Assembly: GCF_000744115.1 (NCBI RefSeq)
Contig: NZ_JQLG01000004.1
Coordinates: 62,001 to 126,000 of the forward strand
Source of the DNA: Carnobacterium alterfunditum DSM 5972
Lineage (GTDB): Bacteria > Bacillota > Bacilli > Lactobacillales > Carnobacteriaceae
Direction: 5' to 3'
DNA length: 64,000 nt
Shown here: positions 1-64,000 of the stretch, piece by piece
How positions within the stretch are numbered: the first letter of the stretch is position 1
Layout of the letters: each line of letters begins with the position of its first letter
The notes under the pieces: model-generated
What the model was told of the DNA's origin: nothing
What the model saw: the letters and a program-made list of their open reading frames with translations, nothing else
The model's database searches: none
Translations under genes and position numbers: made by a program

Positions 1-205
1 GCACAAGATGGTCCCTAACTATCGAGCGAGAGCACTGTAGGCTACGCCTAAGTGTATCATGCCTGTATGTAGCTGAAGCAACTACAGTCATGACAAAGTG
101 GACGTCGGGTCTGCTTTTTGAAACACGTTCTAGAACAGACCTTCAGGCGTTACCATGGCTCTCCACAAGCAAACCCGTTATTCCAGAAGAAATTCTTTTG
201 AAAAA
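1..205 (-). repeat. Interspersed palindromic repeat, copy A (class II core), cut by the window start
   Basis: The right part ends in the conserved outer arm (CACAAGCAAACCCGTTATTC, then CAGAAGAAATT) seen in more than a dozen copies in this window. The core is the class II type also found in copies E (21161-21400) and K (54000-54110). Two small hairpins are visible: TAGGC (38-42) with GCCTA (46-50), and TGTAG (68-72) with CTACA (82-86). The element lies just 3' of the HAD gene that ends at 235. The left end is outside the window. Confidence 0.8.
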
Positions 206-234
206 TCACTAACCAATTAACAATTACTTATTAA

Positions 235-1047
235 TTACCCTTTTAATGCCCATTCATAAATAGCATGTGCAACTCCATCTTCTTGATTTGATCTGGTTAC
301 ATGTGTCGCTGCTTGCATGATCGAATCTACCGCATTTCCCATGGCTATACTTGTACCTGCTACTTTCATCATATCTAAATCGTTTTCTCCATCACCTATA
401 GCCATCACTTCATCCATCGAAAAACCCAATTTTTCAGCTAATCCCGTTAATGCTTCGCCTTTATTGGCTTTTTGAGGCAATAACTCTAAAACGTAAGATA
501 AGCTTCTGATTGGATAAAAATTTTCAGAAATAAAGGGCGGCAATGAAGCAACTAAACGATCGAGTTCTGTTGCTTCAGCCACATACATAGCCTTAAAAAC
601 TTTCATTTCTTTAGGAATCTCTTTGATCGGTAGGTGCTTAGCTTCCATTCCCAACAAATTAACATCATAGTGCATCATTTCAGTTGGTTCTCCCGTAAAA
701 TAGTAATTATTTTCATCAAAATAAGTGAAATTCATTTCAAATGATCCAATCAATTTTTCAGCCTCTACCAAGTGCTTATGGTCTAATTCATGTGAATACA
801 CAATTTCCCATGTCGTTGTTTTTTGAACGACCGTACCATTTAATGAAATAACATAGTCCTCTTCATCTTGAGGCATCTCTAATTCTTTAAGGTACTCATA
901 AACAGCTTGCACCGGTCTTCCCGTACATAAAACAATTTTAATACCAGCATTACTGGCTTCTTTGATAGCTTTTTTCACCTTATCCGTCACTAGGTGATGT
1001 TCATTTAATAGTGTTCCATCCATATCGATTGCAATTAACTTGATCAA
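235..1047 (-). CDS. Cof-type HAD-superfamily phosphatase
   Basis: This is a 270-residue cytoplasmic sugar-phosphate/phosphosugar phosphatase of the Cof/YidA type. The N-terminal motif I DMDGTLL (Asp nucleophile, residues 8-14) is present, as are motif II CTGRP near residue 41 and the C-terminal metal-binding GDGENDLDMM near residue 218. Length is normal for the family. The start is a TTG codon preceded by GGAGGAG at good spacing, giving MIKLIAIDMDG. It is the last of the minus-strand genes that follow the MurNAc operon. The substrate cannot be told from sequence. Confidence 0.9.
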   Translation of the reverse strand: MIKLIAIDMDGTLLNEHHLVTDKVKKAIKEASNAGIKIVLCTGRPVQAVYEYLKELEMPQDEEDYVISLNGTVVQKTTTWEIVYSHELDHKHLVEAEKLIGSFEMNFTYFDENNYYFTGEPTEMMHYDVNLLGMEAKHLPIKEIPKEMKVFKAMYVAEATELDRLVASLPPFISENFYPIRSLSYVLELLPQKANKGEALTGLAEKLGFSMDEVMAIGDGENDLDMMKVAGTSIAMGNAVDSIMQAATHVTRSNQEDGVAHAIYEWALKG

Positions 1048-1098
1048 TTTTGTTCTCCTCCAATTACCAATTCGTTATTAATAGTTAACTCTTCTTTA

Positions 1099-1356
1099 TT
1101 AATATTCTACGTACTCATAGTCTACACTATTCAACGTTTGTTTGACCCATTGATTATGGATCACTTCTTTTTTAGGACCAGATAAATTTTCAATCGATTT
1201 TTCAATAGCTAAACAAGCTTGATAAAATTGTTGAGCATCCTCTTCTAGTTTAAATTGGAATTCTTGAGCCAACTCTTTCGAGTTTGCATAGTGCAGAACG
1301 ACTTCTTTTTCATTTATATAAACACTGAAATAAGTTGAAATTATTCGCTTTTTCAC
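1099..1356 (-). CDS. Small hypothetical protein (85 aa)
   Basis: I do not recognise this family. The protein is acidic, with no signal peptide or membrane segment. It is rich in Glu, Gln and aromatic residues, with a central predicted helix (around KLEEDAQQFYQACLAIEKSI) and a tyrosine-rich C-terminus. Translation probably starts at a GTG preceded by AGGAG. It lies 51 bp upstream of the HAD phosphatase on the same strand and may be co-transcribed with it. No function is proposed. Confidence 0.6.
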   Translation of the reverse strand: MKKRIISTYFSVYINEKEVVLHYANSKELAQEFQFKLEEDAQQFYQACLAIEKSIENLSGPKKEVIHNQWVKQTLNSVDYEYVEY

Positions 1357-1521
1357 TCCAAGTCAACTCCTAGACTGCCTTAATTACCAGACGAATGATT
1401 TACCTTTATCATAACACTAATTCAGAAAAATCTGTAGGGTTGTTCCGCATCTTCACTCAAACGAAGTAAAAAATAGAATAAAAATCAGACTATGAACAGC
1501 CGATTCCCCTTCTATTATACC

Positions 1522-2388
1522 TCACATTTTTGTGTCGAAATTTTGATTGTAGCGTTGAATAGCTGCCTTTGATTTTTCTAAATTAGTTACACTTAACTCA
1601 TAATATTTAGAAGCATAATCATAAAATAAAATATCGACAGCATACATTTGGGTCAACAATGAAATTGTCGCACCACTTCTCAATGGAGCTTCATGAGCAA
1701 AAGCTGTTTTCAAAGCAATATCCGCTTCAAGACTTAACGTGTTTTCTGTATTGCTTGTAAGCGACACTGTTTTTAAGCCCAACTCTTTTGCGATGGTCAT
1801 TAAGGCTAAAACTTCTTTCTTTTCGCCACTATTTGAAACACCAAAGAATACCGCACCCTCTGAAGCAACGGCCATTGAAGTAACTAAAAAATGTTGATCA
1901 AGGGAACAAATAATTATTTTCCCCATCCGGCTAAATTTTTGCTGGATATCTGAAGCAACAATGTGCGATGCACCTAGACCGTATAAATAGATCACTGAAC
2001 TTTCGTATAACAGTTTCGTTGTGCGCTCGATTTGTATTGTACTCAACACATTATTGGTTTCATTAAACAAGTGATTGGTGTTGATCAGCAATTTCTTCTT
2101 CACTTGTTCTAAGCTTTCGTCTGATTGAATATCTGTGTACAAATTATCTTTGATGCCTTGCGAATCAGCCGATAATTGCAACTTTAATTCGGTGAAGCCT
2201 TTTACACCGATCGACCGACAAAAGCGAATCACAGCTGCCGAACTGGATCCCGCTTCAGCTGCCAAGTCAGTAGCGCTCATTTTAATAACCGACACTGGGT
2301 CTTTAAGGATCGTTTCAGCAATCTTTTTTTCCGATTGCGGCAAAGCAATTATTTTCTCTCTGATAGTTAATAAGACATTATTTTGCAT
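1522..2388 (-). CDS. murR: RpiR/MurR-family transcriptional regulator of the MurNAc operon
   Basis: The protein has an N-terminal RpiR helix-turn-helix (roughly residues 1-75, ATDLAAEAGSSSAAVIRFCR) followed by a SIS sugar-phosphate isomerase domain (about 105-240, with YLYGLGASHIVASD and FGVSNSGEKKEV). I chose the ATG at 2388 because GGAGG sits nine bases upstream; the three-codon extension would need a TTG start. It follows murP on the same strand but is separated by a terminator-like hairpin (2449-2472). By analogy with MurR of E. coli and staphylococci it probably senses MurNAc-6-phosphate and controls mupG-murQ-murP. The specific ligand is inferred from context. Confidence 0.85.
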   Translation of the reverse strand: MQNNVLLTIREKIIALPQSEKKIAETILKDPVSVIKMSATDLAAEAGSSSAAVIRFCRSIGVKGFTELKLQLSADSQGIKDNLYTDIQSDESLEQVKKKLLINTNHLFNETNNVLSTIQIERTTKLLYESSVIYLYGLGASHIVASDIQQKFSRMGKIIICSLDQHFLVTSMAVASEGAVFFGVSNSGEKKEVLALMTIAKELGLKTVSLTSNTENTLSLEADIALKTAFAHEAPLRSGATISLLTQMYAVDILFYDYASKYYELSVTNLEKSKAAIQRYNQNFDTKM

Positions 2389-2440
2389 AACCTGCAACCT
2401 CCGTATTTTTTAAAGAACAAACTTTCATTTGATTTCAAGT

Positions 2441-2472
2441 AAAAAAAACATGCGAATCTTTAGACTCACATG
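2441..2472 (-). terminator. Terminator-like hairpin after murP
   Basis: On the minus strand CATGTGAGTCT pairs with AGATTCGCATG (11 bp with two G-U pairs), followed by a run of eight T. It lies between the murP stop and the regulator gene, so readthrough would be needed for co-transcription. Confidence 0.7.
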
Positions 2473-2522
2473 CCCTTTCAAATGCTATCGCCATATTACT
2501 AGTTTACATTTTATACATCTAA

Positions 2523-4007
2523 TTAGCCAACAATACTTTCTGTTACCAACTCTTCTTCTTCATCATAGGTTACTAATTCGGTTGGTTCCATTGCTGCTTT
2601 TGGAACACCAAATAGGTAAGTTGCTGCGAATCCTCCAGCATAAGCTGCTAATAATCCGACAACGTAACCCCACCATTGACCATTTGCAATCAACGGGATC
2701 AAAGCTACTCCACTTGGCCCGATTGCAGTTGCACCAATGCCGCCAAATAATCCAATGACAGCTCCACCGATACAGGCCGTAATGAACGGACGGCCTAAAG
2801 GCAATGTGACAGCATAGATCAGTGGTTCACCAATGCCTAAAATACCAACTGGTAATGACCCTTTGATCATATTTGTTAATTGTTTGTTTTTACGACATTT
2901 TACCCAAAGAGCGATCGAAGCTCCCACTTGTCCAGCACCAGCCATTGCTAAGATCGGCAATAACAGAGTCATGCCTTGAGAAGCAATCATTTCGATATGG
3001 ATCGGTGTTAAAATTTGGTGTAAACCGAACATAACCATCGGTAAGAATAATGTGCCTAAAACAAATCCGGCAAATGCTCCACCTACATTTAATACCCAAG
3101 TAATTGCTCCAACTAAACTAGTTGAAACAGCACCTGCAACTGGCATGATCAAGAATATTGTGACTAATCCAATCACTAATAGAGAGACGGTCGGTGTTAC
3201 AATAATATCGATTGAATCTGGAACAACTTTGCGTAAACTTTTTTCTACTAGTGATAAGAGGTATACAGCAAAGATAACGCCGATGATCCCACCTTGTCCT
3301 CCAGCCATCGGTGCACCCGTAAAGATGTTCGTCAATGGTGCTTCAATGTTCATTCCTGGAAGGTAAATGATTCCAGCAACGACCCCACCGAGACCTTCTG
3401 TGGCACCAAATACTTTAGCTGCATTGATCCCTACATATACATTCAAGTATAAGAATAATCCGTTTTTAATGATGTTCAATACAACGACACTATTCTCCCA
3501 GTTTGCTCCACTGATGGTTTCAGCAACTAACATATTACCAAAAATAGAAGCGATCCCGCCAATGATTCCAGCTCCTACAAATGCAGGAATCAAAGGAACA
3601 AAAATATTTGCAATATCTTTTAAGACGCGCTTAAATGGTGTATTGTTTTTCTTTTTCAATTCAGCTTTATTTGCCGCAGCTTTTTTTTCGGCTTCAGAAC
3701 GGCCAGATACAGTTGCCGCTGATTTACCAGCTGGGATTTTATCGCCTAAACGAACGCCCGCCATAGCGACCATTTGATTCGCAACTTTATTTACAGTCCC
3801 TGGTCCAACGACCACTTGCAAGGTATCATCTTCTACGATACCCATCACACCGTCAATTTTTTTCAGTCCATCAAGATCCACTTTAGCATTATCTTTGATA
3901 TCCATCCGAACGCGTGTCATGCAGTGAATAACTGAATCGACGTTTCCCATACCCCCAACTTGCTCATAAATCTGTCTAGCTATACGCTGTTCTTTAGTTT
4001 CGGTCAT
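2523..4007 (-). CDS. murP: PTS EIIBC transporter for MurNAc / MurNAc-GlcNAc
   Basis: This membrane transporter of the glucose/sucrose PTS family (494 aa) imports and phosphorylates its sugar. The N-terminal IIB domain carries the phosphocysteine motif HCMTRVRMD near residue 30. A Lys/Ala linker (about 105-125) leads into a ten-segment IIC domain with [13 protein letters not shown] near residue 395, a conserved family motif. No IIA domain is fused, so an EIIA-Glc-type protein must act in trans, as for E. coli MurP. The start has a perfect AGGAGGAGAAAA site. Position between murQ and the RpiR regulator supports MurNAc (or the MurNAc-GlcNAc disaccharide, as in S. aureus) as substrate. Confidence 0.9.
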
Positions 4008-4023
4008 TTTTTCTCCTCCTAGT

Positions 4024-4914
4024 TTAGGCTAAGGTTTCGCGAATGAACCCTTTAGCTGTTGTTAATTTTTGTGCTGCTGTTGTTTTATCTGAGTCCGTTA
4101 GAATCATAACGATGGCTAATTTCACTTGCTGATCTGCTAATTCAAATGCTTCGCCAGCTTTTTCATACGTACATTCTGTCGCTTGCATAATGATGCGTTT
4201 TGAGCGTTCTTCTAATTTTTTGTTAGACGGTTTTACATCTACCATTAGGTTTTGGTAAACTTTGCCAGAACCGATCATTGCCCCTGTTGACAACATATTT
4301 AAAATCAGTTTTTGAGCTGTACCTGCTTTTAATCTTGTAGAACCCGTTAAGATTTCAGGACCGGCATCTACTTCGATCGGCATTTGGGAAAATCGGCTGA
4401 TTTCAGCATTCTTATTACATGAAATCGTGGCTGTTTTTGTTCCGATACTAGCCGCATATTCTAATCCACCGATAACATATGGTGTACGTCCGCTTGCCGC
4501 AATCCCTACGACAACGTCTGTATCATTTAACTGGATAGCTTTCAGATCTTCTGCACCAAGTGTTTTTGAATCTTCTGCTCCTTCAACAGCAATCGTCATT
4601 GCTTTCATCCCGCCAGCAATCAATCCTTGGACCATGCTCGGATCTACGCTAAAGGTAGGCACACATTCAGCTGCGTCTAAAACGCCTAATCTTCCGCTTG
4701 TTCCAGCCCCCATGTAGATCAAACGGCCGCCTTGACTGAATGATTCAGTTATAGCTTCGACTACCTTTATGATCATTGGCAATGCTTCTTCAACGGCTAC
4801 AGCCACTTTTTGGTCTTCTTGGTTCATTAACGTCATGACTTCACTTGTTGAGAGTTCATCTAAATTCATTGTTTGCGTGTTTCTTGTTTCGGTCGTTAAT
4901 TTAGCTAAATTCAT
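4024..4914 (-). CDS. murQ: N-acetylmuramic acid 6-phosphate etherase
   Basis: MurQ cleaves the lactyl ether of MurNAc-6-phosphate, giving GlcNAc-6-phosphate and D-lactate in the cytoplasm. The 296-residue protein shows the SIS-domain signatures [18 protein letters not shown] near residue 70 and [13 protein letters not shown] near residue 130, and the family's typical length. An upstream extension of 14 codons is open. I chose the ATG at 4914 because it lies five bases after the mupG stop, with GAGG in the mupG tail, and matches family N-termini ([12 protein letters not shown]). It is translationally linked to mupG and followed 16 bp later by murP. Confidence 0.93.
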
Positions 4915-4918
4915 TTCA

Positions 4919-5995
4919 TTAACCTCTTTCATTGTCTTGTATCGATTGAAGTTCAAATAATTGACCTTCTTTACACCAGTCGATTAATTGGATATCTTCT
5001 GGGATAACATGTGCCACTATATTTACCTTTTCATCGTTAAATAATGGTCGCTTGACCACCTGGATTTCTCCCATATATCGTCCATATAATTTATTATCTA
5101 ATGTGATACTTCCTTTTACTCGATCATCCATGTGTTGTGGTTCAATTGTCGGAATAGTTCTAAAGCGCGCATCAGCACTTCGAATCACATCTCTTGCTGC
5201 ATCCCAACGATTTTGATGCTTTCCAACAATGACGGATAAATAGTTTGTTTCTGGGACTTCTTTAATTGAGAATAATAACGTTTTCTTTTTAATATAATAA
5301 AAAAATTGCTGTTTTGTTCTTTCATCGATTGTTGGATCGCCAATATAAACATCATTGACTGCACATTCTTCTAACAACTCGATCGTACTAGCTAAAGGAT
5401 GCATTCCGCGATGATTTTCTAACGTTGGCAACTGGCAAAACAACGGCCCTCTCAACTTTTCATTTCCTGGAACAAATGCCATCACATTGAATCCTAGTGC
5501 TTTTAACCATTGATTTTTACGGATAAACAGCCTTTTTTCTAAGCCCGTTTCTGGACGCGGATAATAATTATGCCACGCTTCCATTTGATCAAAATCTGCG
5601 TTGTATTTCTTCAACTCTTCAACATCTTCTTTAGTGATCGTACTAGCATTAAAAGCAACTGTCATTGATCGGCTTACTTGGGCACTGATCTGGTTCGTGA
5701 TGCCGTAATCCATTCTTAAACCTGTGATCCCAATCGCCAACATTTCATCAGGTCGGTCAAATGAAAAACCAATCTTCCTCAAGGCTTCCCCTGAAATATC
5801 GACCATCAATCGCATGCCTAATTCTTTAGCCCATTGCCCTAACGTCTTTAACCGTTTTACGTATTGAGAAACATCTTCTTCTGGAATATGCAATGAAGAA
5901 AATACACCTTCAAAACCGCTGTCTTTCATCGCTTGCAGATAGTCTTTTGTCTCAATGGTTAACTCATCTCCAAGAAAGACAGATACACCAAACAT
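4919..5995 (-). CDS. mupG: MupG-type 6-phospho-N-acetylmuramidase (DUF871)
   Basis: This DUF871 protein is a TIM-barrel-type intracellular hydrolase (358 aa from the chosen start). In S. aureus MupG splits MurNAc-6P-GlcNAc, imported by MurP, into MurNAc-6P and GlcNAc. The family N-terminus MFGVSVFLGDE is visible and is preceded by AAGGAG seven bases upstream, so the in-frame extension to 6034 is not used. It is the first gene of the operon mupG-murQ-murP-regulator, the same order as in staphylococci. The promoter is at 6034-6061. Function is assigned by family and operon match. Confidence 0.87.
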   Translation of the reverse strand: MFGVSVFLGDELTIETKDYLQAMKDSGFEGVFSSLHIPEEDVSQYVKRLKTLGQWAKELGMRLMVDISGEALRKIGFSFDRPDEMLAIGITGLRMDYGITNQISAQVSRSMTVAFNASTITKEDVEELKKYNADFDQMEAWHNYYPRPETGLEKRLFIRKNQWLKALGFNVMAFVPGNEKLRGPLFCQLPTLENHRGMHPLASTIELLEECAVNDVYIGDPTIDERTKQQFFYYIKKKTLLFSIKEVPETNYLSVIVGKHQNRWDAARDVIRSADARFRTIPTIEPQHMDDRVKGSITLDNKLYGRYMGEIQVVKRPLFNDEKVNIVAHVIPEDIQLIDWCKEGQLFELQSIQDNERG

Positions 5996-6008
5996 TGCAC
6001 CACTCCTT

Positions 6009-6022
6009 TGTAATCGTTTTAC
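6009..6022 (-). promoter_or_regulatory. cre-like site between mupG promoter and start
   Basis: TGTAATCGTTTTAC on the plus strand matches the CcpA cre consensus at all but one position. It lies between the -10 box and the mupG start, a position suited to roadblock repression. With one mismatch the call is tentative. Confidence 0.35.
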
Positions 6023-6033
6023 TAACTGAATCA

Positions 6034-6061
6034 ATCATAACATTTTAAAATAAAATTTCAA
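6034..6061 (-). promoter_or_regulatory. Promoter of the mupG-murQ-murP operon
   Basis: On the minus strand TTGAAA (-35), a 16-bp spacer and TATGAT (-10) are seen about 40 bp before the mupG start. The spacer and -35 contain an AT-rich imperfect palindrome that could bind the RpiR-type regulator; that is inference. Confidence 0.65.
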
Positions 6062-6278
6062 TAACTTTTCCTCATTTTAATAAAATTAGACCACCCAGTA
6101 CTAAAAAACCCTTTAACCCATATAATATCTAATCAATTAAATGTATACCTTTACATTTAAATTCCATTTCATAGGTTATTTTTTAAATTTATGCTTGAAT
6201 AATTGTTTTTATCCTTTCTTTTTTTAGCAACTCGTTTATGTTAAACTGAAATTATATTTCAATATAGGAGGACGTTTT

Positions 6279-6902
6279 ATGCAACGACTATTTTTTATCC
6301 GTCATGGAATGACCGAATACAATTTAGCGGCTCGGATCCAGGGTGGGAGTATTGATTCTCCCTTATTGCCGCAAAGTTTAGAAGATGCTAAAAAAACGGG
6401 CCAGCACCTTAAAGATTATGGATTTGAACATATTTTCGCTAGCCCTCAAGAACGGGCGGTCGAAACCGCTCGTCTGATCACTTCACAATTTGATCAAGCT
6501 TTCACTATGCATTACACAGATGATCTCAAGGAATTTGGCTATGGTTCACGGGAAGGAACCTTTACGACTGATTGGCGTGAAACATCACCTGACTCTTTTT
6601 ATAATTTGCGTAATCGGCCAGATCGGTATGATCCTAGTGATTTTAATGGTGAAACGTATCCAGCGTTGATTGCTCGAGGAAGCGAAGCAATCCATCGCGC
6701 TATTGAACAATTTCCTGATACTGATTTATTGTTTGTTGGGCACAGCATCATCTGGACAATGACACTTTTATCACTGATTGGAATGGATCTGAAAGATCTT
6801 CGTTCTCAAGAACCGCTAGCAAATACAAGTATTTCTGAACTAGGCTACGCTGATGGAAAATTCACCTTGACTGCTTGGAACCAGATTGGTCATTTGCAAT
6901 AA
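6279..6902 (+). CDS. Histidine phosphatase (phosphoglycerate mutase-like) family protein
   Basis: The protein has 207 aa. The catalytic RHG motif is at the N-terminus (FIRHGMTEYN, His near residue 8). ASPQERAVETA around residue 60 carries the second Arg, a Glu lies near residue 87, and VGHSIIW near residue 154 has the second catalytic His. These define the branch 1 histidine phosphatase fold, so it is probably a cytoplasmic phosphatase of unknown substrate rather than a glycolytic mutase. AGGAGG precedes the ATG. It is transcribed divergently from mupG and ends in the terminator at 6935-6977. Confidence 0.88.
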   Translation: MQRLFFIRHGMTEYNLAARIQGGSIDSPLLPQSLEDAKKTGQHLKDYGFEHIFASPQERAVETARLITSQFDQAFTMHYTDDLKEFGYGSREGTFTTDWRETSPDSFYNLRNRPDRYDPSDFNGETYPALIARGSEAIHRAIEQFPDTDLLFVGHSIIWTMTLLSLIGMDLKDLRSQEPLANTSISELGYADGKFTLTAWNQIGHLQ

Positions 6903-6934
6903 ATGATTGGTAGCGGACTAGCTGAGAATAAGCC

Positions 6935-6977
6935 AAAGGGTCTGTTATCAGGAAACTGATGAACGGACCCTTTTTTT
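6935..6977 (+). terminator. Rho-independent terminator after the histidine phosphatase gene
   Basis: AAAGGGTCTGTT pairs with AACGGACCCTTT (one G-T pair) and is followed by a T run. It lies about 35 bp beyond the stop codon. Confidence 0.85.
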
Positions 6978-6993
6978 CTATACATATTGATTG

Positions 6994-7245
6994 TTTGAAA
7001 AATGGTGTTGGTGTTTCAAAAGAAATTTCTTCTGGAATAACGGGTTTGCTTGTGGAGAGCCATGGAAGCGCCTGAGGCCTAAAAGAAGTCCTCAAGCTTT
7101 CAAGCCTCAAACAAAGCTTAATCGCTAAAGCGTTAATGCTTTATAATTCGCATTGAATTCTTTACATGGCTACAAGCAACTCCTATTCCGCCTGACATTT
7201 CAAGTGAGTGATCCAACTGATCTATTAATATCAAAAATTATAATC
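6994..7245 (+). repeat. Interspersed palindromic repeat, copy B (class I core)
   Basis: This is a full copy. The left arm TTCTTCTGGAATAACGGG starts at 7028. The right arm CTACAAGCAACTCCTATTCC (7171-7190) is its imperfect inverted repeat. The class I core has a GCCTGAGG/CCTCAAGC stem and an ACAAAGC/GCTTTAT stem. It is repeated almost identically 264 bp downstream as copy C. Open frames across it (such as 6862-7110 minus) come from the repeat and are not genes. Confidence 0.9.
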
Positions 7246-7261
7246 TCATATTGATTGATCA

Positions 7262-7505
7262 ATTAAGTGTGTTGGTATTCTAAAAGAAATTTCTTCTGGA
7301 ATAACGGGTTTGCTTGTGGAGAGCCACGGAAGCGCCTGAGGCCTAAAAGAAGTCCTCAAGCTTTCAAGCCTCAAACAAAGCTTAATCACTGAAGCGTTAA
7401 CGCTTTATAATTCGCATTTAATTCTTTACATGGCTACAAGCAACTCCTATTCCGCCTGACATTTCAAGTGAGTGATCCAACTGATCTATTGACAACAAAA
7501 AATAT
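7262..7505 (+). repeat. Interspersed palindromic repeat, copy C, tandem with copy B
   Basis: It has the same orientation and class as copy B, with about five differences over roughly 205 compared bases, so the pair looks like a recent tandem duplication of a unit of about 264 bp. It fills the space between two convergent genes, the histidine phosphatase and the VanZ-like gene. Confidence 0.9.
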
Positions 7506-7570
7506 AGACTCTACATATCTGAATCATAAAAATTTTGGTTTAATACACCAATATTTTTATCAGACAACGT

Positions 7571-7610
7571 AAAAAAAGAAGTTATGCGATTTTCGCACAG
7601 CTTCTTTTTT
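7571..7610 (-). terminator. Terminator of the VanZ-like gene
   Basis: A hairpin AGAAGCTGTGCGA / TCGCATAACTTCT with runs of A and T on both sides lies 17 bp beyond the stop at 7627. It can work in both directions. Confidence 0.8.
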
Positions 7611-7626
7611 GCGGTCGATTCATCTT

Positions 7627-8247
7627 TCAATTTGTTTCTAGCAGTTTATTTTTTTCTCTTAGCGAAAAAAATTTGACTGCTAAGATGTGTAAGGCTATAC
7701 CTAACCCTGCGCCCCAACTGTCAATAACCACATCGCTCAATTGGCCGCCTCTTCCCGGAACCAATAGTTGATGGGCCTCATCTGAAAAAGCATAGCCGAC
7801 ACAAATCAGCAACCCGATTCCTATCGCTTTGACTCCCTTGATACCACTACTATTCAAGGCGTATTTTACTAAAATACCTAAAATGAGATAAATAAAAAAA
7901 TGAGCATTTTTTCGGATAAAATGATGTAAGTCTGGCGGAACTAACGCTTGCCTTACTCCAATTGATAAAAGATAAAGCAGATAAGCTGTGATAAAAATAA
8001 ATGTGAATTCTTTTATCCCAATAGTTACGCCACGTTTTTTTAATTTTATAATTACAAATCCTGCTAAACCGATCATGATGATCACTTGACTGATTTTAAT
8101 CGCTTGGATACTGATTCCTAAAACGGTATAACTCAAATTCCAGGATTGTTGTTGAACTTGCTGTGAAAAATAAAAAATCAAAGCCATCCATAATAGCACG
8201 AGTAACCAAGACCATCCTCTTGCTAATTTTTTATTTTTACCATTCAT
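7627..8247 (-). CDS. VanZ-like family membrane protein
   Basis: A polytopic membrane protein of about 206 aa with the VanZ-like fold. Hydrophobic segments are near residues 10-30, 45-65, 80-105, 120-140, 150-165 and 175-195. The region RKNAHFFIYLILGILVKYAL followed by SDEAHQLLVPGRGGQLSDVVIDS is the hallmark of VanZ-like proteins (conserved His, Asp-Glu-x-His-Q and R-G). Named after teicoplanin resistance VanZ; most chromosomal members have no proven role. The in-frame Met at 8256 is also possible. I prefer 8247, about eight bases after AGGGG. Confidence 0.85.
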   Translation of the reverse strand: MNGKNKKLARGWSWLLVLLWMALIFYFSQQVQQQSWNLSYTVLGISIQAIKISQVIIMIGLAGFVIIKLKKRGVTIGIKEFTFIFITAYLLYLLSIGVRQALVPPDLHHFIRKNAHFFIYLILGILVKYALNSSGIKGVKAIGIGLLICVGYAFSDEAHQLLVPGRGGQLSDVVIDSWGAGLGIALHILAVKFFSLREKNKLLETN

Positions 8248-8392
8248 TTCACACATCCCCTATATCCGGCATCTAGTTCAATCTTTTCATTTGTGTTCAA
8301 TATGATTTTTCTAGTATACCGATAAGACCTGGGCAATTCAAATAAAACTCATTTATGGGTGATAAGAATATGAACCAACTAAAAAAGAAGGG

Positions 8393-8456
8393 TTTATAAT
8401 TTTTAGAGTTGATAAATTAATTTCATTTTGAGCATCCCCACCATTTGTTGTAGAAC
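8393..8456 (-). repeat. Collapsed remnant of the interspersed repeat (fused termini only)
   Basis: This short segment joins the two outer ends of the element without its interior. It starts with TATAATTTTTAGAGTTGATA, like the right end of copy D at 8490. It ends with a 26-bp stretch (8431-8456) identical to the left end of copy D at 8725-8750. It therefore looks like a deletion derivative of a former tandem neighbour of copy D. Confidence 0.65.
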
Positions 8457-8489
8457 AAAAAAAGTTGAGAATAGCATATAAAAATGGCT

Positions 8490-8750
8490 GTATAATTTTT
8501 AGTGTTGATAGACTTAATCTAATGGCATTACTTACCCAAAATTTATGAAGGAATAGGGTTGCTTGTAGCCATGGAGAGGATTCAATGAGAATTACACAAC
8601 GTTGCCGCTTCAGCGATTACGTTGTGTTTGAAGCTTGAAAGCCGGAAGACTTTCTCTTTAGGCTTCAGGCGTTCCCTTGGCTCTCCATAAGCAAACCCGT
8701 CCATTCCAGAAGAAATTTTTTTGAAGCATCCCCACCATTTGTTGTAGAAC
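8490..8750 (-). repeat. Interspersed palindromic repeat, copy D (class I core), full length
   Basis: A complete copy of about 260 bp in the opposite orientation to copy B. The core stem is perfect: ACACAACG (8594-8601) with CGTTGTGT (8620-8627). It differs in sequence from the equivalent stem of copy J but keeps full pairing. It lies between the 5' end of the VanZ-like gene and the 3' end of the esterase gene. Confidence 0.9.
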
Positions 8751-8757
8751 CATAAAA

Positions 8758-8806
8758 ATAGACTCTATAAAGATCTCTTTTTTAGAGTTCACTTTATAGA
8801 GTCTAT
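8758..8806 (-). terminator. Terminator of the beta-glucan operon
   Basis: A perfect 15-bp stem (ATAGACTCTATAAAG with CTTTATAGAGTCTAT) is followed on the minus strand by TTTTTATGG. It lies just after the esterase stop at 8817. Confidence 0.88.
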
Positions 8807-8816
8807 GTTATTCAAC

Positions 8817-9578
8817 TCAACTTCTTTTTTGATGGATATTTTTTTGGATCCATTTTAATACCACTTGTATTTCTTGATCCCAGAATGCCCAATCATGGTC
8901 TCCAGGATTTTCAAGATACGTATAATCATTAGCAATCGCTTGAAGATGCTTTTTAAAGTTCAAATTATCAGCATAAAGGAAATCTTCCATACCGCAAATT
9001 TGTAAAAATGATGGTTGAACAGTTTTCCCTTTTAATTGTTCTAGCAATGCATACAAGTCGTTTTCTGACCCTTTCAAAGACTCTTTTGATTCAAATATGG
9101 CTGTGAAAAGCTTATCTCTATCTGGATCCTCTTGCCATATTCGATAAGGATCTACAGCAGCTGACAAAGCAGCAACACCTGCTACTTGTTCTGGATAGGA
9201 CAGTCCCCACTTCAATGCGCCATACCCGCCCATTGATAGACCGGCAACAAATGTCTCCTCGCGTTTGTGAGAAATATTAAATATATTTTTCATTTTTTGG
9301 GGGAATTCTTTCGTTAAGAAGCTCCAATAATTCGCCCCCATATACATATCGGTATAGTAACTTAAGTGAACTTGCGGCATAAAAATGGCTATATTGTACT
9401 GCGCGGCATAACGCACTAATGATGAATTATAAAGCCAACTGGAATCATCGTCTGATGATCCATGCAATAGATATAAAACAGGATATGGTCCTATTTGCTC
9501 CTCAGGCAAAATAGCTTTATACGAAATCGTGAACCCTAGTTCTGAAGAATTGATTTGACCAGAAATAACACTCATCAT
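8817..9578 (-). CDS. Esterase D/FrmB-like alpha/beta hydrolase
   Basis: The 253-residue cytoplasmic protein has the Esterase_D-type fold. It has an early LLHGSSDDDSSWL segment near residue 35, the nucleophile elbow GLSMGGYGALKWG with Ser near residue 113, and a C-terminal DHDWAFWD with the likely catalytic His near residue 228. It ends the seven-gene operon headed by the binding protein at 19338. A plausible role is removal of acyl substituents from imported glucans, but this is inferred from context only. Either of two adjacent Met codons after GGGGGAATA may be the start. S-formylglutathione hydrolase activity is an alternative but lacks contextual support. Confidence 0.8.
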   Translation of the reverse strand: MMSVISGQINSSELGFTISYKAILPEEQIGPYPVLYLLHGSSDDDSSWLYNSSLVRYAAQYNIAIFMPQVHLSYYTDMYMGANYWSFLTKEFPQKMKNIFNISHKREETFVAGLSMGGYGALKWGLSYPEQVAGVAALSAAVDPYRIWQEDPDRDKLFTAIFESKESLKGSENDLYALLEQLKGKTVQPSFLQICGMEDFLYADNLNFKKHLQAIANDYTYLENPGDHDWAFWDQEIQVVLKWIQKNIHQKRS

Positions 9579-9593
9579 TATTCCCCCAACGGT

Positions 9594-10547
9594 TTAATAA
9601 GATTGGTTTTTCACCAATACTGTTTTAAGTACCTTATTTTCGACTGGTTCTTCTTTGATCAGATCAATCAAAGATTGAGCCGCAAGAGAACCCCATTTGT
9701 GCTTAGAATACGCGATACTTGCTAATCTTGGTTCCAAGTAATTGCTGACCAGTAAGTTGTCGAAACCAATCATGCGGATATCTTTTCCAATTTTCAACTC
9801 AGTATCCTTAAAGTAATTATACATTCCAATAGCCATTTCATCATTAAAGGAAAATACGGCAACCGTTTCAGTCCATTTTTCATGGATCATTCTTCCGATT
9901 TTTTTTCCGGATGCTTCTGAAAAATCACCTTCGATAACTTCATAGGACTGGTCATTTTCAGTCAACTTCTCGATTGCAGCTTCCAACCGCTCACGACTAT
10001 CAAATGAGTCAGGTGGACCAGTGATCAAATAGACCAAAGACACCGGTTTTTCCAAAAGAGCTTCAATTGCTGTTTCGGCTCCAAGTCGATTATCAACCAA
10101 TATTCTGCGGATATTTTCATGTTCGATTTTACGATCCATTACCACAATTTTATGTCCTCGATCAGCGTAATCAATCAGCTCGTTATCTGAAAAACCAGCA
10201 TCTAGGATGATCGCACCATCGATCATTCGTTCTGGTAGAAACAAATGCGAACGACCTCCTGAACAAACGATCATGTCATAGTTATTTTCTTTTGCGGTAG
10301 CCATGATTCCTTCCAATAAATCACCATAAAAAGTACCCCCATATGTCGCTAGGTAGACTCCAATGATGTTCGTTTCTTTTTTACGTAGATTTCGGCCTGC
10401 TCTATTCGGAATGTAATTTAGGTCATCCGCAATTTTCACGATTCTTGCGCGTGTTTCTTCGGTTACCTTAGAGCTACCATTTAAAGCATATGATACGGTC
10501 GAGATGGAAACATGTGCTTCTTTTGCGATATCCTTTATTCCTACCAT
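9594..10547 (-). CDS. LacI-family regulator of the beta-glucan operon
   Basis: An N-terminal LacI helix-turn-helix (VGIKDIAKEAHVSISTVSYALNG, residues about 2-24) is followed by a periplasmic-binding-protein-like effector domain (IIGVYLATYGG through to the C-terminus). Total length is about 317 aa from the ATG at 10547, chosen because family members start close to the IKDIA helix; the Met at 10574 is possible. It sits inside the operon between the GH94 and esterase genes. The pair of GAAACGTTTC-centred operators around the operon promoter at 19363-19430 is its likely target, giving autoregulation. Confidence 0.88.
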   Translation of the reverse strand: MVGIKDIAKEAHVSISTVSYALNGSSKVTEETRARIVKIADDLNYIPNRAGRNLRKKETNIIGVYLATYGGTFYGDLLEGIMATAKENNYDMIVCSGGRSHLFLPERMIDGAIILDAGFSDNELIDYADRGHKIVVMDRKIEHENIRRILVDNRLGAETAIEALLEKPVSLVYLITGPPDSFDSRERLEAAIEKLTENDQSYEVIEGDFSEASGKKIGRMIHEKWTETVAVFSFNDEMAIGMYNYFKDTELKIGKDIRMIGFDNLLVSNYLEPRLASIAYSKHKWGSLAAQSLIDLIKEEPVENKVLKTVLVKNQSY

Positions 10548-10621
10548 TTTATTTTCCAACTCTCTAACCTTCATTTTCTAATAAAATCAATTAGTTCATT
10601 AAAAAACGACTTCATCTTTTA

Positions 10622-13600
10622 TCAAAGGTAAATATCGATCCGGTTATTCTCGTCTTTCAGCCATTTTTCAACTTCTGCTTTCAAGACGATAAATCCCCCA
10701 GAACGGTACCGATTTGAGTAATCATCTTTTGCAGCTTTTTCTTGATTTATTTCTAAATGCGGCTCTTCATTATTCAGGTGATAATAAAATTTTATCGGTT
10801 TATCATAAAGTTCAAACTCAAATACTAAGCCGTTCAATGAATCAGGCAGCACAGGATCGATGGTCAAATCAGTTGCTGTTGCACGGATCCCTAGAATATT
10901 TGTGATCAATTGGTTCATGTAGATCCCCGGTCCGCTTGAATAGATGCGCCAACCGCCCTTAACATCTACCGTTCCATCTCTTAGCTTACTAAAGTTTTCA
11001 GCTGCTTCATACCGCGTCTTGAAAGCTCCATCTGAACTACTGAAATAAGCATTGCTTTGACGTCGTTGTGCATTAGGAACAACAGTTTTGATATTGATTG
11101 GATTCACGATCGCTAATGCGTGCCAAGCTTCATCTCGTTTGCCGATTTTCGCCATAGCTTCAGCAAACCGGATGTGAGCATGCACATACTGCAACCCAAC
11201 TTCACGGCCAAAGTTTGCCGCTTGTTCGGCCCGCTTGAAATAGGTGCTCACTCCTCCATCATAACGTGCAGGTTCACTCATAAGACGTACACCGTCTGGG
11301 TGGCTCAATTCATTTTTGATCACTTGATAATGTTGTTCTGCTTCTTCTGGGCTGAACAGTTCAGCGATCATCGATTGCTGCATAGGCAACAAACGATAGG
11401 CAATACCGGTTCGGGTGTCCGTTGGATGGATCATCAGTTCGACTTTATCCGGTTCTTCCATAAATACAAAACCCGGGATCACATCCGTTGAAAGCATATA
11501 TTTTTTATAATCTGCTTCAAGATCTTGATACATCTCTTTCAGTTTATTAGAAAATACAGGATCGTGTGAATTTAGAACGTCTGCTAATTGCTTTAATGAT
11601 TGATACATCAAGGCTACTGTCCAGCTGCTTGCCATATGACTCTTTAAACGAGAATCGTATGGTTGCAAGGTGTCGTCCCAATCGCCATCACCGTAACCAG
11701 GTAGATTCGTACCCTCTAATAAATGCTGTTTAATATAATCGATAGCTTTAACGATATGTTCAAATACCGTAGCAGTCTGCTCGGTCTTATCACATGTTTC
11801 GCGGTCTGTATAAACGATTGTTTCGTCTAAAAATGCATGATCATTTGAAGCCGATAGATAATCGCCTATCACTTTAAGCGGCCAAACAATGACATCACCA
11901 TGACTTTCTTTAGCTTTCAGATGGGTGTACCGATCAAACATAAACCATTGTGGCCAGTTCCCATCATCCGCAAATTGGTTCGCAAACAAGACCCGCAATA
12001 TTGCTTTGATGCTGCTATAATTTTGCGTTGCCATGAAATATTCTGTTGGGCCTTGCATCACATCTCTTGTACCCCAAGCTGCTCCACCATATTGCTCTAA
12101 TCCATGAGGCATCAAGTAGTGGACCAGCATATTGTGGGTATACCACCAAGCAAGAATATTTACCCGGTCTAATGACTTGTTGTCTTCAGAATTGATCGAT
12201 AATGCGAATCCATTCATCACTTGTTTAAAATGGTGATTGTATTTTTTGACTTCATCAGGAAATGAGCGTTGCACAAATGCGCTTTTCTCATCTTCTAAAC
12301 GGCCTTGGATAGCAATTGTGAAATGAGCTGTTTTAGCTATTTTCAATGCCACTAGCGGGCTATCCGAAGATGAACTGTTTTCTAAGAAAAACTGCTCATC
12401 GGTAAGAGCGAATTCTGCACCGTCGACCGTCATTGTATAGCTTAATTCTGGATAAAAGTCGAACATGGTCGATTCTTTTTCAGGACGAAACTCAAGTTGA
12501 TTTTTTTGTTTAGACAATGAATAAGGCACTCTATTTTCGATTTCATTCATGATCACTTGATTGGTCACAACAAAACGATACGTTTTGTTGTTTTCGCTCT
12601 CTACTTCTAAAAAGAGTTCAGGTCCATCGATCGTCGTATAATTTTTGATTTTTAACACGTCATCTTGTAATTTATAATACCATATCGCATAATTAAATCC
12701 CATTTCAAATGCACTTGGCATCGTTAGAAGATGATAGATTCCATCTAGTTCGACATAAAGTCTTTGTCCAGCCGTTTTAGGAATATTCAAGTCATTCCGC
12801 ACATTGCTGATCAATTTATTGTTCGATGTATTTCCCATAACCACCTGCGAATTAAAAATACCATACATATAAGCGGTGGTTGTCAAAATCGTTTCAGCGA
12901 TGGTCAATTGAGCGCCACTCAACAAAATATGTCCATGAGGCCGTTCCATTAACTGTTCTTTTTCTTGTAGCACAACATGGGCTTTCTCAGCAGTGAAAAA
13001 AGATAACAGTGTTTCTCCTTCATATTCTTCTTCTAATCGTTTTGGAAAATAGTTTTCAACTTCTGTTTTGGTGAAAGCTTGTGTTTTTAAAGACTCACCG
13101 ATCACAGCTGCTTTTTTCACCATCACAACGTCTGTAAATGCATCCTCTGTTTGGATCGTCTCTTCCCAAAGTTGTTGGATCGTTTTTAATGCGACCGGCT
13201 TTGTGATGGCTTCTGGATGGTCAGAGACTGTATACCCATAAAATACTACGCTATACTTGCCGTTTAATGCTATTTGTTCAGATTGTAACGCGCTATATGC
13301 CATTTCATATTGATAAATTTCATTTGCTAAATGTTCTTGGATCAATACAGCTGGTTCGTTGGTTGTTTTATAGCTTTTTCCAAAAAATTGGAAACCATCT
13401 GTTGAATACCCTGCCGTTTTACTTAATGCGCCTTGTTGCAGATACGGGTGATTCCCATCGCTTTGCGGTTGATTCTGGCGGCTGCAAATAATGTATCCAC
13501 TCGCTTCTGTTTCGACTACCACATGATCCAGGTACTGGGAGTTGTAAGATTCATTTGACTGGACCGTCCCTTTGTCTGCTAGACCAATATCTTGACCATA

Positions 13601-13954
13601 GACGATATCGATGGTGACATCCTGTCCCTCTACTTCCACATTCCAAAACCAGGCCTGATTCGTTAACGAAAATGTGACGCTATATGCAATGTCTTCCCAT
13701 ACACCCGTCCAACGAAGCTTATTTTTAGAACGTGCAAGCTGACTGGCAGATTGCAGTCCAATCAATGGTGTGTAAGACACTTTACCCACTTCAAATTTTC
13801 GCAGATAAAGATTCATAATGGAGGGATCAATAGCTCCAACATTTAGCTGGTTCAACATGGTCCCATTTGAATTTAATTCAAATAGATCACCGCTCATTTT
13901 AAACTGAGCGGTCAGTTCGCCTTCGTTTATACTGATCAATTGATTTATCGTCAT
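10622..13954 (-). CDS. GH94 phosphorylase, probably 1,2-beta-oligoglucan phosphorylase
   Basis: A 1110-residue cytoplasmic GH94 enzyme that would phosphorolyse oligo-beta-glucosides to alpha-glucose-1-phosphate. The catalytic-acid loop is seen as GYGDGDWDDTLQ near residue 755. The catalytic (alpha/alpha)6 barrel occupies the C-terminal half, from about residue 590 (LAWWYTHNMLVHYLMPHGLEQ, AAWGTRDVMQGP). The length matches the roughly 1.1-kDa-residue class of Listeria innocua 1,2-beta-oligoglucan phosphorylase rather than the shorter (about 800 aa) cellobiose phosphorylases. Genes for a GH3 glucosidase, ABC importer and LacI regulator beside it match the Listeria sophorooligosaccharide locus. 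The linkage specificity is inferred, not proven. Confidence 0.85.
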   Translation of the reverse strand: MTINQLISINEGELTAQFKMSGDLFELNSNGTMLNQLNVGAIDPSIMNLYLRKFEVGKVSYTPLIGLQSASQLARSKNKLRWTGVWEDIAYSVTFSLTNQAWFWNVEVEGQDVTIDIVYGQDIGLADKGTVQSNESYNSQYLDHVVVETEASGYIICSRQNQPQSDGNHPYLQQGALSKTAGYSTDGFQFFGKSYKTTNEPAVLIQEHLANEIYQYEMAYSALQSEQIALNGKYSVVFYGYTVSDHPEAITKPVALKTIQQLWEETIQTEDAFTDVVMVKKAAVIGESLKTQAFTKTEVENYFPKRLEEEYEGETLLSFFTAEKAHVVLQEKEQLMERPHGHILLSGAQLTIAETILTTTAYMYGIFNSQVVMGNTSNNKLISNVRNDLNIPKTAGQRLYVELDGIYHLLTMPSAFEMGFNYAIWYYKLQDDVLKIKNYTTIDGPELFLEVESENNKTYRFVVTNQVIMNEIENRVPYSLSKQKNQLEFRPEKESTMFDFYPELSYTMTVDGAEFALTDEQFFLENSSSSDSPLVALKIAKTAHFTIAIQGRLEDEKSAFVQRSFPDEVKKYNHHFKQVMNGFALSINSEDNKSLDRVNILAWWYTHNMLVHYLMPHGLEQYGGAAWGTRDVMQGPTEYFMATQNYSSIKAILRVLFANQFADDGNWPQWFMFDRYTHLKAKESHGDVIVWPLKVIGDYLSASNDHAFLDETIVYTDRETCDKTEQTATVFEHIVKAIDYIKQHLLEGTNLPGYGDGDWDDTLQPYDSRLKSHMASSWTVALMYQSLKQLADVLNSHDPVFSNKLKEMYQDLEADYKKYMLSTDVIPGFVFMEEPDKVELMIHPTDTRTGIAYRLLPMQQSMIAELFSPEEAEQHYQVIKNELSHPDGVRLMSEPARYDGGVSTYFKRAEQAANFGREVGLQYVHAHIRFAEAMAKIGKRDEAWHALAIVNPINIKTVVPNAQRRQSNAYFSSSDGAFKTRYEAAENFSKLRDGTVDVKGGWRIYSSGPGIYMNQLITNILGIRATATDLTIDPVLPDSLNGLVFEFELYDKPIKFYYHLNNEEPHLEINQEKAAKDDYSNRYRSGGFIVLKAEVEKWLKDENNRIDIYL

Positions 13955-13973
13955 ATTTACCCCTCATCTTTTC

Positions 13974-16130
13974 CTATTTAGTGATCAATTTAGTGATCAA
14001 TCTAATGGTTTCACTTTGGACATTTTCACTATCAGAACCTACCATGATTTTGAATGTCCCATTATCAGCAGCAAACATCAGATCTGGATGCACATAAGCC
14101 AATGCTTCAGCTGTTAACGTAAAAGTCACTTCTTTTTGGGCTTGGGGTTCTAACGTGATTTTTTCAAAATTTTTCAACTCTTTTACCGGTCTGACAACTT
14201 TTGCGACTTCATCTTGAACATACAATTGGACGATCTCAGCTCCCGTAACGTTCCCTTCATTTTTCACGGTAACACGCACTGTGACGGTCTCTTCTTCAGT
14301 AAAAGTTGTGTGCGAAAAATTTAGAGCTGAGTACGAAAACTTGGTGTAGCTTAAGCCGAAACCAAATGGAAATAAAGGCGTGTTCTCGACATCTAAATAT
14401 TTAGATAAGTACTTTTCAGTTTTATTAGTTTCATTTATCGGTCTGCCAGTTTTATCTTGATTGTAGTACATCGGAACTTGTCCGATCGTTCTTGGAAAAG
14501 ACATGGTCAATTTCCCAGAAGGATTTACTGCTCCAAATAGTACATTTGCTAAAGCTGTTCCCCCTTCTGAACCTGGGAACCAAGCTTCTACTAAACCGTC
14601 TACTTCCTCAACAATAGCGGATAGATCCAAAGGACGTCCGTTAAATAAAGTCGCTACAACGGGTTTAGCTGCTCTACGAACAGCTTTCACTAATTCAAGT
14701 TGATTGCCTGGTAAAGTAAGGCTTGTTCGACTAGCTGCCTCACCACTCATTTCAGATGTTTCGCCAAGTGCGAGTACGATCACATCTACATCCGCTAATT
14801 TTTCATCAGCCGACTGATCTAGCATATCCGCTTCTGCTATTACAACTAACTGTTCGGTAGACACATGTTGCAGTATTCCTTCATAAAGCGAAGGTGTTTC
14901 TGCCGTATCACCCTTCCACGACCATGACCCCAGTAAATCACGGGTTTGACTGTTTGGTCCGATCAAGGCAATTTTTAGATCATTTCTCAAAGGTAAGACA
15001 TGTTCATTTTTCAGCAATACGATTGATTGCTCTGCACTCATTCGCGCAACTTCACGGTTTTGAGGACTAAACATTTCCTGTGTTTCTTTTTGGGCATCTG
15101 CTCCACGGTAAGGATTTTCAAAAAGACCTAAGTCATTTTTCAACTCTAATATACGTAACACAGCCGTATCTAATTTGGTTTCATCTAATGTGCCGCTTTC
15201 AATCAAACCTTTCAACTCACTTGAATAGGCCGCTGACATCATTTCGATATCAACTCCAGCTTCAAAAGCTAACGTCCCGGCTTCTTTTAAATTTTCTGCA
15301 ACACCATGGGCAATTAATTCACCAATCGCACCCCAGTCTGAAATGAGGACACCATCGAAACCCATTTCTTTACGCAGCACTTCATTCATCAACCAACTAT
15401 TGCCCGTAGCCGGTATGCCATCTACAGTGTTGAAAGCTGTCATTACTAAACGGCTGCCTTCATCAATAGCGGCTTTATAGGCGGGTAAATAATTTTCACG
15501 CAATTGACGTTCCGACATATTGACGGTGTTGTATTCTCTACCAGCAATCGGTGCTCCATAGGCTGCAAAATGTTTCACACATGCAGCTAATTTAGTCACA
15601 TCCTCTTTAAGGTTTGGACCTTGATAGCCTCGTACAAAAGCTCGCGCCATTTGTTGGTTTAAATAAGCATCTTCTCCAGTTGATTCCATAACCCTGCCCC
15701 ATCTTGCATCTCGGACTAAATCGACCATTGGGGAAAACGTCACATGCAAGCCCGCAACCGCTGCTTCTTTTGCTGCGATCGAAGCTGTTTGTTCCACTAA
15801 TTTAGGGTCCCAAGAACTGGCTAAACCTAAAGGTATCGGAAAAATAGTCCGGTAACCATGTACGATATCGGCCATAAACAATAAAGGTATGCCTAATCGG
15901 CTAGATTCTAAATGTGACCGTTGGATCTCTTTTACTTGATTCGCTCCTGAAATTCCAAGGACCGACCCCACTGTCTTCATTTTTTCGGTTGTCAAATACA
16001 TCTCATTCATTGGACCTGTAATTTCATTTTCCGTTGTATTGTAGAAATCGGATGACAACTGGATCATTTGACCAATCTTTTCTTCAACCGTCATTTGATC
16101 TACAAGTTCTTTTAATTTTATTGCTTCCAT
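13974..16130 (-). CDS. bglX-like: GH3 beta-glucosidase
   Basis: This 718-residue enzyme has the GH3 N-terminal barrel, the C-terminal alpha/beta sandwich and a final fibronectin type III-like domain (from about residue 620). The nucleophile lies in GVLISDWGAIGEL (Asp near residue 265). The substrate-binding KHFAAYGAP is near residue 185, and a candidate acid/base Glu is in EMSGEAASRTSL near residue 460. No signal peptide is visible, so it acts inside the cell on imported oligosaccharides. AAGGAGGATATT precedes the ATG. In the Listeria beta-1,2-glucan locus the equivalent GH3 enzyme hydrolyses sophorose-type sugars. It lies 19 bp upstream of the GH94 gene. Confidence 0.92.
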   Translation of the reverse strand: MEAIKLKELVDQMTVEEKIGQMIQLSSDFYNTTENEITGPMNEMYLTTEKMKTVGSVLGISGANQVKEIQRSHLESSRLGIPLLFMADIVHGYRTIFPIPLGLASSWDPKLVEQTASIAAKEAAVAGLHVTFSPMVDLVRDARWGRVMESTGEDAYLNQQMARAFVRGYQGPNLKEDVTKLAACVKHFAAYGAPIAGREYNTVNMSERQLRENYLPAYKAAIDEGSRLVMTAFNTVDGIPATGNSWLMNEVLRKEMGFDGVLISDWGAIGELIAHGVAENLKEAGTLAFEAGVDIEMMSAAYSSELKGLIESGTLDETKLDTAVLRILELKNDLGLFENPYRGADAQKETQEMFSPQNREVARMSAEQSIVLLKNEHVLPLRNDLKIALIGPNSQTRDLLGSWSWKGDTAETPSLYEGILQHVSTEQLVVIAEADMLDQSADEKLADVDVIVLALGETSEMSGEAASRTSLTLPGNQLELVKAVRRAAKPVVATLFNGRPLDLSAIVEEVDGLVEAWFPGSEGGTALANVLFGAVNPSGKLTMSFPRTIGQVPMYYNQDKTGRPINETNKTEKYLSKYLDVENTPLFPFGFGLSYTKFSYSALNFSHTTFTEEETVTVRVTVKNEGNVTGAEIVQLYVQDEVAKVVRPVKELKNFEKITLEPQAQKEVTFTLTAEALAYVHPDLMFAADNGTFKIMVGSDSENVQSETIRLITKLITK

Positions 16131-16151
16131 AATATCCTCCTTATGACAAGA

Positions 16152-16982
16152 TTATTTCAAACCAGATACGTTGAAGCCTTGTAAAATATATTTTTGGAAT
16201 GTTAAGAAGATAATGATGATTGGAATAACCATGAAGGTTGAACCAGCCATTTGTAAAGCGAAGTTATTGCTGTATTGACCTTTTAGTAGGTTCAACCCAA
16301 CTGAAAGAGTATAATACTTTTCATCATTAGCAATGATCAACGGCCACATGAATGAATTCCATCCGGCAATAAACGTTAAGATCCCTTGTACAGCTAAAAT
16401 GGGTTTAGATAAAGGTAAGATGATGCGCGTGAAAATGTACAATTCGCTAGCTCCATCTAACCGTGCTGCTTCTAATAATTCATCAGAAATGGTAGTCATA
16501 AATTGACGGAATAGAAAAATTCCATAGGCTCCCACTAATCCTGGTAAAACGATCCCAGCTAAAGTGTTCGTCAATCCCATCCTGTTTAAAATTAAATAGA
16601 CCGGGATCATCGTTACTTGTCCAGGAATCATCATCGTTGCCAATATCATGATGAAAAGGCTTTTTTTTCCTTTGAAGCGGTATTTGGCAAAGCCATATCC
16701 TGCCATAGCATTTAGAAACATCCCCCCAAAGGAGAAAGCTGTAATGATCAATGTGTTTTTTAAATAAACACCAAAATTCATTTTTTGAAATAAATCAATA
16801 AAATTTTGAACGGTCCATTCTTTAGGTATCAACCCTGATTCCATAGAAACAATCTCAGCATTTGTTTTAAATGCCGAAAGTATCATCCAGATAAACGGCA
16901 TAACGGCAATGATCCCTCCGATAGCCAAAATAATGCCTACGATCCATTTATTTATTTTTTGCGTATTTTTATATGAATTCAT
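16152..16982 (-). CDS. Carbohydrate ABC transporter permease (MalG type)
   Basis: This inner permease subunit of a CUT1 sugar importer has 276 aa and six predicted membrane spans. The EAA loop is seen as EAARLDGASELYIFTRIILPLSKP near residue 180, the contact site for the ATPase. No ATPase gene is in the window, so a shared MsmX/MsiK-type ATPase is probably used, as is common in Firmicutes. GAAAGGAG precedes the ATG. It lies between the MalF-type permease and the GH3 gene. Confidence 0.9.
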   Translation of the reverse strand: MNSYKNTQKINKWIVGIILAIGGIIAVMPFIWMILSAFKTNAEIVSMESGLIPKEWTVQNFIDLFQKMNFGVYLKNTLIITAFSFGGMFLNAMAGYGFAKYRFKGKKSLFIMILATMMIPGQVTMIPVYLILNRMGLTNTLAGIVLPGLVGAYGIFLFRQFMTTISDELLEAARLDGASELYIFTRIILPLSKPILAVQGILTFIAGWNSFMWPLIIANDEKYYTLSVGLNLLKGQYSNNFALQMAGSTFMVIPIIIIFLTFQKYILQGFNVSGLK

Positions 16983-17014
16983 ACGTCCTGTACTCCTTTC
17001 GCTTACCTGTCATT

Positions 17015-17899
17015 TCAGTCATTTTTTAACTGTCCTCTAAGTTGGAATAAGGTTATCAGAATAATGACAACAAATAGGATCAGTGATCCAGCAGCAGCAT
17101 AACCAAATTCATTTAATTGGAACCCATTACGGTACAAGAAGAGAGCAATACTTGTCGTACTGTTTAAAGGTCCTCCTTCAGTCATAACAAATGGTTCTTC
17201 AAAGAATTGCAGCCAGCCAATAACGGTTGTGATACTGACAAAAAAGATCGAAAATTTAAGCATCGGGATCGTAATGAATCTCAACTGATTCCATTTTGAA
17301 GCGCCATCTAATTCTGATGCTTCATAATATTCTGGTGGGATCCCTTGTAAGGCTGCTAAGAAAATCAACATATTGATCCCTGTTCCTCTCCAAAGAGCCA
17401 AAATGATCAATGAGATTTTGGCTACTGCTGGATCTTGCAACCAAGAAACAGGAGCAATTCCAACCAAATCTAATAGTTGGTTAAATAATCCTATCGCAAT
17501 ATTTGGATTATACAAAAAGGTCCATACAACGGAGACCGCAACAATATTGGTTATCGAAGGAGCATAAAAAATCAACCTCATGAACGAGAAAAACTTTCCG
17601 TCTCCAACATTTATTAAAATTGCCAGTCCTAAGGAAATGATTACGACTAAAGGAACTCCAATCACAACATAATACAACGTATTTCCTGCAGCTTTAATAA
17701 AAATTGGATCCTTTAAAATCTTTTGATAGTTCTCTATCCCAATAAAATTGATTCTTGACCAGTCGGCCAATCCTGCTAAACTCAAATCGGTGAAACTAAT
17801 GAACAAGGCGATAAAGATTGGAAGAATCGAAAAAATCAAAAGTAAAATAATGGCAGGTGAGATAAAAAGATACGGGGCATTTTTGTTTGCTGATTTCAT
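17015..17899 (-). CDS. Carbohydrate ABC transporter permease (MalF type)
   Basis: The 294-residue protein has six predicted membrane spans and the EAA loop YYEASELDGASKWNQLRFITIPML near residue 200. It is the partner of the MalG-type permease 32 bp downstream and receives sugar from the lipoprotein encoded at 18088-19338. The start is preceded by GAAAGGATGAAAATAGT. Family and neighbours indicate uptake of beta-linked gluco-oligosaccharides. Confidence 0.9.
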   Translation of the reverse strand: MKSANKNAPYLFISPAIILLLIFSILPIFIALFISFTDLSLAGLADWSRINFIGIENYQKILKDPIFIKAAGNTLYYVVIGVPLVVIISLGLAILINVGDGKFFSFMRLIFYAPSITNIVAVSVVWTFLYNPNIAIGLFNQLLDLVGIAPVSWLQDPAVAKISLIILALWRGTGINMLIFLAALQGIPPEYYEASELDGASKWNQLRFITIPMLKFSIFFVSITTVIGWLQFFEEPFVMTEGGPLNSTTSIALFLYRNGFQLNEFGYAAAGSLILFVVIILITLFQLRGQLKND

Positions 17900-17982
17900 A
17901 CTATTTTCATCCTTTCTACTATTGACTAATCTGATACAAGTATTTATTCATGATCCTCTGATGATAAGAAACAGTAAAAATC

Positions 17983-18026
17983 CAGAAAAATAAATCAAGA
18001 ACCGATTCGTTTTGATTATTTTTCTG
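17983..18026 (-). promoter_or_regulatory. Intra-operon hairpin between binding-protein and permease genes
   Basis: On the minus strand CAGAAAAATAATCAA pairs with TTGATTTATTTTTCTG (one bulge), followed by GATTTTTAC. The long stable stem, placed after the binding-protein stop, fits either a partial terminator or a 3' stabiliser that lets the binding protein be made in excess over the permeases. Confidence 0.6.
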
Positions 18027-18087
18027 AACCTCTACACCATGCTGCTAACTACTATTATTAAAAAAATCGCTTATTCTAAACGCTTGC

Positions 18088-19338
18088 TTATTTAAGCAAG
18101 CCTTCCGTTTCACTATTGAATTCATCCATTTTTTCTTGAATGTCAGCTCCACCTAAATAAATTTCTTCCCAATCTTCTAAATAGATTGCTGCAATTCTTT
18201 CAAATTCTGGAATCAGTGGCATTGACGCTGAATTTTCAAGTTGTTCACCAAAAGTCGCAATTTTTGGATCAGCTAAAGCTTCATCTTCCCAAGCAGCTGT
18301 TGCTGATGGTAATGAATTTGACGTTTCAAAGAATGCCAATTGATTTTCAGGACGAGATAAGAATTCAATCAAGTCAACAGCATTTTCTTCATTTTCTGTT
18401 CCGCCAAATACGGCTAAGTTAGCTCCACCGGTACTTGATAAATTACTTTCAGAACCAGTAGGCAATACAGCTGTTGCCCATTTGTCTTCAATATCTGTTG
18501 TGCTGTCATTAATAGCATTGATCATCCAAGGACCGCTGATGAACATTGGCACTATTCCGTCGCCACCAAAGGTTTGAGAAATATCTAAACCTAAATCTTG
18601 TTTAGGAGAAGAACCATCTTGGATAAAGCTATTTAAATAGTCAACTGTTTCTACAAACGGTGCTTCATTAAAAACTGGTTTTCCATCTTCATCAAATAAT
18701 TCGGACCCATTTTGACGAGCAAACATAAAGGCAAATGATTGATCGTTAGAATCAACTTGGAAACCATACTTATCGTCACCACGTTCAGATAATTTCATAG
18801 CAGCATCTTCTAACTCTTCCCAATCTTTTGGAGCTTCAGGATAGCCAGCTTCTTCTAATAAATCAGTACGGTAGTAAAGAGCTCTTGTTTCTGTGTACCA
18901 AGGTACGGCATAAAAAGCATCATCAAATTTAGTTGTAGCAACTGAACCTTCAAAAAAGTTTTCTGAATTCAAGGTTTCCTCTGATTCAACGTAAGAAGAG
19001 ATATCTTCTAAAGCACCCGCATCAACGAATTCAGCCATCCACGTTGTACCCATTTGGACCACATCCGGGCCGTCACCTGAAGCCACTGCTGTCAACAATT
19101 TATCATGCGCACTATCCCAAGGAATACTTTGAATATCAACTGTTATACCTGTTTCTTCAGTATAATCATCTAAAATCGGCTGAATTTGTTCGTTCCCATC
19201 CCCCATATACCAAAAAGATACCGTATCATTTGCTGCACTGTCCTCTGTATCTGCACCATCACTTGAACAAGCCATCAATAAATCGGCTGAAGCTACTGTC
19301 ACGGTCCCAACTACTACTTTTTTACCCCATTTTCCCAT
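18088..19338 (-). CDS. Extracellular sugar-binding lipoprotein of a CUT1 ABC importer
   Basis: A 416-residue family 1 solute-binding protein. The signal sequence ends in the lipobox LMAC with Cys24 as the lipidated residue. The hydrophobic segment carries an unusual Asp19 (ASADLLMAC). The mature part begins with an acidic Ser/Asp linker and then VSFWYMGDGNEQIQPILDDY, with typical family motifs such as GDGPDVVQMG. Gene order with two permeases, GH3, GH94 and LacI genes matches the Listeria innocua sophorooligosaccharide-binding protein locus. It is the first gene after the operon promoter, with AAAAGGAGGAATAAAAGT before the ATG. Confidence 0.9.
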   Translation of the reverse strand: MGKWGKKVVVGTVTVASADLLMACSSDGADTEDSAANDTVSFWYMGDGNEQIQPILDDYTEETGITVDIQSIPWDSAHDKLLTAVASGDGPDVVQMGTTWMAEFVDAGALEDISSYVESEETLNSENFFEGSVATTKFDDAFYAVPWYTETRALYYRTDLLEEAGYPEAPKDWEELEDAAMKLSERGDDKYGFQVDSNDQSFAFMFARQNGSELFDEDGKPVFNEAPFVETVDYLNSFIQDGSSPKQDLGLDISQTFGGDGIVPMFISGPWMINAINDSTTDIEDKWATAVLPTGSESNLSSTGGANLAVFGGTENEENAVDLIEFLSRPENQLAFFETSNSLPSATAAWEDEALADPKIATFGEQLENSASMPLIPEFERIAAIYLEDWEEIYLGGADIQEKMDEFNSETEGLLK

Positions 19339-19362
19339 ACTTTTATTCCTCCTTTTTATTAG

Positions 19363-19374
19363 TGAAACGTTTCT
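19363..19374 (-). promoter_or_regulatory. LacI-type operator O1 (downstream of promoter)
   Basis: TGAAACGTTTCT is a near-perfect palindrome with a central CG. It lies between the -10 box and the ribosome site of the binding-protein gene. The same core, AGAAACGTTT, recurs 56 bp away as O2. Confidence 0.65.
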
Positions 19375-19380
19375 ATAACC

Positions 19381-19409
19381 ATAATATAGCTTTTATTTTA
19401 TAAATGCAA
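19381..19409 (-). promoter_or_regulatory. Promoter of the beta-glucan operon
   Basis: On the minus strand TTGCAT (-35, 19404-19409), a 17-bp spacer and TATTAT (-10, 19381-19386). It is bracketed by operators O1 and O2, and a cre-like sequence covers the -35 box. Confidence 0.75.
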
Positions 19410-19418
19410 GCGTTTTAC
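19405..19418 (-). promoter_or_regulatory. cre-like site over the -35 box
   Basis: TGCAAGCGTTTTAC on the plus strand differs at one position from the CcpA cre consensus. Overlap with the -35 box would allow catabolite repression. Confidence 0.45.
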
Positions 19419-19430
19419 AGAAACGTTTTT
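19419..19430 (+). promoter_or_regulatory. LacI-type operator O2 (upstream of promoter)
   Basis: AGAAACGTTTTT shares ten of twelve bases with O1 read on the other strand. With O1 it brackets the promoter, an arrangement suited to DNA looping by a tetrameric or dimer-of-dimers LacI-type repressor. Confidence 0.5.
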
Positions 19431-19598
19431 CTTGATAATTTAAAAAATAAATGTTATTAAATAACATTTATTTTCCTATATCTTTTTTTTGAAATAATGG
19501 GTAAAATGAAGATATAAATACCATAATCAGGCTTACGTATTTATTTTAGTTCTCCGATTGCTAATTATTAAAAATCCTTAAAGAAATGAGGGCTATTT

Positions 19599-21113
19599 AT
19601 GCGTCAAGTATTAGAAGCCAATGAACGTAGGCGTCTAGAAGTGATCGAACACCTTTATGCCAGTAATAGATGGTTGACCTTAAAAGAAATTGCGCAAAAT
19701 ACGACTGGTTCTGAGCGGATTTTAAAACAAGATATGATTATGCTACGCGAACAATTTTCTAAAGAAGTGTTACAAACGTCTCATCGTGGCATCCGATTAG
19801 TCTTGCCTTCGAATAAAGATATTGACGATGTTTATCGTCTTATTTTAAAAAGTAGTCTGGCCTTTAATTTTATTGAGCAATTGATTTATGATGAAACAAA
19901 AACTGTTACTGAACTAGCAGAGGAATTATTTATCAGTCCTTCTACATTGATTCGTTTAATAAAGAAAATCAATCTTTCATTAGGAGCCTATTGTGTTCAA
20001 GTACAGACAAATCCTTGTAAAATGATCAGTGAAAGTGAAGATAATATCCGCTATTTCTATATCAGCTATTTTTCTGAACGGTACAGTAATTTTGAATGGC
20101 CTTATAAAACGATTGATCAAAGTTTTTTTGAACAATTTTTACTGTCTCTAGCAAAAATGGTCCATCTTCCTTTAGATTTTGCGGATTTCAAACGTTTAAA
20201 GCTTTGGACAGCTATTCCTTTTTTAAGGACACAACAAGGACATTATGTAGAAATCAAGTCTGACCGCTACTCACATATGATCCCCGATTCGACTGATTTT
20301 AGGTCCTTAATAGAACTATTTGAGAAGAAAATAGCAATCACTCTGGATGTCCCCTTTATTGAACAGGTCTTTTCGATCTTTATCAACAATCATTTCGCAT
20401 TAAGCTATGATTTTTTAATCGAAGAAGCAAAAAGTGACCCTATTGTTAAACAAAAGATCTCTTATCATGCTATGTTGCTAGATCATTTATCTGATGAGGT
20501 AAAGATCTGCATACCAAACCGCAGTCATTTAATAAAAGAAATGTACAATATTTCTCATTTTGCATTCAAAACCGAACAAGGACACTATCCGCTTCCTTAT
20601 ATTTTATTTAACCCTAAAAAAATTTTCATCCAATCGATCGAAGAATTATTTCCTGATTTTATAAACGCCGCTTTTGTAACTTTAAACATGTATGAACATA
20701 AAATACATGAAAGCTATAGTGAAGCTGCCCGTTATGAAATTATTTACACACTGCTCATCCATTGGGATCGCTTGGTACCAGAACTTTATAACCAAAAAGC
20801 GAAATTTCATTTGCTGATTATAAGCGATCTTGATTTTGAACACGCTAAAATGATTCAATCCTTATTTCATCACTACTTTAAACAAGAAATCACGACTGAA
20901 ATTTATCTAAAATCAGATATCTCAATAGACCAAATCAAAAAGCAGCCGCATGATCTTCTGGTGACCACTTTTACATTGGAAACAGAAGATCATACCCTTG
21001 CAGAAAATTGTATCTGTGTTCAAAACATTCCAACTAAACGTAATATATATAATATCCGCCAAGCTATCGAAGAAAAATATAGACTGAAAAAAATCGCTTC
21101 AAATATTCAGTGA
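19599..21113 (+). CDS. Mga-like transcriptional regulator
   Basis: The 504-residue protein has two N-terminal helix-turn-helix segments (about residues 15-60 and 103-130, TVTELAEELFISPSTLIRLIKKIN) as in Mga/AtxA-type regulators. A long helical PRD-like middle follows. The C-terminal part (about 405-495) looks like a degenerate PTS EIIB fold (KFHLLIISDLDFEHAKMIQ, DLLVTTFTLE). GAGGG lies before the ATG. It is transcribed away from the beta-glucan operon and ends at a good terminator. Its target is unknown. A second protein of the same architecture is encoded at 59798. Confidence 0.75.
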   Translation: MRQVLEANERRRLEVIEHLYASNRWLTLKEIAQNTTGSERILKQDMIMLREQFSKEVLQTSHRGIRLVLPSNKDIDDVYRLILKSSLAFNFIEQLIYDETKTVTELAEELFISPSTLIRLIKKINLSLGAYCVQVQTNPCKMISESEDNIRYFYISYFSERYSNFEWPYKTIDQSFFEQFLLSLAKMVHLPLDFADFKRLKLWTAIPFLRTQQGHYVEIKSDRYSHMIPDSTDFRSLIELFEKKIAITLDVPFIEQVFSIFINNHFALSYDFLIEEAKSDPIVKQKISYHAMLLDHLSDEVKICIPNRSHLIKEMYNISHFAFKTEQGHYPLPYILFNPKKIFIQSIEELFPDFINAAFVTLNMYEHKIHESYSEAARYEIIYTLLIHWDRLVPELYNQKAKFHLLIISDLDFEHAKMIQSLFHHYFKQEITTEIYLKSDISIDQIKKQPHDLLVTTFTLETEDHTLAENCICVQNIPTKRNIYNIRQAIEEKYRLKKIASNIQ

Positions 21114-21115
21114 AT

Positions 21116-21158
21116 AGACCACATTTATTCTTGAGAATAAATGTGGTCTGTTTTTTTG
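21116..21158 (+). terminator. Terminator after the Mga-like gene
   Basis: AGACCACATTTATTC pairs with GAATAAATGTGGTCT across a short TTGA loop, then seven T. It begins within a few bases of the stop codon. Confidence 0.92.
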
Positions 21159-21160
21159 TA

Positions 21161-21400
21161 TTGATAGATCAGTTGGATCACTTACTTGAAATTTCTGGCG
21201 GAATAGGGTTGCTTGTAGCCTAAAATGAAGCACTATGGGCAAATAACGCCCACGTGTATCATGTTTGTAAGCTGCTAAAGCAGCAACAACCATGACAACT
21301 TCCTCTTTAGGCTTTAGGCGTTCCCACGGCCCCACAAGCACAACCGTCAATTCCAGAAGAAATTCCTTTTAAAACACCAATACCATTTGACGTAGAATCA
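21161..21400 (-). repeat. Interspersed palindromic repeat, copy E (class II core)
   Basis: The outer arms are like the other copies (GCGGAATAGGGTTGCTTGTA at 21199; ATTCCAGAAGAAATT near 21350), with the class II core. Two hairpins are visible: TGGGC (21236-21240) with GCCCA (21248-21252), and GCTGC (21271-21275) with GCAGC (21280-21284). They occupy the same places as the sequence-different hairpins of copy A. It lies between convergent genes. Confidence 0.88.
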
Positions 21401-21429
21401 ATAAATGGCGGTAAAAATTACTCAAAAAA

Positions 21430-21475
21430 AATAGTCTTGGAGATCACATAAAACGTGACCCCCGAGACTATCTTA
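21430..21475 (-). terminator. Terminator of the rbs operon
   Basis: On the minus strand ATAGTCTCGGGGGTCAC pairs with GTGATCTCCAAGACTAT (a few mismatches or G-U pairs) around a GTTTTAT-type loop, followed by a long T run. It sits just after the rbsB stop. Confidence 0.87.
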
Positions 21476-21485
21476 CTTATCCTTA

Positions 21486-22421
21486 TTATTCACCTTTAAC
21501 TAATTCTAATGGTGAAGCAATATATTCTTCGATCGTTTCGCCAGCAAAGTAATCAAAAGCCGCTTGCATTGCTAATTTACCCATTTCACTAGGTTGTTGA
21601 GCAACCGTTGCACTTAATGTTCCTGCTTCTACAGCTTTGATTCCGTCTTCTGTTCCATCAAAACCAACAACTTGGATCTCTCCTGTTTTTCCTGCAGATT
21701 GGATGGCTTGGATCGCTCCTAGAGCCATTTCATCATTTTGTGCAAAGACAGCTTGGATCTCTGGGTTTGATTGCAACATGTTTTCCATAACGGTCAATCC
21801 TTCTGCACGGTCAAAGTTAGCTGTTTGACTATCTACTACATTTAATGATTTTTCGGCTACATTAGTGAATCCTTCGCCACGTTCTCTAGTAGCTGATGCT
21901 CCGGGAACGCCTTCTAATTGAACCGTATTTGCATCTGTTCCTGAAATTTCTGCAATATATTCAGCAGCCATTTCTCCACCTTCAACATTGTCTGAAGCTA
22001 CTAAGGTTACCACTTGTCCGCCATCACTTGAACGGTCGATCGTAATGACTGGAATCCCTGCTGCATTCGCTGATTCAACAGCTGGTGTGATAGCAGATGA
22101 ATCGACTGGGTTGATCAGTAAAATGTCTACTCCTTGTTGGATCAAATCATCAATATCATTTGTTTGTTTAGCCGTATCATCTTGAGCATCGACACTTTTC
22201 ACTGTTGTGCCTTGTTCGTCTGCTAAATCAGTAATACCTTCTTCAAGAGAAATGAAAAACGGATTATTTAATGTTGAGATCGAAACGCCAACCACTAATT
22301 CTGCCGTATCTTTTTCTTCAACTGGGCCACTCTCCGTTGTATTTTCACCTTCCAAAGTTGCCGCTCCACATCCTGCAATAAATAACGCTGCTGCTGTTGC
22401 TAATCCGACTAATTTTTTCAT
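21486..22421 (-). CDS. rbsB: D-ribose-binding lipoprotein
   Basis: The 311-residue protein has a short signal sequence and a lipobox (FIAGC, Cys18), then a family 2 (ribose/LacI-type) binding domain. Recognisable parts are VVGVSISTLNNPFF near residue 42, DILLINPVDSSAITPAVE near 98, and GFDGTEDGIKAVEAG near 253. It is the last gene of rbsRKDACB, 14 bp after rbsC. It delivers ribose to RbsC. Confidence 0.95.
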   Translation of the reverse strand: MKKLVGLATAAALFIAGCGAATLEGENTTESGPVEEKDTAELVVGVSISTLNNPFFISLEEGITDLADEQGTTVKSVDAQDDTAKQTNDIDDLIQQGVDILLINPVDSSAITPAVESANAAGIPVITIDRSSDGGQVVTLVASDNVEGGEMAAEYIAEISGTDANTVQLEGVPGASATRERGEGFTNVAEKSLNVVDSQTANFDRAEGLTVMENMLQSNPEIQAVFAQNDEMALGAIQAIQSAGKTGEIQVVGFDGTEDGIKAVEAGTLSATVAQQPSEMGKLAMQAAFDYFAGETIEEYIASPLELVKGE

Positions 22422-22435
22422 AATTATAATTCCTC

Positions 22436-23401
22436 CTATTTTTTGTTTTTTCTGTCTAATAGTACAGCGATAATGATTACAATACCCTTAACAACTTGTT
22501 GATAGAAACTTGAAATACCTAATAAGTTCATACCATTGTTCAATGTCCCAATGATCAAAGCACCAATCAAAGTCCCAACTAATCTTCCGCGTCCGCCTGA
22601 TAAACTCGTTCCGCCTAATACGACAGAAGCAATGGCGTCCATTTCATAAGACGTACCAGCAGTCGGTTGTGCAGAATCCAATCTAGACGTAATAATGATA
22701 CCCGCTAGAGAAGCCATTAAACCAGATATAGCATAAATACCTGTTTTGATTCGGTCGTTCTTGATCCCTGCAATAAATGCTGCTTTTTCGTTCCCTCCTA
22801 TCGCAAATGTTTTTCTACCAAAAGTCATTTTGTGTAACAGGATATACAATAAGATAAAACTGATGATCATCAATACAACTGGGAATGGGATACCGAATAA
22901 ATATCCGCGTCCGACAAATTTGAAAATGAAGCTGTCGCCGATCCCAGTGATCGGATTTCCATTCGTATAAACCAATGTCAATCCACGATAAATCGTCATC
23001 GTTGCAAGTGTTGCAATAAATGGTGCCATCTTGCCTTTAGTGATCAACAAGCCGTTGACTGCTCCAAAAGCTGTTCCTGCAAATAAGCTTAACACCATAG
23101 CCAGTATCGGATCCAAACCAGAGGCGATTGCACCAGCCATCAAAGCACTGCTTAAAGCTAGCGTTGAACCGACTGATAGATCGATCCCACCGGTGATGAT
23201 GACAAATGTCATCCCGAAAGCGATCAATGCATTCGTTGATACTTGTCTCAATAAATTCAATAGATTATTTGGTGAGATAAAACCTGGATTGACGACTGTG
23301 ACTAAGATAACTAGAACGACAAGCGCAAGCAATGGACCAAGTTTTCCCATATAATCTTTTGGGTTTCTTTTTTTCGTTTTTACTGTATCTGTTTGTATCA
23401 T
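22436..23401 (-). CDS. rbsC: Ribose ABC transporter permease
   Basis: The 321-residue protein has eight to ten predicted membrane spans and the typical RbsC/AraH region GGIDLSVGSTLALSSALMAG near residue 70 and DAIASVVLGGTSLSGGRGR near residue 255. It overlaps no neighbour but lies only one base from rbsA, as usual in rbs operons. Confidence 0.95.
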   Translation of the reverse strand: MIQTDTVKTKKRNPKDYMGKLGPLLALVVLVILVTVVNPGFISPNNLLNLLRQVSTNALIAFGMTFVIITGGIDLSVGSTLALSSALMAGAIASGLDPILAMVLSLFAGTAFGAVNGLLITKGKMAPFIATLATMTIYRGLTLVYTNGNPITGIGDSFIFKFVGRGYLFGIPFPVVLMIISFILLYILLHKMTFGRKTFAIGGNEKAAFIAGIKNDRIKTGIYAISGLMASLAGIIITSRLDSAQPTAGTSYEMDAIASVVLGGTSLSGGRGRLVGTLIGALIIGTLNNGMNLLGISSFYQQVVKGIVIIIAVLLDRKNKK

Positions 23402-23402
23402 T

Positions 23403-24884
23403 TTAGTACCCTCCCGTTGCGAGTTTCATTATTTTTTCTTCTGTTGCTTCTGTTTTAGCGAGTTCACCTGCGACATGACCTTCGTGGATCACGATCACGC
23501 GATCACTGACGCCTAAGATCTCTGGTAAATCACTAGATACCATGATAATGGCCACTCCTCTATCAGCTAACTCATTCATCAGTTGATAGATCTCTCGTTT
23601 TGCTCCAACATCAACGCCTCGTGTCGGTTCGTCTAAGATCAAAACTTTTGAACCGATCCCGATCCATTTAGCTAACACGACTTTTTGTTGATTTCCACCT
23701 GACAAACTCGATACGCTGTCAAATTGATCTTCAGCTTTGACATGCAGCCGTTCCATCAATAATTTGGCAAAATCGGATTCAGCATGTGTATCGATCAGTC
23801 CTTTTTTACTAAAGCCATCGATCGATGGTAAGCTGATATTATCTCGAATCGAATAATCTAAGATCAAGCCTTCTTCTTTACGATTTTCGGTCAAGAACCC
23901 GATCCCTTTTGCAATAGCCATACTTGGATTCTTGATCGTAATTTTTTCTCCTTCAAGGTAAATTTCGCCTTGATCCAACTCATCGATTCCGAATAGACTG
24001 CGCATGATTTCTGTTCTTCCTGCTCCCATCAAACCTGAGAATCCAACGATTTCACCTGCTTTGACAGTGAAAGAAATATTTTCAAAGCGATTTTCTTTTG
24101 TCAGTCCTTTTGTTTCGAATACAACTTCCCCGATTTTGGAGTGTTTCTTCGGATAATAATCTTCCAAGTCACGTCCAACCATTTTACGCACCACATCATC
24201 ATTCGTGGTTTCTTTTGTCAGCGATGTATCGATCGATACGCCGTCTCGCATGACGGTGATTCGATCACTGATTTTAAAAATTTCTTCCATCCGATGTGAG
24301 ATATAAATAATAGCAACATTTTTTGTTTTCAATGTGTGGATGATCTTAAACAGCATCTCGATTTCTCTTTCCGTCAAAGCAGCTGTCGGCTCATCCATGA
24401 TGATCACTTGAGCATTGGTCATCAATGATTTGGCGATTTCGATCATTTGTTGTTGGCCTACTGAAAGTTTTTTAACGTCTTCATCTAACTCGATCTGAAC
24501 ACCTAAATCAGCAAAAGTTGCTTCAGCGAGTGTTCTCATTTCTTTGGTCTTGACCCAACCCATTTTATTTTTAAGTTCTTTTCCAATAAATAAATTTTCC
24601 AGCACAGTCATTTCTGGCCAAGTATTCATTTCTTGATGAATAAAACTTACCCCATTTTCTTCTGCTTCTTTTGGATTGTCAAAACGCTTATTTTCGCCGT
24701 TGATAACGATCTCGCCGGCATCTTCTTTGTGCAGCCCAGTCAAGATATTCATTAAAGTCGATTTTCCAGCGCCATTTTCACCCATCAATGCATGAACTTC
24801 TCCAGCTTGGATATCAAAATCGACTCCTCTAAGGACCGAGTTGCTGCCAAAACTTTTTCTAATACCAGTCATTTTCACTTCCAT
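23403..24884 (-). CDS. rbsA: Ribose ABC transporter ATP-binding protein (duplicated ATPase)
   Basis: The 493-residue protein carries two ATPase halves. The first has Walker A GENGAGKSTL near residue 38, signature LSVGQQQMIEIAKSL and Walker B VIIMDEPTAAL. The second has a degenerate Walker A (GLMGAGRTEI near 285) and SLSGGNQQKVVLAKWI followed by VLILDEPTRGVDVGAK. This asymmetry is normal in the family. The ATG at 24884 is preferred because AGGAGG lies eight bases upstream. Confidence 0.95.
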   Translation of the reverse strand: MEVKMTGIRKSFGSNSVLRGVDFDIQAGEVHALMGENGAGKSTLMNILTGLHKEDAGEIVINGENKRFDNPKEAEENGVSFIHQEMNTWPEMTVLENLFIGKELKNKMGWVKTKEMRTLAEATFADLGVQIELDEDVKKLSVGQQQMIEIAKSLMTNAQVIIMDEPTAALTEREIEMLFKIIHTLKTKNVAIIYISHRMEEIFKISDRITVMRDGVSIDTSLTKETTNDDVVRKMVGRDLEDYYPKKHSKIGEVVFETKGLTKENRFENISFTVKAGEIVGFSGLMGAGRTEIMRSLFGIDELDQGEIYLEGEKITIKNPSMAIAKGIGFLTENRKEEGLILDYSIRDNISLPSIDGFSKKGLIDTHAESDFAKLLMERLHVKAEDQFDSVSSLSGGNQQKVVLAKWIGIGSKVLILDEPTRGVDVGAKREIYQLMNELADRGVAIIMVSSDLPEILGVSDRVIVIHEGHVAGELAKTEATEEKIMKLATGGY

Positions 24885-24896
24885 TTGATACACCTC

Positions 24897-25295
24897 CTAA
24901 AATAGCACACCTGATTGCAATATGATGTTGGAATACGGTGTTGCCTCCCCTGTTCGGATCACAGCTTTAACATCCTTCAGCTGACTTTTAAAATCTTCGT
25001 GACTCACGTACGTTACAACTTCATCTTCAGTCAACGCTGCTTCAACAGCTGCCAACTGAACGGCATTTTGTTGTTTGATTTCTTCCGCTAAGACAACTTT
25101 TTCGACTTTCATGTCACTCAATACGACTTTTAAAACGGACAAGAAAGACGGTTCGGATAAAGTCAACGCTAAATCGATTTTTTTCACACCATCCGGTACC
25201 GGAAGTCCCGCATCCCCGATTGCAATTTTGTCCATATGTCCTAAATCTGCTAACACTTTGGCGATCTCACTATTCAATATTCCATGTTTTTTCAT
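24897..25295 (-). CDS. rbsD: D-ribose pyranase
   Basis: RbsD converts beta-D-ribopyranose to the furanose form needed by ribokinase. The 132-residue protein has the typical N-terminus [34 protein letters not shown] with the catalytic His near residue 20, and the C-terminal [12 protein letters not shown]. The gene overlaps the 3' end of rbsK by 26 bases, which suggests coupled translation. A GTG nine bases upstream is an alternative start. Confidence 0.94.
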
Positions 25296-26175
25296 ACTCT
25301 TCACTCTCTTTCATTTCTGCTAGCGTAGGCATTCCGCCTTGAGCGCCAAATTTTTGGATCGATAACGAAGCGGCTAAATTGCCAAATCGAATACTGGATT
25401 CCATATCCAGACCAGCCGTAAGAGCGACTGCAAAAGCTCCGTTAAACGTATCGCCGGCACCGGTTGTATCTACTGGGTCGACCTTGTAAGAAGAAACCTG
25501 TTTTTCACTTGTTCCATCATGGTAATAGACACCTTTTGATCCCATCGTCAAAATCAATTGATTTGGAAATTTTGCTAACCCTTCAGAAATGGTCATATCC
25601 GGGAACAACAATTTGAACTCACTTTCATTTGGTGTAAAGTAGGTTGCTTTTGCTAAAAGACCTTGGTCCACTTGTCTAGCCGGAGCCGGGTTATAGATGA
25701 CTTTGACCTGCTGTTCAAAACAACTTTCGATAATTTGTTCCACGACTTCTTGCGGCAATTCATTTTGCACCACTACGATGTCGCTTGATTGGATCAATTC
25801 TCTTAGTTTTGCCATTCGATCATTACCTATCACATTGTTTGCTCCTGGTATATAGACGATGGCATTGTCTCCATCAACAACGGTGATATGAGCAGATCCT
25901 GACGGCACTTGTGTAACGGGTTCCACATAATCCGTATGGATATTATTTTCGGTCAAGTTTTTGAGCAATTCTTTCCCAAACAAATCTGTTCCAACGGTTC
26001 CAGCCATGTAAACGTCTCCGCCTAAACGAGCACTTGCTACCGCTTGGTTCGCTCCTTTACCGCCAAAGGTTGTCTTAAATCCGTTACCGGTAATGGTTTC
26101 TCCAACTTTTGGTCTTTTATCAGCAGTCACTACGAAATCTGTTGAAATACTGCCGATCACTGCTATTTTACTCAT
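25270..26175 (-). CDS. rbsK: Ribokinase
   Basis: A 301-residue PfkB-family kinase that makes ribose-5-phosphate. The substrate-binding [16 protein letters not shown] is near residue 39 and the catalytic-base region [17 protein letters not shown] near residue 236. It starts inside the last codons of rbsR (eight-base overlap) and overlaps rbsD at its 3' end. Confidence 0.95.
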
Positions 26176-27151
26176 CTTTATCCTTCTTTCTGACTGATTC
26201 TCTAATTTTTAATGTTACAGGTAATTGGATGCGGCCATTCTCAACGAATCCTTTTTCAAGAATATCACATAATAATTCTGCTCCCTTATAACCCATTTCA
26301 TAGGCTGGTTGAGCAATCGTCGATAAGCCTGGATACATCATTCTGCTAAACGGCATATCATCATAGCCAATAATTTGAAACTCTTCTGGGATACGTTGCC
26401 CTCTTTTGGTGGCTTCTTTCATCAACGCGATTGCGTACACATCATTTGAGGCGATGACGCTATCAGCTTGAGGAAACGTTTCAAAAAATTGGTGAGCTGT
26501 TTGCTCGGCTAATTCAAATTTGTAACTCTGTGTTTGAAACAATTGATAGTCTAAATGGCGTTCTTTTAAAACCTTTTCGTTACCAGCTAATCGCATTGCT
26601 GAACTTGGAACGTCTTTTGGTCCCACCATGATCACGATCTCTTTTGGATCTCTATCTGCAATAACTTCTGCAGCGAGCATCCCGCCAGTGTAATCATCGG
26701 AATGGACCGCAAGATCTCGGTCGCTTTCGACACGGTCTAACGTAACAAATGGCATTTTTTTTATTTCTTTGGCATCTCCCTGAACAGCAGAGATCACACC
26801 AGCTATGTTATTTTGTAAGAAAATTTTTAAGTAGTCTTTCTCTTTTTCTAAATCATCTTCTACATTGCCTAACAGTAAACTGTACCCTCGTTGGTTCACA
26901 CCGTCTTCTACTCCTTTAGCGATCAAAGGAAAAAACGGATTCGCGATATCTGGCAACAATAGCCCAATCAATTTTGATTTTTTTTGATACAACGACCGTG
27001 CCACTTCATTAGGGTAAAAATTCAATTCCTCGACGGCTGCCTCTACTTTTTTGCGAGCTGCTTCACTGACGTAGCCGCTATTGTTTAGCGCCCTCGATAC
27101 AGTAGCTACCGATACACCTGCTAATTTTGCTACTTCTTTTATCGTTGTCAT
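26168..27151 (-). CDS. rbsR: LacI-family repressor of the ribose operon
   Basis: The 327-residue protein has a LacI helix-turn-helix at residues 3-25 (TIKEVAKLAGVSVATVSRALNNSGYVSEAAR) and a sugar-binding domain. It is the first gene of the operon, so it is probably autoregulated. The candidate operator is at 27181-27194, just downstream of the operon promoter. Confidence 0.93.
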   Translation of the reverse strand: MTTIKEVAKLAGVSVATVSRALNNSGYVSEAARKKVEAAVEELNFYPNEVARSLYQKKSKLIGLLLPDIANPFFPLIAKGVEDGVNQRGYSLLLGNVEDDLEKEKDYLKIFLQNNIAGVISAVQGDAKEIKKMPFVTLDRVESDRDLAVHSDDYTGGMLAAEVIADRDPKEIVIMVGPKDVPSSAMRLAGNEKVLKERHLDYQLFQTQSYKFELAEQTAHQFFETFPQADSVIASNDVYAIALMKEATKRGQRIPEEFQIIGYDDMPFSRMMYPGLSTIAQPAYEMGYKGAELLCDILEKGFVENGRIQLPVTLKIRESVRKKDKDE

Positions 27152-27180
27152 GTCATCCCCCGCTCATTCTGAAAGTAATG

Positions 27181-27194
27181 TGGAACCGATTACA
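27181..27194 (-). promoter_or_regulatory. Operator of the rbs operon (RbsR or CcpA)
   Basis: TGTAATCGGTTCCA on the minus strand is an imperfect CG-centred palindrome placed around the transcription start. It matches the cre consensus too, so RbsR and CcpA could both bind. Confidence 0.6.
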
Positions 27195-27199
27195 TACAA

Positions 27200-27228
27200 A
27201 TCTTAACACGGTTCAATTTTATATGCAA
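27200..27228 (-). promoter_or_regulatory. Promoter of rbsRKDACB
   Basis: On the minus strand TTGCAT (-35), 17-bp spacer, TAAGAT (-10). It lies about 50 bp before the rbsR start and is flanked by two CG-centred operators. Confidence 0.78.
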
Positions 27229-27237
27229 GCGTTTTCT
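27224..27237 (-). promoter_or_regulatory. cre site over the rbs -35 box
   Basis: AGAAAACGCTTGCA on the minus strand matches the CcpA cre consensus at every defined position and overlaps the -35 element, so glucose repression is expected. Confidence 0.75.
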
Positions 27238-27284
27238 TGTTCTTTTTTTAATTAATTTAAAAAAGGTTATTTAGTTACTGTTAT

Positions 27285-27366
27285 TGGTAATGGCGGTAGT
27301 GGTGATTCAAGAGAAATTTCTTCTGGAATGAATGAATTCTACTTGTAGAGAGTCGTCGTACAGCAC
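27285..27366 (+). repeat. Interspersed repeat, truncated copy F1
   Basis: The left end and left arm (GAGAAATTTCTTCTGGAATG, 27311-27330) are followed by a diverged stretch TTCTACTTGTAGAGAG, and the element then stops. It lies directly before the full copy F2 in the same orientation, so this looks like a decayed tandem partner. Confidence 0.7.
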
Positions 27367-27397
27367 TAAATTTTGCAGTTATTATAGTTATTTAATG

Positions 27398-27625
27398 ACT
27401 GGTATTCGTATTCTAATAGAAATTTCTTCTGGAATATACGGGTTTGCTTGTGGAGAGCCATGGTACCGCCTGAAGCCTTTAGGTCTTCTTGGCTTTCAAG
27501 CCTCAAACAACACGTAATCGCTGAAGCGTTAACGGCTTGTAATTCGCATTGAATACTTTACACGGCTACAAGCAATCCCTATTCCGACAGCAATTTCAAG
27601 TACGTGGTTGAACCAATCAACCAAT
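27398..27625 (+). repeat. Interspersed palindromic repeat, copy F2 (class I core)
   Basis: Both arms are present: TTCTTCTGGAATATACGGG at 27424 and GGCTACAAGCAATCCCTATT near 27564. The class I core has a weaker stem (ACAA/TTGT) than other copies. It lies between the rbsR 5' end and the 3' end of the DHFR-like gene. Confidence 0.88.
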
Positions 27626-27644
27626 ATAAAGAAGGATAAAATAG

Positions 27645-27684
27645 AAAACAGCATCTAAAGAAGGAACACTTCAGATGCTGCTCG
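27645..27684 (-). terminator. Terminator of the DHFR-like gene
   Basis: On the minus strand CAGCATCTGAAG pairs with CTTTAGATGCTG around a short loop, followed by TTTTCTATTTT. Confidence 0.8.
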
Positions 27685-27697
27685 AACCATGTTAAAT

Positions 27698-28219
27698 TTA
27701 GCGGTTCACATACCTTAGGATGACGATCCCATTATCGACAATATATTCTTCCAACTTCAACTCAATTGGCGGATGCCCACCATAGAACAGCGGCCGCCCG
27801 CCTCCTAGAATGATTGGGATCAATCCGATGATATACTCATCAATACAATCCGCTTTTAAAAAGGTATTGATCAACTGACCACCGCCAAAAAGCAAGATAT
27901 CTTTCCCTGCTTTTTTCTGTTCACTTTTGATGACATCAATAATATCACTGCCGTAAAATTTGACGTTATCGTAATCAGCGATCGGCGAATGAGTGGCTAC
28001 ATAAACGGTCTTCGTTTTGAATTCCAGATGCATATCTTGTTCATAGCACCTTTTTCCCATTACCACGATATCGACATCTTCTAACAACGTTTCATAATTG
28101 TACTGATTGTCCGTATCTAATGAACTGTCTTCGTACCCTTTGATCCATTCATAGCTGCCATCTTCATTGGCGATATATCCATCTAAACTCATCGCTAAAT
28201 TCATCATGATTTTTCTCAT
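27698..28219 (-). CDS. Dihydrofolate reductase / RibD C-terminal-like protein
   Basis: A 173-residue protein of the RibD C-terminal/DHFR-like superfamily (YwjB/YyaP type). It starts with RKIMMNLAMSLDGYIANEDGS and has VVMGKRCYE near residue 53, and the NADPH-binding LLFGGGQLINTFLKADCIDE near residue 106. Such proteins are of unknown function and are not the essential folate enzyme. It starts five bases after the VOC gene stop, so the two form a pair. A relic of its first codons also lies after the second VOC gene (29471-29506). Confidence 0.85.
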   Translation of the reverse strand: MRKIMMNLAMSLDGYIANEDGSYEWIKGYEDSSLDTDNQYNYETLLEDVDIVVMGKRCYEQDMHLEFKTKTVYVATHSPIADYDNVKFYGSDIIDVIKSEQKKAGKDILLFGGGQLINTFLKADCIDEYIIGLIPIILGGGRPLFYGGHPPIELKLEEYIVDNGIVILRYVNR

Positions 28220-28224
28220 TTTAA

Positions 28225-29133
28225 TTACTCCTTTTCAAGCTGCCCTTCGTAAGCTTTTTTCAATTCAGCGATATTAATTTTTTTCATTGGAAGAAAGGCT
28301 TGTGTCACACGATCCAATTGTACTCGGTCTGTCGTATTCATCATGTCATTCATGATCGTAGGCGAAATTTGCCATGAAAATCCGTACTTATCTTTCAACC
28401 AGCCACATTGCTCAGCTTCTGGTACAAAAGATAATTTTTCCCAAAAGTAATCAATTTCTTCTTGCGTATCGCAATTCACTAAAAATGAAATGGCTTCAGT
28501 AAACGTAAACCCATGATCAATGACACTATCCATCGCTACAAAATTTTGACCTTCTAAATTGAACATTCCGTGCATTACTTTTCCACCCTGACCTTGTTCA
28601 TCATCCTCGCTGTAATAACTCAACCCGTCGATGGCGGCATTCGCAAAGACCGAAGTATAAAATTCTATCGCCTCTTCTGCTTTGCCATACTGTTCACCTG
28701 TAAATAACATAGTTGGCGTAATTTTTTGCGAAATCAATTGATCTGGCAAATATATAATTTGCCAAGAAAGGCCATACTTATCTTCTGTCCAACCATATTT
28801 CTCACTAAATGGATAAGTATCTAGTGGCATGAGAATTGAACCATTTTTGGATAGTTGTTTCCATAAATGATTTACTTCTGCCAAAGTGTTACAAATGACT
28901 TGCAGCGAAACAGATGGATTTAACTTAAAAGTTGGACCAGCAGAAATGGACATAAAAGTTTGGCCTGCCAGAGTGAACACGATACTTTCTGCAGATCCAG
29001 AAGGCGTATCAGAGGGGGTGTCATTAAGGGTTACTACGCTGTCGATAGAAGAATGATCAAATAACTTTATATAAAATTCCGCAGCTTCAAGAGCTTCTTT
29101 ATCATACCAAAGATGTGTAACAATTTTTTGCAT
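28225..29133 (-). CDS. Tandem VOC/PhnB-like protein
   Basis: The 302-residue protein contains two PhnB-like (3-demethylubiquinone-9 methyltransferase-like, glyoxalase fold) units, about residues 1-140 and 145-285. Both show the pattern of a F-Y/W-x-x-F opening, SIVFTLAGQTFMSIS or MFNLEGQNFVAMDS, and a terminal DKYGLSWQI / DKYGFSWQI. Function is unknown; members are often called metalloproteins related to the bleomycin-resistance fold. It pairs with the DHFR-like gene and is a paralogue of the gene at 29536. Confidence 0.85.
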   Translation of the reverse strand: MQKIVTHLWYDKEALEAAEFYIKLFDHSSIDSVVTLNDTPSDTPSGSAESIVFTLAGQTFMSISAGPTFKLNPSVSLQVICNTLAEVNHLWKQLSKNGSILMPLDTYPFSEKYGWTEDKYGLSWQIIYLPDQLISQKITPTMLFTGEQYGKAEEAIEFYTSVFANAAIDGLSYYSEDDEQGQGGKVMHGMFNLEGQNFVAMDSVIDHGFTFTEAISFLVNCDTQEEIDYFWEKLSFVPEAEQCGWLKDKYGFSWQISPTIMNDMMNTTDRVQLDRVTQAFLPMKKINIAELKKAYEGQLEKE

Positions 29134-29200
29134 GTGTATACCCTCCTTAGTTCTTCTAATTCAGTGTACGACTGACAAAAATAAGTGTCGAAGCATATTG

Positions 29201-29483
29201 GTTCAGTTTGGGTAACTCAAAGTCGTTTTTCATTTGAGTTGGTGCAACGAGCTTCAGTTCGAGTAACTCATTAGACGCTTTTCATTTGAGTTAGTGCAAC
29301 GAGCCTTAGTTCGAGTAACTCAAGGTTGATTTTCCATTTGAGTAGCCGCAACGAGCGCTAGTTCGAGCAACTCATTAGACACTTTCCCTTTGAGTCAGTG
29401 CAACGAGCCTTTGTTCGAGTAACTCATTAGACGCTTTTAATTCGAGTTAGGGCAACGAGCTTCAGTTAGACTAAATCATTGCT
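29201..29483 (-). repeat. 52-bp tandem repeat array, locus 1
   Basis: About five to six head-to-tail units of about 52 bp are seen. On the minus strand each begins near GAGTTACTCGAACTGAAGCT and continues GTTGCACTAACTCAAATG with variation. The same family forms the larger array at 51962-52580 on the other strand. It lies between two paralogous VOC genes, directly after a relic of the DHFR-like gene. Confidence 0.85.
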
Positions 29484-29506
29484 AAATTCATGATGATTTT
29501 TCTCAT
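29471..29506 (-). pseudogene. Relic of a second DHFR-like gene (first ten codons)
   Basis: On the minus strand ATG starts a frame MRKIIMNLAMI then stop. The functional gene at 27698-28219 starts MRKIMMNLAMSLDG, so ten codons match with one difference before the sequence breaks off at the edge of the tandem repeat. It follows the upstream VOC gene, as the intact gene follows its VOC gene. Confidence 0.75.
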
Positions 29507-29535
29507 TGCAAGCTTGCCAGCTACTATTTTTTAAG

Positions 29536-30417
29536 TTACCCTTCATAGATTCTTTTCAATTCGGCAATATCAAGCTTTTTCATTTTAAGGAAGGCTTCTG
29601 TTACTCGCTTTAGTTGCTCAGGATTTTTTGTTGCCATCATATCTTTTATGATCGTAGGAATAATTTGCCAAGACACGCCATATTTATCTTTTAACCAGCC
29701 GTAATGTTCTGATTCAGGTACAGTAGATAATTTTTCCCAATAGTGGTCGATTTCCTCTTGCGTATCGCAATAGATCATAAAGGAAATAGCTTCGTTAAAT
29801 GTAAAGTCGTGTGCTGCCCCGCCATCCATCGCTACAAAAAATAGTCCTTCTAGCTCAAACAACCCATACATAACTGTGCCAGCTTGATTCTGTTCATCAT
29901 CCTCACCATAATAATGAAGGACATCAATTGTTGAATTGAAAAATACCGAAGTATAAAACGTCATTGCTTCTTTTGCTTTGCCGCACTGTTCATCGGAAAA
30001 GAGCAAGGTCGGGACAATTTTTTGCGTAATGAATTGATTAGGTAGATATAAAATTTGCCAAGAAAGACCGTACTTATCTTCTGTCCAACCGTATTTATCA
30101 CTAAATGCGTTGGCACCGAGTGGCATCAAAATGTTGCCTCCGTCAGATAGTTCTTTCCATAAATATTCTGCTTCCTTTGCAGTATCGCAAAAGACTTGAA
30201 AAGAAACAGCTGGTGTAAACTTAAAGGAAGATTCGGCAGAAATAGCCATAAACGATTGGCCAGCTAATATAAATTTGACGGTTTCTGCTGCTCCTGAAGG
30301 AATATCATAAATAGTCACATGAGTGTTGAGCGAATGAATGTCAAATAATGACGAGTAGAATTCGGCTGCTTTTATTGCTTCTTGATCGAACCAGAAATGC
30401 GGAATAATTTTTTGCAT
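29536..30417 (-). CDS. Tandem VOC/PhnB-like protein, paralogue
   Basis: The 293-residue protein is alignable end to end with the 28225-29133 product. It has two PhnB-like units, each closing with DKYGLSWQI or DKYGVSWQI, and shared stretches such as SFQVFCDTAKEAEYLWKELS and LKDKYG. It lacks the short TPSD insertion near residue 40 of its paralogue. Together with the relic downstream it shows that a VOC-DHFR gene pair was duplicated in tandem. Function unknown. Confidence 0.85.
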   Translation of the reverse strand: MQKIIPHFWFDQEAIKAAEFYSSLFDIHSLNTHVTIYDIPSGAAETVKFILAGQSFMAISAESSFKFTPAVSFQVFCDTAKEAEYLWKELSDGGNILMPLGANAFSDKYGWTEDKYGLSWQILYLPNQFITQKIVPTLLFSDEQCGKAKEAMTFYTSVFFNSTIDVLHYYGEDDEQNQAGTVMYGLFELEGLFFVAMDGGAAHDFTFNEAISFMIYCDTQEEIDHYWEKLSTVPESEHYGWLKDKYGVSWQIIPTIIKDMMATKNPEQLKRVTEAFLKMKKLDIAELKRIYEG

Positions 30418-30782
30418 GGATAGTACCTCCTTATCGCTTATTGCCCTTGTTTAGTTGAGTATACGCCACACAAAATTAATTGAAAAGTATCTTGCCTATC
30501 CTTTTAGAGAGCTGACTAACATCTGATTTTCTACTAAAAAAAGGCCTTCTCTTTTCAAATTGTTCCAAAGAATAATGATAAGTATCGTTCAATCAATCTG
30601 TTGTTCAATAAAATAAAACCATTTGTTATTTTTATGATTATTGGTATTAAAGGAAATTAATTAAAAAACAATTACATTTTAATGTCAAAGATAAAAAAGT
30701 GAGTGTTATATGAAATGATAACGTTTACAATATTATCATGTTATCTTTTTAACAAATAGGCATTTGAAATGGAGACAGAAGT
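30418..30782. other. AT-rich divergent intergenic region
   Basis: The region separates the VOC gene (minus) from the ComK-like gene (plus). It is very AT-rich and holds an imperfect palindrome GATAAC...GTTATC (about 30718-30748) close to the ComK-like gene. I looked for a clear pair of ComK boxes (AAAA-N5-TTTT) and for a ComX-type box and found only partial matches. No gene is supported. Confidence 0.5.
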
Positions 30783-31715
30783 ATGAAAGAAGATTTTGAA
30801 CGTGATCAGCAGCACGGTTATTACAATAACTGGCGAAAGAGCTATTATCAATTTAATGAGAAATCACACATTAACCATTTTCCTTCTCATTTAAGCGAAG
30901 TTTATGAATCGAATTACTATTATAAAACGACTCTTATTCGAAAACCGATCAGCCCTTTATTGATCACGGATAAAACGATTTCTGCTCTGCTTGGGATTAG
31001 TTTTGAACAATCCCATATTCTGGTAAATTCAAAAACCTTTTACATCAAAGATATCCGTGATGTAAAGGATACACCTTTTAACACGATTGTTTTTCAATTA
31101 GGTGCATTGCCGCTGAAGACAAAAGAAGATTCTCGTACCATCATGAACCGTTACTTCAACAAAGGACCCTTAAATTATCAAATCATTCAATACATTGGGA
31201 AAAGTCTAGGGTATCATCACCGTTGCCCTTTTGTTTCAGGTTATGAAATATTTGTACCTGAAAAAGGTTCCTCTAACGGTTCAACAAGTTGGTATGGGCT
31301 CCATCATATCCTAGATAGTGTGGAAGATAAAAAAGCGAACCATATCCAGGTTTATTTTCGCGAAGGGCATGAATTGCAGCTGAACGTTTCCGCTCGCAGC
31401 TTTAATGAGCAATTAGAGCGTTCGGTCAATCTTTCCATTCTTCAGCAAATGGTGATCGACGAGCTAGTTGGGTTGTTACACTACACCCGTACGCCTTACT
31501 TTACCGAAGAACTAAATATTGTCCAAAGACGGCTAAAGGCTTCTACTTTCACTTCAACATTCCACTCAATAGAAAAAGTTCTGAATTTCATGTCAAACTA
31601 TCGCGTAAACGAGATACTTGAAACAGTTTTTGGGGTAGGGAATCCTTATATCGACGAGATCAGAAGAGATTTTACCCTGACCTTGAAAAATAAACCATCC
31701 TCTTTTAATGAATAA
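30783..31715 (+). CDS. comK-like: ComK-like competence regulator with extended N-terminus
   Basis: The 310-residue protein has no standard helix-turn-helix. Residues about 60-230 follow the ComK pattern: an ILVNSKTFYIKDIRD strand region, then EIFVPEKGSSNGSTSWYGLHHI, then an acidic gap, VYFREGHELQLNVSARSFNEQLERS. Compare B. subtilis ComK IFLFPTLSSTRPQCGWISHV and ELPISYNSFENQVYR. It is longer than ComK (about 190 aa), with an extra N-terminal part of about 55 residues and a C-terminal tail. ComK activates DNA-uptake genes by binding AT-rich boxes. It converges on a sigma-factor gene of the ComX/SigH type, which strengthens a competence role. The family call is by eye. Confidence 0.62.
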   Translation: MKEDFERDQQHGYYNNWRKSYYQFNEKSHINHFPSHLSEVYESNYYYKTTLIRKPISPLLITDKTISALLGISFEQSHILVNSKTFYIKDIRDVKDTPFNTIVFQLGALPLKTKEDSRTIMNRYFNKGPLNYQIIQYIGKSLGYHHRCPFVSGYEIFVPEKGSSNGSTSWYGLHHILDSVEDKKANHIQVYFREGHELQLNVSARSFNEQLERSVNLSILQQMVIDELVGLLHYTRTPYFTEELNIVQRRLKASTFTSTFHSIEKVLNFMSNYRVNEILETVFGVGNPYIDEIRRDFTLTLKNKPSSFNE

Positions 31716-31719
31716 ATCA

Positions 31720-31758
31720 AATAGGTCGCGCTCAATTAAAAACTGAGCGCGACCTATT
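31720..31758. terminator. Bidirectional terminator between ComK-like and sigma genes
   Basis: A perfect 15-bp stem, AATAGGTCGCGCTCA with TGAGCGCGACCTATT, with A and T runs on either side. It serves both convergent genes. Confidence 0.92.
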
Positions 31759-31777
31759 TTTTAGTTGACTGTTTCTT

Positions 31778-32341
31778 TTAATTTTTTAAAATAAGCAAAA
31801 AATGGTTTAATTTTTCGGATACTCTTTTTTTCCATTGGTAAACCGTTTTACGGCTCACTCCTTGCTTTTCAGCAATTTCGGTAACCGATAACTGATTGAC
31901 CACTGCATCTAATAAATAGGATTGTTCATTTTTAGTTAAAAGCGGCAGCATCTCTTTCAATAGATCCATCTCTTGATAAGCTTGTTCGAATGGCAATTGC
32001 GTGTCTGGCTGATTGGACTCTAGTTCTTCTGGCCAAGGCATTTCACGATCCCATTTCCGCTTCTGTTTTCTTAACAAATCAAGTATATGCCAGCGGACCT
32101 TTGTGTACGCAAAACCAGTAAATTGATACAAAAATTCTTCTTGTTCTAGGTCTTCTGGAAATGTTTCATAAGCTTCTACTAGTTTTAACAATCCTTGTTG
32201 CACAAAATCATCGTAGTCTGCATGTTTCCAGTTTACGTTTAATTTCTTCAATGCTCCATGGACGATTTTTGAATGTTGCTCAAAAAAGGCTTTTTCTTTG
32301 TCTTCGCTCAATGTTCTTATCATCTGTCTCAAATCCTTCAT
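31778..32341 (-). CDS. ComX/SigH-like alternative sigma factor
   Basis: The protein is about 187 aa from the chosen start. A sigma region 2-like part (about 10-80, FFEQHSKIVHGALKKLNVNWKHADYDDFVQQG then FAYTKVRWHILDLLRKQKRKWDRE) is followed by region 4 with a helix-turn-helix (LSVTEIAEKQGVSRKTVYQWKKRV) at the C-terminus. This is the make-up of ComX/SigH-type competence sigma factors of lactobacilli and enterococci. The frame is open to 32458, but that extension runs through a terminator hairpin (32414-32452), so I place the start at 32341; ATG 32323 is also possible, with AAGGA upstream. Role in competence is inferred from type and its ComK-like neighbour. Confidence 0.75.
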   Translation of the reverse strand: MKDLRQMIRTLSEDKEKAFFEQHSKIVHGALKKLNVNWKHADYDDFVQQGLLKLVEAYETFPEDLEQEEFLYQFTGFAYTKVRWHILDLLRKQKRKWDREMPWPEELESNQPDTQLPFEQAYQEMDLLKEMLPLLTKNEQSYLLDAVVNQLSVTEIAEKQGVSRKTVYQWKKRVSEKLNHFLLILKN

Positions 32342-32413
32342 AGTGGTGTTACAAGGCCTTGTACCCTTACAGAATAACCAGTTATTGAATAATCGACAAT
32401 AAACCAAACTAGA

Positions 32414-32452
32414 CAAAAAAACCGCCAAATCCTCACTAATGAGAGACTTTGG
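32414..32452 (-). terminator. Terminator upstream of the sigma gene
   Basis: On the minus strand CCAAA..TC..CTCA pairs with TGAG..GA..TTTGG (two single-base bulges), then CGG and seven T. It would end transcripts of the surface-protein gene (32608-34056) and repeat remnant G before the sigma gene. Confidence 0.6.
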
Positions 32453-32476
32453 GGTCATTTAATGCTATTTGGTGGT

Positions 32477-32613
32477 TCTGTATATTAAATTTCTAACGGA
32501 ATTAATGAGTTTGCTTATAATAAGCCATGGTAACGCTTGAAGCCTGAAAAGAAAGTCTTCCAGCTTTCAAGCCTCAAACAGACCATAATCGCTGAAGCTC
32601 TAACGCCCTAGAA
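32477..32613 (+). repeat. Interspersed repeat, truncated copy G (class I core)
   Basis: The left arm (AAATTTCTAACGGAATTAAT) and class I core (CTTGAAGCCTGAAAAGAAAG, TTTCAAGCCTCAAACA) are present. The right arm is missing, and homology stops at the 3' end of the surface-protein gene. The core stem GCTTGAAG/CTTCCAGC keeps an A-T pair where copy D has a C-G pair. Confidence 0.8.
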
Positions 32614-34056
32614 TTTAAATATGAATCCATTGATGATCACAAATGCGGCAAGAACAATAAATAATGAACCTTTCATAAATCCGATTGCTTCAGTTTTTTT
32701 GTCAGTTTCAGCTTCTTCATTAGCTGATGATCTGTCTACCGCTTGAGCAGCTTCTTCGATTGCTGACGTTTTTTCACTTGTCATGCTATTTACATCTTCC
32801 GCTTTTTGTTCATCAATAAGTGAGCTGTTCTCCACTCCCACTGCTGCTGATACGGTTTCTTTACTCTCGATAGCATCCGACTCTGCTAACAAACTAAGGG
32901 GTTCTTCTTCTGATGTGCCACTTTCCGCTTCATTCTTGCTTGGCATCTCTTTATCTATTTCTTCATCTATCGTTTCGGCATCTTCTTCTACTATAACTTC
33001 TTGTACAGTGAAGTTCCCTATCGAAAGATTCGTTTGTAGCATCTTTTCTTTTGCTTCTATTCTTGTTTCCAGTTGTTTTATTTCTGCTTTTAATAGATCG
33101 ATTTTACTTTGATCGTCTGTCTCTTCTAATTCTTCTGCCGCCTGTTCTTCTAGCAGTTGATTGTTTAATTCAGCTAGTTGTTTTTGCATTTTCGCTTGAT
33201 CCAATTCGATTACGAACTGGTTATACAATGAAAATGAATCGCCTTTGCTATCAACAGCACTCAGATACTCTATCACCCAATCGCCTATTAACTGGTTTGC
33301 GATCGAAGGCAACTTTCCTTCATAGGCTTTAGTTTCTTCGTTAAACGTTAAGGAGAGCGTCAATTGTTGGCCCGCTGTCTCTCCATCGAGAGATAATAAG
33401 CGGTAAGCAACCGTTACATTTGTCAATAAATCATCTTTAGCTGAATGCAAACTAAATCGAAGCTTTTCACCAACTTTAACCATATTTTGTTCAACTTTGA
33501 TGGATGAGAGATCAAATAAGGCGGCAGGGTGCGGGATCACTTCAAAATCACCTTTTTTTAGTACTGATTCTTCAGTTATCAAGGCCCTCGTTTCTAATAT
33601 ACTCGAGACATTATTCTCTTCGACCCCAACCGCCTTTGTCATCGACCAAATCCCGATATCTGTTTCTTTATTTGTTTCAAGTCGGCCTTCATATCGTTTT
33701 GTTTCACTATCATAGGTCAAGACAACTGTTGTTTCTGCCTCTGTGTTGCTCGAAGAATAACTTAACCTAATTGTTTCAAAAATTTGATCTTCTGGCAGCA
33801 TCAATTTGAAGGCAATTTGCTCGCCAGCGTGTGCTTTTTTAGGCTCGATCATCAGCTTGTCACTAACGGTTATTTCATTCGTTGGAACAGGCTCCACATT
33901 CTCTTCAAGTTCTCTGATTTCATCTGATGCAGCACTCTCTGATCCTACACTTGATTCTATCTCATCATTTGGTGTTGCTGAGACAGATTGGCTGTCGAAA
34001 TTGGCAAGCAGTATCAAACTCATCGCCAGCAGTAGGTGTATTCCTTTTGATTTCAT
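32608..34056 (-). CDS. Large secreted or membrane-anchored surface protein
   Basis: No known family was recognised for this 482-residue protein. An N-terminal signal peptide (LLLAMSLILLANFDSQSVSA) is followed by two similar beta-type units of about 100 aa (roughly 66-165 and 178-285). Both have a G-E-x-(I/L)-x-F opening and end in a YEG(R/K)L ... IG(I/D)W block. A coiled coil follows (about 288-345, MQKQLAELNNQLLEEQAAEE). An acidic Ser/Glu-rich stretch (345-455) and a C-terminal membrane helix (GSLFIVLAAFVIINGFIF) complete it. There is no LPxTG motif. The stop codon abuts repeat remnant G, so the original C-terminus may have been changed. Confidence 0.75.
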   Translation of the reverse strand: MKSKGIHLLLAMSLILLANFDSQSVSATPNDEIESSVGSESAASDEIRELEENVEPVPTNEITVSDKLMIEPKKAHAGEQIAFKLMLPEDQIFETIRLSYSSSNTEAETTVVLTYDSETKRYEGRLETNKETDIGIWSMTKAVGVEENNVSSILETRALITEESVLKKGDFEVIPHPAALFDLSSIKVEQNMVKVGEKLRFSLHSAKDDLLTNVTVAYRLLSLDGETAGQQLTLSLTFNEETKAYEGKLPSIANQLIGDWVIEYLSAVDSKGDSFSLYNQFVIELDQAKMQKQLAELNNQLLEEQAAEELEETDDQSKIDLLKAEIKQLETRIEAKEKMLQTNLSIGNFTVQEVIVEEDAETIDEEIDKEMPSKNEAESGTSEEEPLSLLAESDAIESKETVSAAVGVENSSLIDEQKAEDVNSMTSEKTSAIEEAAQAVDRSSANEEAETDKKTEAIGFMKGSLFIVLAAFVIINGFIFKF

Positions 34057-34164
34057 TTTATGTATCTTCCATTCTATATGTTATCTAATGGTCCCTTAGC
34101 TAGTTTAGCGCAAACAAAAAGTTAATCAATCTATTTAAGGGTTTTGACACCAAATAGACAAAAA

Positions 34165-34187
34165 AAGCCAAGACGATTGTCTCAGCT
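34165..34187 (-). terminator. Terminator after the 89-aa gene
   Basis: On the minus strand AAGC..AGAC pairs with GTCT..GCTT around a small internal loop, followed by seven T. It separates the 89-aa gene from the surface-protein gene. Confidence 0.6.
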
Positions 34188-34335
34188 TGATTCAATAAAT
34201 TTATATTTTCAAGTAAATAACAAAGGTCTTTTTTTGTTTCGCCACAATTTGTTCATTAATAAACAAAATCGATTTTTTTCTTTTTTATTTTTAATCTTTT
34301 TATAGAAAGTTTGTGCTAAAATTATTTGAATTCAT

Positions 34336-34605
34336 TTAAAGGTTCACATTTAATTTAACGGTACGAAGGATTTGTTCATCATCATTCTTAATAAGAATAA
34401 ACTGGATCTCTTCAGCTGACCAACTATTTAGATCATTAAAAGTATATTCATTTTTACGCAAGACTGTATCGATTGGACAATCTATCATACCATCAGCATT
34501 GATTAAAACATCCGCATTTTCTACATCTAGTCGAATCGTCTGATTTCTTCCTTTGATCACATAAATATACTCTGGTTGAAAATATTCTGGTTTAGTTAAT
34601 TGCAT
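34336..34605 (-). CDS. Small hypothetical protein (89 aa)
   Basis: No family was recognised. It is cytoplasmic and acidic, probably all-beta (VIKGRNQTIRLDVENADVLINADG, FILIKNDDEQILRTVKLNV). It is divergent from the Rgg-like gene, with 179 bp between them, so it could be a target of that regulator; Rgg proteins often control the next gene. The real start could be the ATG at 34605. Function unknown. Confidence 0.6.
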   Translation of the reverse strand: MQLTKPEYFQPEYIYVIKGRNQTIRLDVENADVLINADGMIDCPIDTVLRKNEYTFNDLNSWSAEEIQFILIKNDDEQILRTVKLNVNL

Positions 34606-34784
34606 TTCTGTTGTAATGTTTAATCCCTACTTTCGGTGTGCAGCTTGTACAAACATCGTTAAGATAAAATGTGTTGCTTAGTCTCAACTTGAGTTCGTTA
34701 CTTAACTAGTATACCGAGTATTCATGGCTTCATAACCAAAAGTTACAATAATAACTGGACTAATTTTTTTAAGGAGGCAGTCAA

Positions 34785-35705
34785 ATGACTGACATAAATG
34801 TACCCATCGGTTCCACACTAAAGAAAATTAGAGAAAATAAAGGCTATACACAAAAAGAAATTTCTGATCATACGATGGCTCGTTCAACGTATACAAAATT
34901 CGAAAATGATGATATCACCCCTACGCTTTCAAAGTACCTTGCCATTTTAGATCATATGGATATGTCCCATGAGGAATTCATCTATCTTTTAAATGATTTT
35001 GAACTAGGACAGAAAGAAATGATCCTTTATTTATTTAAACAATTAGAGAAAAATCCAACTCGTGAATTAGTTAATGAGATCATTGAAAAGGGCGAAACAT
35101 TAGTGCAAGAGCGCTACGACCAATTGATCTTGGATATTCTAAATGCTTGTCGTGGATATGCGGTTTTATTTGAAGGACAAGATCTAGCTACAGCAAAAGA
35201 ATATGCGCAAAAAGTTTGGGATCGGATGGAAGCATTGGATAAGTGGTACCTAGCTGAACTGCACATTATCAATAGTATCTTGTATCTATTTGATAGTGAA
35301 ACGGCTGCTTTATTCACAGAAAGAGCACTTGAAACATTAGTTCAATACCCACATCTCGAAGAAGCACTTGTTTTAAAAACCAGCTTTTTGCTTCACTTGA
35401 CCAACCTCTTGATGATGGATCAAAAGTACGAACAAGCCTTGTTTTACATCAAGCAAATGGAAAGCGAATGTTCCCGTTTGGATTATCCGGTCTTGCTGGC
35501 AGCTGCCTTAGTACGCAAAGAAGTTTGTATGAAAAAAATCGGCGATGACTCTGAACCGGGACTTATTGACCAAGCTATCCGTATTTTCGATAGTTTAAAC
35601 AAACAAAACTTAAAAGAACTAGTTGAAAAAGACCCTGAAAATTTTTTCAATCTTTATTCAAACTACCCTGTCGATAAAATACAAAGTGAACTTTTAACTC
35701 ATTAA
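34785..35705 (+). CDS. Rgg/MutR-family transcriptional regulator
   Basis: The 306-residue protein has an N-terminal XRE helix-turn-helix (residues 8-60, IGSTLKKIRENKGYTQKEISDHTMARSTYTKFENDD) followed by a helical TPR-like domain typical of Rgg/MutR/PlcR-type regulators that bind short peptides. AAGGAGGCAG precedes the ATG. A terminator follows, and an insertion sequence lies 150 bp downstream and may have separated it from former downstream partners. I found no convincing peptide pheromone gene next to it. Confidence 0.85.
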   Translation: MTDINVPIGSTLKKIRENKGYTQKEISDHTMARSTYTKFENDDITPTLSKYLAILDHMDMSHEEFIYLLNDFELGQKEMILYLFKQLEKNPTRELVNEIIEKGETLVQERYDQLILDILNACRGYAVLFEGQDLATAKEYAQKVWDRMEALDKWYLAELHIINSILYLFDSETAALFTERALETLVQYPHLEEALVLKTSFLLHLTNLLMMDQKYEQALFYIKQMESECSRLDYPVLLAAALVRKEVCMKKIGDDSEPGLIDQAIRIFDSLNKQNLKELVEKDPENFFNLYSNYPVDKIQSELLTH

Positions 35706-35721
35706 TAATAGATCGAATTAG

Positions 35722-35750
35722 CTGTCAAGATAAATGTTCTTGGCAGTTTA
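35722..35750 (+). terminator. Terminator of the Rgg-like gene
   Basis: CTGTCAAGA pairs with TCTTGGCAG (one G-T), then TTTATTT. It lies 17 bp after the stop. Confidence 0.75.
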
Positions 35751-35842
35751 TTTGGCGTTAAATGATTTTGGCTTTAGCAATTGCGGTGGTAACGATAAAA
35801 ATGATATTTGTCTCATCCAACGTTGCTCTTGATCGACCTTTC

Positions 35843-35852
35843 CTTTTAACAG
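35843..35852 (+). repeat. Left target-site duplication of the insertion sequence
   Basis: CTTTTAACAG here is repeated exactly at 37532-37541, on the far side of the element. Confidence 0.85.
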
Positions 35853-37531
35853 GTATGTGTAAAATAGTTCTCGAGATGATTTTATTTTTTACTAGCAAAA
35901 TGAAAGAAGGCGTTCTATCATAAATGTATGCTGAGCGGCAAATACATAGATGAAAGAGGCCTTCTTATGGATAGAATTATAACAAAATTATATGAAATAA
36001 TAAAGGAATCGAGCGATTTAATCGCTACAGAGGAGTCTATACAACTCTATATGTATGAAGTATTCACTGAATTAGTAGGAGATATCTTCACCCATATGAA
36101 TCAAGTGATCAAAGAACAAAAACAAGGCGAAGGCTGGAAAGTGAAACGAGACGATTGGAAAACCGTTCAGTTTATTTTTGGTCCTGTTCGTTATCGCCGT
36201 ACCTTAATGGTCGATCAAGAGAGTCAAAATCATTATCCGCTAGATGACTGGTTAGGCATTCGAAACTACCAACGCCATAGTCCACTCGTAGAAGTGAAAG
36301 TAGCAGAACTAGCTAGTAAGTGTACCTACCGGGACACCGCTGAATTATTGAAAGAATGGACGGCAGTCACTATTAGTCACCAAACAGTCGGCAGTCTTCT
36401 TAAACGAGTTGGAGGAGCACAAGCACGTGAAGATGAAGAAATGGTAGTAGAACTAGACGAAGCCGTCGAGTTGCCAGAAGGTAAAAAAGTGGACTATTTT
36501 TACGCCGAGGCTGATGGCATTTTTGTTCGTGGGACGGAAAAGAGAAAAAGCTTAGAAGTTCGTCATGCGCTACTTTACGAAGGCTGGGAGAAAAATGGAA
36601 AGAGAGTCTCCTTAAAGGAGCCTAAAGCGATCATGACGACTAAAAAAACGGCTGGTTTTTGGGCAGAAGTTCAAGCCTTTACTGCGAGTCATTATGCGTT
36701 ACAACAAGCTCAAGTCATTACCAATAGTGACGGTGGACAAGGCTATACCGCAGACAAATTTCAAGAAGCCTTTTCTCAGTCGAACTATCCTGTAGTCAAT
36801 CAGTTAGACTCTTATCACATCTTCCAAGGCTTAAATCGCGCGTTTGGTTCACAGACTAGCCTCTTTAAACAGAAGGTCAATCAAGCTTTAAAAACACATG
36901 ATTTAAATGAGTTAACAATCTGGTTGGATACTTATGAAAGCACACTAGACGAGACACCAGCAGTGGAAAAACTGACTACCTTTAGAACATACGTATTACG
37001 GAATTGGGATCGAATTTTCGATTGGCGTGAAAAAGTAGAACAGGTTCCGCAGGACGCAAGAGGTTTAGGCGCAATGGAGTCGAATCAGCGGCATATTTCT
37101 TTTCGGATGAAAAAGCGTGGGATGCATTGGAGCGAAGAAGGCTGTGAAGCCATGGTAAAGGTAAAACAAGGCATCTTAAATCACACGTTACGTGACGCCT
37201 ATCTTCACCAACAAAATAGGAGTACGAGACAACAACGCAAGCTGAAACAAACGGTTCGTTTATCGTCGCTATTGCATCAGAAGACACGTCAGTCGGTTGG
37301 TGCAAAGGATGGGACAATGCCGTTGTATGCTTCTCATTCATCAGCAATGGGGAAACTCATAAAAAGTTTTCGTTAATTCCCTTCTGTTTGGGGAAGGTTC
37401 CTTGTTTTAGGAACCTTCTCCAAACGGATGGGCCAGCAAACGGCGGAGCCGTGCGGTAGTAGACGAGTGTACAAAAGTAGAACGCCTAAACTAGCAGGAT
37501 AATAGGACGACCGAGAAAAACTTGACACAGA
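35853..37531 (+). mobile_element. Complete ISLre2-type insertion sequence
   Basis: An element of about 1.68 kb with one transposase gene. The ends form imperfect inverted repeats (TATGTGTAAAATAGTTCTCG on the left, TCTGTGTCAAGTTTTTCTCG on the right read inward; 15 of 21 bases agree). It is flanked by the 10-bp direct repeat CTTTTAACAG. It appears intact. It sits eight bases upstream of the -35 box of the malate-locus promoter. A strong internal hairpin (37386-37425) lies after the transposase stop. Confidence 0.9.
35967..37376 (+). CDS. ISLre2-family transposase (UPF0236)
   Basis: A full-length transposase (about 469 aa from the ATG at 35967, which has AGAGG seven bases upstream). Family features include an N-terminal helical region, TYRDTAELLKEWTAVTISHQTVGSLLKRVG near residue 125, and the catalytic-region motifs YAEADGIFVRG near 180 and ITNSDGGQGYT near 255. 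A basic C-terminus carries many Arg and Lys. No frameshift was noticed, so it could be active. Confidence 0.92.
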   Translation: MDRIITKLYEIIKESSDLIATEESIQLYMYEVFTELVGDIFTHMNQVIKEQKQGEGWKVKRDDWKTVQFIFGPVRYRRTLMVDQESQNHYPLDDWLGIRNYQRHSPLVEVKVAELASKCTYRDTAELLKEWTAVTISHQTVGSLLKRVGGAQAREDEEMVVELDEAVELPEGKKVDYFYAEADGIFVRGTEKRKSLEVRHALLYEGWEKNGKRVSLKEPKAIMTTKKTAGFWAEVQAFTASHYALQQAQVITNSDGGQGYTADKFQEAFSQSNYPVVNQLDSYHIFQGLNRAFGSQTSLFKQKVNQALKTHDLNELTIWLDTYESTLDETPAVEKLTTFRTYVLRNWDRIFDWREKVEQVPQDARGLGAMESNQRHISFRMKKRGMHWSEEGCEAMVKVKQGILNHTLRDAYLHQQNRSTRQQRKLKQTVRLSSLLHQKTRQSVGAKDGTMPLYASHSSAMGKLIKSFR

Positions 37532-37541
37532 CTTTTAACAG
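37532..37541 (+). repeat. Right target-site duplication of the insertion sequence
   Basis: CTTTTAACAG matches 35843-35852 exactly. Confidence 0.85.
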
Positions 37542-37548
37542 TCCAAAA

Positions 37549-37577
37549 TTGAGTTCCCTAGCCTTTTATGCTAAACT
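37549..37577 (+). promoter_or_regulatory. Promoter of the malate-type dehydrogenase / malic enzyme operon
   Basis: TTGAGT (-35), a 17-bp spacer, and TAAACT (-10) preceded by an extended TG. A cre site follows at 37591-37604. Confidence 0.72.
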
Positions 37578-37590
37578 AAATTAGTATAAA

Positions 37591-37604
37591 AGGAAGCGCT
37601 TACT
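37591..37604 (+). promoter_or_regulatory. cre site at the malate locus
   Basis: AGGAAGCGCTTACT matches the CcpA cre consensus at every defined position. It lies at about the transcription start. Confidence 0.7.
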
Positions 37605-37654
37605 TATTTCGTTATTTTTTGTTTGTTTTTACAAAAAAGGAGGAGGAAGTTAAG

Positions 37655-38761
37655 ATGACAAGTTTTGTAGAATGGGATTTTTTGACCGAGTTTGTGGAAA
37701 AAGCTTTTATGGCTTATGGAATACCGGAAGCAGATGCGAAGATCTGTGCGGACGTTTTATTACAGTCAGATAAAAAAGGGATCGAGAGTCACGGAGTCAA
37801 TCGTTTTAAACCGATCTATATCGACCGGATCAAAGATGGTATCCAAAATCCGGTGACTGAATTTGAAATCGTGCGTGAAACACCTACAACGGCCGTAGTT
37901 GATGGACATGACGGTATGGGCCAAGTGATCGCCCATCGTTCGATGCAAATGGCCATTGATAAAGCTAAAAAATACGGTATGGGCATGGTAGCCGTGCGGA
38001 ATTCTACCCATTTTGGCATTGCCGGTTATTATACGGATATGGCGGCAGATGCTGGTTGTATTGGTATGGCTGGAACAAACGCCCGCCCTTCCATTGCGCC
38101 AACATTTAGTGTGCAAAATAAATTGGGTACGAACCCATTGACGGTCAGTTTCCCAACGGATGAAGCATTCCCATTCTCATTAGACTGTGCCACTTCCATC
38201 ATCCAACGAGGCAAAATTGAACTCTATGAGCGTGAAGGCAAAGATACTCCGGCTGGAACAGTCATCGCCCATGATGGTTCTGTCATGACGGATTCTCCAA
38301 CGATTCTAAAAGCTCTTCAATCTGGCGAAGCAGCTCTTGCTCCACTGGGAGGGATCGGCGAAGATCTTTCTGGTTATAAAGGTTATGGTTACGCTACGAT
38401 CGTTGAAGTTCTTTCATCTGCTTTACAGCAAGGGAATTTCTTAAGTATGCTATCTGGTATCGGCGAAAGCGGCGAAAAAATCAAATTCCATTTAGGTCAC
38501 TTCTTCATCGCCATTGATACGGAAGCCTTTATGGGTCTAGAAAGTTTCAAGAAAACGACCGGTGACATCATGCGTGAATTGCGGGCTGCTGAAAAAGCTC
38601 CCGGCGCTGAACGAATCTATACTGCCGGAGAAAAGGAATACTTAATTTGGCAAAAACGTCAAAAAACTGGTCTTCCGGTTAGTGAACCCGTTCAAAAAGA
38701 ACTGATTGCGATCCGCGACGATGCTGGATTGACCGATTACCGCTTCCCATTTGAACAGTAA
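37655..38761 (+). CDS. Ldh-family malate/L-lactate-type dehydrogenase
   Basis: About 368 aa of the NAD(P)-dependent Ldh_2 family (malate/L-lactate/ureidoglycolate/sulfolactate dehydrogenases), unrelated to classical LDH/MDH. Visible features are DKKGIESHGVNRF near residue 37, HFGIAGYYTDMA near 115, and the Asn-Pro loop NKLGTNPLTVSFP near 155, then KGYGYATIVEVLSSAL near 235. The ATG at 37655 follows AAAGGAGGAGGAAG, so the open frame from 37619 is not used. It is co-transcribed with a malic enzyme gene 12 bp downstream, which makes malate the likely substrate, though other 2-hydroxyacids are possible. Confidence 0.85.
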   Translation: MTSFVEWDFLTEFVEKAFMAYGIPEADAKICADVLLQSDKKGIESHGVNRFKPIYIDRIKDGIQNPVTEFEIVRETPTTAVVDGHDGMGQVIAHRSMQMAIDKAKKYGMGMVAVRNSTHFGIAGYYTDMAADAGCIGMAGTNARPSIAPTFSVQNKLGTNPLTVSFPTDEAFPFSLDCATSIIQRGKIELYEREGKDTPAGTVIAHDGSVMTDSPTILKALQSGEAALAPLGGIGEDLSGYKGYGYATIVEVLSSALQQGNFLSMLSGIGESGEKIKFHLGHFFIAIDTEAFMGLESFKKTTGDIMRELRAAEKAPGAERIYTAGEKEYLIWQKRQKTGLPVSEPVQKELIAIRDDAGLTDYRFPFEQ

Positions 38762-38773
38762 GGGAGATCAATT

Positions 38774-39946
38774 ATGGATAATAAAAAAGAAGCACTTGCA
38801 AAGCATTACGAATGGAACGGAAAAATTGAAGTCATGAGCCGCGTTCCGCTCAATAGTCGGGAAGATTTGGCACTCGCCTATACACCTGGCGTGGCCGAAG
38901 CTTGTTTAGCTATTGAAAAAAAACCAGATGAAGCTTATAAATTAACGCGGAAAAACAATTTAGTAGCGGTCATCACGAATGGGACGGCTGTGCTTGGCCT
39001 AGGCGCTATCGGTCCAGCGGCTTCTATGCCAGTAATGGAGGGCAAATGTGTTTTGTTTAAAGCCTTCGCTGACGTTGACGCCTTCCCTATTTCCATTCAA
39101 TCAAGAGATGTTGCTGTTATTGTGCAAACGATCGAGCAAATCAGTGGCAGTTTTGGTGGGATCAATCTTGAGGACATTGCAGCGCCTGAATGTTTTGAGG
39201 TTGAACGTCGCCTGAAAGCTTCGCTGGATATTCCGGTTTTCCATGATGATCAACACGGAACAGCCGTCGTCGTTGCTGCTGGATTGATCAATGCCTTAAA
39301 ACTAGTTGATAAATCCTTTGCTAGCATCAAAGTCGTTGTCAATGGAGCTGGGTCAGCTGGTATCGCTGTTGCAAAACACTTATTGAACTTTGGTGTGCGA
39401 AATCTGATCTTAACGGATAAATCCGGTATTTTAGCTAGTGATACACCTGATTTAAATAGTGAACAGCAACACATGATGACCGTGACCAACTTGACGAAGC
39501 AACATGGTGATCTGACTTTGGCATTAAAGGATGCGGATGTTTTCATCGGTGTATCGTCAGGGAATATCTTGAAGCCGTCTATGATTCAAAACATGAAGTC
39601 AGATCCAATCGTTTTCGCCATGGCTAACCCGGTACCAGAGATCATGCCTGAACTGGCAGCTACAGCTGGTGTCGCCGTCATAGGGACTGGGCGCAGCGAT
39701 TATCCGAATCAAGTCAATAATGTCTTAGCTTTCCCTGGGATATTCAAAGGCGCTCTCAGCGTTCGAGCTTCTGATATCAACGAAGCCATGAAAGTCGCCG
39801 CCTCTCACGCAATTGCTTCGCTGATTACTAGTGATGAATTAAGAGCGGACTATGTGATCCCTGATGCGTTGGACCCAAGAGTCTGTCCTGCTGTTGCTAA
39901 AGCTGTAAAAGAGGCTGCTATTGAGACACAAATTAATCGCATTTAA
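38774..39946 (+). CDS. maeE-like: NAD(P)-dependent malic enzyme
   Basis: This 390-residue enzyme decarboxylates L-malate to pyruvate. The malic N-terminal domain ([16 protein letters not shown] near residue 37, [13 protein letters not shown] near 75, DVDAFPI) is followed by the metal-site [10 protein letters not shown] near 157 and an NAD-binding fold ([17 protein letters not shown] near 190). Length fits the short bacterial malic enzymes, not the 540-residue malolactic enzyme. A ribosome site GGGAG lies before the ATG. No malate transporter is next to it. Confidence 0.93.
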
Positions 39947-40020
39947 CGATGTATGCTTTACTAGTTAAAGGTACTAATTTAAACATAAAGGGTTCTTAAC
40001 AAAATAATATTAGTACATTT

Positions 40021-40224
40021 TAAATGAAATTTATGGAGGAATAGGATTTGCTTGTAGCCGTGTAAAGGATTCAATGCGAATTACAGAGCGTTGACGCTTC
40101 AGCGATTACGCCCTGTTTGAGGCTTGAAAGCCTTAAGACTGTGCGTTTCAGGCTTCAGGCGCTCCCATGGCTCCACAAGCAAATCCGTCTATTCCAGAAG
40201 AAATTTCGTGTCATCAATACTATC
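40021..40224 (-). repeat. Interspersed palindromic repeat, copy H (class I core)
   Basis: Both arms are present (GGAGGAATAGGATTTGCTTG and CACAAGCAAATCCGTCTATT). The core stem ACAGAGCG (40083-40090) pairs with CGCCCTGT (40109-40116) with one mismatch. The element fills the gap between the malic enzyme gene and the convergent 96-aa gene. It continues into TGTCATCAATAC, which also borders copy J. Confidence 0.9.
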
Positions 40225-40239
40225 TATTGAATCCAAATA

Positions 40240-40287
40240 AATAACCTGATAACCGCCACAGAGAAAATTGGCCGTTATCAGGTTATT
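40240..40287 (-). terminator. Terminator of the 96-aa gene
   Basis: AATAACCTGATAAC..GCC pairs with GGC..GTTATCAGGTTATT, an 18-bp stem with one mismatch, next to the stop codon. A diverged copy of this hairpin lies at 50670-50716. Confidence 0.88.
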
Positions 40288-40292
40288 CTTTT

Positions 40293-40583
40293 TTAATAGG
40301 TATCGCTTGTCCAGCCATTGGCTTTGTAAGCATTCACCATGTTCTTATTGTGCTCATCCGTTGCATAGTTGATTTCTAAAGGTCTTAAATGGATTGCAAT
40401 CGTTCCTGCTGCTTTATTTTTTTCTACTGAAATTACTTCGATCTCAACAGGATCCACAAACATAGAATCTTTGATGAAATCCCCTTTTCGCGGAATATTG
40501 ATTGATTCAAAGGGTTTTGTCAGTGTGATTACTTTCTCTTCAGGGATTTTTATATTGATCGTGCGATAAAGTGTCATTTCCAT
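40293..40583 (-). CDS. Small hypothetical protein (96 aa)
   Basis: No family was recognised. It is a compact, probably beta-rich cytoplasmic protein (LYRTINIKIPEEKVITLTKPFESI, EIEVISVEKNKAAGTIAIHLRPL) that ends in an Asn/Tyr-rich tail YKANGWTSDTY. TTGGAGGGAAG precedes the ATG. A broken copy of its last codons plus terminator occurs at 50670-50765, showing that the locus was once duplicated. Function unknown. Confidence 0.65.
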   Translation of the reverse strand: MEMTLYRTINIKIPEEKVITLTKPFESINIPRKGDFIKDSMFVDPVEIEVISVEKNKAAGTIAIHLRPLEINYATDEHNKNMVNAYKANGWTSDTY

Positions 40584-40660
40584 TATCTTCCCTCCAAAGT
40601 TTTATCGTTAAGTAAATCATATCATACCTTTCGAAACGCGACGAATAGAACACTCATTTT

Positions 40661-41347
40661 TTAGATTAATTTAATTTTACTTGAATTTTTTTGATGTCTG
40701 GCTGATTTCTTTATTTCATAGTATTTATTCATATACTGTGCAGCTAAACTTGTTACTTTATCAAAATCGCCTATTTTTACAGATTCGAATAAATGTCCAC
40801 CCACACCAACAGCAACGACTCCTGCTTTAAACCATTCTGCCATGCTGTCTATGCTGACACCGCCTGTAGGCATGATATTTAAATAAGGTAAAGGTGCTTT
40901 AAATGCCTTGACGATACTCGGACTATAAACACTTCCTGGAAATAATTTAACAATATCGACGCCACTTTTAAGTGCTGTTTCCATCTCAGTAATCGTCATG
41001 CACCCTGGTAAGTAGGGAATTTGATAAAGATTGCACATCTCTGCTGTTTTATGATTAAAACTTGGGCTAACAATATATTGCGCACCAGCTATAATGGCTA
41101 AGCGTGCCGTTGTTGCGTCTAGCACTGTTCCAGCACCTATGAGAATGCCAGTATCCTCTTTGTAGTAATCAGATAGTTCTTTTATAATTTCATTAGCTTC
41201 TGGGACAGTAAAGGTTATTTCTATACTCATGATCCCACCCTTAATGACAGCATGACTCGTTTTCAACACTTCTTCTTTTGTTTCACCTCTTAGAACAGCT
41301 ATAACTCCTGCTTTTTCTATTCGTTGTAAAATCCTCATTTTTTTCAT
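40661..41347 (-). CDS. eda-like: KDPG/KHG-type aldolase
   Basis: The 228-residue aldolase is of the Eda family (2-keto-3-deoxy-6-phosphogluconate / 4-hydroxy-2-oxoglutarate). Visible parts: VIAVLRGETKEEV near residue 14, the Glu of SIEITFTVPEA near 41, GAGTVLDATTA near 72, the Schiff-base Lys in VDIVKLFPGSVYSP near 134, and the phosphate-binding MPTGGVSIDSM near 160. The C-terminus has about 15 extra basic residues. It follows the PTS operon but lies beyond a strong terminator at 41500-41536, so it may have its own promoter. GGAGATCG precedes the ATG. Confidence 0.88.
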   Translation of the reverse strand: MKKMRILQRIEKAGVIAVLRGETKEEVLKTSHAVIKGGIMSIEITFTVPEANEIIKELSDYYKEDTGILIGAGTVLDATTARLAIIAGAQYIVSPSFNHKTAEMCNLYQIPYLPGCMTITEMETALKSGVDIVKLFPGSVYSPSIVKAFKAPLPYLNIMPTGGVSIDSMAEWFKAGVVAVGVGGHLFESVKIGDFDKVTSLAAQYMNKYYEIKKSARHQKNSSKIKLI

Positions 41348-41499
41348 TTTTTCGATCTCCTTAAAATAGTATCAACATGAAGTAACCGTATTCATTTTAT
41401 CTTCAACAAAATTATTTAAATCGACTTTTTTTTCATATTAGGAGCTCTTTAGATTTAACTAGTGTATCTTCCTCTAAGTTGATTACTTCTAAAAATAAA

Positions 41500-41536
41500 A
41501 ACATAGCTTCTATACGAATGGTATAGAAGCTATGTT
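41500..41536 (-). terminator. Terminator after the PTS EIIA gene
   Basis: A perfect 16-bp stem AACATAGCTTCTATAC / GTATAGAAGCTATGTT with a five-base loop and a T-rich tail on the minus strand. It separates the PTS operon from the aldolase gene. Confidence 0.9.
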
Positions 41537-41549
41537 CGACGATCTTATT

Positions 41550-42002
41550 TTAGAATTCTTCCTCTTCGTCATCTTGATCATCTTGATCAGAATATTCAGC
41601 TGACCATGTCACGATCCCTCGCTGAGCTTCGTTGATTACAGAAGCGACTGCGTCTTGGATGGAAGAACCAATCATTTGTTGATTGATCGCATCAATAAAC
41701 ATTGGTAAATTGACACCTGCGATCACGTGGACTTTCTTTTGTTGTTCCGCTGTAAGTGAATTCACAGCCAAAACAGCTTGGTTATACAGACTAGCGCCCG
41801 CTAGATCCACGAAAATAATGACACCATCATTTTGATCAACTGCTTTGATTGCTTTTAAAAATTTTCCATTTAAATCTTGGACATTATCTTCTTGAAACAG
41901 GTTTAGCGTTTTAATATTTTCGGTGCTGCCAATGATCAAATCGGCCGCGCTGACAATACCATTACTCATCTCTCCATGTGTAGCAACGATGATCCCAATC
42001 AT
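41550..42002 (-). CDS. PTS mannose-family EIIA component
   Basis: The 150-residue cytoplasmic EIIA domain has the phosphorylated His in IIVATHGEMSNGIV (His near residue 10) and the conserved GVIIFVDLAGASLYNQAVLAV near residue 60. Its C-terminus is unusually acidic (DQDDQDDEEEEF). EIIC at 44378 also ends in an Asp run, so acidic tails mark two components of this PTS. It starts inside the stop of the upstream gene (four-base overlap). Confidence 0.88.
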   Translation of the reverse strand: MIGIIVATHGEMSNGIVSAADLIIGSTENIKTLNLFQEDNVQDLNGKFLKAIKAVDQNDGVIIFVDLAGASLYNQAVLAVNSLTAEQQKKVHVIAGVNLPMFIDAINQQMIGSSIQDAVASVINEAQRGIVTWSAEYSDQDDQDDEEEEF

Positions 42003-42904
42003 TTATTATTCCTCCCGACTAGCTGTTTCAAATAAAGTAATACTTCATTCATATTCGTATCACTCAGTTGATTCTGCTTCAAATCGTCTTTACTCAATGT
42101 AAAACGATCTTTTTCTTTGGTGGCGCTGATGACGTACACTAAGCGATTATTTGCAATCTCAGACGAAACAACTGTCTCTATTGAGTTGCTAGAAATGGCT
42201 AATTTACGATTACTCATCACTTGGTATAATTTTTTTCTTGAACCAATACTATCTAACATATAGACAGTAGCATTGCTTTGGCCCATGACTTTTTCTAAAC
42301 CGGCATTATTCGTACAACCGGCATCTAGAAAAGCAAATGCTAGTTTTTTATTTCTAAATTGTTTCGTGCTATAAAGCTGCACTAGAACAGAAGATGTATT
42401 TCGAATCAAATTGTGCTTATTCGGCCAGCCTCTAGCTACGCTCTTTAAAAAGAAGAAATAGAGAACATAGAATAGAATGCACAGTAGCGAAACCGGGCTT
42501 ATCAAAGCATTGGTTTGGAATACCGGCATAGCCACTTGCCATGTGAACACTAACCCTACGATGATGTATAAGATAGCCGAAAGAAAAATGAATCTCATCG
42601 TATTTTTCTTTCGATCTGCTACATCAAAAAATTGATACGGACCAAGATGAGCTGCTGGAGTATCATAATAAGTGCAAATAATTGTATCTGCTTTTTTTAT
42701 GTCTCCAACATAAAGATTATTATATTCTACAAGATCTTTCTCATTCAATTTAAAGGTCTCTAGCTCAACATCTGACCTGAATTGACGAATGTCAGCTGTC
42801 AAACTTTCTAAAAAACGATCTTTTCGTTTTCGCGTATAACGCTTCCCAAAAATGGAATGATAGCGAACATACCAATCTTCTAATTGTTCATCTTGTTCCA
42901 TCAA
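41999..42904 (-). CDS. Membrane protein with degenerate M28-peptidase-like features, within PTS operon
   Basis: A 301-residue protein not part of a standard PTS. Two hydrophobic helices (about 103-125 and 131-152) split a cytoplasmic-type domain. IICTYYDTPAAHLGP near residue 77 resembles the M28 aminopeptidase strand that holds the first zinc ligand. KLAFAFLDAGCTNNAGLEKV near 193 resembles the M28 Asp-Glu-Glu segment with the catalytic Glu lost. So it may be a peptidase-fold pseudoenzyme. It overlaps the EIIA gene by four bases and lies 16 bp after EIIB, so it is clearly co-translated with the PTS. Function unknown; the M28 relation is by eye. Confidence 0.6.
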   Translation of the reverse strand: MMEQDEQLEDWYVRYHSIFGKRYTRKRKDRFLESLTADIRQFRSDVELETFKLNEKDLVEYNNLYVGDIKKADTIICTYYDTPAAHLGPYQFFDVADRKKNTMRFIFLSAILYIIVGLVFTWQVAMPVFQTNALISPVSLLCILFYVLYFFFLKSVARGWPNKHNLIRNTSSVLVQLYSTKQFRNKKLAFAFLDAGCTNNAGLEKVMGQSNATVYMLDSIGSRKKLYQVMSNRKLAISSNSIETVVSSEIANNRLVYVISATKEKDRFTLSKDDLKQNQLSDTNMNEVLLYLKQLVGRNNK

Positions 42905-42920
42905 TTATCATCCTAACTCA

Positions 42921-43424
42921 TTATAGATTAAATTTTGCCAAAACTTCTTTCAAATTAGTTCTTGGAGCAGATGGTGTTGCTTGGAAATAGATATCTTCCA
43001 CATGGTACTTTTCATCAAGCTCTTTTAATTTTAACGCATCTTCTCTATTTAGGTAAACGGATTTTGTAACAAAAATATCCTCTTCCCCTTTTTGAGCGAT
43101 GCCGCCGATATTTATTTCTTTCATTGGAACACCATGTTTCACCAATTCATAAATAACATCAACTGTTTTGGCGATCAAGATACAGCTGTATTCTTTGAAC
43201 TCGAATTCATCCCAATAGTATTTGCATTTTTCTAGAGTCATAACGACCGTTTTCTTACCTGTACGTCCTCCAGCACTTTTATACAAACTTTTCATAAATT
43301 TATCTTTTGCTACAATATCATCCACAACGAATAATGAATTTACTCCGTCACGCCCAGAAAGTGTCAGCATGACTTGTCCATGGATCAAACGCTCATCTAT
43401 ACGCGCTAAATTTACTACTCCCAT
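42921..43424 (-). CDS. PTS mannose-family EIIB component
   Basis: About 167 aa with the typical EIIB-Man N-terminus VNLARIDERLIHGQVMLTL, whose His is the phosphorylation site. The later part, EINIGGIAQKGEEDIFVTKSVYL near residue 115, is also family-typical. The ATG at 43424 has AAGGAAG nine bases upstream; the TTG three codons earlier is less likely. Confidence 0.9.
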   Translation of the reverse strand: MGVVNLARIDERLIHGQVMLTLSGRDGVNSLFVVDDIVAKDKFMKSLYKSAGGRTGKKTVVMTLEKCKYYWDEFEFKEYSCILIAKTVDVIYELVKHGVPMKEINIGGIAQKGEEDIFVTKSVYLNREDALKLKELDEKYHVEDIYFQATPSAPRTNLKEVLAKFNL

Positions 43425-43468
43425 TGATTTCAACTTCCTTTCTTATGCTTGTTTCGCTTCTTAATTGA

Positions 43469-44347
43469 TTATAAAATTCCTACTGCTGCTAATACGATCA
43501 AGATCAATGTTAACCATAACAGTGCTCTCGTAACTTTTAATCCCTTCTTGACATAGTACCAATAAATACCCATAACGGTTGCAAGTGGTAGTATACCTGG
43601 CAAGATAGTGTCAAGCGTTTCTTGAATGATAAACGGCCTTCCAGAGATCATGAATTCCAAGGAAGAGGAGACCGTTACATAGTTTCCGGCTAGGATCCCC
43701 ATCATGAACAACCCTAAAATAGACAACAATTCGATCGCATTTTGAACTCCTGCACTTTCCATTAGTCCTGTAGCACTTTTACCCATGACGAACCCTTGAC
43801 GAGCAAAGAATAAACCGATCAACACTTGATAAGTGGCAAAAGCGATGAATGGGAATAACGCTCCAGCAGCTGATCCATTTTGAGCCCAAGGAATAGCGAT
43901 AGCAATAAAAATATATTGGATCGTTCCTGAGTCGATCGAGTCACCAATACCAGATAAGGCACCCATTAGACCGGCCTTAGTATTGTACATTAAGTCATCT
44001 GTCATAACAATTTCTTCGTTGTTTTGTTCTTGTTTGGCACGTTCTTGTTCCATTGAAGACATTAAACCGGTTAAGATCCCGCCACCCCATGTTAATTGGG
44101 TATTGAAGAACAATAATTGTCTTTTATATGCTGCACGTAAAGCATCATCGTCTTTGTATAGTTTTCGCAAAACAGGCATCATACCGTATAGTAAAGATGG
44201 TGCAAGGTAACGCTCAAATGAATGAGGGATCTCATTTGCAAAGTGCCATCTTAAGTAAGCTATCGAAACATCCTTGTTTGTCAGTTCTCCTAGTTCCATT
44301 TCTTTAGTGCTCTCAGTAAGCGTTGCTTGTTGTGTGTCAGTCGTCAT
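43469..44347 (-). CDS. PTS mannose-family EIID component
   Basis: The 292-residue EIID has an N-terminal amphipathic part (LTNKDVSIAYLRWHFANEIPHSFERY), the family motif GLMGALSGIGDSIDSGTIQYIFIAIAIP near residue 128, and membrane spans in the C-terminal half. It forms the membrane sugar channel with EIIC, 30 bp upstream. Confidence 0.92.
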   Translation of the reverse strand: MTTDTQQATLTESTKEMELGELTNKDVSIAYLRWHFANEIPHSFERYLAPSLLYGMMPVLRKLYKDDDALRAAYKRQLLFFNTQLTWGGGILTGLMSSMEQERAKQEQNNEEIVMTDDLMYNTKAGLMGALSGIGDSIDSGTIQYIFIAIAIPWAQNGSAAGALFPFIAFATYQVLIGLFFARQGFVMGKSATGLMESAGVQNAIELLSILGLFMMGILAGNYVTVSSSLEFMISGRPFIIQETLDTILPGILPLATVMGIYWYYVKKGLKVTRALLWLTLILIVLAAVGIL

Positions 44348-44377
44348 TTTTAGTGCTCCTTTCGCTCATCGTTTTTT

Positions 44378-45208
44378 TTAGAAATCATCGTCGTCATCAT
44401 CATCGGGTCCGTCAACATTATTTGTGCCGTTTGCCGAAGATGCATTTGCAGTATTGTTGCGACTAAGTACGAATATTGCTGCAATCAATGTCCCTACAAT
44501 TGCATAAGTTACCATTGTAATGCCTATATCCTTGAAGACTACACTGATAAAGTAAGCTAGTAAGAAAAATACCATATAATCGCGACGTCCAATAACATAA
44601 ATGGTAGTAGCGATCCCGATAGCTGCTAATCCGCCACCAACAACTTCAAGGATGTGTAAGAATACGGTCCCTTCCAAAGTTGCGATAACATCCGCAATGA
44701 CTGGGGCTCCCCAATACAAAGCACCGAAAACTAATGGTACGAATAAGATGAAAGAAGCAATGACTGGATAAAAAACGATTGAACGAGCAATGGCACCGTG
44801 GTCCAATTTTTCGACCGCTCTATCTGTATATCTTCCAATAAATGTATTGATAAAGAAACGGAATTGGTAGAGATAAGATCCTAACAAACCGACTGGAACG
44901 GCGACCGCGATTGCAGCCTCAGGCGAAAGATCTCCCAACAAAGCTACTGACACAGCAACGGCTGCAGCAATCGATGGTTCAGAAGGCATTGTACCCCCTG
45001 GAGAAAATACCCCCATATAAATCAATTGGATCGCTGCAGTGATGATCATTGCACCTGCAACATCTCCCATTACGATACCAACTATTAAACCGGTCATTAA
45101 TGGAGAAAAACGTAGTGTTAACGTAGCCCCACCTAAAAATGACCTTGACATGATTGCAGCTACCCAAAGTGCGATAACGAGACTTTGCCATATTGATAAT
45201 GTTTCCAT
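44378..45208 (-). CDS. PTS mannose-family EIIC component
   Basis: The 276-residue EIIC has six or more membrane spans. It has the conserved QLIYMGVFSPGGTMPSEPSIAAAVAVSVALLG segment near residue 62, then GLLGSYLYQFRFFINTF. It ends in an unusual stretch of Asp (GPDDDDDDDF). AGGAGGTAATAAGAA precedes the ATG. Confidence 0.92.
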   Translation of the reverse strand: METLSIWQSLVIALWVAAIMSRSFLGGATLTLRFSPLMTGLIVGIVMGDVAGAMIITAAIQLIYMGVFSPGGTMPSEPSIAAAVAVSVALLGDLSPEAAIAVAVPVGLLGSYLYQFRFFINTFIGRYTDRAVEKLDHGAIARSIVFYPVIASFILFVPLVFGALYWGAPVIADVIATLEGTVFLHILEVVGGGLAAIGIATTIYVIGRRDYMVFFLLAYFISVVFKDIGITMVTYAIVGTLIAAIFVLSRNNTANASSANGTNNVDGPDDDDDDDF

Positions 45209-45222
45209 TTCTTATTACCTCC

Positions 45223-46323
45223 TTATTTATTGATAAAATTTTCTAAATCGATCAGTGTTGTTGTTAATCGTTCTTCATTTATTTGCAACGGCAACAGATG
45301 AACTTTTTGTTTGCTGTCGATCAATTGGACTATGTTTTTTAACGTACTTTCAGACATCGGATACACACCCATCTCTGTTAACGATTTGGGTAACTGCAGC
45401 GATTCATAAAATGGGATCAATTCATTGATCGTAGACCATTTTTTTTCTAATGCTAGTTGATAAAAGATACCATATGCTACCTTTTCACCGTGTAAGTATT
45501 CATGCACCTCTGGTAGATAAGCCGAGATCGCATCATGGATCGCATGGGCCGCCGTATTTCGCGCATATTTATCGCCCAAGCCGCCAACCAAACCAGCGAT
45601 GGCAAAAATGATCTCTGAAATATGAATAAATTCAGCTGAGATCGTTTTTGCTTCCATATCCATGATCGCTTTTTCAGCTTCTGCCAGCACTTTTTCTTTG
45701 CACATACGAGCAGCAAAACGTGCCATCTGTGGAAAAGGTTCGTCGTTAAACGCTTCTTGCTCTAAAATCAAGTCTGACTCATACCATTTTGCTAGCGTAT
45801 CAGCAATTCCAGCAATAAAGTAATTGACCGGTGAATCGATCACTAGTGCTGGATCGGTGATCAGGAAAGCGGCTTGTCGCTTGACATGCTCGGATTTCCC
45901 TTCTGCTAAACCATTGTCATGATACATGACCGAGAGCGGTGTCCATGGTGCACAATTGCTAGCCATTGTTGGAACGAGGCCGAATTGCGTATTAGTTAAA
46001 TGACTAGCATATAAAACTAAATCGGATAATTTACCTCCGCCGACTCCGATAACAAAATCGATTTTATTTTTTTCAATAATTTCTGTAATACGGTGACACT
46101 CGTTATAACTGCATTCTCCATTATATTGTTCATAGATCATTTTTTTGTCTAGCTGCATCACCTTAGTTAGGTAAGGTTTTGCTTTTTCCCAAGATATGCT
46201 GCCATGCACGATCAATATACGACTAGCATCATATTCTTGAAGTAGTTCTGGAATCAGGTCTATCGATCCCTCACTATAACAGTAAAACTGCGGCCCTCCC
46301 TTCACATTTAAATCGGTAAGCAT
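45223..46323 (-). CDS. Glycerol-dehydrogenase-like (GldA family) oxidoreductase
   Basis: A 366-residue member of the iron-containing/GldA-type alcohol dehydrogenase superfamily. It has the NAD-binding FVIGVGGGKLSDLVLYAS near residue 90 and PTMASNCAPWTPLSVMY near 118. A metal-site Asp in GIADTLAKWYES lies near 168, with His residues in NTAAHAIHDAI near 258 and EYLHGEKVAYGIF near 275. It sits between EIIC and the 2-hydroxyacid dehydrogenase, so it probably reduces or oxidises the imported polyol or keto sugar acid. Exact substrate unknown. Confidence 0.82.
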   Translation of the reverse strand: MLTDLNVKGGPQFYCYSEGSIDLIPELLQEYDASRILIVHGSISWEKAKPYLTKVMQLDKKMIYEQYNGECSYNECHRITEIIEKNKIDFVIGVGGGKLSDLVLYASHLTNTQFGLVPTMASNCAPWTPLSVMYHDNGLAEGKSEHVKRQAAFLITDPALVIDSPVNYFIAGIADTLAKWYESDLILEQEAFNDEPFPQMARFAARMCKEKVLAEAEKAIMDMEAKTISAEFIHISEIIFAIAGLVGGLGDKYARNTAAHAIHDAISAYLPEVHEYLHGEKVAYGIFYQLALEKKWSTINELIPFYESLQLPKSLTEMGVYPMSESTLKNIVQLIDSKQKVHLLPLQINEERLTTTLIDLENFINK

Positions 46324-46338
46324 TCACAAATCTCCTTC

Positions 46339-47340
46339 CTAATTCAAGTAAGAACTACTGCTCTGTACGGCTCTATTTGGAAGAAGACCTTGTGTGATCC
46401 GCTCACAATCGGCAGCACATTTATTTCCCATTTCTTCAAGACATTCCATCGTGTAAGCCGAAGTATGCGGAGTGATGATAACGCTGTCAAAATCAAGGTA
46501 AGAATGATCTGCACGACCGGGTTCAACTTCCAGTACATCGGTCGCAAATCCAGCAACTTTACCTATTTCTAATGCATGGATCAACGCGTCTTCTTCGATC
46601 AATGCTCCTCTAGCCGTATTAGATAAGTAGACATTATCTTTCATTTTAGTAAACTCTTCCGTAGAGAGCATATGGTAGTTATCGTCTGTTAGACTTGCAC
46701 ATATACAGATCACATCTGCTCTTTCTAAAAGCTCATCTAGTGCTACTTTTCTTGCACCAAATGCTTCAATTTCCACTTTTTCTTTATTGGGATCGTATGC
46801 CAGCACTTCGCAACGGAAACCATAATGAAGGATCTCAGCAACGCGGCTGCCAATATTTCCGATTCCGATAACACCTACTGTTTTCCCACCAAGAGCATGA
46901 CCGACAAATTGAGCTCGTTCTTCCCATTTGTCTTGCACGACGCTCTGATAAGCTAAGCTGGTTTTTCTCATGACATTCAATAAATTGGTCACATTGTTTT
47001 CGGCAACTGCATCCCGTTCGATCAAAGCCGGTACGATCGATACGATCGTGTTGTGTTGCTTAGCTGCCACTAGATCGACATTGTTAAAACCGATGCCATG
47101 TCTTGTGATCAATTTTAATTCATCTTTATGATCAAAGAACGTTTGTGTGAAAAAAGGTGTCACGCTGGCAATGATCATATTGAATCCTTTTAATTCTTCG
47201 GCTAACGTTTTTCCATCGATAGCACTATCAAAAGTAAATTTTTGCACCTCTCCTATTTGTTGCAAACGTTTTAAATGGTCTGGAAAAATTTTTCCAAAAC
47301 TACTTGAATTGACGATTGCGATTTTGTTGTGTCCACTCAT
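46339..47340 (-). CDS. D-isomer-specific 2-hydroxyacid dehydrogenase
   Basis: A 333-residue NAD-dependent enzyme. The NAD-binding motif GKTVGVIGIGNIGSRVAEIL is near residue 150. The catalytic Arg lies in NTARGALIEEDAL near 237, Glu in VLEVEPGRADHSYLDF near 265, and His in VIITPHTSAYTME near 288. In this setting a role as 2-keto-(6-phospho)gluconate reductase (GhrB/TkrA-like) would feed the next enzyme, 6-phosphogluconate dehydrogenase. That substrate is inferred from the gene set. Confidence 0.85.
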   Translation of the reverse strand: MSGHNKIAIVNSSSFGKIFPDHLKRLQQIGEVQKFTFDSAIDGKTLAEELKGFNMIIASVTPFFTQTFFDHKDELKLITRHGIGFNNVDLVAAKQHNTIVSIVPALIERDAVAENNVTNLLNVMRKTSLAYQSVVQDKWEERAQFVGHALGGKTVGVIGIGNIGSRVAEILHYGFRCEVLAYDPNKEKVEIEAFGARKVALDELLERADVICICASLTDDNYHMLSTEEFTKMKDNVYLSNTARGALIEEDALIHALEIGKVAGFATDVLEVEPGRADHSYLDFDSVIITPHTSAYTMECLEEMGNKCAADCERITQGLLPNRAVQSSSSYLN

Positions 47341-47342
47341 TT

Positions 47343-48248
47343 TTAGCGTTCCCCATTTCTCGTAACCTTATGACCGCCGAATTGATTGCGCATAGTTGCT
47401 ACAACTTTTGCCGAAAAGCTATCATCGATTTTCGATACGTTACGAGCGAATAATGAACTTGCAATAACCGGAACAGGGATATTTAAATCGAGCGCCTCAA
47501 CGACTGTCCATTTTCCTTCGCCACTGACATCTACGACACCTTTGATATCGTCCAATTTAGGATCACTCTTGAAACTTTCTTCGGTCAGTTCCATCAGCCA
47601 TGAGCGGATAACCGATCCATGATTCCAAACGGAAGCTACTTTTTCGAAATCGTAATCGTATCTACCAGCATTTAAGATATCGAATCCTTCACCAACAGCT
47701 TGCATCATGCCGTATTCGATGCCATTGTGAACCATTTTCAAGTAATGTCCGCTACCGGATTCTCCTGTATAAAGATAACCTTGATCACAAGCTAGTGCAG
47801 CAAAAACTGCTTCTGTTTCTTCGAAAACGTCAGCATCTCCGCCAACCATCAGACAAGCTCCAGTTTGAGCCCCTTCCATTCCACCTGATGTACCGCAATC
47901 TAGAAAACCGATTCCTTTTTCTTTAGCTAGTTCATAATTTTTCACACTATTCTTGAAATACGAATTTCCTCCGTCTATCAAAATGTCACCTGGGTGCAAT
48001 TGATTGCTAAGTGTTTCCACTAATGCATTGGTAATTTCTCCTGCAGGTGTACTTAAAAAGATGATTTTTTTTTCTTCTAAGCTTTCTAAAAATTCTTCTT
48101 GTGAGTTGGCAATTGCTAAATGACTTTCAGAAGCTTTTTGGCGTGCTGGGATCGAAACATCGTAACCCACAACAGCGATATTACTTTCTTGTAAATTCAA
48201 AGCTAAATTCAAACCCATTTTTCCTAAACCTATAATACCTACTTTCAA
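47343..48248 (-). CDS. gnd-like: 6-phosphogluconate dehydrogenase-like protein, short type (YqeC/GntZ-like)
   Basis: About 301 aa. It has the N-terminal NAD-binding motif KVGIIGLGKMGLNLALNL, DGGNSYFKNSV near residue 92, and FLDCGTSGGMEGAQTGACLMVGG near 115. The catalytic HYLKMVHNGIEYGMMQAVGEG is near 168. The short form lacks the C-terminal half of standard 6PGDH and is the NAD-preferring, decarboxylating type. I place the start at a TTG (48248) because GAGGAGG lies seven bases upstream and family proteins begin MKVGIIG. First gene of the PTS operon, divergent from the RpiR regulator. Confidence 0.88.
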   Translation of the reverse strand: MKVGIIGLGKMGLNLALNLQESNIAVVGYDVSIPARQKASESHLAIANSQEEFLESLEEKKIIFLSTPAGEITNALVETLSNQLHPGDILIDGGNSYFKNSVKNYELAKEKGIGFLDCGTSGGMEGAQTGACLMVGGDADVFEETEAVFAALACDQGYLYTGESGSGHYLKMVHNGIEYGMMQAVGEGFDILNAGRYDYDFEKVASVWNHGSVIRSWLMELTEESFKSDPKLDDIKGVVDVSGEGKWTVVEALDLNIPVPVIASSLFARNVSKIDDSFSAKVVATMRNQFGGHKVTRNGER

Positions 48249-48294
48249 GTCTTCTCCTCCTCTTTGCTCTTCTCTTTCATAACCCAATTATAAC

Positions 48295-48341
48295 AAATAT
48301 TTTTTATTTGTAAAGGGCTTTCATAAAAAATATTTTTTACT
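48295..48341. promoter_or_regulatory. Direct repeats in the divergent promoter region
   Basis: AAATATTTTTTATT (48295-48308) and AAATATTTTTTACT (48328-48341) are near-identical, 33 bp apart, in the 136-bp gap between the PTS operon and the RpiR gene. They are candidate binding sites for the RpiR regulator. A TATACT -10 box for the regulator lies at about 48353. Confidence 0.45.
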
Positions 48342-48384
48342 CAAAAAATGTAGTATACTATTATTAAAGAGGAGTTGAACTTAT

Positions 48385-49263
48385 ATGTCCTATAATTATT
48401 TAGAAAAATTACTACGACCTTATATGAAAGGTTTTAACGATACTGAGAACATCATCGCCGACCATTTCATTAAACTCGGCAATGAAGTAGTCAATAAAAC
48501 GCTTTCTAATTTAGCAGATGACACCGGACTTTCTGAAGCTACTATTTTCAAATTTGTTAAAAAAATCGGTTTTGACGGCTTCCCTAATTTCAAAATTTCG
48601 GTGGCTTCCAATTTTCGAACGATGGAAGAACGAAAAAACGAGTTAGCGGTCTTTTCTGACATCAGTAAAGAAGATTCTTCGTACACGATCGCCCAAAAGT
48701 TGGTTTATTCAAATAAACTCGCACTTGATAACTTAGGTGAATCACTTGATGAAAAGAAAATCAATCAAGCATTAGATTTAATGTATGATTCAAAAACCCT
48801 ACACTTTTTTGGCCAAGGGGCTTCCTCCGTGATCGCATTAGACAGCTACCACAAATTTTTGCGCACAGGGGTCTACTGCAATTACATTTCTGATTACCAT
48901 ATGCAACTGAGCTACGCTACAAAGCTTGGCCCAAATGATTGTGTCTTTTTATTTTCCCACTCTGGAGAGACGATCGAAACGATTGAAGTGGCGAAAATTT
49001 TGTGCGCCAATCATGTCAAAATTATTGTCTTGACCGGTAACCACTACACGGATTTAGTGAAACTTTCGACTGTCGCGTTTATTGTCGATTCAGAAGAATC
49101 CGTTTTCCAATCAGAGACACTCACCTCACGAATTCTTTATATGACGATCATTGATATTCTTTATGTGGCCTTGATGTATCATGATGAAGCCAAAAATAAA
49201 GAGTCACTAGAGAAGATCCGCAAAGCACTAGTTATTACCAAAAAAAGAAGGCCATTGCGATGA
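48385..49263 (+). CDS. RpiR-family regulator of the PTS sugar-acid locus
   Basis: The 292-residue protein has an N-terminal helix-turn-helix (NKTLSNLADDTGLSEATIFKFVKKIGFDGFPNFK) and a SIS domain with HFFGQGASSVIALDSYHKF near residue 135 and VFLFSHSGETIETIEVAK near 190. SIS domains bind phosphosugars, so the effector is probably the phosphorylated PTS product. The gene is divergent from the operon and overlaps the downstream phosphatase gene by four bases (ATGA). Confidence 0.88.
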   Translation: MSYNYLEKLLRPYMKGFNDTENIIADHFIKLGNEVVNKTLSNLADDTGLSEATIFKFVKKIGFDGFPNFKISVASNFRTMEERKNELAVFSDISKEDSSYTIAQKLVYSNKLALDNLGESLDEKKINQALDLMYDSKTLHFFGQGASSVIALDSYHKFLRTGVYCNYISDYHMQLSYATKLGPNDCVFLFSHSGETIETIEVAKILCANHVKIIVLTGNHYTDLVKLSTVAFIVDSEESVFQSETLTSRILYMTIIDILYVALMYHDEAKNKESLEKIRKALVITKKRRPLR

Positions 49264-50153
49264 CCATTAAAGCAATCGTATGCGATATGGACGGGACGCT
49301 GCTTACTTCTGATCATACTATAGCCCCTAAAACGTTCAGTAAATTGATGGAGCTGCAAACTAAAGGCGTCCAATTGATTCTGGCCAGCGGGCGTAGCTAT
49401 ATCCGCTTGTTGCCTGATGCTTTAAAATTGCAGATGGATAAAAATGCTGGCTTGATGATCGATGTCAACGGTACGTCTATCTATCACGTCGAAACCGCTA
49501 AACGCGACCGGATCGGGCTATTAGAAGGATCTTTCATTACTGAACTCAATCAGTTCTTCTCGCTCTTTACAGTGGAATTGCAATACAGTCAAGATGATAC
49601 GATCTTTACTTATTTACCCGATGAGATTTACACCATTAAACAAAATATCCGCGGGGAAATGCGTCTGCCAGATGATTACCCTTGGATGGGCGGGATGTAT
49701 GGCTGGTTATGCGACACTCGTGACGGTTACCCTAATCAACATATGATTCGCAGTTTGGCAAATACGCCAACTTCTTGCAATAAGATATCCGTCGTCCAAG
49801 AGCCTGCTTATATGTCCTTTGTTCGTGACACATTAAAAAATCATCCGATCTACGAGCAATATGAATACGTTTTCTCAGACGAACGTAAGATGGAGATCAC
49901 GAATAAAGCTATCACCAAAGGAAATGCTTTGGATCGCATTATGGCAAAACAAAACATCCAGCATGATGAAATGGTCGTGTTTGGCGATAGTGAAAACGAC
50001 ATCTCGATGTTCAAAAATAAAAAATATTCGGTTGCTATGGGGAATGCACTTGCCTCCGCAAAGCAACAAGCTAATTACACCACCGATAGTCATAACCATG
50101 AAGGGGTCTATCATATGTTGGTTCGTTTAGAAGATCAAGGACTCTTCGAATGA
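49260..50153 (+). CDS. Cof-type HAD phosphatase
   Basis: The 297-residue protein has the HAD motifs CDMDGTLLTSD near residue 8, LASGRSYIRL near 45, and VFGDSENDISMFKNKKYSVAMGNA near 240. Coupled translation with the RpiR regulator suggests it removes phosphate from an intermediate of the same pathway, protecting against phosphosugar build-up. Substrate unknown. Confidence 0.88.
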   Translation: MTIKAIVCDMDGTLLTSDHTIAPKTFSKLMELQTKGVQLILASGRSYIRLLPDALKLQMDKNAGLMIDVNGTSIYHVETAKRDRIGLLEGSFITELNQFFSLFTVELQYSQDDTIFTYLPDEIYTIKQNIRGEMRLPDDYPWMGGMYGWLCDTRDGYPNQHMIRSLANTPTSCNKISVVQEPAYMSFVRDTLKNHPIYEQYEYVFSDERKMEITNKAITKGNALDRIMAKQNIQHDEMVVFGDSENDISMFKNKKYSVAMGNALASAKQQANYTTDSHNHEGVYHMLVRLEDQGLFE

Positions 50154-50180
50154 GAAGATAAAAAGTGATACACTTATTTC

Positions 50181-50427
50181 TTAGTATTAGTGCAATAAAA
50201 TAAAATTCCTTCTGGAATGGACGGGTTTGCTTGTGGAGAGCCATGAGAGCGCCTGAAGCCTCTCGTCTTACAGGCTTTCAAGCCTCAAACAGAGCATAAT
50301 CGCTAAGGCTCTAACGCTCTGTAATTCGCATTGAATCTTTGACACGGCTACAAGCAACCCCTATTCCTCCAGAAATTTGGTGTCATCAATTTATCTAACA
50401 TAAGAATAAAAAGTTGTATAATTTTTG
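50181..50427 (+). repeat. Interspersed palindromic repeat, copy I (class I core)
   Basis: Full copy. Left arm TTCTGGAATGGACGGGTTTG at 50210, right arm CTACAAGCAACCCCTATTCC at 50349. The core stem ACAGAGC (50289-50295) pairs with GCTCTGT (50316-50322). It is in tandem with copy J, offset about 259 bp. Confidence 0.9.
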
Positions 50428-50661
50428 GTTCTACGTCAAATGGTGTGGATATTTAAAAATAAAATTTCTTCTGGAATGGATGGGTTTGCTTGTGGAAAGC
50501 CATGAGAGCGCCTGAAGCCTTTGGTGTTATAGGCTTTCAAGCCTCAAACAGAGCGTAATCGCTAGGCTCTAACGCTCTGTAATTCGCATTGAATCTTCGA
50601 CACGGCTACAAGCAACCCCTATTCCGACAGAAATTTGGTGTCATCAATACTATAAAATCGT
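50428..50661 (+). repeat. Interspersed palindromic repeat, copy J (class I core)
   Basis: Full copy with a perfect core stem ACAGAGCG (50548-50555) / CGCTCTGT (50573-50580). It begins with GGTTCTACGTCAAATGGTG, the same left end as copies D and E. It is immediately followed by a broken duplicate of the 40.3-kb gene end. Confidence 0.9.
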
Positions 50662-50669
50662 TATAAATA

Positions 50670-50765
50670 AATAACCTGATAACTGCCATTACTAAATAGG
50701 TAGTTATCAGGTTATTCTTTTTTTATAAGTATCACTCATCTAGCCATTGGCATTATAAATAGGAC
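50670..50765 (-). pseudogene. Broken duplicate of the 96-aa gene 3' end and its terminator
   Basis: The hairpin AATAACCTGATAACTGCC / GGTAGTTATCAGGTTATT (50670-50716) matches the terminator at 40240-40287. The next bases on the minus strand still spell YNANG-stop-MSDTY, against YKANGWTSDTY of the intact gene: Trp has become a stop and the real stop is lost. Homology fades beyond about 50765. Confidence 0.75.
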
Positions 50766-50925
50766 TATTACCGAAGAAAATGCGTTAAATTTCATTATGA
50801 AATGAAAAAACATCTAGCATGATGAAATACCTTAATAAATCAATTCCACATCCATAGATATGATTATTAAAATTTATAGATACTTCTTCCTGTTTGCGTA
50901 CTCTAATAAAGAGGAGGCGAAGATT

Positions 50926-51840
50926 ATGATAGTAGTCAAAAATCGAAATAAATCGAGTTACTTGTGTGCTATAGAAGCTTTGGATAAACGAATGGTACTG
51001 CCTGATGAAGAAGCTCTTCATTTATTGAATATGCAAAAAGGATTTAAAGGAGAGGTCTTATTTGATTCGCTGTTGGAAGAATTTTTAGACGTGGACGCAT
51101 TGATCCTGAATGACTTGATGTTCACAGAAAAAGGAAGTACGTTTCAAGTCGATTCATTGATTCTGACCGGAGAAAAAGTTTTATTGTTTGAGGTAAAAAA
51201 TTATGAAGGGAATTTTCAATTCAAAGCGCATCATCTCTTGACATCTTCCGGCAAAGAAATCGGTAACCCATTAAATCAATTGGATGATACTTCTATCAAG
51301 ATGCGGCAACTTTTGAGCAAATGGAATGTCAATCTGACGTTTGATCCTACACTCATTTTTGTGAATCCTGCTTTCACGCTGTACAATGCGCCAGCTGGCA
51401 GTCCAATCATTTTTCCTACACAAATCAAGGAACACTTTTCCCGAATGAATCGGAATGTCTTACCACTATCGAAAAGGCATCACCATTTTGCGGATAAAAT
51501 GATAGCAGAAAATCAGGAAGAAGCGGCTTTTCAACGGAAGTTACCGAGTTACACTTACGATCTACTCAAAAAGGGTCTATGGTGTATCGAATGTGACTCT
51601 CCCGATTTATCAAATACTCAACGGACTTGTTCTTGCAAAGCTTGCGGATCTAAAGCAACTATCGAAGATACGGTTTCGCGTCAAATAAAGGATTTCAAAC
51701 TACTGTTTCCTGATTCTAAAGTAACTACCGCTGCTATGTTTGACTGGTTAGGTTCCACTATTTCAATGGAAAGAATCAGGAAGATATTATTAAAAAATCA
51801 CAAAACTTGCGGAGCCACGTATGGTTCCTATTATGAATAA
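50926..51840 (+). CDS. NERD-domain protein with zinc-ribbon-like segment
   Basis: The 304-residue protein has a NERD (nuclease-related) domain at about residues 30-145: GFKGEVLFDSLLEEFL, DALILNDLMF, QVDSLILTGEKVLLFEVKNYEGNF. The Asp and the Glu-x-Lys are the nuclease-like core. A cysteine cluster (WCIECD...CSCKACGS near residue 220) suggests a zinc ribbon, and a helical C-terminal part follows. The ATG at 50926 is chosen because GAGGAGG lies eight bases upstream. NERD proteins are thought to act on DNA or be linked to restriction-type functions, but the role is unproven. Confidence 0.8.
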   Translation: MIVVKNRNKSSYLCAIEALDKRMVLPDEEALHLLNMQKGFKGEVLFDSLLEEFLDVDALILNDLMFTEKGSTFQVDSLILTGEKVLLFEVKNYEGNFQFKAHHLLTSSGKEIGNPLNQLDDTSIKMRQLLSKWNVNLTFDPTLIFVNPAFTLYNAPAGSPIIFPTQIKEHFSRMNRNVLPLSKRHHHFADKMIAENQEEAAFQRKLPSYTYDLLKKGLWCIECDSPDLSNTQRTCSCKACGSKATIEDTVSRQIKDFKLLFPDSKVTTAAMFDWLGSTISMERIRKILLKNHKTCGATYGSYYE

Positions 51841-51861
51841 AAAAAATCTTTTTAAGTTATA

Positions 51862-51885
51862 GATACTCGTCTGGTGACGAGTATC
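51862..51885 (+). other. Hairpin after the NERD gene
   Basis: GATACTCGTC pairs perfectly with GACGAGTATC over a four-base loop. No T run follows, so it may be a weak terminator. Confidence 0.5.
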
Positions 51886-51961
51886 ACCCGATCAATTCCT
51901 TTCTATTAACTTTTTTTATTATCATCGCTTAGATTCGGTCGATTCAATTGCGATTCAGCTT

Positions 51962-52580
51962 TGAGTTACCCGAACTGCGGCTAGTTGCTGCAACTCAAAT
52001 GAAAAGTGACTAATGAGTTACTCGAACTGAAGCTAGTTGCTGCAACTCAAATAAAAAACGACTAGTGAGTTACTCGAACTGAAGCTAGTTGCCGCAACTC
52101 AAATGAAAAGAGCCTTTGAGCTACTCGAACTGAAGCTAGTTACTGCTACTCAAATGAAAAGTGACTAATGAGTTGCACGAACTGAGGCTAGTTACCACTA
52201 CTCAAATGAAAAGCGACCAATGAGTTGCTCGAACTGAGGCTAGTTGCTGCAACTCAAATGAAAAGCGACCAATGAGTTACTCGAACTGAAGCTAGTTGCT
52301 GCTACTCAAATGAAAAGTGACTAATGAGTTGCACGAACTGAGGCTAGTTACTGCTACTCAAATGAAAAACGACTAGTGAGTTACTCGAACCACGGCTAGT
52401 TACCGCAACTCAAATGAAAAGCGACCAATGAGTTACTCGAACTGAGGCTAGTTACCACTACTCAAATGAAAAACGCCTAATGAATTACTCGAACTGAGGC
52501 TAGTTGCCTCTACTCAATCGGAAAGTGACTAATGAGTTACTCGAACTGAAGCTAGTTACTCTTTCCCAAATAAAATACGC
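51962..52580 (+). repeat. 52-bp tandem repeat array, locus 2 (about 12 units)
   Basis: Twelve head-to-tail units with a 52-bp period. The first part of each is close to GAGTTACTCGAACTGAAGCT, then AGTTGCTGCAACTCAAATGA, then AAAGTGACTAAT. Units differ at a few positions, and the last is incomplete. Many contain GAGTTGC and GCAACTC as inverted repeats. It lies between the convergent NERD and SGNH genes and is related to the array at 29201-29483 on the opposite strand. No reading frame is supported. Confidence 0.92.
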
Positions 52581-52584
52581 TAAG

Positions 52585-52623
52585 AAAAGAAAGAGAGCCT
52601 CAAGAATGAAGATTCTTGAGGCT
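52585..52623 (-). terminator. Terminator of the SGNH hydrolase gene
   Basis: A perfect 12-bp stem AGCCTCAAGAAT / ATTCTTGAGGCT with a four-base loop, followed on the minus strand by a CTCTTTCTTTTC tail. It lies 12 bp after the stop. Confidence 0.82.
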
Positions 52624-52634
52624 TTCTTAGTTTA

Positions 52635-53432
52635 TTAATGAAGTTCTTTCACTGGTACATCCAACCGCTCTTTCAATAATTCGAACCACAACTTATAGCC
52701 TTCTCCATTTGGATGGACTTCGTCAGACAGAACATCTCCAATCAATAAATGACGTTCTTCCATTCTAGTTTGCATTAATTGATAAATATCAATAAACGGC
52801 CACTGCTGCTCTTTAACATATTCAGCAATTTCATTATTGTATTGGTCATAGGTAACTCGACTGCCCGTTAAATATACATCATTATAAATAGTAGGATTTG
52901 CAGTTTGCAAAACAACCAATGTATCTGGCAGCTCCGTTTTGAACGTGTCCATGATCCAGTGGATGTCTGCTTTTGTTTGGTCAATATCCCTTTGCGGATA
53001 GCGGTTATTGTTGATCAAACACAATTCAAAAATAATAATATCCGGATCGTCTTTAATGACTGACCTAATTTTATGCCTTGAAATCAGATTTGCTGTACTA
53101 TAGCCGCTGTAACCATGATTGATTACTTTAGCGTTTATCCCAGCCATCTTGTCAAGATCCGTTTCCAGTAAATTACCCCACACGGATTGTGCTTCAGTCG
53201 CACCTTTTCCATAGGTTACACTGCTGCCTAGAACAACGATAGTTACTTCACCATCGCGTTCCGTTACAAATTTTGAACGCTCCACTAAACTTTCATGTTT
53301 AAAAGTATCCGATAATTTATAGGTTTCATTCATCTGAGCCAAGGTTCTATTTTCTTTAGTAAACTTGAAGAAGAAAATAAAAACCGCTACCAACACTATG
53401 ACTATCCCAATTTTCAAATTAGCTCGTTTCAT
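52635..53432 (-). CDS. Secreted or membrane-anchored SGNH/GDSL hydrolase
   Basis: The 265-residue protein has an N-terminal membrane helix (IGIVIVLVAVFIFFFKF, about 8-25). The SGNH block I is VVLGSSVTYGKGA (Ser near residue 70). Block III-like LCLINNNRYPQRD with Asn lies near 140, and the catalytic Asp/His pair is in SDEVHPNGEGYKLW near 240. It is therefore an extracytoplasmic esterase or lipase-like enzyme, possibly acting on cell-wall or polysaccharide acyl groups. Substrate unknown. Confidence 0.85.
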   Translation of the reverse strand: MKRANLKIGIVIVLVAVFIFFFKFTKENRTLAQMNETYKLSDTFKHESLVERSKFVTERDGEVTIVVLGSSVTYGKGATEAQSVWGNLLETDLDKMAGINAKVINHGYSGYSTANLISRHKIRSVIKDDPDIIIFELCLINNNRYPQRDIDQTKADIHWIMDTFKTELPDTLVVLQTANPTIYNDVYLTGSRVTYDQYNNEIAEYVKEQQWPFIDIYQLMQTRMEERHLLIGDVLSDEVHPNGEGYKLWFELLKERLDVPVKELH

Positions 53433-53675
53433 TTAAACGACTCCTCCAACTATTAGTTAATGCAGTATACCATGATTTACTATCCTAAAATAAGGCAACT
53501 TTCCGACTATTTTGACGGCTGATTTTAAAAAAAATCATCCTGGTTTAATGCGTGGTTCAAACTGCTGTTTCAAGAAAAATTTTATCAACCTCATTCTTTA
53601 ACTCAACGTCTATAAGTATTTGCAAGCTTTTTATTTCCTTAGTCACAGTATCTCTTTTTTTTATCTATTACAAAT

Positions 53676-53783
53676 TTATTTTAGTTGTACTCGAGCAGTT
53701 TGATAGATCCATGCCGTCACTTCTTCTACGGTCATCTGTTCCAATTGACTCTTAACTTTCTGCATATACTCTTTAAATTGCAT
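53676..53783 (-). CDS. 35-residue mini-protein
   Basis: A short frame, MQFKEYMQKVKSQLEQMTVE then EVTAWIYQTARVQLK, is preceded by an excellent ribosome site AGGAGGAGAACAGGAT. It is predicted to be almost wholly helical and amphipathic, with Trp near the C-terminus. The strong site and balanced codon use make it a credible gene. It stands alone between the SGNH gene and the PHP-phosphatase gene. Function unknown. Confidence 0.6.
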   Translation of the reverse strand: MQFKEYMQKVKSQLEQMTVEEVTAWIYQTARVQLK

Positions 53784-53894
53784 ATCCTGTTCTCCTCCTA
53801 TTTGTAAGGTCGGTTTTATCCACTTCTATTTTGTCACATGGGTCGTATTTTGATGTTTAAAGACATTAAAAGCAGCTATTGTATTTATCGGGAT

Positions 53895-53933
53895 AGAAAA
53901 AAAACGCTCATTACATCAATTGTAATGAACGCT
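53895..53933 (-). terminator. Terminator in the region between the PHP phosphatase and the mini-gene
   Basis: On the minus strand AGCGTTCATTAC pairs with GTAATGAGCGTT (two G-U pairs) over a seven-base loop, followed by eight T. It probably ends the phosphatase transcript, 170 bp after its stop. Confidence 0.8.
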
Positions 53934-53999
53934 CTTTTGAATTGCTAAAATGTTTGTCTTTATAACTTTTTAGTTTTGGCAGAGTAGTTAAATCGATTA

Positions 54000-54110
54000 C
54001 ACGAAATTTTTAGAAGGATAAAAGGTGCTTGTATCCATGTAAAAAAACTGAAAGGAAGTACTGTAGTCACTAATGCCCAAGTGTAACAGGTTTGTAAACT
54101 GTTAAAACAA
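54000..54110 (-). repeat. Interspersed repeat, truncated copy K (class II core)
   Basis: One arm (GAAATTTTTAGAAGGATAAA, then GGTGCTTGTATCCATG) and a diverged class II core (AAGTGTAACAGGTTTGTAAA) are present. AACAG pairs with CTGTT in the core. The element stops inside the 3' end of the phosphatase gene, whose stop codon and last two codons it supplies. Confidence 0.75.
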
Positions 54111-54869
54111 CCCTAAGAATTTAGCCTTTTTCACTTTTTGAGGTGTCTTAGTAAAAATAGGTTCACCATTTACCAAGTCTTTAGTGACTTGATGGTATTC
54201 TGCAACTTTTTCTGGACCAAATTCTTTTTCCAATTTTTGATAAGCTTCTTTCATATGAAAAGAACGTGAACCAATATTGTGTGCATCCGAAGCAATAAAA
54301 TGTACTAAGTTGGATTCGATTAATTGCTTACTGACTTTTTGGATTTCTTTACCGAACCCTCCAGTATAACTGGCGGCAGTTAGTTGCACCAAAACTCCTT
54401 TTTCAACAAAAGACATCAATAGGTCCGGATCTTTCAATACTGCATGATTGCGTTCTGGATGAACGATGATCGGTGTGATACCTTCTCTTTGCATCTCAAA
54501 AAATAACTTTTCAGCATATTGAGGAATCATCGGTGTCGGAAACTCAATCAAAACATACTGATTTCCTTCATCAATAAATTGAATTTTATTTTCTTCAACA
54601 TCCTCAAAAAATTCTCCATTGATGCGAACTTCTTGTCCAGGAAAAATTGTTAAGGGAATATCTCTAGCATCTAATTCCTCTTGCACTTCTTCGACTAAGC
54701 TTAAAATATCTTGTTTTTCGTTATCCCAATGTCCGTTTTTATAATGGGGAGAGGCTAAAATATGGGTGATTCCTTCAGCCACAGCTTTACGCGCCATGTC
54801 CATAGAATCTTCTAAATCTTTTGCCCCGTCATCGATTCCAGGTAAAATATGACAATGTAAATCAATCAT
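54102..54869 (-). CDS. CpsB/CapC-type PHP-family tyrosine phosphatase
   Basis: About 255 aa. It has PHP-domain metal-binding motifs: MIDLHCHILPGIDDGAKDLE at the N-terminus, HILASPHYKNGHW near residue 38, IIVHPERNHAVL near 137, and FIASDAHNIGSRS near 195. These proteins dephosphorylate the tyrosine kinase that controls capsule or exopolysaccharide export. No kinase or capsule genes are adjacent, so it is an orphan here. The ATG at 54869 has AAGGAG nine bases upstream. The stop codon and last two codons lie in repeat remnant K, so the native C-terminus was probably altered. Confidence 0.88.
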   Translation of the reverse strand: MIDLHCHILPGIDDGAKDLEDSMDMARKAVAEGITHILASPHYKNGHWDNEKQDILSLVEEVQEELDARDIPLTIFPGQEVRINGEFFEDVEENKIQFIDEGNQYVLIEFPTPMIPQYAEKLFFEMQREGITPIIVHPERNHAVLKDPDLLMSFVEKGVLVQLTAASYTGGFGKEIQKVSKQLIESNLVHFIASDAHNIGSRSFHMKEAYQKLEKEFGPEKVAEYHQVTKDLVNGEPIFTKTPQKVKKAKFLGLF

Positions 54870-54984
54870 GTGATTTTCTCCTTCAGTTTTGCCCACTTAA
54901 ATTATAGTTCATTATAAAACAAAGTTTAAAAAAAAGCTAGATGTTCAAACTTAAAAGCACTTGGCCTTTTTCTGGCACTACATT

Positions 54985-55160
54985 CTTTTAAATGCACAGG
55001 TGAATGGTTTTTTTGTCTTACTCATCCGTGAAAACACACTTCATGAACAAGTGCATATCCTTTTAAATCACACTTATCCGTGCAAACATACTTCATGAAC
55101 AAGTGCACCTTTTTTTGAATCCCACTCATCTGTGCAAGCACACTTCATGAACAAGTGTAG
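54985..55160. repeat. Short tandem repeat of about 52 bp (three units plus a partial)
   Basis: Three units (about 55018, 55070 and 55122) share CACACTTCATGAACAAGTGC after an ACTCATCCGTGCAAA-like lead. Each contains CACTT..AAGTG as an inverted repeat and the palindrome TTCATGAA. The unit differs in sequence from the 29- and 52-kb arrays. It lies upstream of the phosphatase gene and next to repeat remnant L. Confidence 0.75.
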
Positions 55161-55205
55161 CCGGTTTATAAACAAACCCGTACATTCCAGAAGAAATTTA
55201 TTATT
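55155..55205 (-). repeat. Interspersed repeat, arm-only remnant L
   Basis: AAACAAACCCGTACATTCCA followed by GAAGAAATTT is the conserved outer arm, with no core or second arm. It is fused to the end of the short tandem repeat. Confidence 0.7.
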
Positions 55206-55211
55206 AACACT

Positions 55212-55259
55212 CAAAAAAAACCTCATCTTTATACGATCAAGCCGTACAAACATGAGGTT
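55212..55259 (-). terminator. Terminator of the glp operon
   Basis: On the minus strand AACCTCAT pairs with ATGAGGTT around a 25-base loop with inner pairing (TTGTACGG / CGTATAA), then eight T. It lies just after glpF. Confidence 0.82.
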
Positions 55260-55275
55260 AGTTACTTATTACAAA

Positions 55276-55992
55276 TTAAGTAATGACTAGATACAGTACT
55301 GCAGCGATGACTCCGCCTACCATTGGTGCTGCTACTGGGATCCATGAGTAAGCCCAATCTGAAGCTCCTTTGTTCGGGATCGGTAAGAATTGATGTGCTA
55401 GACGCGGACCTAAGTCACGTGCCGGGTTGATCGCATAGCCTGTTGCTCCTCCTAGTGAAAGACCAATTGACAGAACTAATATCCCTACTACTAATGGATT
55501 TAGTCCATCAGCAAATATATTTTTCCCAAACATCATAAGTGCAAATACTAGCACAAAAGTACCAATTATTTCTGATATTATATTGCTGACAGTGTGACGG
55601 ATAGCTGGACCTGTTGCAAATATTCCAAGGATACTAGCTTCGTCTTTTGTTTCTTTGAAGTGGGGTAAGTAAGTTAACCAAACTAAACCGGCTCCCACAA
55701 AAGCTCCGGCGGTTTGAGCAAGAATGAATGGAATAACTAATGCCCACTCAAAATTACCAATAATGGCCATAGCAAGCGTTACAGCTGGGTTTATGTGAGC
55801 TGGTCCCATCGATCCAGCAACATATACACCAATCGTTACCGCTGCACCCCATCCAAGAGCGATAGCAACCCAGCCAGCTCCTTCAGCTTTACTCTTTTTC
55901 AAGCTAACGGCCGCAACAACTCCGTCCCCAAGTAAAACCAAGATCATCGTTCCTAAAAATTCACTAAAAATCTGTAATGTATCCCCTGTCAT
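55276..55992 (-). CDS. glpF: Glycerol facilitator (aquaglyceroporin)
   Basis: The 238-residue membrane channel has six spans and the two half-helix motifs HINPAVTLAMA near residue 66 and YAINPARDLGPR near 186. The Asp after the second NPA-R marks the glycerol-conducting class. It overlaps the end of glpO by four bases and completes glpK-glpO-glpF. Confidence 0.94.
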   Translation of the reverse strand: MTGDTLQIFSEFLGTMILVLLGDGVVAAVSLKKSKAEGAGWVAIALGWGAAVTIGVYVAGSMGPAHINPAVTLAMAIIGNFEWALVIPFILAQTAGAFVGAGLVWLTYLPHFKETKDEASILGIFATGPAIRHTVSNIISEIIGTFVLVFALMMFGKNIFADGLNPLVVGILVLSIGLSLGGATGYAINPARDLGPRLAHQFLPIPNKGASDWAYSWIPVAAPMVGGVIAAVLYLVIT

Positions 55993-57827
55993 TTTTTCCC
56001 ATCTCCTTTTAAGTTTTTTAGATCAGACTCTGCAACGGCTGTTTCTAATCCTTTCCGATAGTTTATTTTTGCTTCTTCTGTCCAGCCATAGTAGCGAGCC
56101 ATTTCTGTGATCACCGGTTCTATAATGCTATCCAATGTGTCACGCATGAACAACATATGGTTTGTGCGACGGATCAAGAAGTCACTTGGTGTAAGCGCCA
56201 TCTCTTCTTTCATAGCATAGCATAAGCTTACACTATCTGCTAGAGTTAAGCCTTCTATTTGTTGGATCTCATCCAGTAAAGCAAGCACCTTAGGCGTGTT
56301 TGAACCATACAGGTTAGCAAGATACAATGCTTCTGATTCGTTCAGTCCTTTTTCGATCCCCATTTGAGCTAATTTTCCAGTTTCTGCTTCGACTTCTTGT
56401 GGGTCGATTTCTCCACCAGATACGGGGTATTTAGCAGAATCAATCAATTCATAAGACAGATTGAAGTTGTTTTGTAAGATTTCAATAACGGCTTTCATTG
56501 CCCCGAGTGCCATTTTGCGGTAGTCAGTTATCTTGCCCCCAGCTACTGTGATCAAACCGTCTGGATCGATGTCTAACGCACTGCCACGTGAAATGGCTGA
56601 CGGGTTAGCTTCTGATTCAGAGTTGTCTTTTTCGATATTTTTCAAGGCCTCTTCGACGGTGTAGCGATCGACGTTCCCTTTTTGATATTGTTTGATCGTA
56701 TTGATTACCTTATCAAAGCTTTCATCTGAGATGGGTTGATTTTTTGCGCCATTGTAGTCCAAACCGCCGTTTGCAGAAATCAATGGACGCAATCCGGCCC
56801 AGCTGGCTTCGATATCGTCGATCGTGATCTTAGCTGACGGGTAACGATTGTTGACGATTTCTAGTAGATAATCCACATCTTCTTGTTCAACCGTTGGGTT
56901 TGCAAAATCGCCTGTGTAGTCTGTATCCGTTGTACCAAAGTAGGTTTTTTCTTCACGCGGGATCACGAATACCATCCGGCCATCGTTTTTACCTGTGTCA
57001 AAATAAGTGGGCTGCGGTACAGATAATCTTTTGTTGTCTACGACTAGATGGACGCCTTTTGTCGGGCGCATTTGAGGTGCAGCGTCTACTTTAGTATCCA
57101 TTTGGCGGATCGTATCTGACCATGGGCCCGTTGTGTTCAAGACAACGCGGGCTTTGATGTCAAATGTTTCCCCTGTCAACAAGTCTTCTACCGTTGCTCC
57201 ACTAACTTTATCATCTGCATCGTGTAAGATACCCACCACTTTCATCTGACTGACCATATGTCCGCCGTCCGTAGCAGCGCGTTTGATATTTTCGATCACT
57301 AAGCGAGCATCGTTATTGCGGTAGTCTAGGTAGACACCAGCACCTAATAAACCATCGCTTCTCAGTTGCGGTTCACGTTTTAGAACTTCCTCTTTGGTCA
57401 ACGTATAGTTCGCATATTTTGTGCCGGTAACGTCTGCTAAGCGGTCATACAAATCCATCGCTATTTTTAAAGAGAACATCGAGAAGGTTGAACCCGGTTC
57501 GTCATAGATCGGCAAGATCATTGGGTCGGCTTTTGGAATGTGCGGTGCGATACCTTGTACGACAGCGCGCTCTTGAACCGTATCGGCTACAACTTCAACG
57601 TCAAAGTTTTTCAAATAGCGTAAACCGCCGTGGACCAACTTAGTCGAGCGAGAAGAGGTTCCTTCTGCAAAGTCCTGCATCTCGACAAGTCCTGTCTTAA
57701 GACCAGAAGCGCTGGCTTGCAATGCTGTCCCAGCGCCTGTGATCCCTCCACCGATGATAAAAACGTCTAATGTGCCTTCTTTTAAGGCTTTGATGTCTTG
57801 CTGTCTTCGTTCGATTGAAAAGGCCAT
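55989..57827 (-). CDS. glpO: Alpha-glycerophosphate oxidase
   Basis: The 612-residue FAD enzyme oxidises glycerol-3-phosphate with O2 to DHAP and H2O2. The FAD-binding VFIIGGGITGAGTALQASASG is near residue 22, TSSRSTKLVHGGLRYL near 57, and the DAAPQMRPTKGVHLVVD region near 250. The roughly 50-residue charged insertion (about 375-425, NVDRYTVEEALKNIEKD) is typical of the oxidase and absent from GlpD. So this operon makes peroxide under aerobic glycerol growth. Confidence 0.92.
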   Translation of the reverse strand: MAFSIERRQQDIKALKEGTLDVFIIGGGITGAGTALQASASGLKTGLVEMQDFAEGTSSRSTKLVHGGLRYLKNFDVEVVADTVQERAVVQGIAPHIPKADPMILPIYDEPGSTFSMFSLKIAMDLYDRLADVTGTKYANYTLTKEEVLKREPQLRSDGLLGAGVYLDYRNNDARLVIENIKRAATDGGHMVSQMKVVGILHDADDKVSGATVEDLLTGETFDIKARVVLNTTGPWSDTIRQMDTKVDAAPQMRPTKGVHLVVDNKRLSVPQPTYFDTGKNDGRMVFVIPREEKTYFGTTDTDYTGDFANPTVEQEDVDYLLEIVNNRYPSAKITIDDIEASWAGLRPLISANGGLDYNGAKNQPISDESFDKVINTIKQYQKGNVDRYTVEEALKNIEKDNSESEANPSAISRGSALDIDPDGLITVAGGKITDYRKMALGAMKAVIEILQNNFNLSYELIDSAKYPVSGGEIDPQEVEAETGKLAQMGIEKGLNESEALYLANLYGSNTPKVLALLDEIQQIEGLTLADSVSLCYAMKEEMALTPSDFLIRRTNHMLFMRDTLDSIIEPVITEMARYYGWTEEAKINYRKGLETAVAESDLKNLKGDGKK

Positions 57828-57843
57828 GATACTTCTCCTCCTT

Positions 57844-59352
<1,509 letters not shown>

Positions 59353-59369
59353 TTATTTCCTCCTTGTTT

Positions 59370-59383
59370 TGCAAACGTTTTCT
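59370..59383 (-). promoter_or_regulatory. cre site upstream of glpK
   Basis: AGAAAACGTTTGCA on the minus strand matches the CcpA cre consensus at every defined position. It lies just before the ribosome site. I could not assign -35 and -10 boxes with confidence. Confidence 0.7.
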
Positions 59384-59517
59384 CTACCTGTTTATTGTAA
59401 CCGTTTTTATCAAATTAAACATGTCATCTTTTTTAGATTTTTAAAATTTTTTGAGAGTTTTTTCCTATTTGATAAATTTTAGATCGAAAATCTATCAAAT
59501 AAGTTGCCTGATACATG

Positions 59518-59735
59518 TATTAGTACAACGATGTGAAATTTCTTCTGGAATGGACAGGCTTGCTTGTAGAGAGCCGTGAGATCGCCTTAAGCCTAAAAGT
59601 CATAGTCTTAAGGCTTTCAAGCTTCAAACAACGTTTACACGCTAAAGCGTTAAAACGGTGTAATTCACATTGAATCTTCTACACGGCTACAAGCAACCCC
59701 TATTCCTCCAGAAATCCCAGGTTACTGATTAGATA
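59518..59735 (+). repeat. Interspersed palindromic repeat, copy M (class I core)
   Basis: Both arms are present. The two core stems are strong and have their own sequences: GCCTTAAG / CTTAAGGC (about 59584-59614) and ACAACGTTT (59628-59636) / AAACGGTGT (59653-59661, one mismatch). It lies between the glpK 5' end and the Mga-like gene 3' end. Confidence 0.9.
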
Positions 59736-59797
59736 AGTCTATCTACATTAACATTATAAATAAAAAAACAAGCTGCAGTAAAATCACTGAGCTTGTT

Positions 59798-61267
59798 CTA
59801 TGAATGGAGTTCTTGAATGATCGTCTGGATATTCTTCATGTCAAAGGATGATAAAATCTCAGAGAAGACATAAACTTTGGCGTCACCGTATGGGTCTTTT
59901 TTAAGTGCTGGTTCATTAGTAAGAATAAGATCATACACTTTACCAGGCCGATAAGCTTCTACCTTTATACCGTTAATATGGCGCATATTCAGTATCAATA
60001 ACTGATTCAACGTTTCTGTATAAATTCTTTCCATTTTTAAATCGATCCCGATCTGCACAATCGTCGTCATCTTGAAAGAAACCATCGCCAACAGACTGAT
60101 GTATTTCAACAGACTTATCTCCACTGAGCCAGGTTCTTCTAAACTCGGCATCCCAAATTTACTAGTACTGATGTCAACTAAGGTATGGGCAAATGAGACC
60201 AAGTTCCGGCCAATAAACGGTTTTTCTTTAGCCAGCATTTCTTCATAGGCATAAACTTCCATTTCACCTTGGAAGAAATACAATTTTGTATGGATATGAG
60301 ACAAGTGATAGTGCATGTCGCGTTCCAACATATACGGCAATTTACGGAACTTGTAATGGATAATAATGGTCTCCACAATATAAGTATCCAGCGTCGCAAT
60401 CGGTGCTCGGCGATCTCGTTCCAATGTATACTCATGAAAAGCTTGTTCAGTCAATATCGGAAAAGCCATTAAAAAGGCAAAGTGTAACATAGCCTCTTCC
60501 TCATCGACTTCAATCGAGTAGCGGCTAAAATAGCGTAAGACCATGATGCGTATTTTTTGGTACAGCGGATCTTCTAAGTAAGGCTGCATCTGTTCGCGCA
60601 AATAGACGTATTGCTTTTCTTTACTGGTGACGCGGCTTTTACTGATCAGCATCCAAGTATTGAGCTGTTGCCTATTTTCGGATTCGATCGTGACTTGCAG
60701 AAAACTTTCCACCGCTTGTCCTACTTGAGTGATCTGCTTACCAGAATCAGAAACAACGAGAGCTTCTTTGTTTTCGATATGGCTGAAAAATTGAAAGTAA
60801 AAATGTCGGATATGCAATTCTTCGCCGTGCAACTGCCCATTGCGGATCTTGATGCCAAACTCTTTCAAGTAATAGTTCAATTCTTTGATCTTACGAAATA
60901 AGGAAGAATCGCTGATCGCCAATTCTTGAGTCAGCTGCGTGATTGAAAATTCTTGATGCTTAAACAAAAAACGGATCAAGTTCACTTTGATTGACTGGTC
61001 CAAATAAAGCTGATAGATATGCTGCAACGAATAGTCATCGCTCATGGTCAAGGAAATAGACTGTCCATCATAAGTGACATGTACTTGATCGGTAAGAGGT
61101 TTGATCCGGAAAGAAATGGATTCCAAGTCCTTCTCGAGTGAAGCCTTAGCGATACTCAAATAGTCCAGCATATCGGTATAAGAGATTTCTCCGCCGTTCA
61201 GCACCAATTGTTTAAAAATCGTGACTTCTCTGATATCGTTTTTCTCAAGGAAGTGTTCAATTTTCAT
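59798..61267 (-). CDS. Mga-like transcriptional regulator near the glp operon
   Basis: About 489 aa, with N-terminal helix-turn-helix segments (about residues 10-60 and 100-135, FSITQLTQELAISDSSLFRKIKELN), a helical PRD-like middle, and a C-terminal EIIB-like part (YDLILTNEPALKKDPYGDAKVYVFSEIL). It has the same build as the 19599 protein. It overlaps the upstream flavoprotein gene by 11 bases, so the two are translated together. Position beside glpK suggests it may control glycerol genes; this is inference. The ATG at 61267 has GAGGG upstream. Confidence 0.75.
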   Translation of the reverse strand: MKIEHFLEKNDIREVTIFKQLVLNGGEISYTDMLDYLSIAKASLEKDLESISFRIKPLTDQVHVTYDGQSISLTMSDDYSLQHIYQLYLDQSIKVNLIRFLFKHQEFSITQLTQELAISDSSLFRKIKELNYYLKEFGIKIRNGQLHGEELHIRHFYFQFFSHIENKEALVVSDSGKQITQVGQAVESFLQVTIESENRQQLNTWMLISKSRVTSKEKQYVYLREQMQPYLEDPLYQKIRIMVLRYFSRYSIEVDEEEAMLHFAFLMAFPILTEQAFHEYTLERDRRAPIATLDTYIVETIIIHYKFRKLPYMLERDMHYHLSHIHTKLYFFQGEMEVYAYEEMLAKEKPFIGRNLVSFAHTLVDISTSKFGMPSLEEPGSVEISLLKYISLLAMVSFKMTTIVQIGIDLKMERIYTETLNQLLILNMRHINGIKVEAYRPGKVYDLILTNEPALKKDPYGDAKVYVFSEILSSFDMKNIQTIIQELHS

Positions 61268-62594
61268 TGCCGTCATCCCTCACTTCTAGCCAAGAAACAA
61301 AATTAGTGGCTGAGATCATTTGTGAAAAAGATGGATGAAAAAAATACTCTTTTTGCTGCAAATCTTCCAAAGTCTGCTTGGTTTGAATGACCAACGCCAA
61401 TGTATTGATCTTTTCCAAGATATTTGACGTGGAAATCAGTTGTGCTCCAAGCAAAACGTGGCTGGCTGCATCGTAGATCCATTTGATTGTTACCGTATCA
61501 GCATCCGGCAGACTAGTTAGGCTCACTTTTTGACAATAAGCTTTAACCGTTTGACCCGAAAATACACTTTCAGCTTCGGTCATGCCGGTACTGGCAACGT
61601 AGTAACCAAACAGGAAAGTCCCAATCGTTTGTAAGGAGCCCTTGAAAGCTGTTTCTGGTTGGATCAGATTAGCCGCCGCTACGATTCCTGTCCGGACAGC
61701 ATTGTTCACCAGTGGGATATACTCCGTTTTGTCACCATCTCCATAGGACAATTGGATACAATCCCCAACTGCAAAGACATCTTCTACCGACGTCCGCATA
61801 TAGCAATCAACCGCAATTGTTTGGTCCAAGTGTAGTTGGATATGTTCATCTAAATAGGACAAGTTGGGTCTCACATTCACACCTAAGATAGCAGCATCAC
61901 TCGTAACCGATTTGTTGCCAAATCGAACTGTTACCGCTTGTTCGCCTTCAGACTCAATAGCAGAAACCGTTTGATTCAAGCGTAAATCGGTCCCCATTTC
62001 AATCATTCTCTCCTGAACTGGCAGAATCATTTCTTTATCAAAATATTTAAATAAAATATAGTCCATGCTCTCAATCAACGTGACTTTTTTATGCTGCTTA
62101 CTTAACAAATAAGCCGCTTCCACCCCGACTGGACCAGCTCCAATAATCGTAATACTTTGACTCGTTTCCATCTTAGCCAAAGCAGCAACTGCTTCAGGAT
62201 ATCGTTTGTACTTCAAGATGCTTTCCCCATCACTGCCGCTGATTTTTTGCGACAACTGGCTCGAACCTGTTGCGATGATCATCTTGTCATAAGTAAGCCT
62301 CAATTCTCGCCCATGGTAGAGATACGTAATAGTTTTATTAACCGTATTCATTTTTTCAACAGAAGCTTCCAAAAAACACTGGATGTTCTGCCTTTCCAAT
62401 TGCTCCTTCGTGATAAAGTAAGCTGCATCTAAATCAACAATGCTATTTTCCCAATACAAATGTAGCCCATTCGGAATATATCCTAACGTAGCTTGTTTTT
62501 CCAGCAAGATAATTTCTGCATCCTCATATCTTTTTCGCACTTCTAAAGCCGCTGCTACCCCAGCATAAGAAGCTCCTATAATCACTACTTTCAT
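61257..62594 (-). CDS. Nox/Npx-like FAD oxidoreductase lacking the redox cysteine
   Basis: A 445-residue flavoprotein of the NADH oxidase / NADH peroxidase / CoA-disulfide reductase family. It has the FAD motif VVIIGASYAGVAAALEV at the N-terminus, the NAD motif ITIIGAGPVGVEAAYLLSK near residue 150, and DVFAVGDCIQL near 272. Position 42, the redox Cys in Nox and Npx (SCGxAL), is Asn here in YIPNGLHLYW. So it cannot use the cysteine-sulfenic cycle. It may make H2O2 instead of water or act on another acceptor. The ATG at 62594 has GAGGTG upstream; the earlier TTG is less likely. Coupled to the Mga-like gene. Confidence 0.82.
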   Translation of the reverse strand: MKVVIIGASYAGVAAALEVRKRYEDAEIILLEKQATLGYIPNGLHLYWENSIVDLDAAYFITKEQLERQNIQCFLEASVEKMNTVNKTITYLYHGRELRLTYDKMIIATGSSQLSQKISGSDGESILKYKRYPEAVAALAKMETSQSITIIGAGPVGVEAAYLLSKQHKKVTLIESMDYILFKYFDKEMILPVQERMIEMGTDLRLNQTVSAIESEGEQAVTVRFGNKSVTSDAAILGVNVRPNLSYLDEHIQLHLDQTIAVDCYMRTSVEDVFAVGDCIQLSYGDGDKTEYIPLVNNAVRTGIVAAANLIQPETAFKGSLQTIGTFLFGYYVASTGMTEAESVFSGQTVKAYCQKVSLTSLPDADTVTIKWIYDAASHVLLGAQLISTSNILEKINTLALVIQTKQTLEDLQQKEYFFHPSFSQMISATNFVSWLEVRDDGNEN

Positions 62595-62677
62595 ACCTTT
62601 ACACCTCGTCAATGTGTTTTCAATTAGTATAACATAGAGTGGAAACCTTTCGTATAACCAGAAGCTAATTCGATAAA

Positions 62678-62741
62678 TGGGGGTAGTGCAACAAAATAAT
62701 AACTTATTATGGAATAGACGAGTTTACTTGTGGAGCCATTA
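62678..62741 (+). repeat. Interspersed repeat, arm-only remnant N
   Basis: TTATGGAATAGACGAGTTTA followed by CTTGTGGAGCCAT matches the conserved left arm, then homology ends at the 3' end of the next gene. Core and right arm are missing. Confidence 0.7.
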
Positions 62742-62745
62742 GATT

Positions 62746-63336
62746 TTACAAATTAAAGAAATGATACAGTCCTAATAGATAGCCCCAATATTTCCAAAAT
62801 TCTAGATTAGCCACGTACTCCATATCTTCTCCAGCTTCATCCCACGGAATAAATTCACCGTCCACTAACTGATACGCAGCTACATAGGTCAAATCATAGC
62901 CATACTCACGATTTGTCCGTTCATAAATCAGTTTTGTCCGCAGCATATGATAATCAGAAGACACAATGATAGCTGAATCAAATCCATTTTCTTCCATCAT
63001 TCCCAATGTGTTCACTGCATTTTCGTAGGTGCTTGTTGCTTCCGTTTCAGGAATGATCTGCTCTTCTGCGACGTCAAATTCTAAATAAATTTGTTCATTA
63101 GCCTTATCTATTGGCGATACAATTATTTTTTCTGATTCACTATATCCTTCGTGTAACAACTCCGAAGCTCGATAGGCTCTCACATATTCCTGCCCTTCTG
63201 GAACAATGATCACATCAGACCGAATAGGTTCCTCATCAACAATGAGATTATTGATAATAAGCGAATAACTAACGCCAATAACCAAGCACACAAACAGAAT
63301 AACGCCTATAAAAATAAACACCCTTCTTTTTATCAT
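62746..63336 (-). CDS. DUF218 (YdcF/SanA/ElyC-like) membrane-anchored protein
   Basis: The 196-residue protein has an N-terminal membrane helix (VFIFIGVILFVCLVIGVSYSLII) and the DUF218 fold. The motifs are DVIIVPEGQEYVRAYRASELLHEGY near residue 41, ETEATSTYENAVNTLGMME near 98, and AIIVSSDYHMLRTKLIYER near 122 (the S-x-x-H-x-x-R signature). Family members affect envelope permeability; the reaction is unknown. The stop lies five bases from remnant N, so the last residues could have been altered. Confidence 0.85.
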   Translation of the reverse strand: MIKRRVFIFIGVILFVCLVIGVSYSLIINNLIVDEEPIRSDVIIVPEGQEYVRAYRASELLHEGYSESEKIIVSPIDKANEQIYLEFDVAEEQIIPETEATSTYENAVNTLGMMEENGFDSAIIVSSDYHMLRTKLIYERTNREYGYDLTYVAAYQLVDGEFIPWDEAGEDMEYVANLEFWKYWGYLLGLYHFFNL

Positions 63337-63698
63337 TCAGTTCTCCTCGCAGATAGATTAGTCTAAATTGAACCTCATATTAAGCCAACAGATCAAATCT
63401 AGCAACTGATTTGATCTTTCTAACACACTAATTTTATCTTCGCAGCATTCCTTGTGAGTTCCCAAATTTTTTTCATCTGAGTTTCTTTTATGAACATAAC
63501 TACACCTCTTCCGTTTGTTCTCAACCAAAGTATATACTTGTTGTCGATTTTCTATTACTGTACGCTGAACTGTCTGTCATTAACAAATGATAATGTCCCC
63601 TGATCATGTTATATGAAACCAAAGAGTAATTTATTATCCTGGTGTCATTATTAAAACGTTTGTTCTCTAATTCAGTTTAGTACTCACAAATATGTAAA
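63337..63698. other. Intergenic region without a confident gene
   Basis: The minus strand has a 25-codon frame starting at about 63500 (MFIKETQMKKIWELTRNAAK then IKLVC) with AGAGGTG upstream. It is too short to call. Nothing else was recognised before the terminator at 63699. Confidence 0.3.
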
Positions 63699-63740
63699 AT
63701 ATCCCTTGCTATAAAAATAAGAATTTATAGCGAGGGATAT
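63699..63740 (-). terminator. Terminator of the TM2-like gene
   Basis: ATATCCCTTGCTATAAA pairs with TTTATAGCGAGGGATAT (17 bp, one mismatch) and TTTTAC follows on the minus strand. Confidence 0.85.
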
Positions 63741-63792
63741 TTATAGGCCGTTTTATTTTATTCTTACTTTAGTTAGTATGCTGAACAAAATT

Positions 63793-63999
63793 TCAGGCTT
63801 TATAAGCTATAATTTTTCTAGCATATTCTTCTGTTAAATCGTCATTTGCTGCTTTTACTATACTTGGCAATAAGAATGCATCCACAAGAACCCAGATTGC
63901 TACTACTACTAAAAATATCCAACCTATAAAGATTGCAAGTGTTACCCATCCTATAATCGTTAATATCAGTAACATAACCCCACTAAATTTACGTCCCAA
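63793..63999 (-). CDS. Small membrane protein (TM2-like), probably 5'-truncated by the window end
   Basis: A hydrophobic protein of at least 68 residues. Two close membrane helices (LLILTIIGWVTLAIFIGW and FLVVVAIWVLVDAFLLP) with a short turn and a final Asp-Ala-F-x-x-P element are typical of TM2-like proteins. The C-terminus is charged and cytoplasmic (KAANDDLTEEYARKIIAYKA). The frame begins with a TTG right at the window end, so the real start is probably outside. Confidence 0.6.
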   Translation of the reverse strand: MGRKFSGVMLLILTIIGWVTLAIFIGWIFLVVVAIWVLVDAFLLPSIVKAANDDLTEEYARKIIAYKA

Positions 64000-64000
64000 A

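Follow-up and report, generated by a model that had tools for sequence, protein, structure and literature searches.

The tandem repeats at two loci of the analysed DNA belong to a dispersed tandem repeat specific to the genus Carnobacterium. The reading that we prefer, with a probability of about 0.45, is that unequal exchange turns over this genus-specific repeat, whose form is kept by a putative protein that reads the dyad in each unit. The window, a stretch of 64,000 nucleotides (G000:C4:62001-126000), is part of a 2.62-Mb assembly and contains the following features around the two arrays.

28225..29133, minus strand: gene for a 3-dmu-9_3-mt/glyoxalase-fold protein, 302 aa, left of array B
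29202..29480, minus strand: array B, same family as array A, about 5.4 units
29536..30417, minus strand: paralogue of the gene left of array B, 293 aa, right of array B
50860..51840, plus strand: gene for a NERD-domain protein, 326 aa, left of array A
51962..52580, plus strand: array A, 12 units in tandem, 51-52 bp each, with a truncated or diverged 3' end in the last
52591..52628, no strand assigned: two-way terminator-like hairpin stem, by consensus match only, separating array A from the GDSL hydrolase gene
52635..53432, minus strand: gene for a GDSL-type lipase/acylhydrolase, 265 aa, right of array A

Each unit of array A reads TGAGTT...GAAC-N8-GTT...ACTCAAA or a variant of it, and direct reading of array B gave five full units and one partial. 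TRF returned 11.5 copies of 52 bp for array A (51962-52557, score 800) and 5.4 copies for array B (29202-29480, score 302) on the opposite strand, so that the unit numbers and opposite orientation given in the initial annotation are confirmed by both routes. Across the 17 aligned window units the columns are on average 84% identical and 18 of them do not vary, and the inverted GAGTT/AACTC described previously was found in the units. Divergence specific to each locus, claimed in the same place, holds for the bases before GTT (GCTA versus GCTC, in 12/12 and 5/5 gapless units), but GCTAGTTGC is not present in all units, since array A has either GTTGC or GTTAC there. Both arrays are intergenic and non-coding, as had been stated: the NERD-domain and GDSL hydrolase genes converge on array A, and array B separates a glyoxalase-fold gene from its paralogue, both of them on one strand.

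A sequence model built from the 17 units found matches in 6/6 Carnobacterium genomes and in 0/12 genomes from other genera of the same family; with this model, trained on these same units, single units reach E = 1e-17 genome-wide. A 20-base pattern, allowing two mismatches at most, matched 5 of 59 relatives, and these five belong to a single genus. After iteration on the fetched stretches, the total stands at 71 arrays of 1-13 units, with at least 329 units in six genomes, these unit counts being lower bounds from genome scans capped at 150 scored candidates per genome. The window's genome, G000, has 18 of the arrays found, G001, G002 and G003 have 7 each, G004 has 23 and G005 has 9. The ‘two distant loci’ of the initial annotation, which had proposed a count of further loci, are therefore real but incomplete, being 2 of the 18. 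Nor is the family absent elsewhere with units diverging at random, the outcome named there as counter-evidence.

All 18 arrays of G000 are flanked by genes, one of them overlapping a 127-aa ORF of doubtful reality, and 12 stretches of this genome (216 kb), sampled away from the known arrays, contained no unit. A scan with the core sequence matched a named Carnobacterium jeotgali MS3 record; two further matches, in unrelated bacteria, look like chance. Array A had no match in 72,556 plasmid and 50,697 phage records and an exact 19-base pattern had none in viral contigs; on this absence from the collections, a plasmid or phage iteron, and a plasmid or phage origin, were rejected. No published description of the repeat was found in the accessible parts of the literature searched, including PMC10589936, PMC5341603 and PMC5016993, a body of text that takes in few subscription journals.

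The unit is close to five helical turns long (51-52 bp). Of 258 spacings between neighbours, 251 measure 51 or 52 bp, with 51 prevailing in G001, G002, G003 and G005 and 52 in G000 and G004. Adjacent units differ at 7.6 of 46 positions, yet their length is steady (unit statistics cover 320 of the 329 units, 9 with indels having been dropped). The core is an imperfect inverted repeat of ~40 bp, about TTTGAGTT-N4/5-GAAC-N8-GTT-N6-ACTCAAA, whose dyad axis falls between positions 17 and 18 (sum 35), and the rest of the unit is a variable linker of ~11 bp. In a weighted column profile this axis scores 5.37, against a mean of 0.09 (sd 1.24) over all tested axes and 2.05 for the next; a weaker direct similarity appears at a shift of 25 (3.39, mean -0.23, sd 1.43). 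Symmetry is incomplete, because most units have mismatches at pairs 9-26, 10-25 and 6-29.

Two symmetric pairs change together. Among the 71 array consensuses, pair 13-22 is C.G in 46, T.A in 13, C.A in 7 and T.G in 5, and pair 7-28 is A.T in 20, C.G in 18, G.C in 1 and not Watson-Crick in the other 32. The Watson-Crick excess over expectation is 15.9 and 15.4, respectively, and the maximum among 734 off-axis pairs (13.5) lies below both. This coordinated change is mostly between clades: at 7-28, C.G is commonest in G000 and G004 and A.T in G001, G002 and G003, while at 13-22 G003 is mostly T.A. Coordinated change between arrays within a genome is only suggestive, since 331 and 334 of 5000 within-genome shuffles of the array consensuses did as well; a unit-level shuffle gave 0 of 1000, although the units counted there are related. 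One-sided changes at 13-22 comprise 26 T.G and 28 C.A units. Because the paired switches occur without an excess of G.T over A.C, a DNA dyad, as would form a dimer's site, appears to fit better than an RNA hairpin.

Over 46 columns, units of the same array show an identity of 0.82, compared with 0.69 for units from different arrays of a genome and 0.67 for units from different genomes. Of the 313 units of multi-unit arrays, 192 have their nearest unit in their own array (chance 0.017). Agreement with the consensus is lower for edge units (0.869, n = 82) than for inner units (0.933, n = 177). This pattern of identity and edge decay is the signature of turnover inside arrays, and agrees with the local concerted evolution suggested in the initial annotation. 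A CRISPR array was rejected, as there are no unrelated spacers: the entire 51-52-bp unit recurs, and identity within arrays is 0.70 even at the variable columns.

Sites were compared between species using blastn output from an all-against-all comparison. Ten groups, accounting for 26 of the 71 arrays, have both flanking genes in common, and the array pairs that share both flanks are in the same orientation in 21 cases and opposite in none. At one orthologous site the species carry 12, 13, 3 and 1 units. Some of the 23 orthologous pairs compared top their background and others do not (e.g., G000 L082/G004 L130 and G002 L104/G004 L135). In close species pairs the flanking intergenic DNA is still alignable, so conservation of the arrays is unexceptional there; it stands out against the flanks only in some distant pairs, mostly with G005.

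Arrays stand at the 3' end of the GDSL gene in 5/6 species and on the 5' side of the 302-aa glyoxalase-fold gene in 5/6; G003 has no array at either site, and the neighbouring sequence differs at both. Orthologues of the NERD gene adjoin an array in G001, G002 and G004. In G004 the NERD gene keeps 2 units and the GDSL gene 5, and the ~19 kb between them (L184, G004:C2:1035101-1055000) include a block matching window positions 41545-50151. The array that is continuous in the window is thus split in G004 by a rearrangement, each edge of which carries array sequence. A further array lies between purH and purD in G000 (L090, 4303-4588), with the same site occupied in G003 and G004 (L112 and L124). 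Next to a gene that we take, from its sequence, to be glmS, 6/6 species share the gene order but only G000 has an array, of 11 units, soon after a terminator-like hairpin. No clear target duplication was seen by eye at the glmS array; G004 has a different repeat at this site.

No common theme was seen among the flanking genes examined. One constant neighbour gene was rejected, as the largest cluster comprises 10 unannotated ORFs whose position and strand are not fixed. Because copy number ranges from 1 to 13 at one site and the flanking genes show no theme, no locus-level function is seen.

Under the reading that we prefer, slippage or unequal exchange would expand and contract the arrays, homogenising inner units while the edges decay. 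Occasionally an array would arise at a new intergenic site, or a rearrangement would split an existing one. A putative symmetric (dimeric) DNA-binding protein of the genus would read the core and so hold it constant, and the fixed unit length may stack its sites on one helix face; such a protein might organise the chromosome, or might be an enzyme by which the repeat spreads. The protein-binding role entertained in the initial annotation is supported indirectly, by one dyad axis, two coordinated pairs and a tight unit length, while the binder itself is a candidate deduced from these sequence features. Counting against the protein model are the imperfect dyad, the coordinated change that is mostly between clades, the range of 1 to 13 copies at one site, the lack of a theme among the flanking genes and the fact that tandem duplication alone would preserve the period.

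A strong rival to a protein-shaped repeat, which we hold to be quite possible though at clearly worse than even odds, is a VNTR-like satellite, neutral or selfish, to which no protein binds. Such a satellite would spread to safe places between genes and persist by slippage and recombination, its inverted repeat serving only hairpin or single-stranded DNA steps of spread. The wide variation in copy number at orthologous sites, the lineage-specific gain at glmS, the thematically mixed neighbours and the decayed edges would all be expected of it, as would the choice of gaps. Arrays occupy convergent gaps in 24 of 69 cases, compared with 18 of 138 other gaps (Fisher p 0.0004), and divergent gaps in 9 of 69, compared with 37 of 138 (p 0.03); these counts cover 69 of the 71 arrays, two having no flanking gene in the fetched stretch, with comparison gaps from the same loci. 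However, identity between genomes is 0.83 at dyad columns versus 0.46 at the others (in column sets hand-picked after conservation had been seen), unit length is nearly invariant, and single units fold weakly as single-stranded DNA (z -0.3 to -2.8 for four family units), all of which sits poorly with a satellite free of any reader.

That the phased dyad arrays form a genus-specific chromosome-organising system read by a putative dimeric protein seems unlikely. For the five genomes in which dnaA shares a contig with the arrays, the replichore upstream of dnaA carries 50 of 62 arrays, and 46 of the 62 are oriented towards the origin; both figures are inflated by orthologous loci, since the loci are not independent. 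G005, whose arrays are spread across several contigs, was excluded, and array positions and strands were entered by hand.

It is still less probable that the arrays are transcribed as a structured repeat RNA, either a sponge or a regulatory RNA. The plus-strand RNA of array A outdoes all of 20 shuffles in folding (z -3.97) and one array sits between purH and purD, but the opposite strand reaches z -1.89, the predicted fold lacks one hairpin per unit, pair 13-22 has no wobble preference, and the codirectional gaps show no strand preference (16 arrays with the gene strand, 20 against). A known RNA family was rejected: nothing in the window reached the gathering score of an Rfam 15 family, and in five loci the arrays themselves had no match even at E up to 1. 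That the arrays encode a repeat protein or peptide has a negligible chance, for although an ORF of 106-221 aa crosses some arrays in genomes with 51-bp units, the unit of G000 and G004 is mostly 52 bp, a length that three does not divide and that breaks the frame every time, and no ORF of at least 100 aa overlaps array A or B.

The preferred reading, a turned-over repeat shaped by a dyad-reading protein, may be set beside known systems. MIRU-VNTR loci of Mycobacterium tuberculosis are intergenic tandem repeats with variable copy number at many loci. The Carnobacterium repeat is like them in having tandem units of similar size, tens of bp long, between genes at many places in G000 and elsewhere, but differs in its restriction to one genus, the marked dyad in each unit and the gain of arrays between species. 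REP/BIME elements are dispersed intergenic imperfect palindromes with mismatched stems and associated RAYT transposases; Carnobacterium units are likewise dispersed imperfect palindromes between genes, but stand head-to-tail at a fixed 51-52-bp pitch. Iteron or parS-like arrays are phased protein-binding repeats, and the dyads described here also recur at near whole-turn spacing; unlike them, they occur chromosome-wide with 1 to 13 copies at one site, and their binder is putative.

The 18 arrays found in G000 and the 7 to 23 in the five other genomes are candidate VNTR typing loci for Carnobacterium. They also offer a natural six-species comparison in which the symmetric core is kept while the linker and the number of copies drift. 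Should a protein read the dyad, the clade switches at two symmetric positions would predict recognition residues that differ between species.

Other repeats were observed in the same DNA. A dispersed repeat of ~230-264 bp has about ten copies plus fragments in the 64-kb window:

7005-7268, 7269-7506, 27402-27639, 32487-32615, 50203-50378, 50443-50636 and 59535-59729: copies
8550-8728, 21153-21383 and 40025-40207, minus strand: copies
143-203, 27300-27352 and 55168-55202: fragments

By its ends it is a candidate ISL3-type MITE. Copies occur in the fetched loci of G001, G002, G004 and G005, with none seen in those of G003; the repeat adjoins several arrays and occupies the glmS site in G004. A second 52-bp tandem array, at 55020-55157, has 2.7 copies of an unrelated unit, ACTCATCCGTGCAAACACACTTCATGAACAAGTGC..., and was found in 2 of 59 genomes; the other of the two is G005, where it also lies near this hydrolase gene. 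An unrelated tandem array of period 51 lies between two large ORFs in L081 (8132-8270; G000:C4:270631-270769), and its unit has inverted ends, GGACAAA...TTTGTCC.
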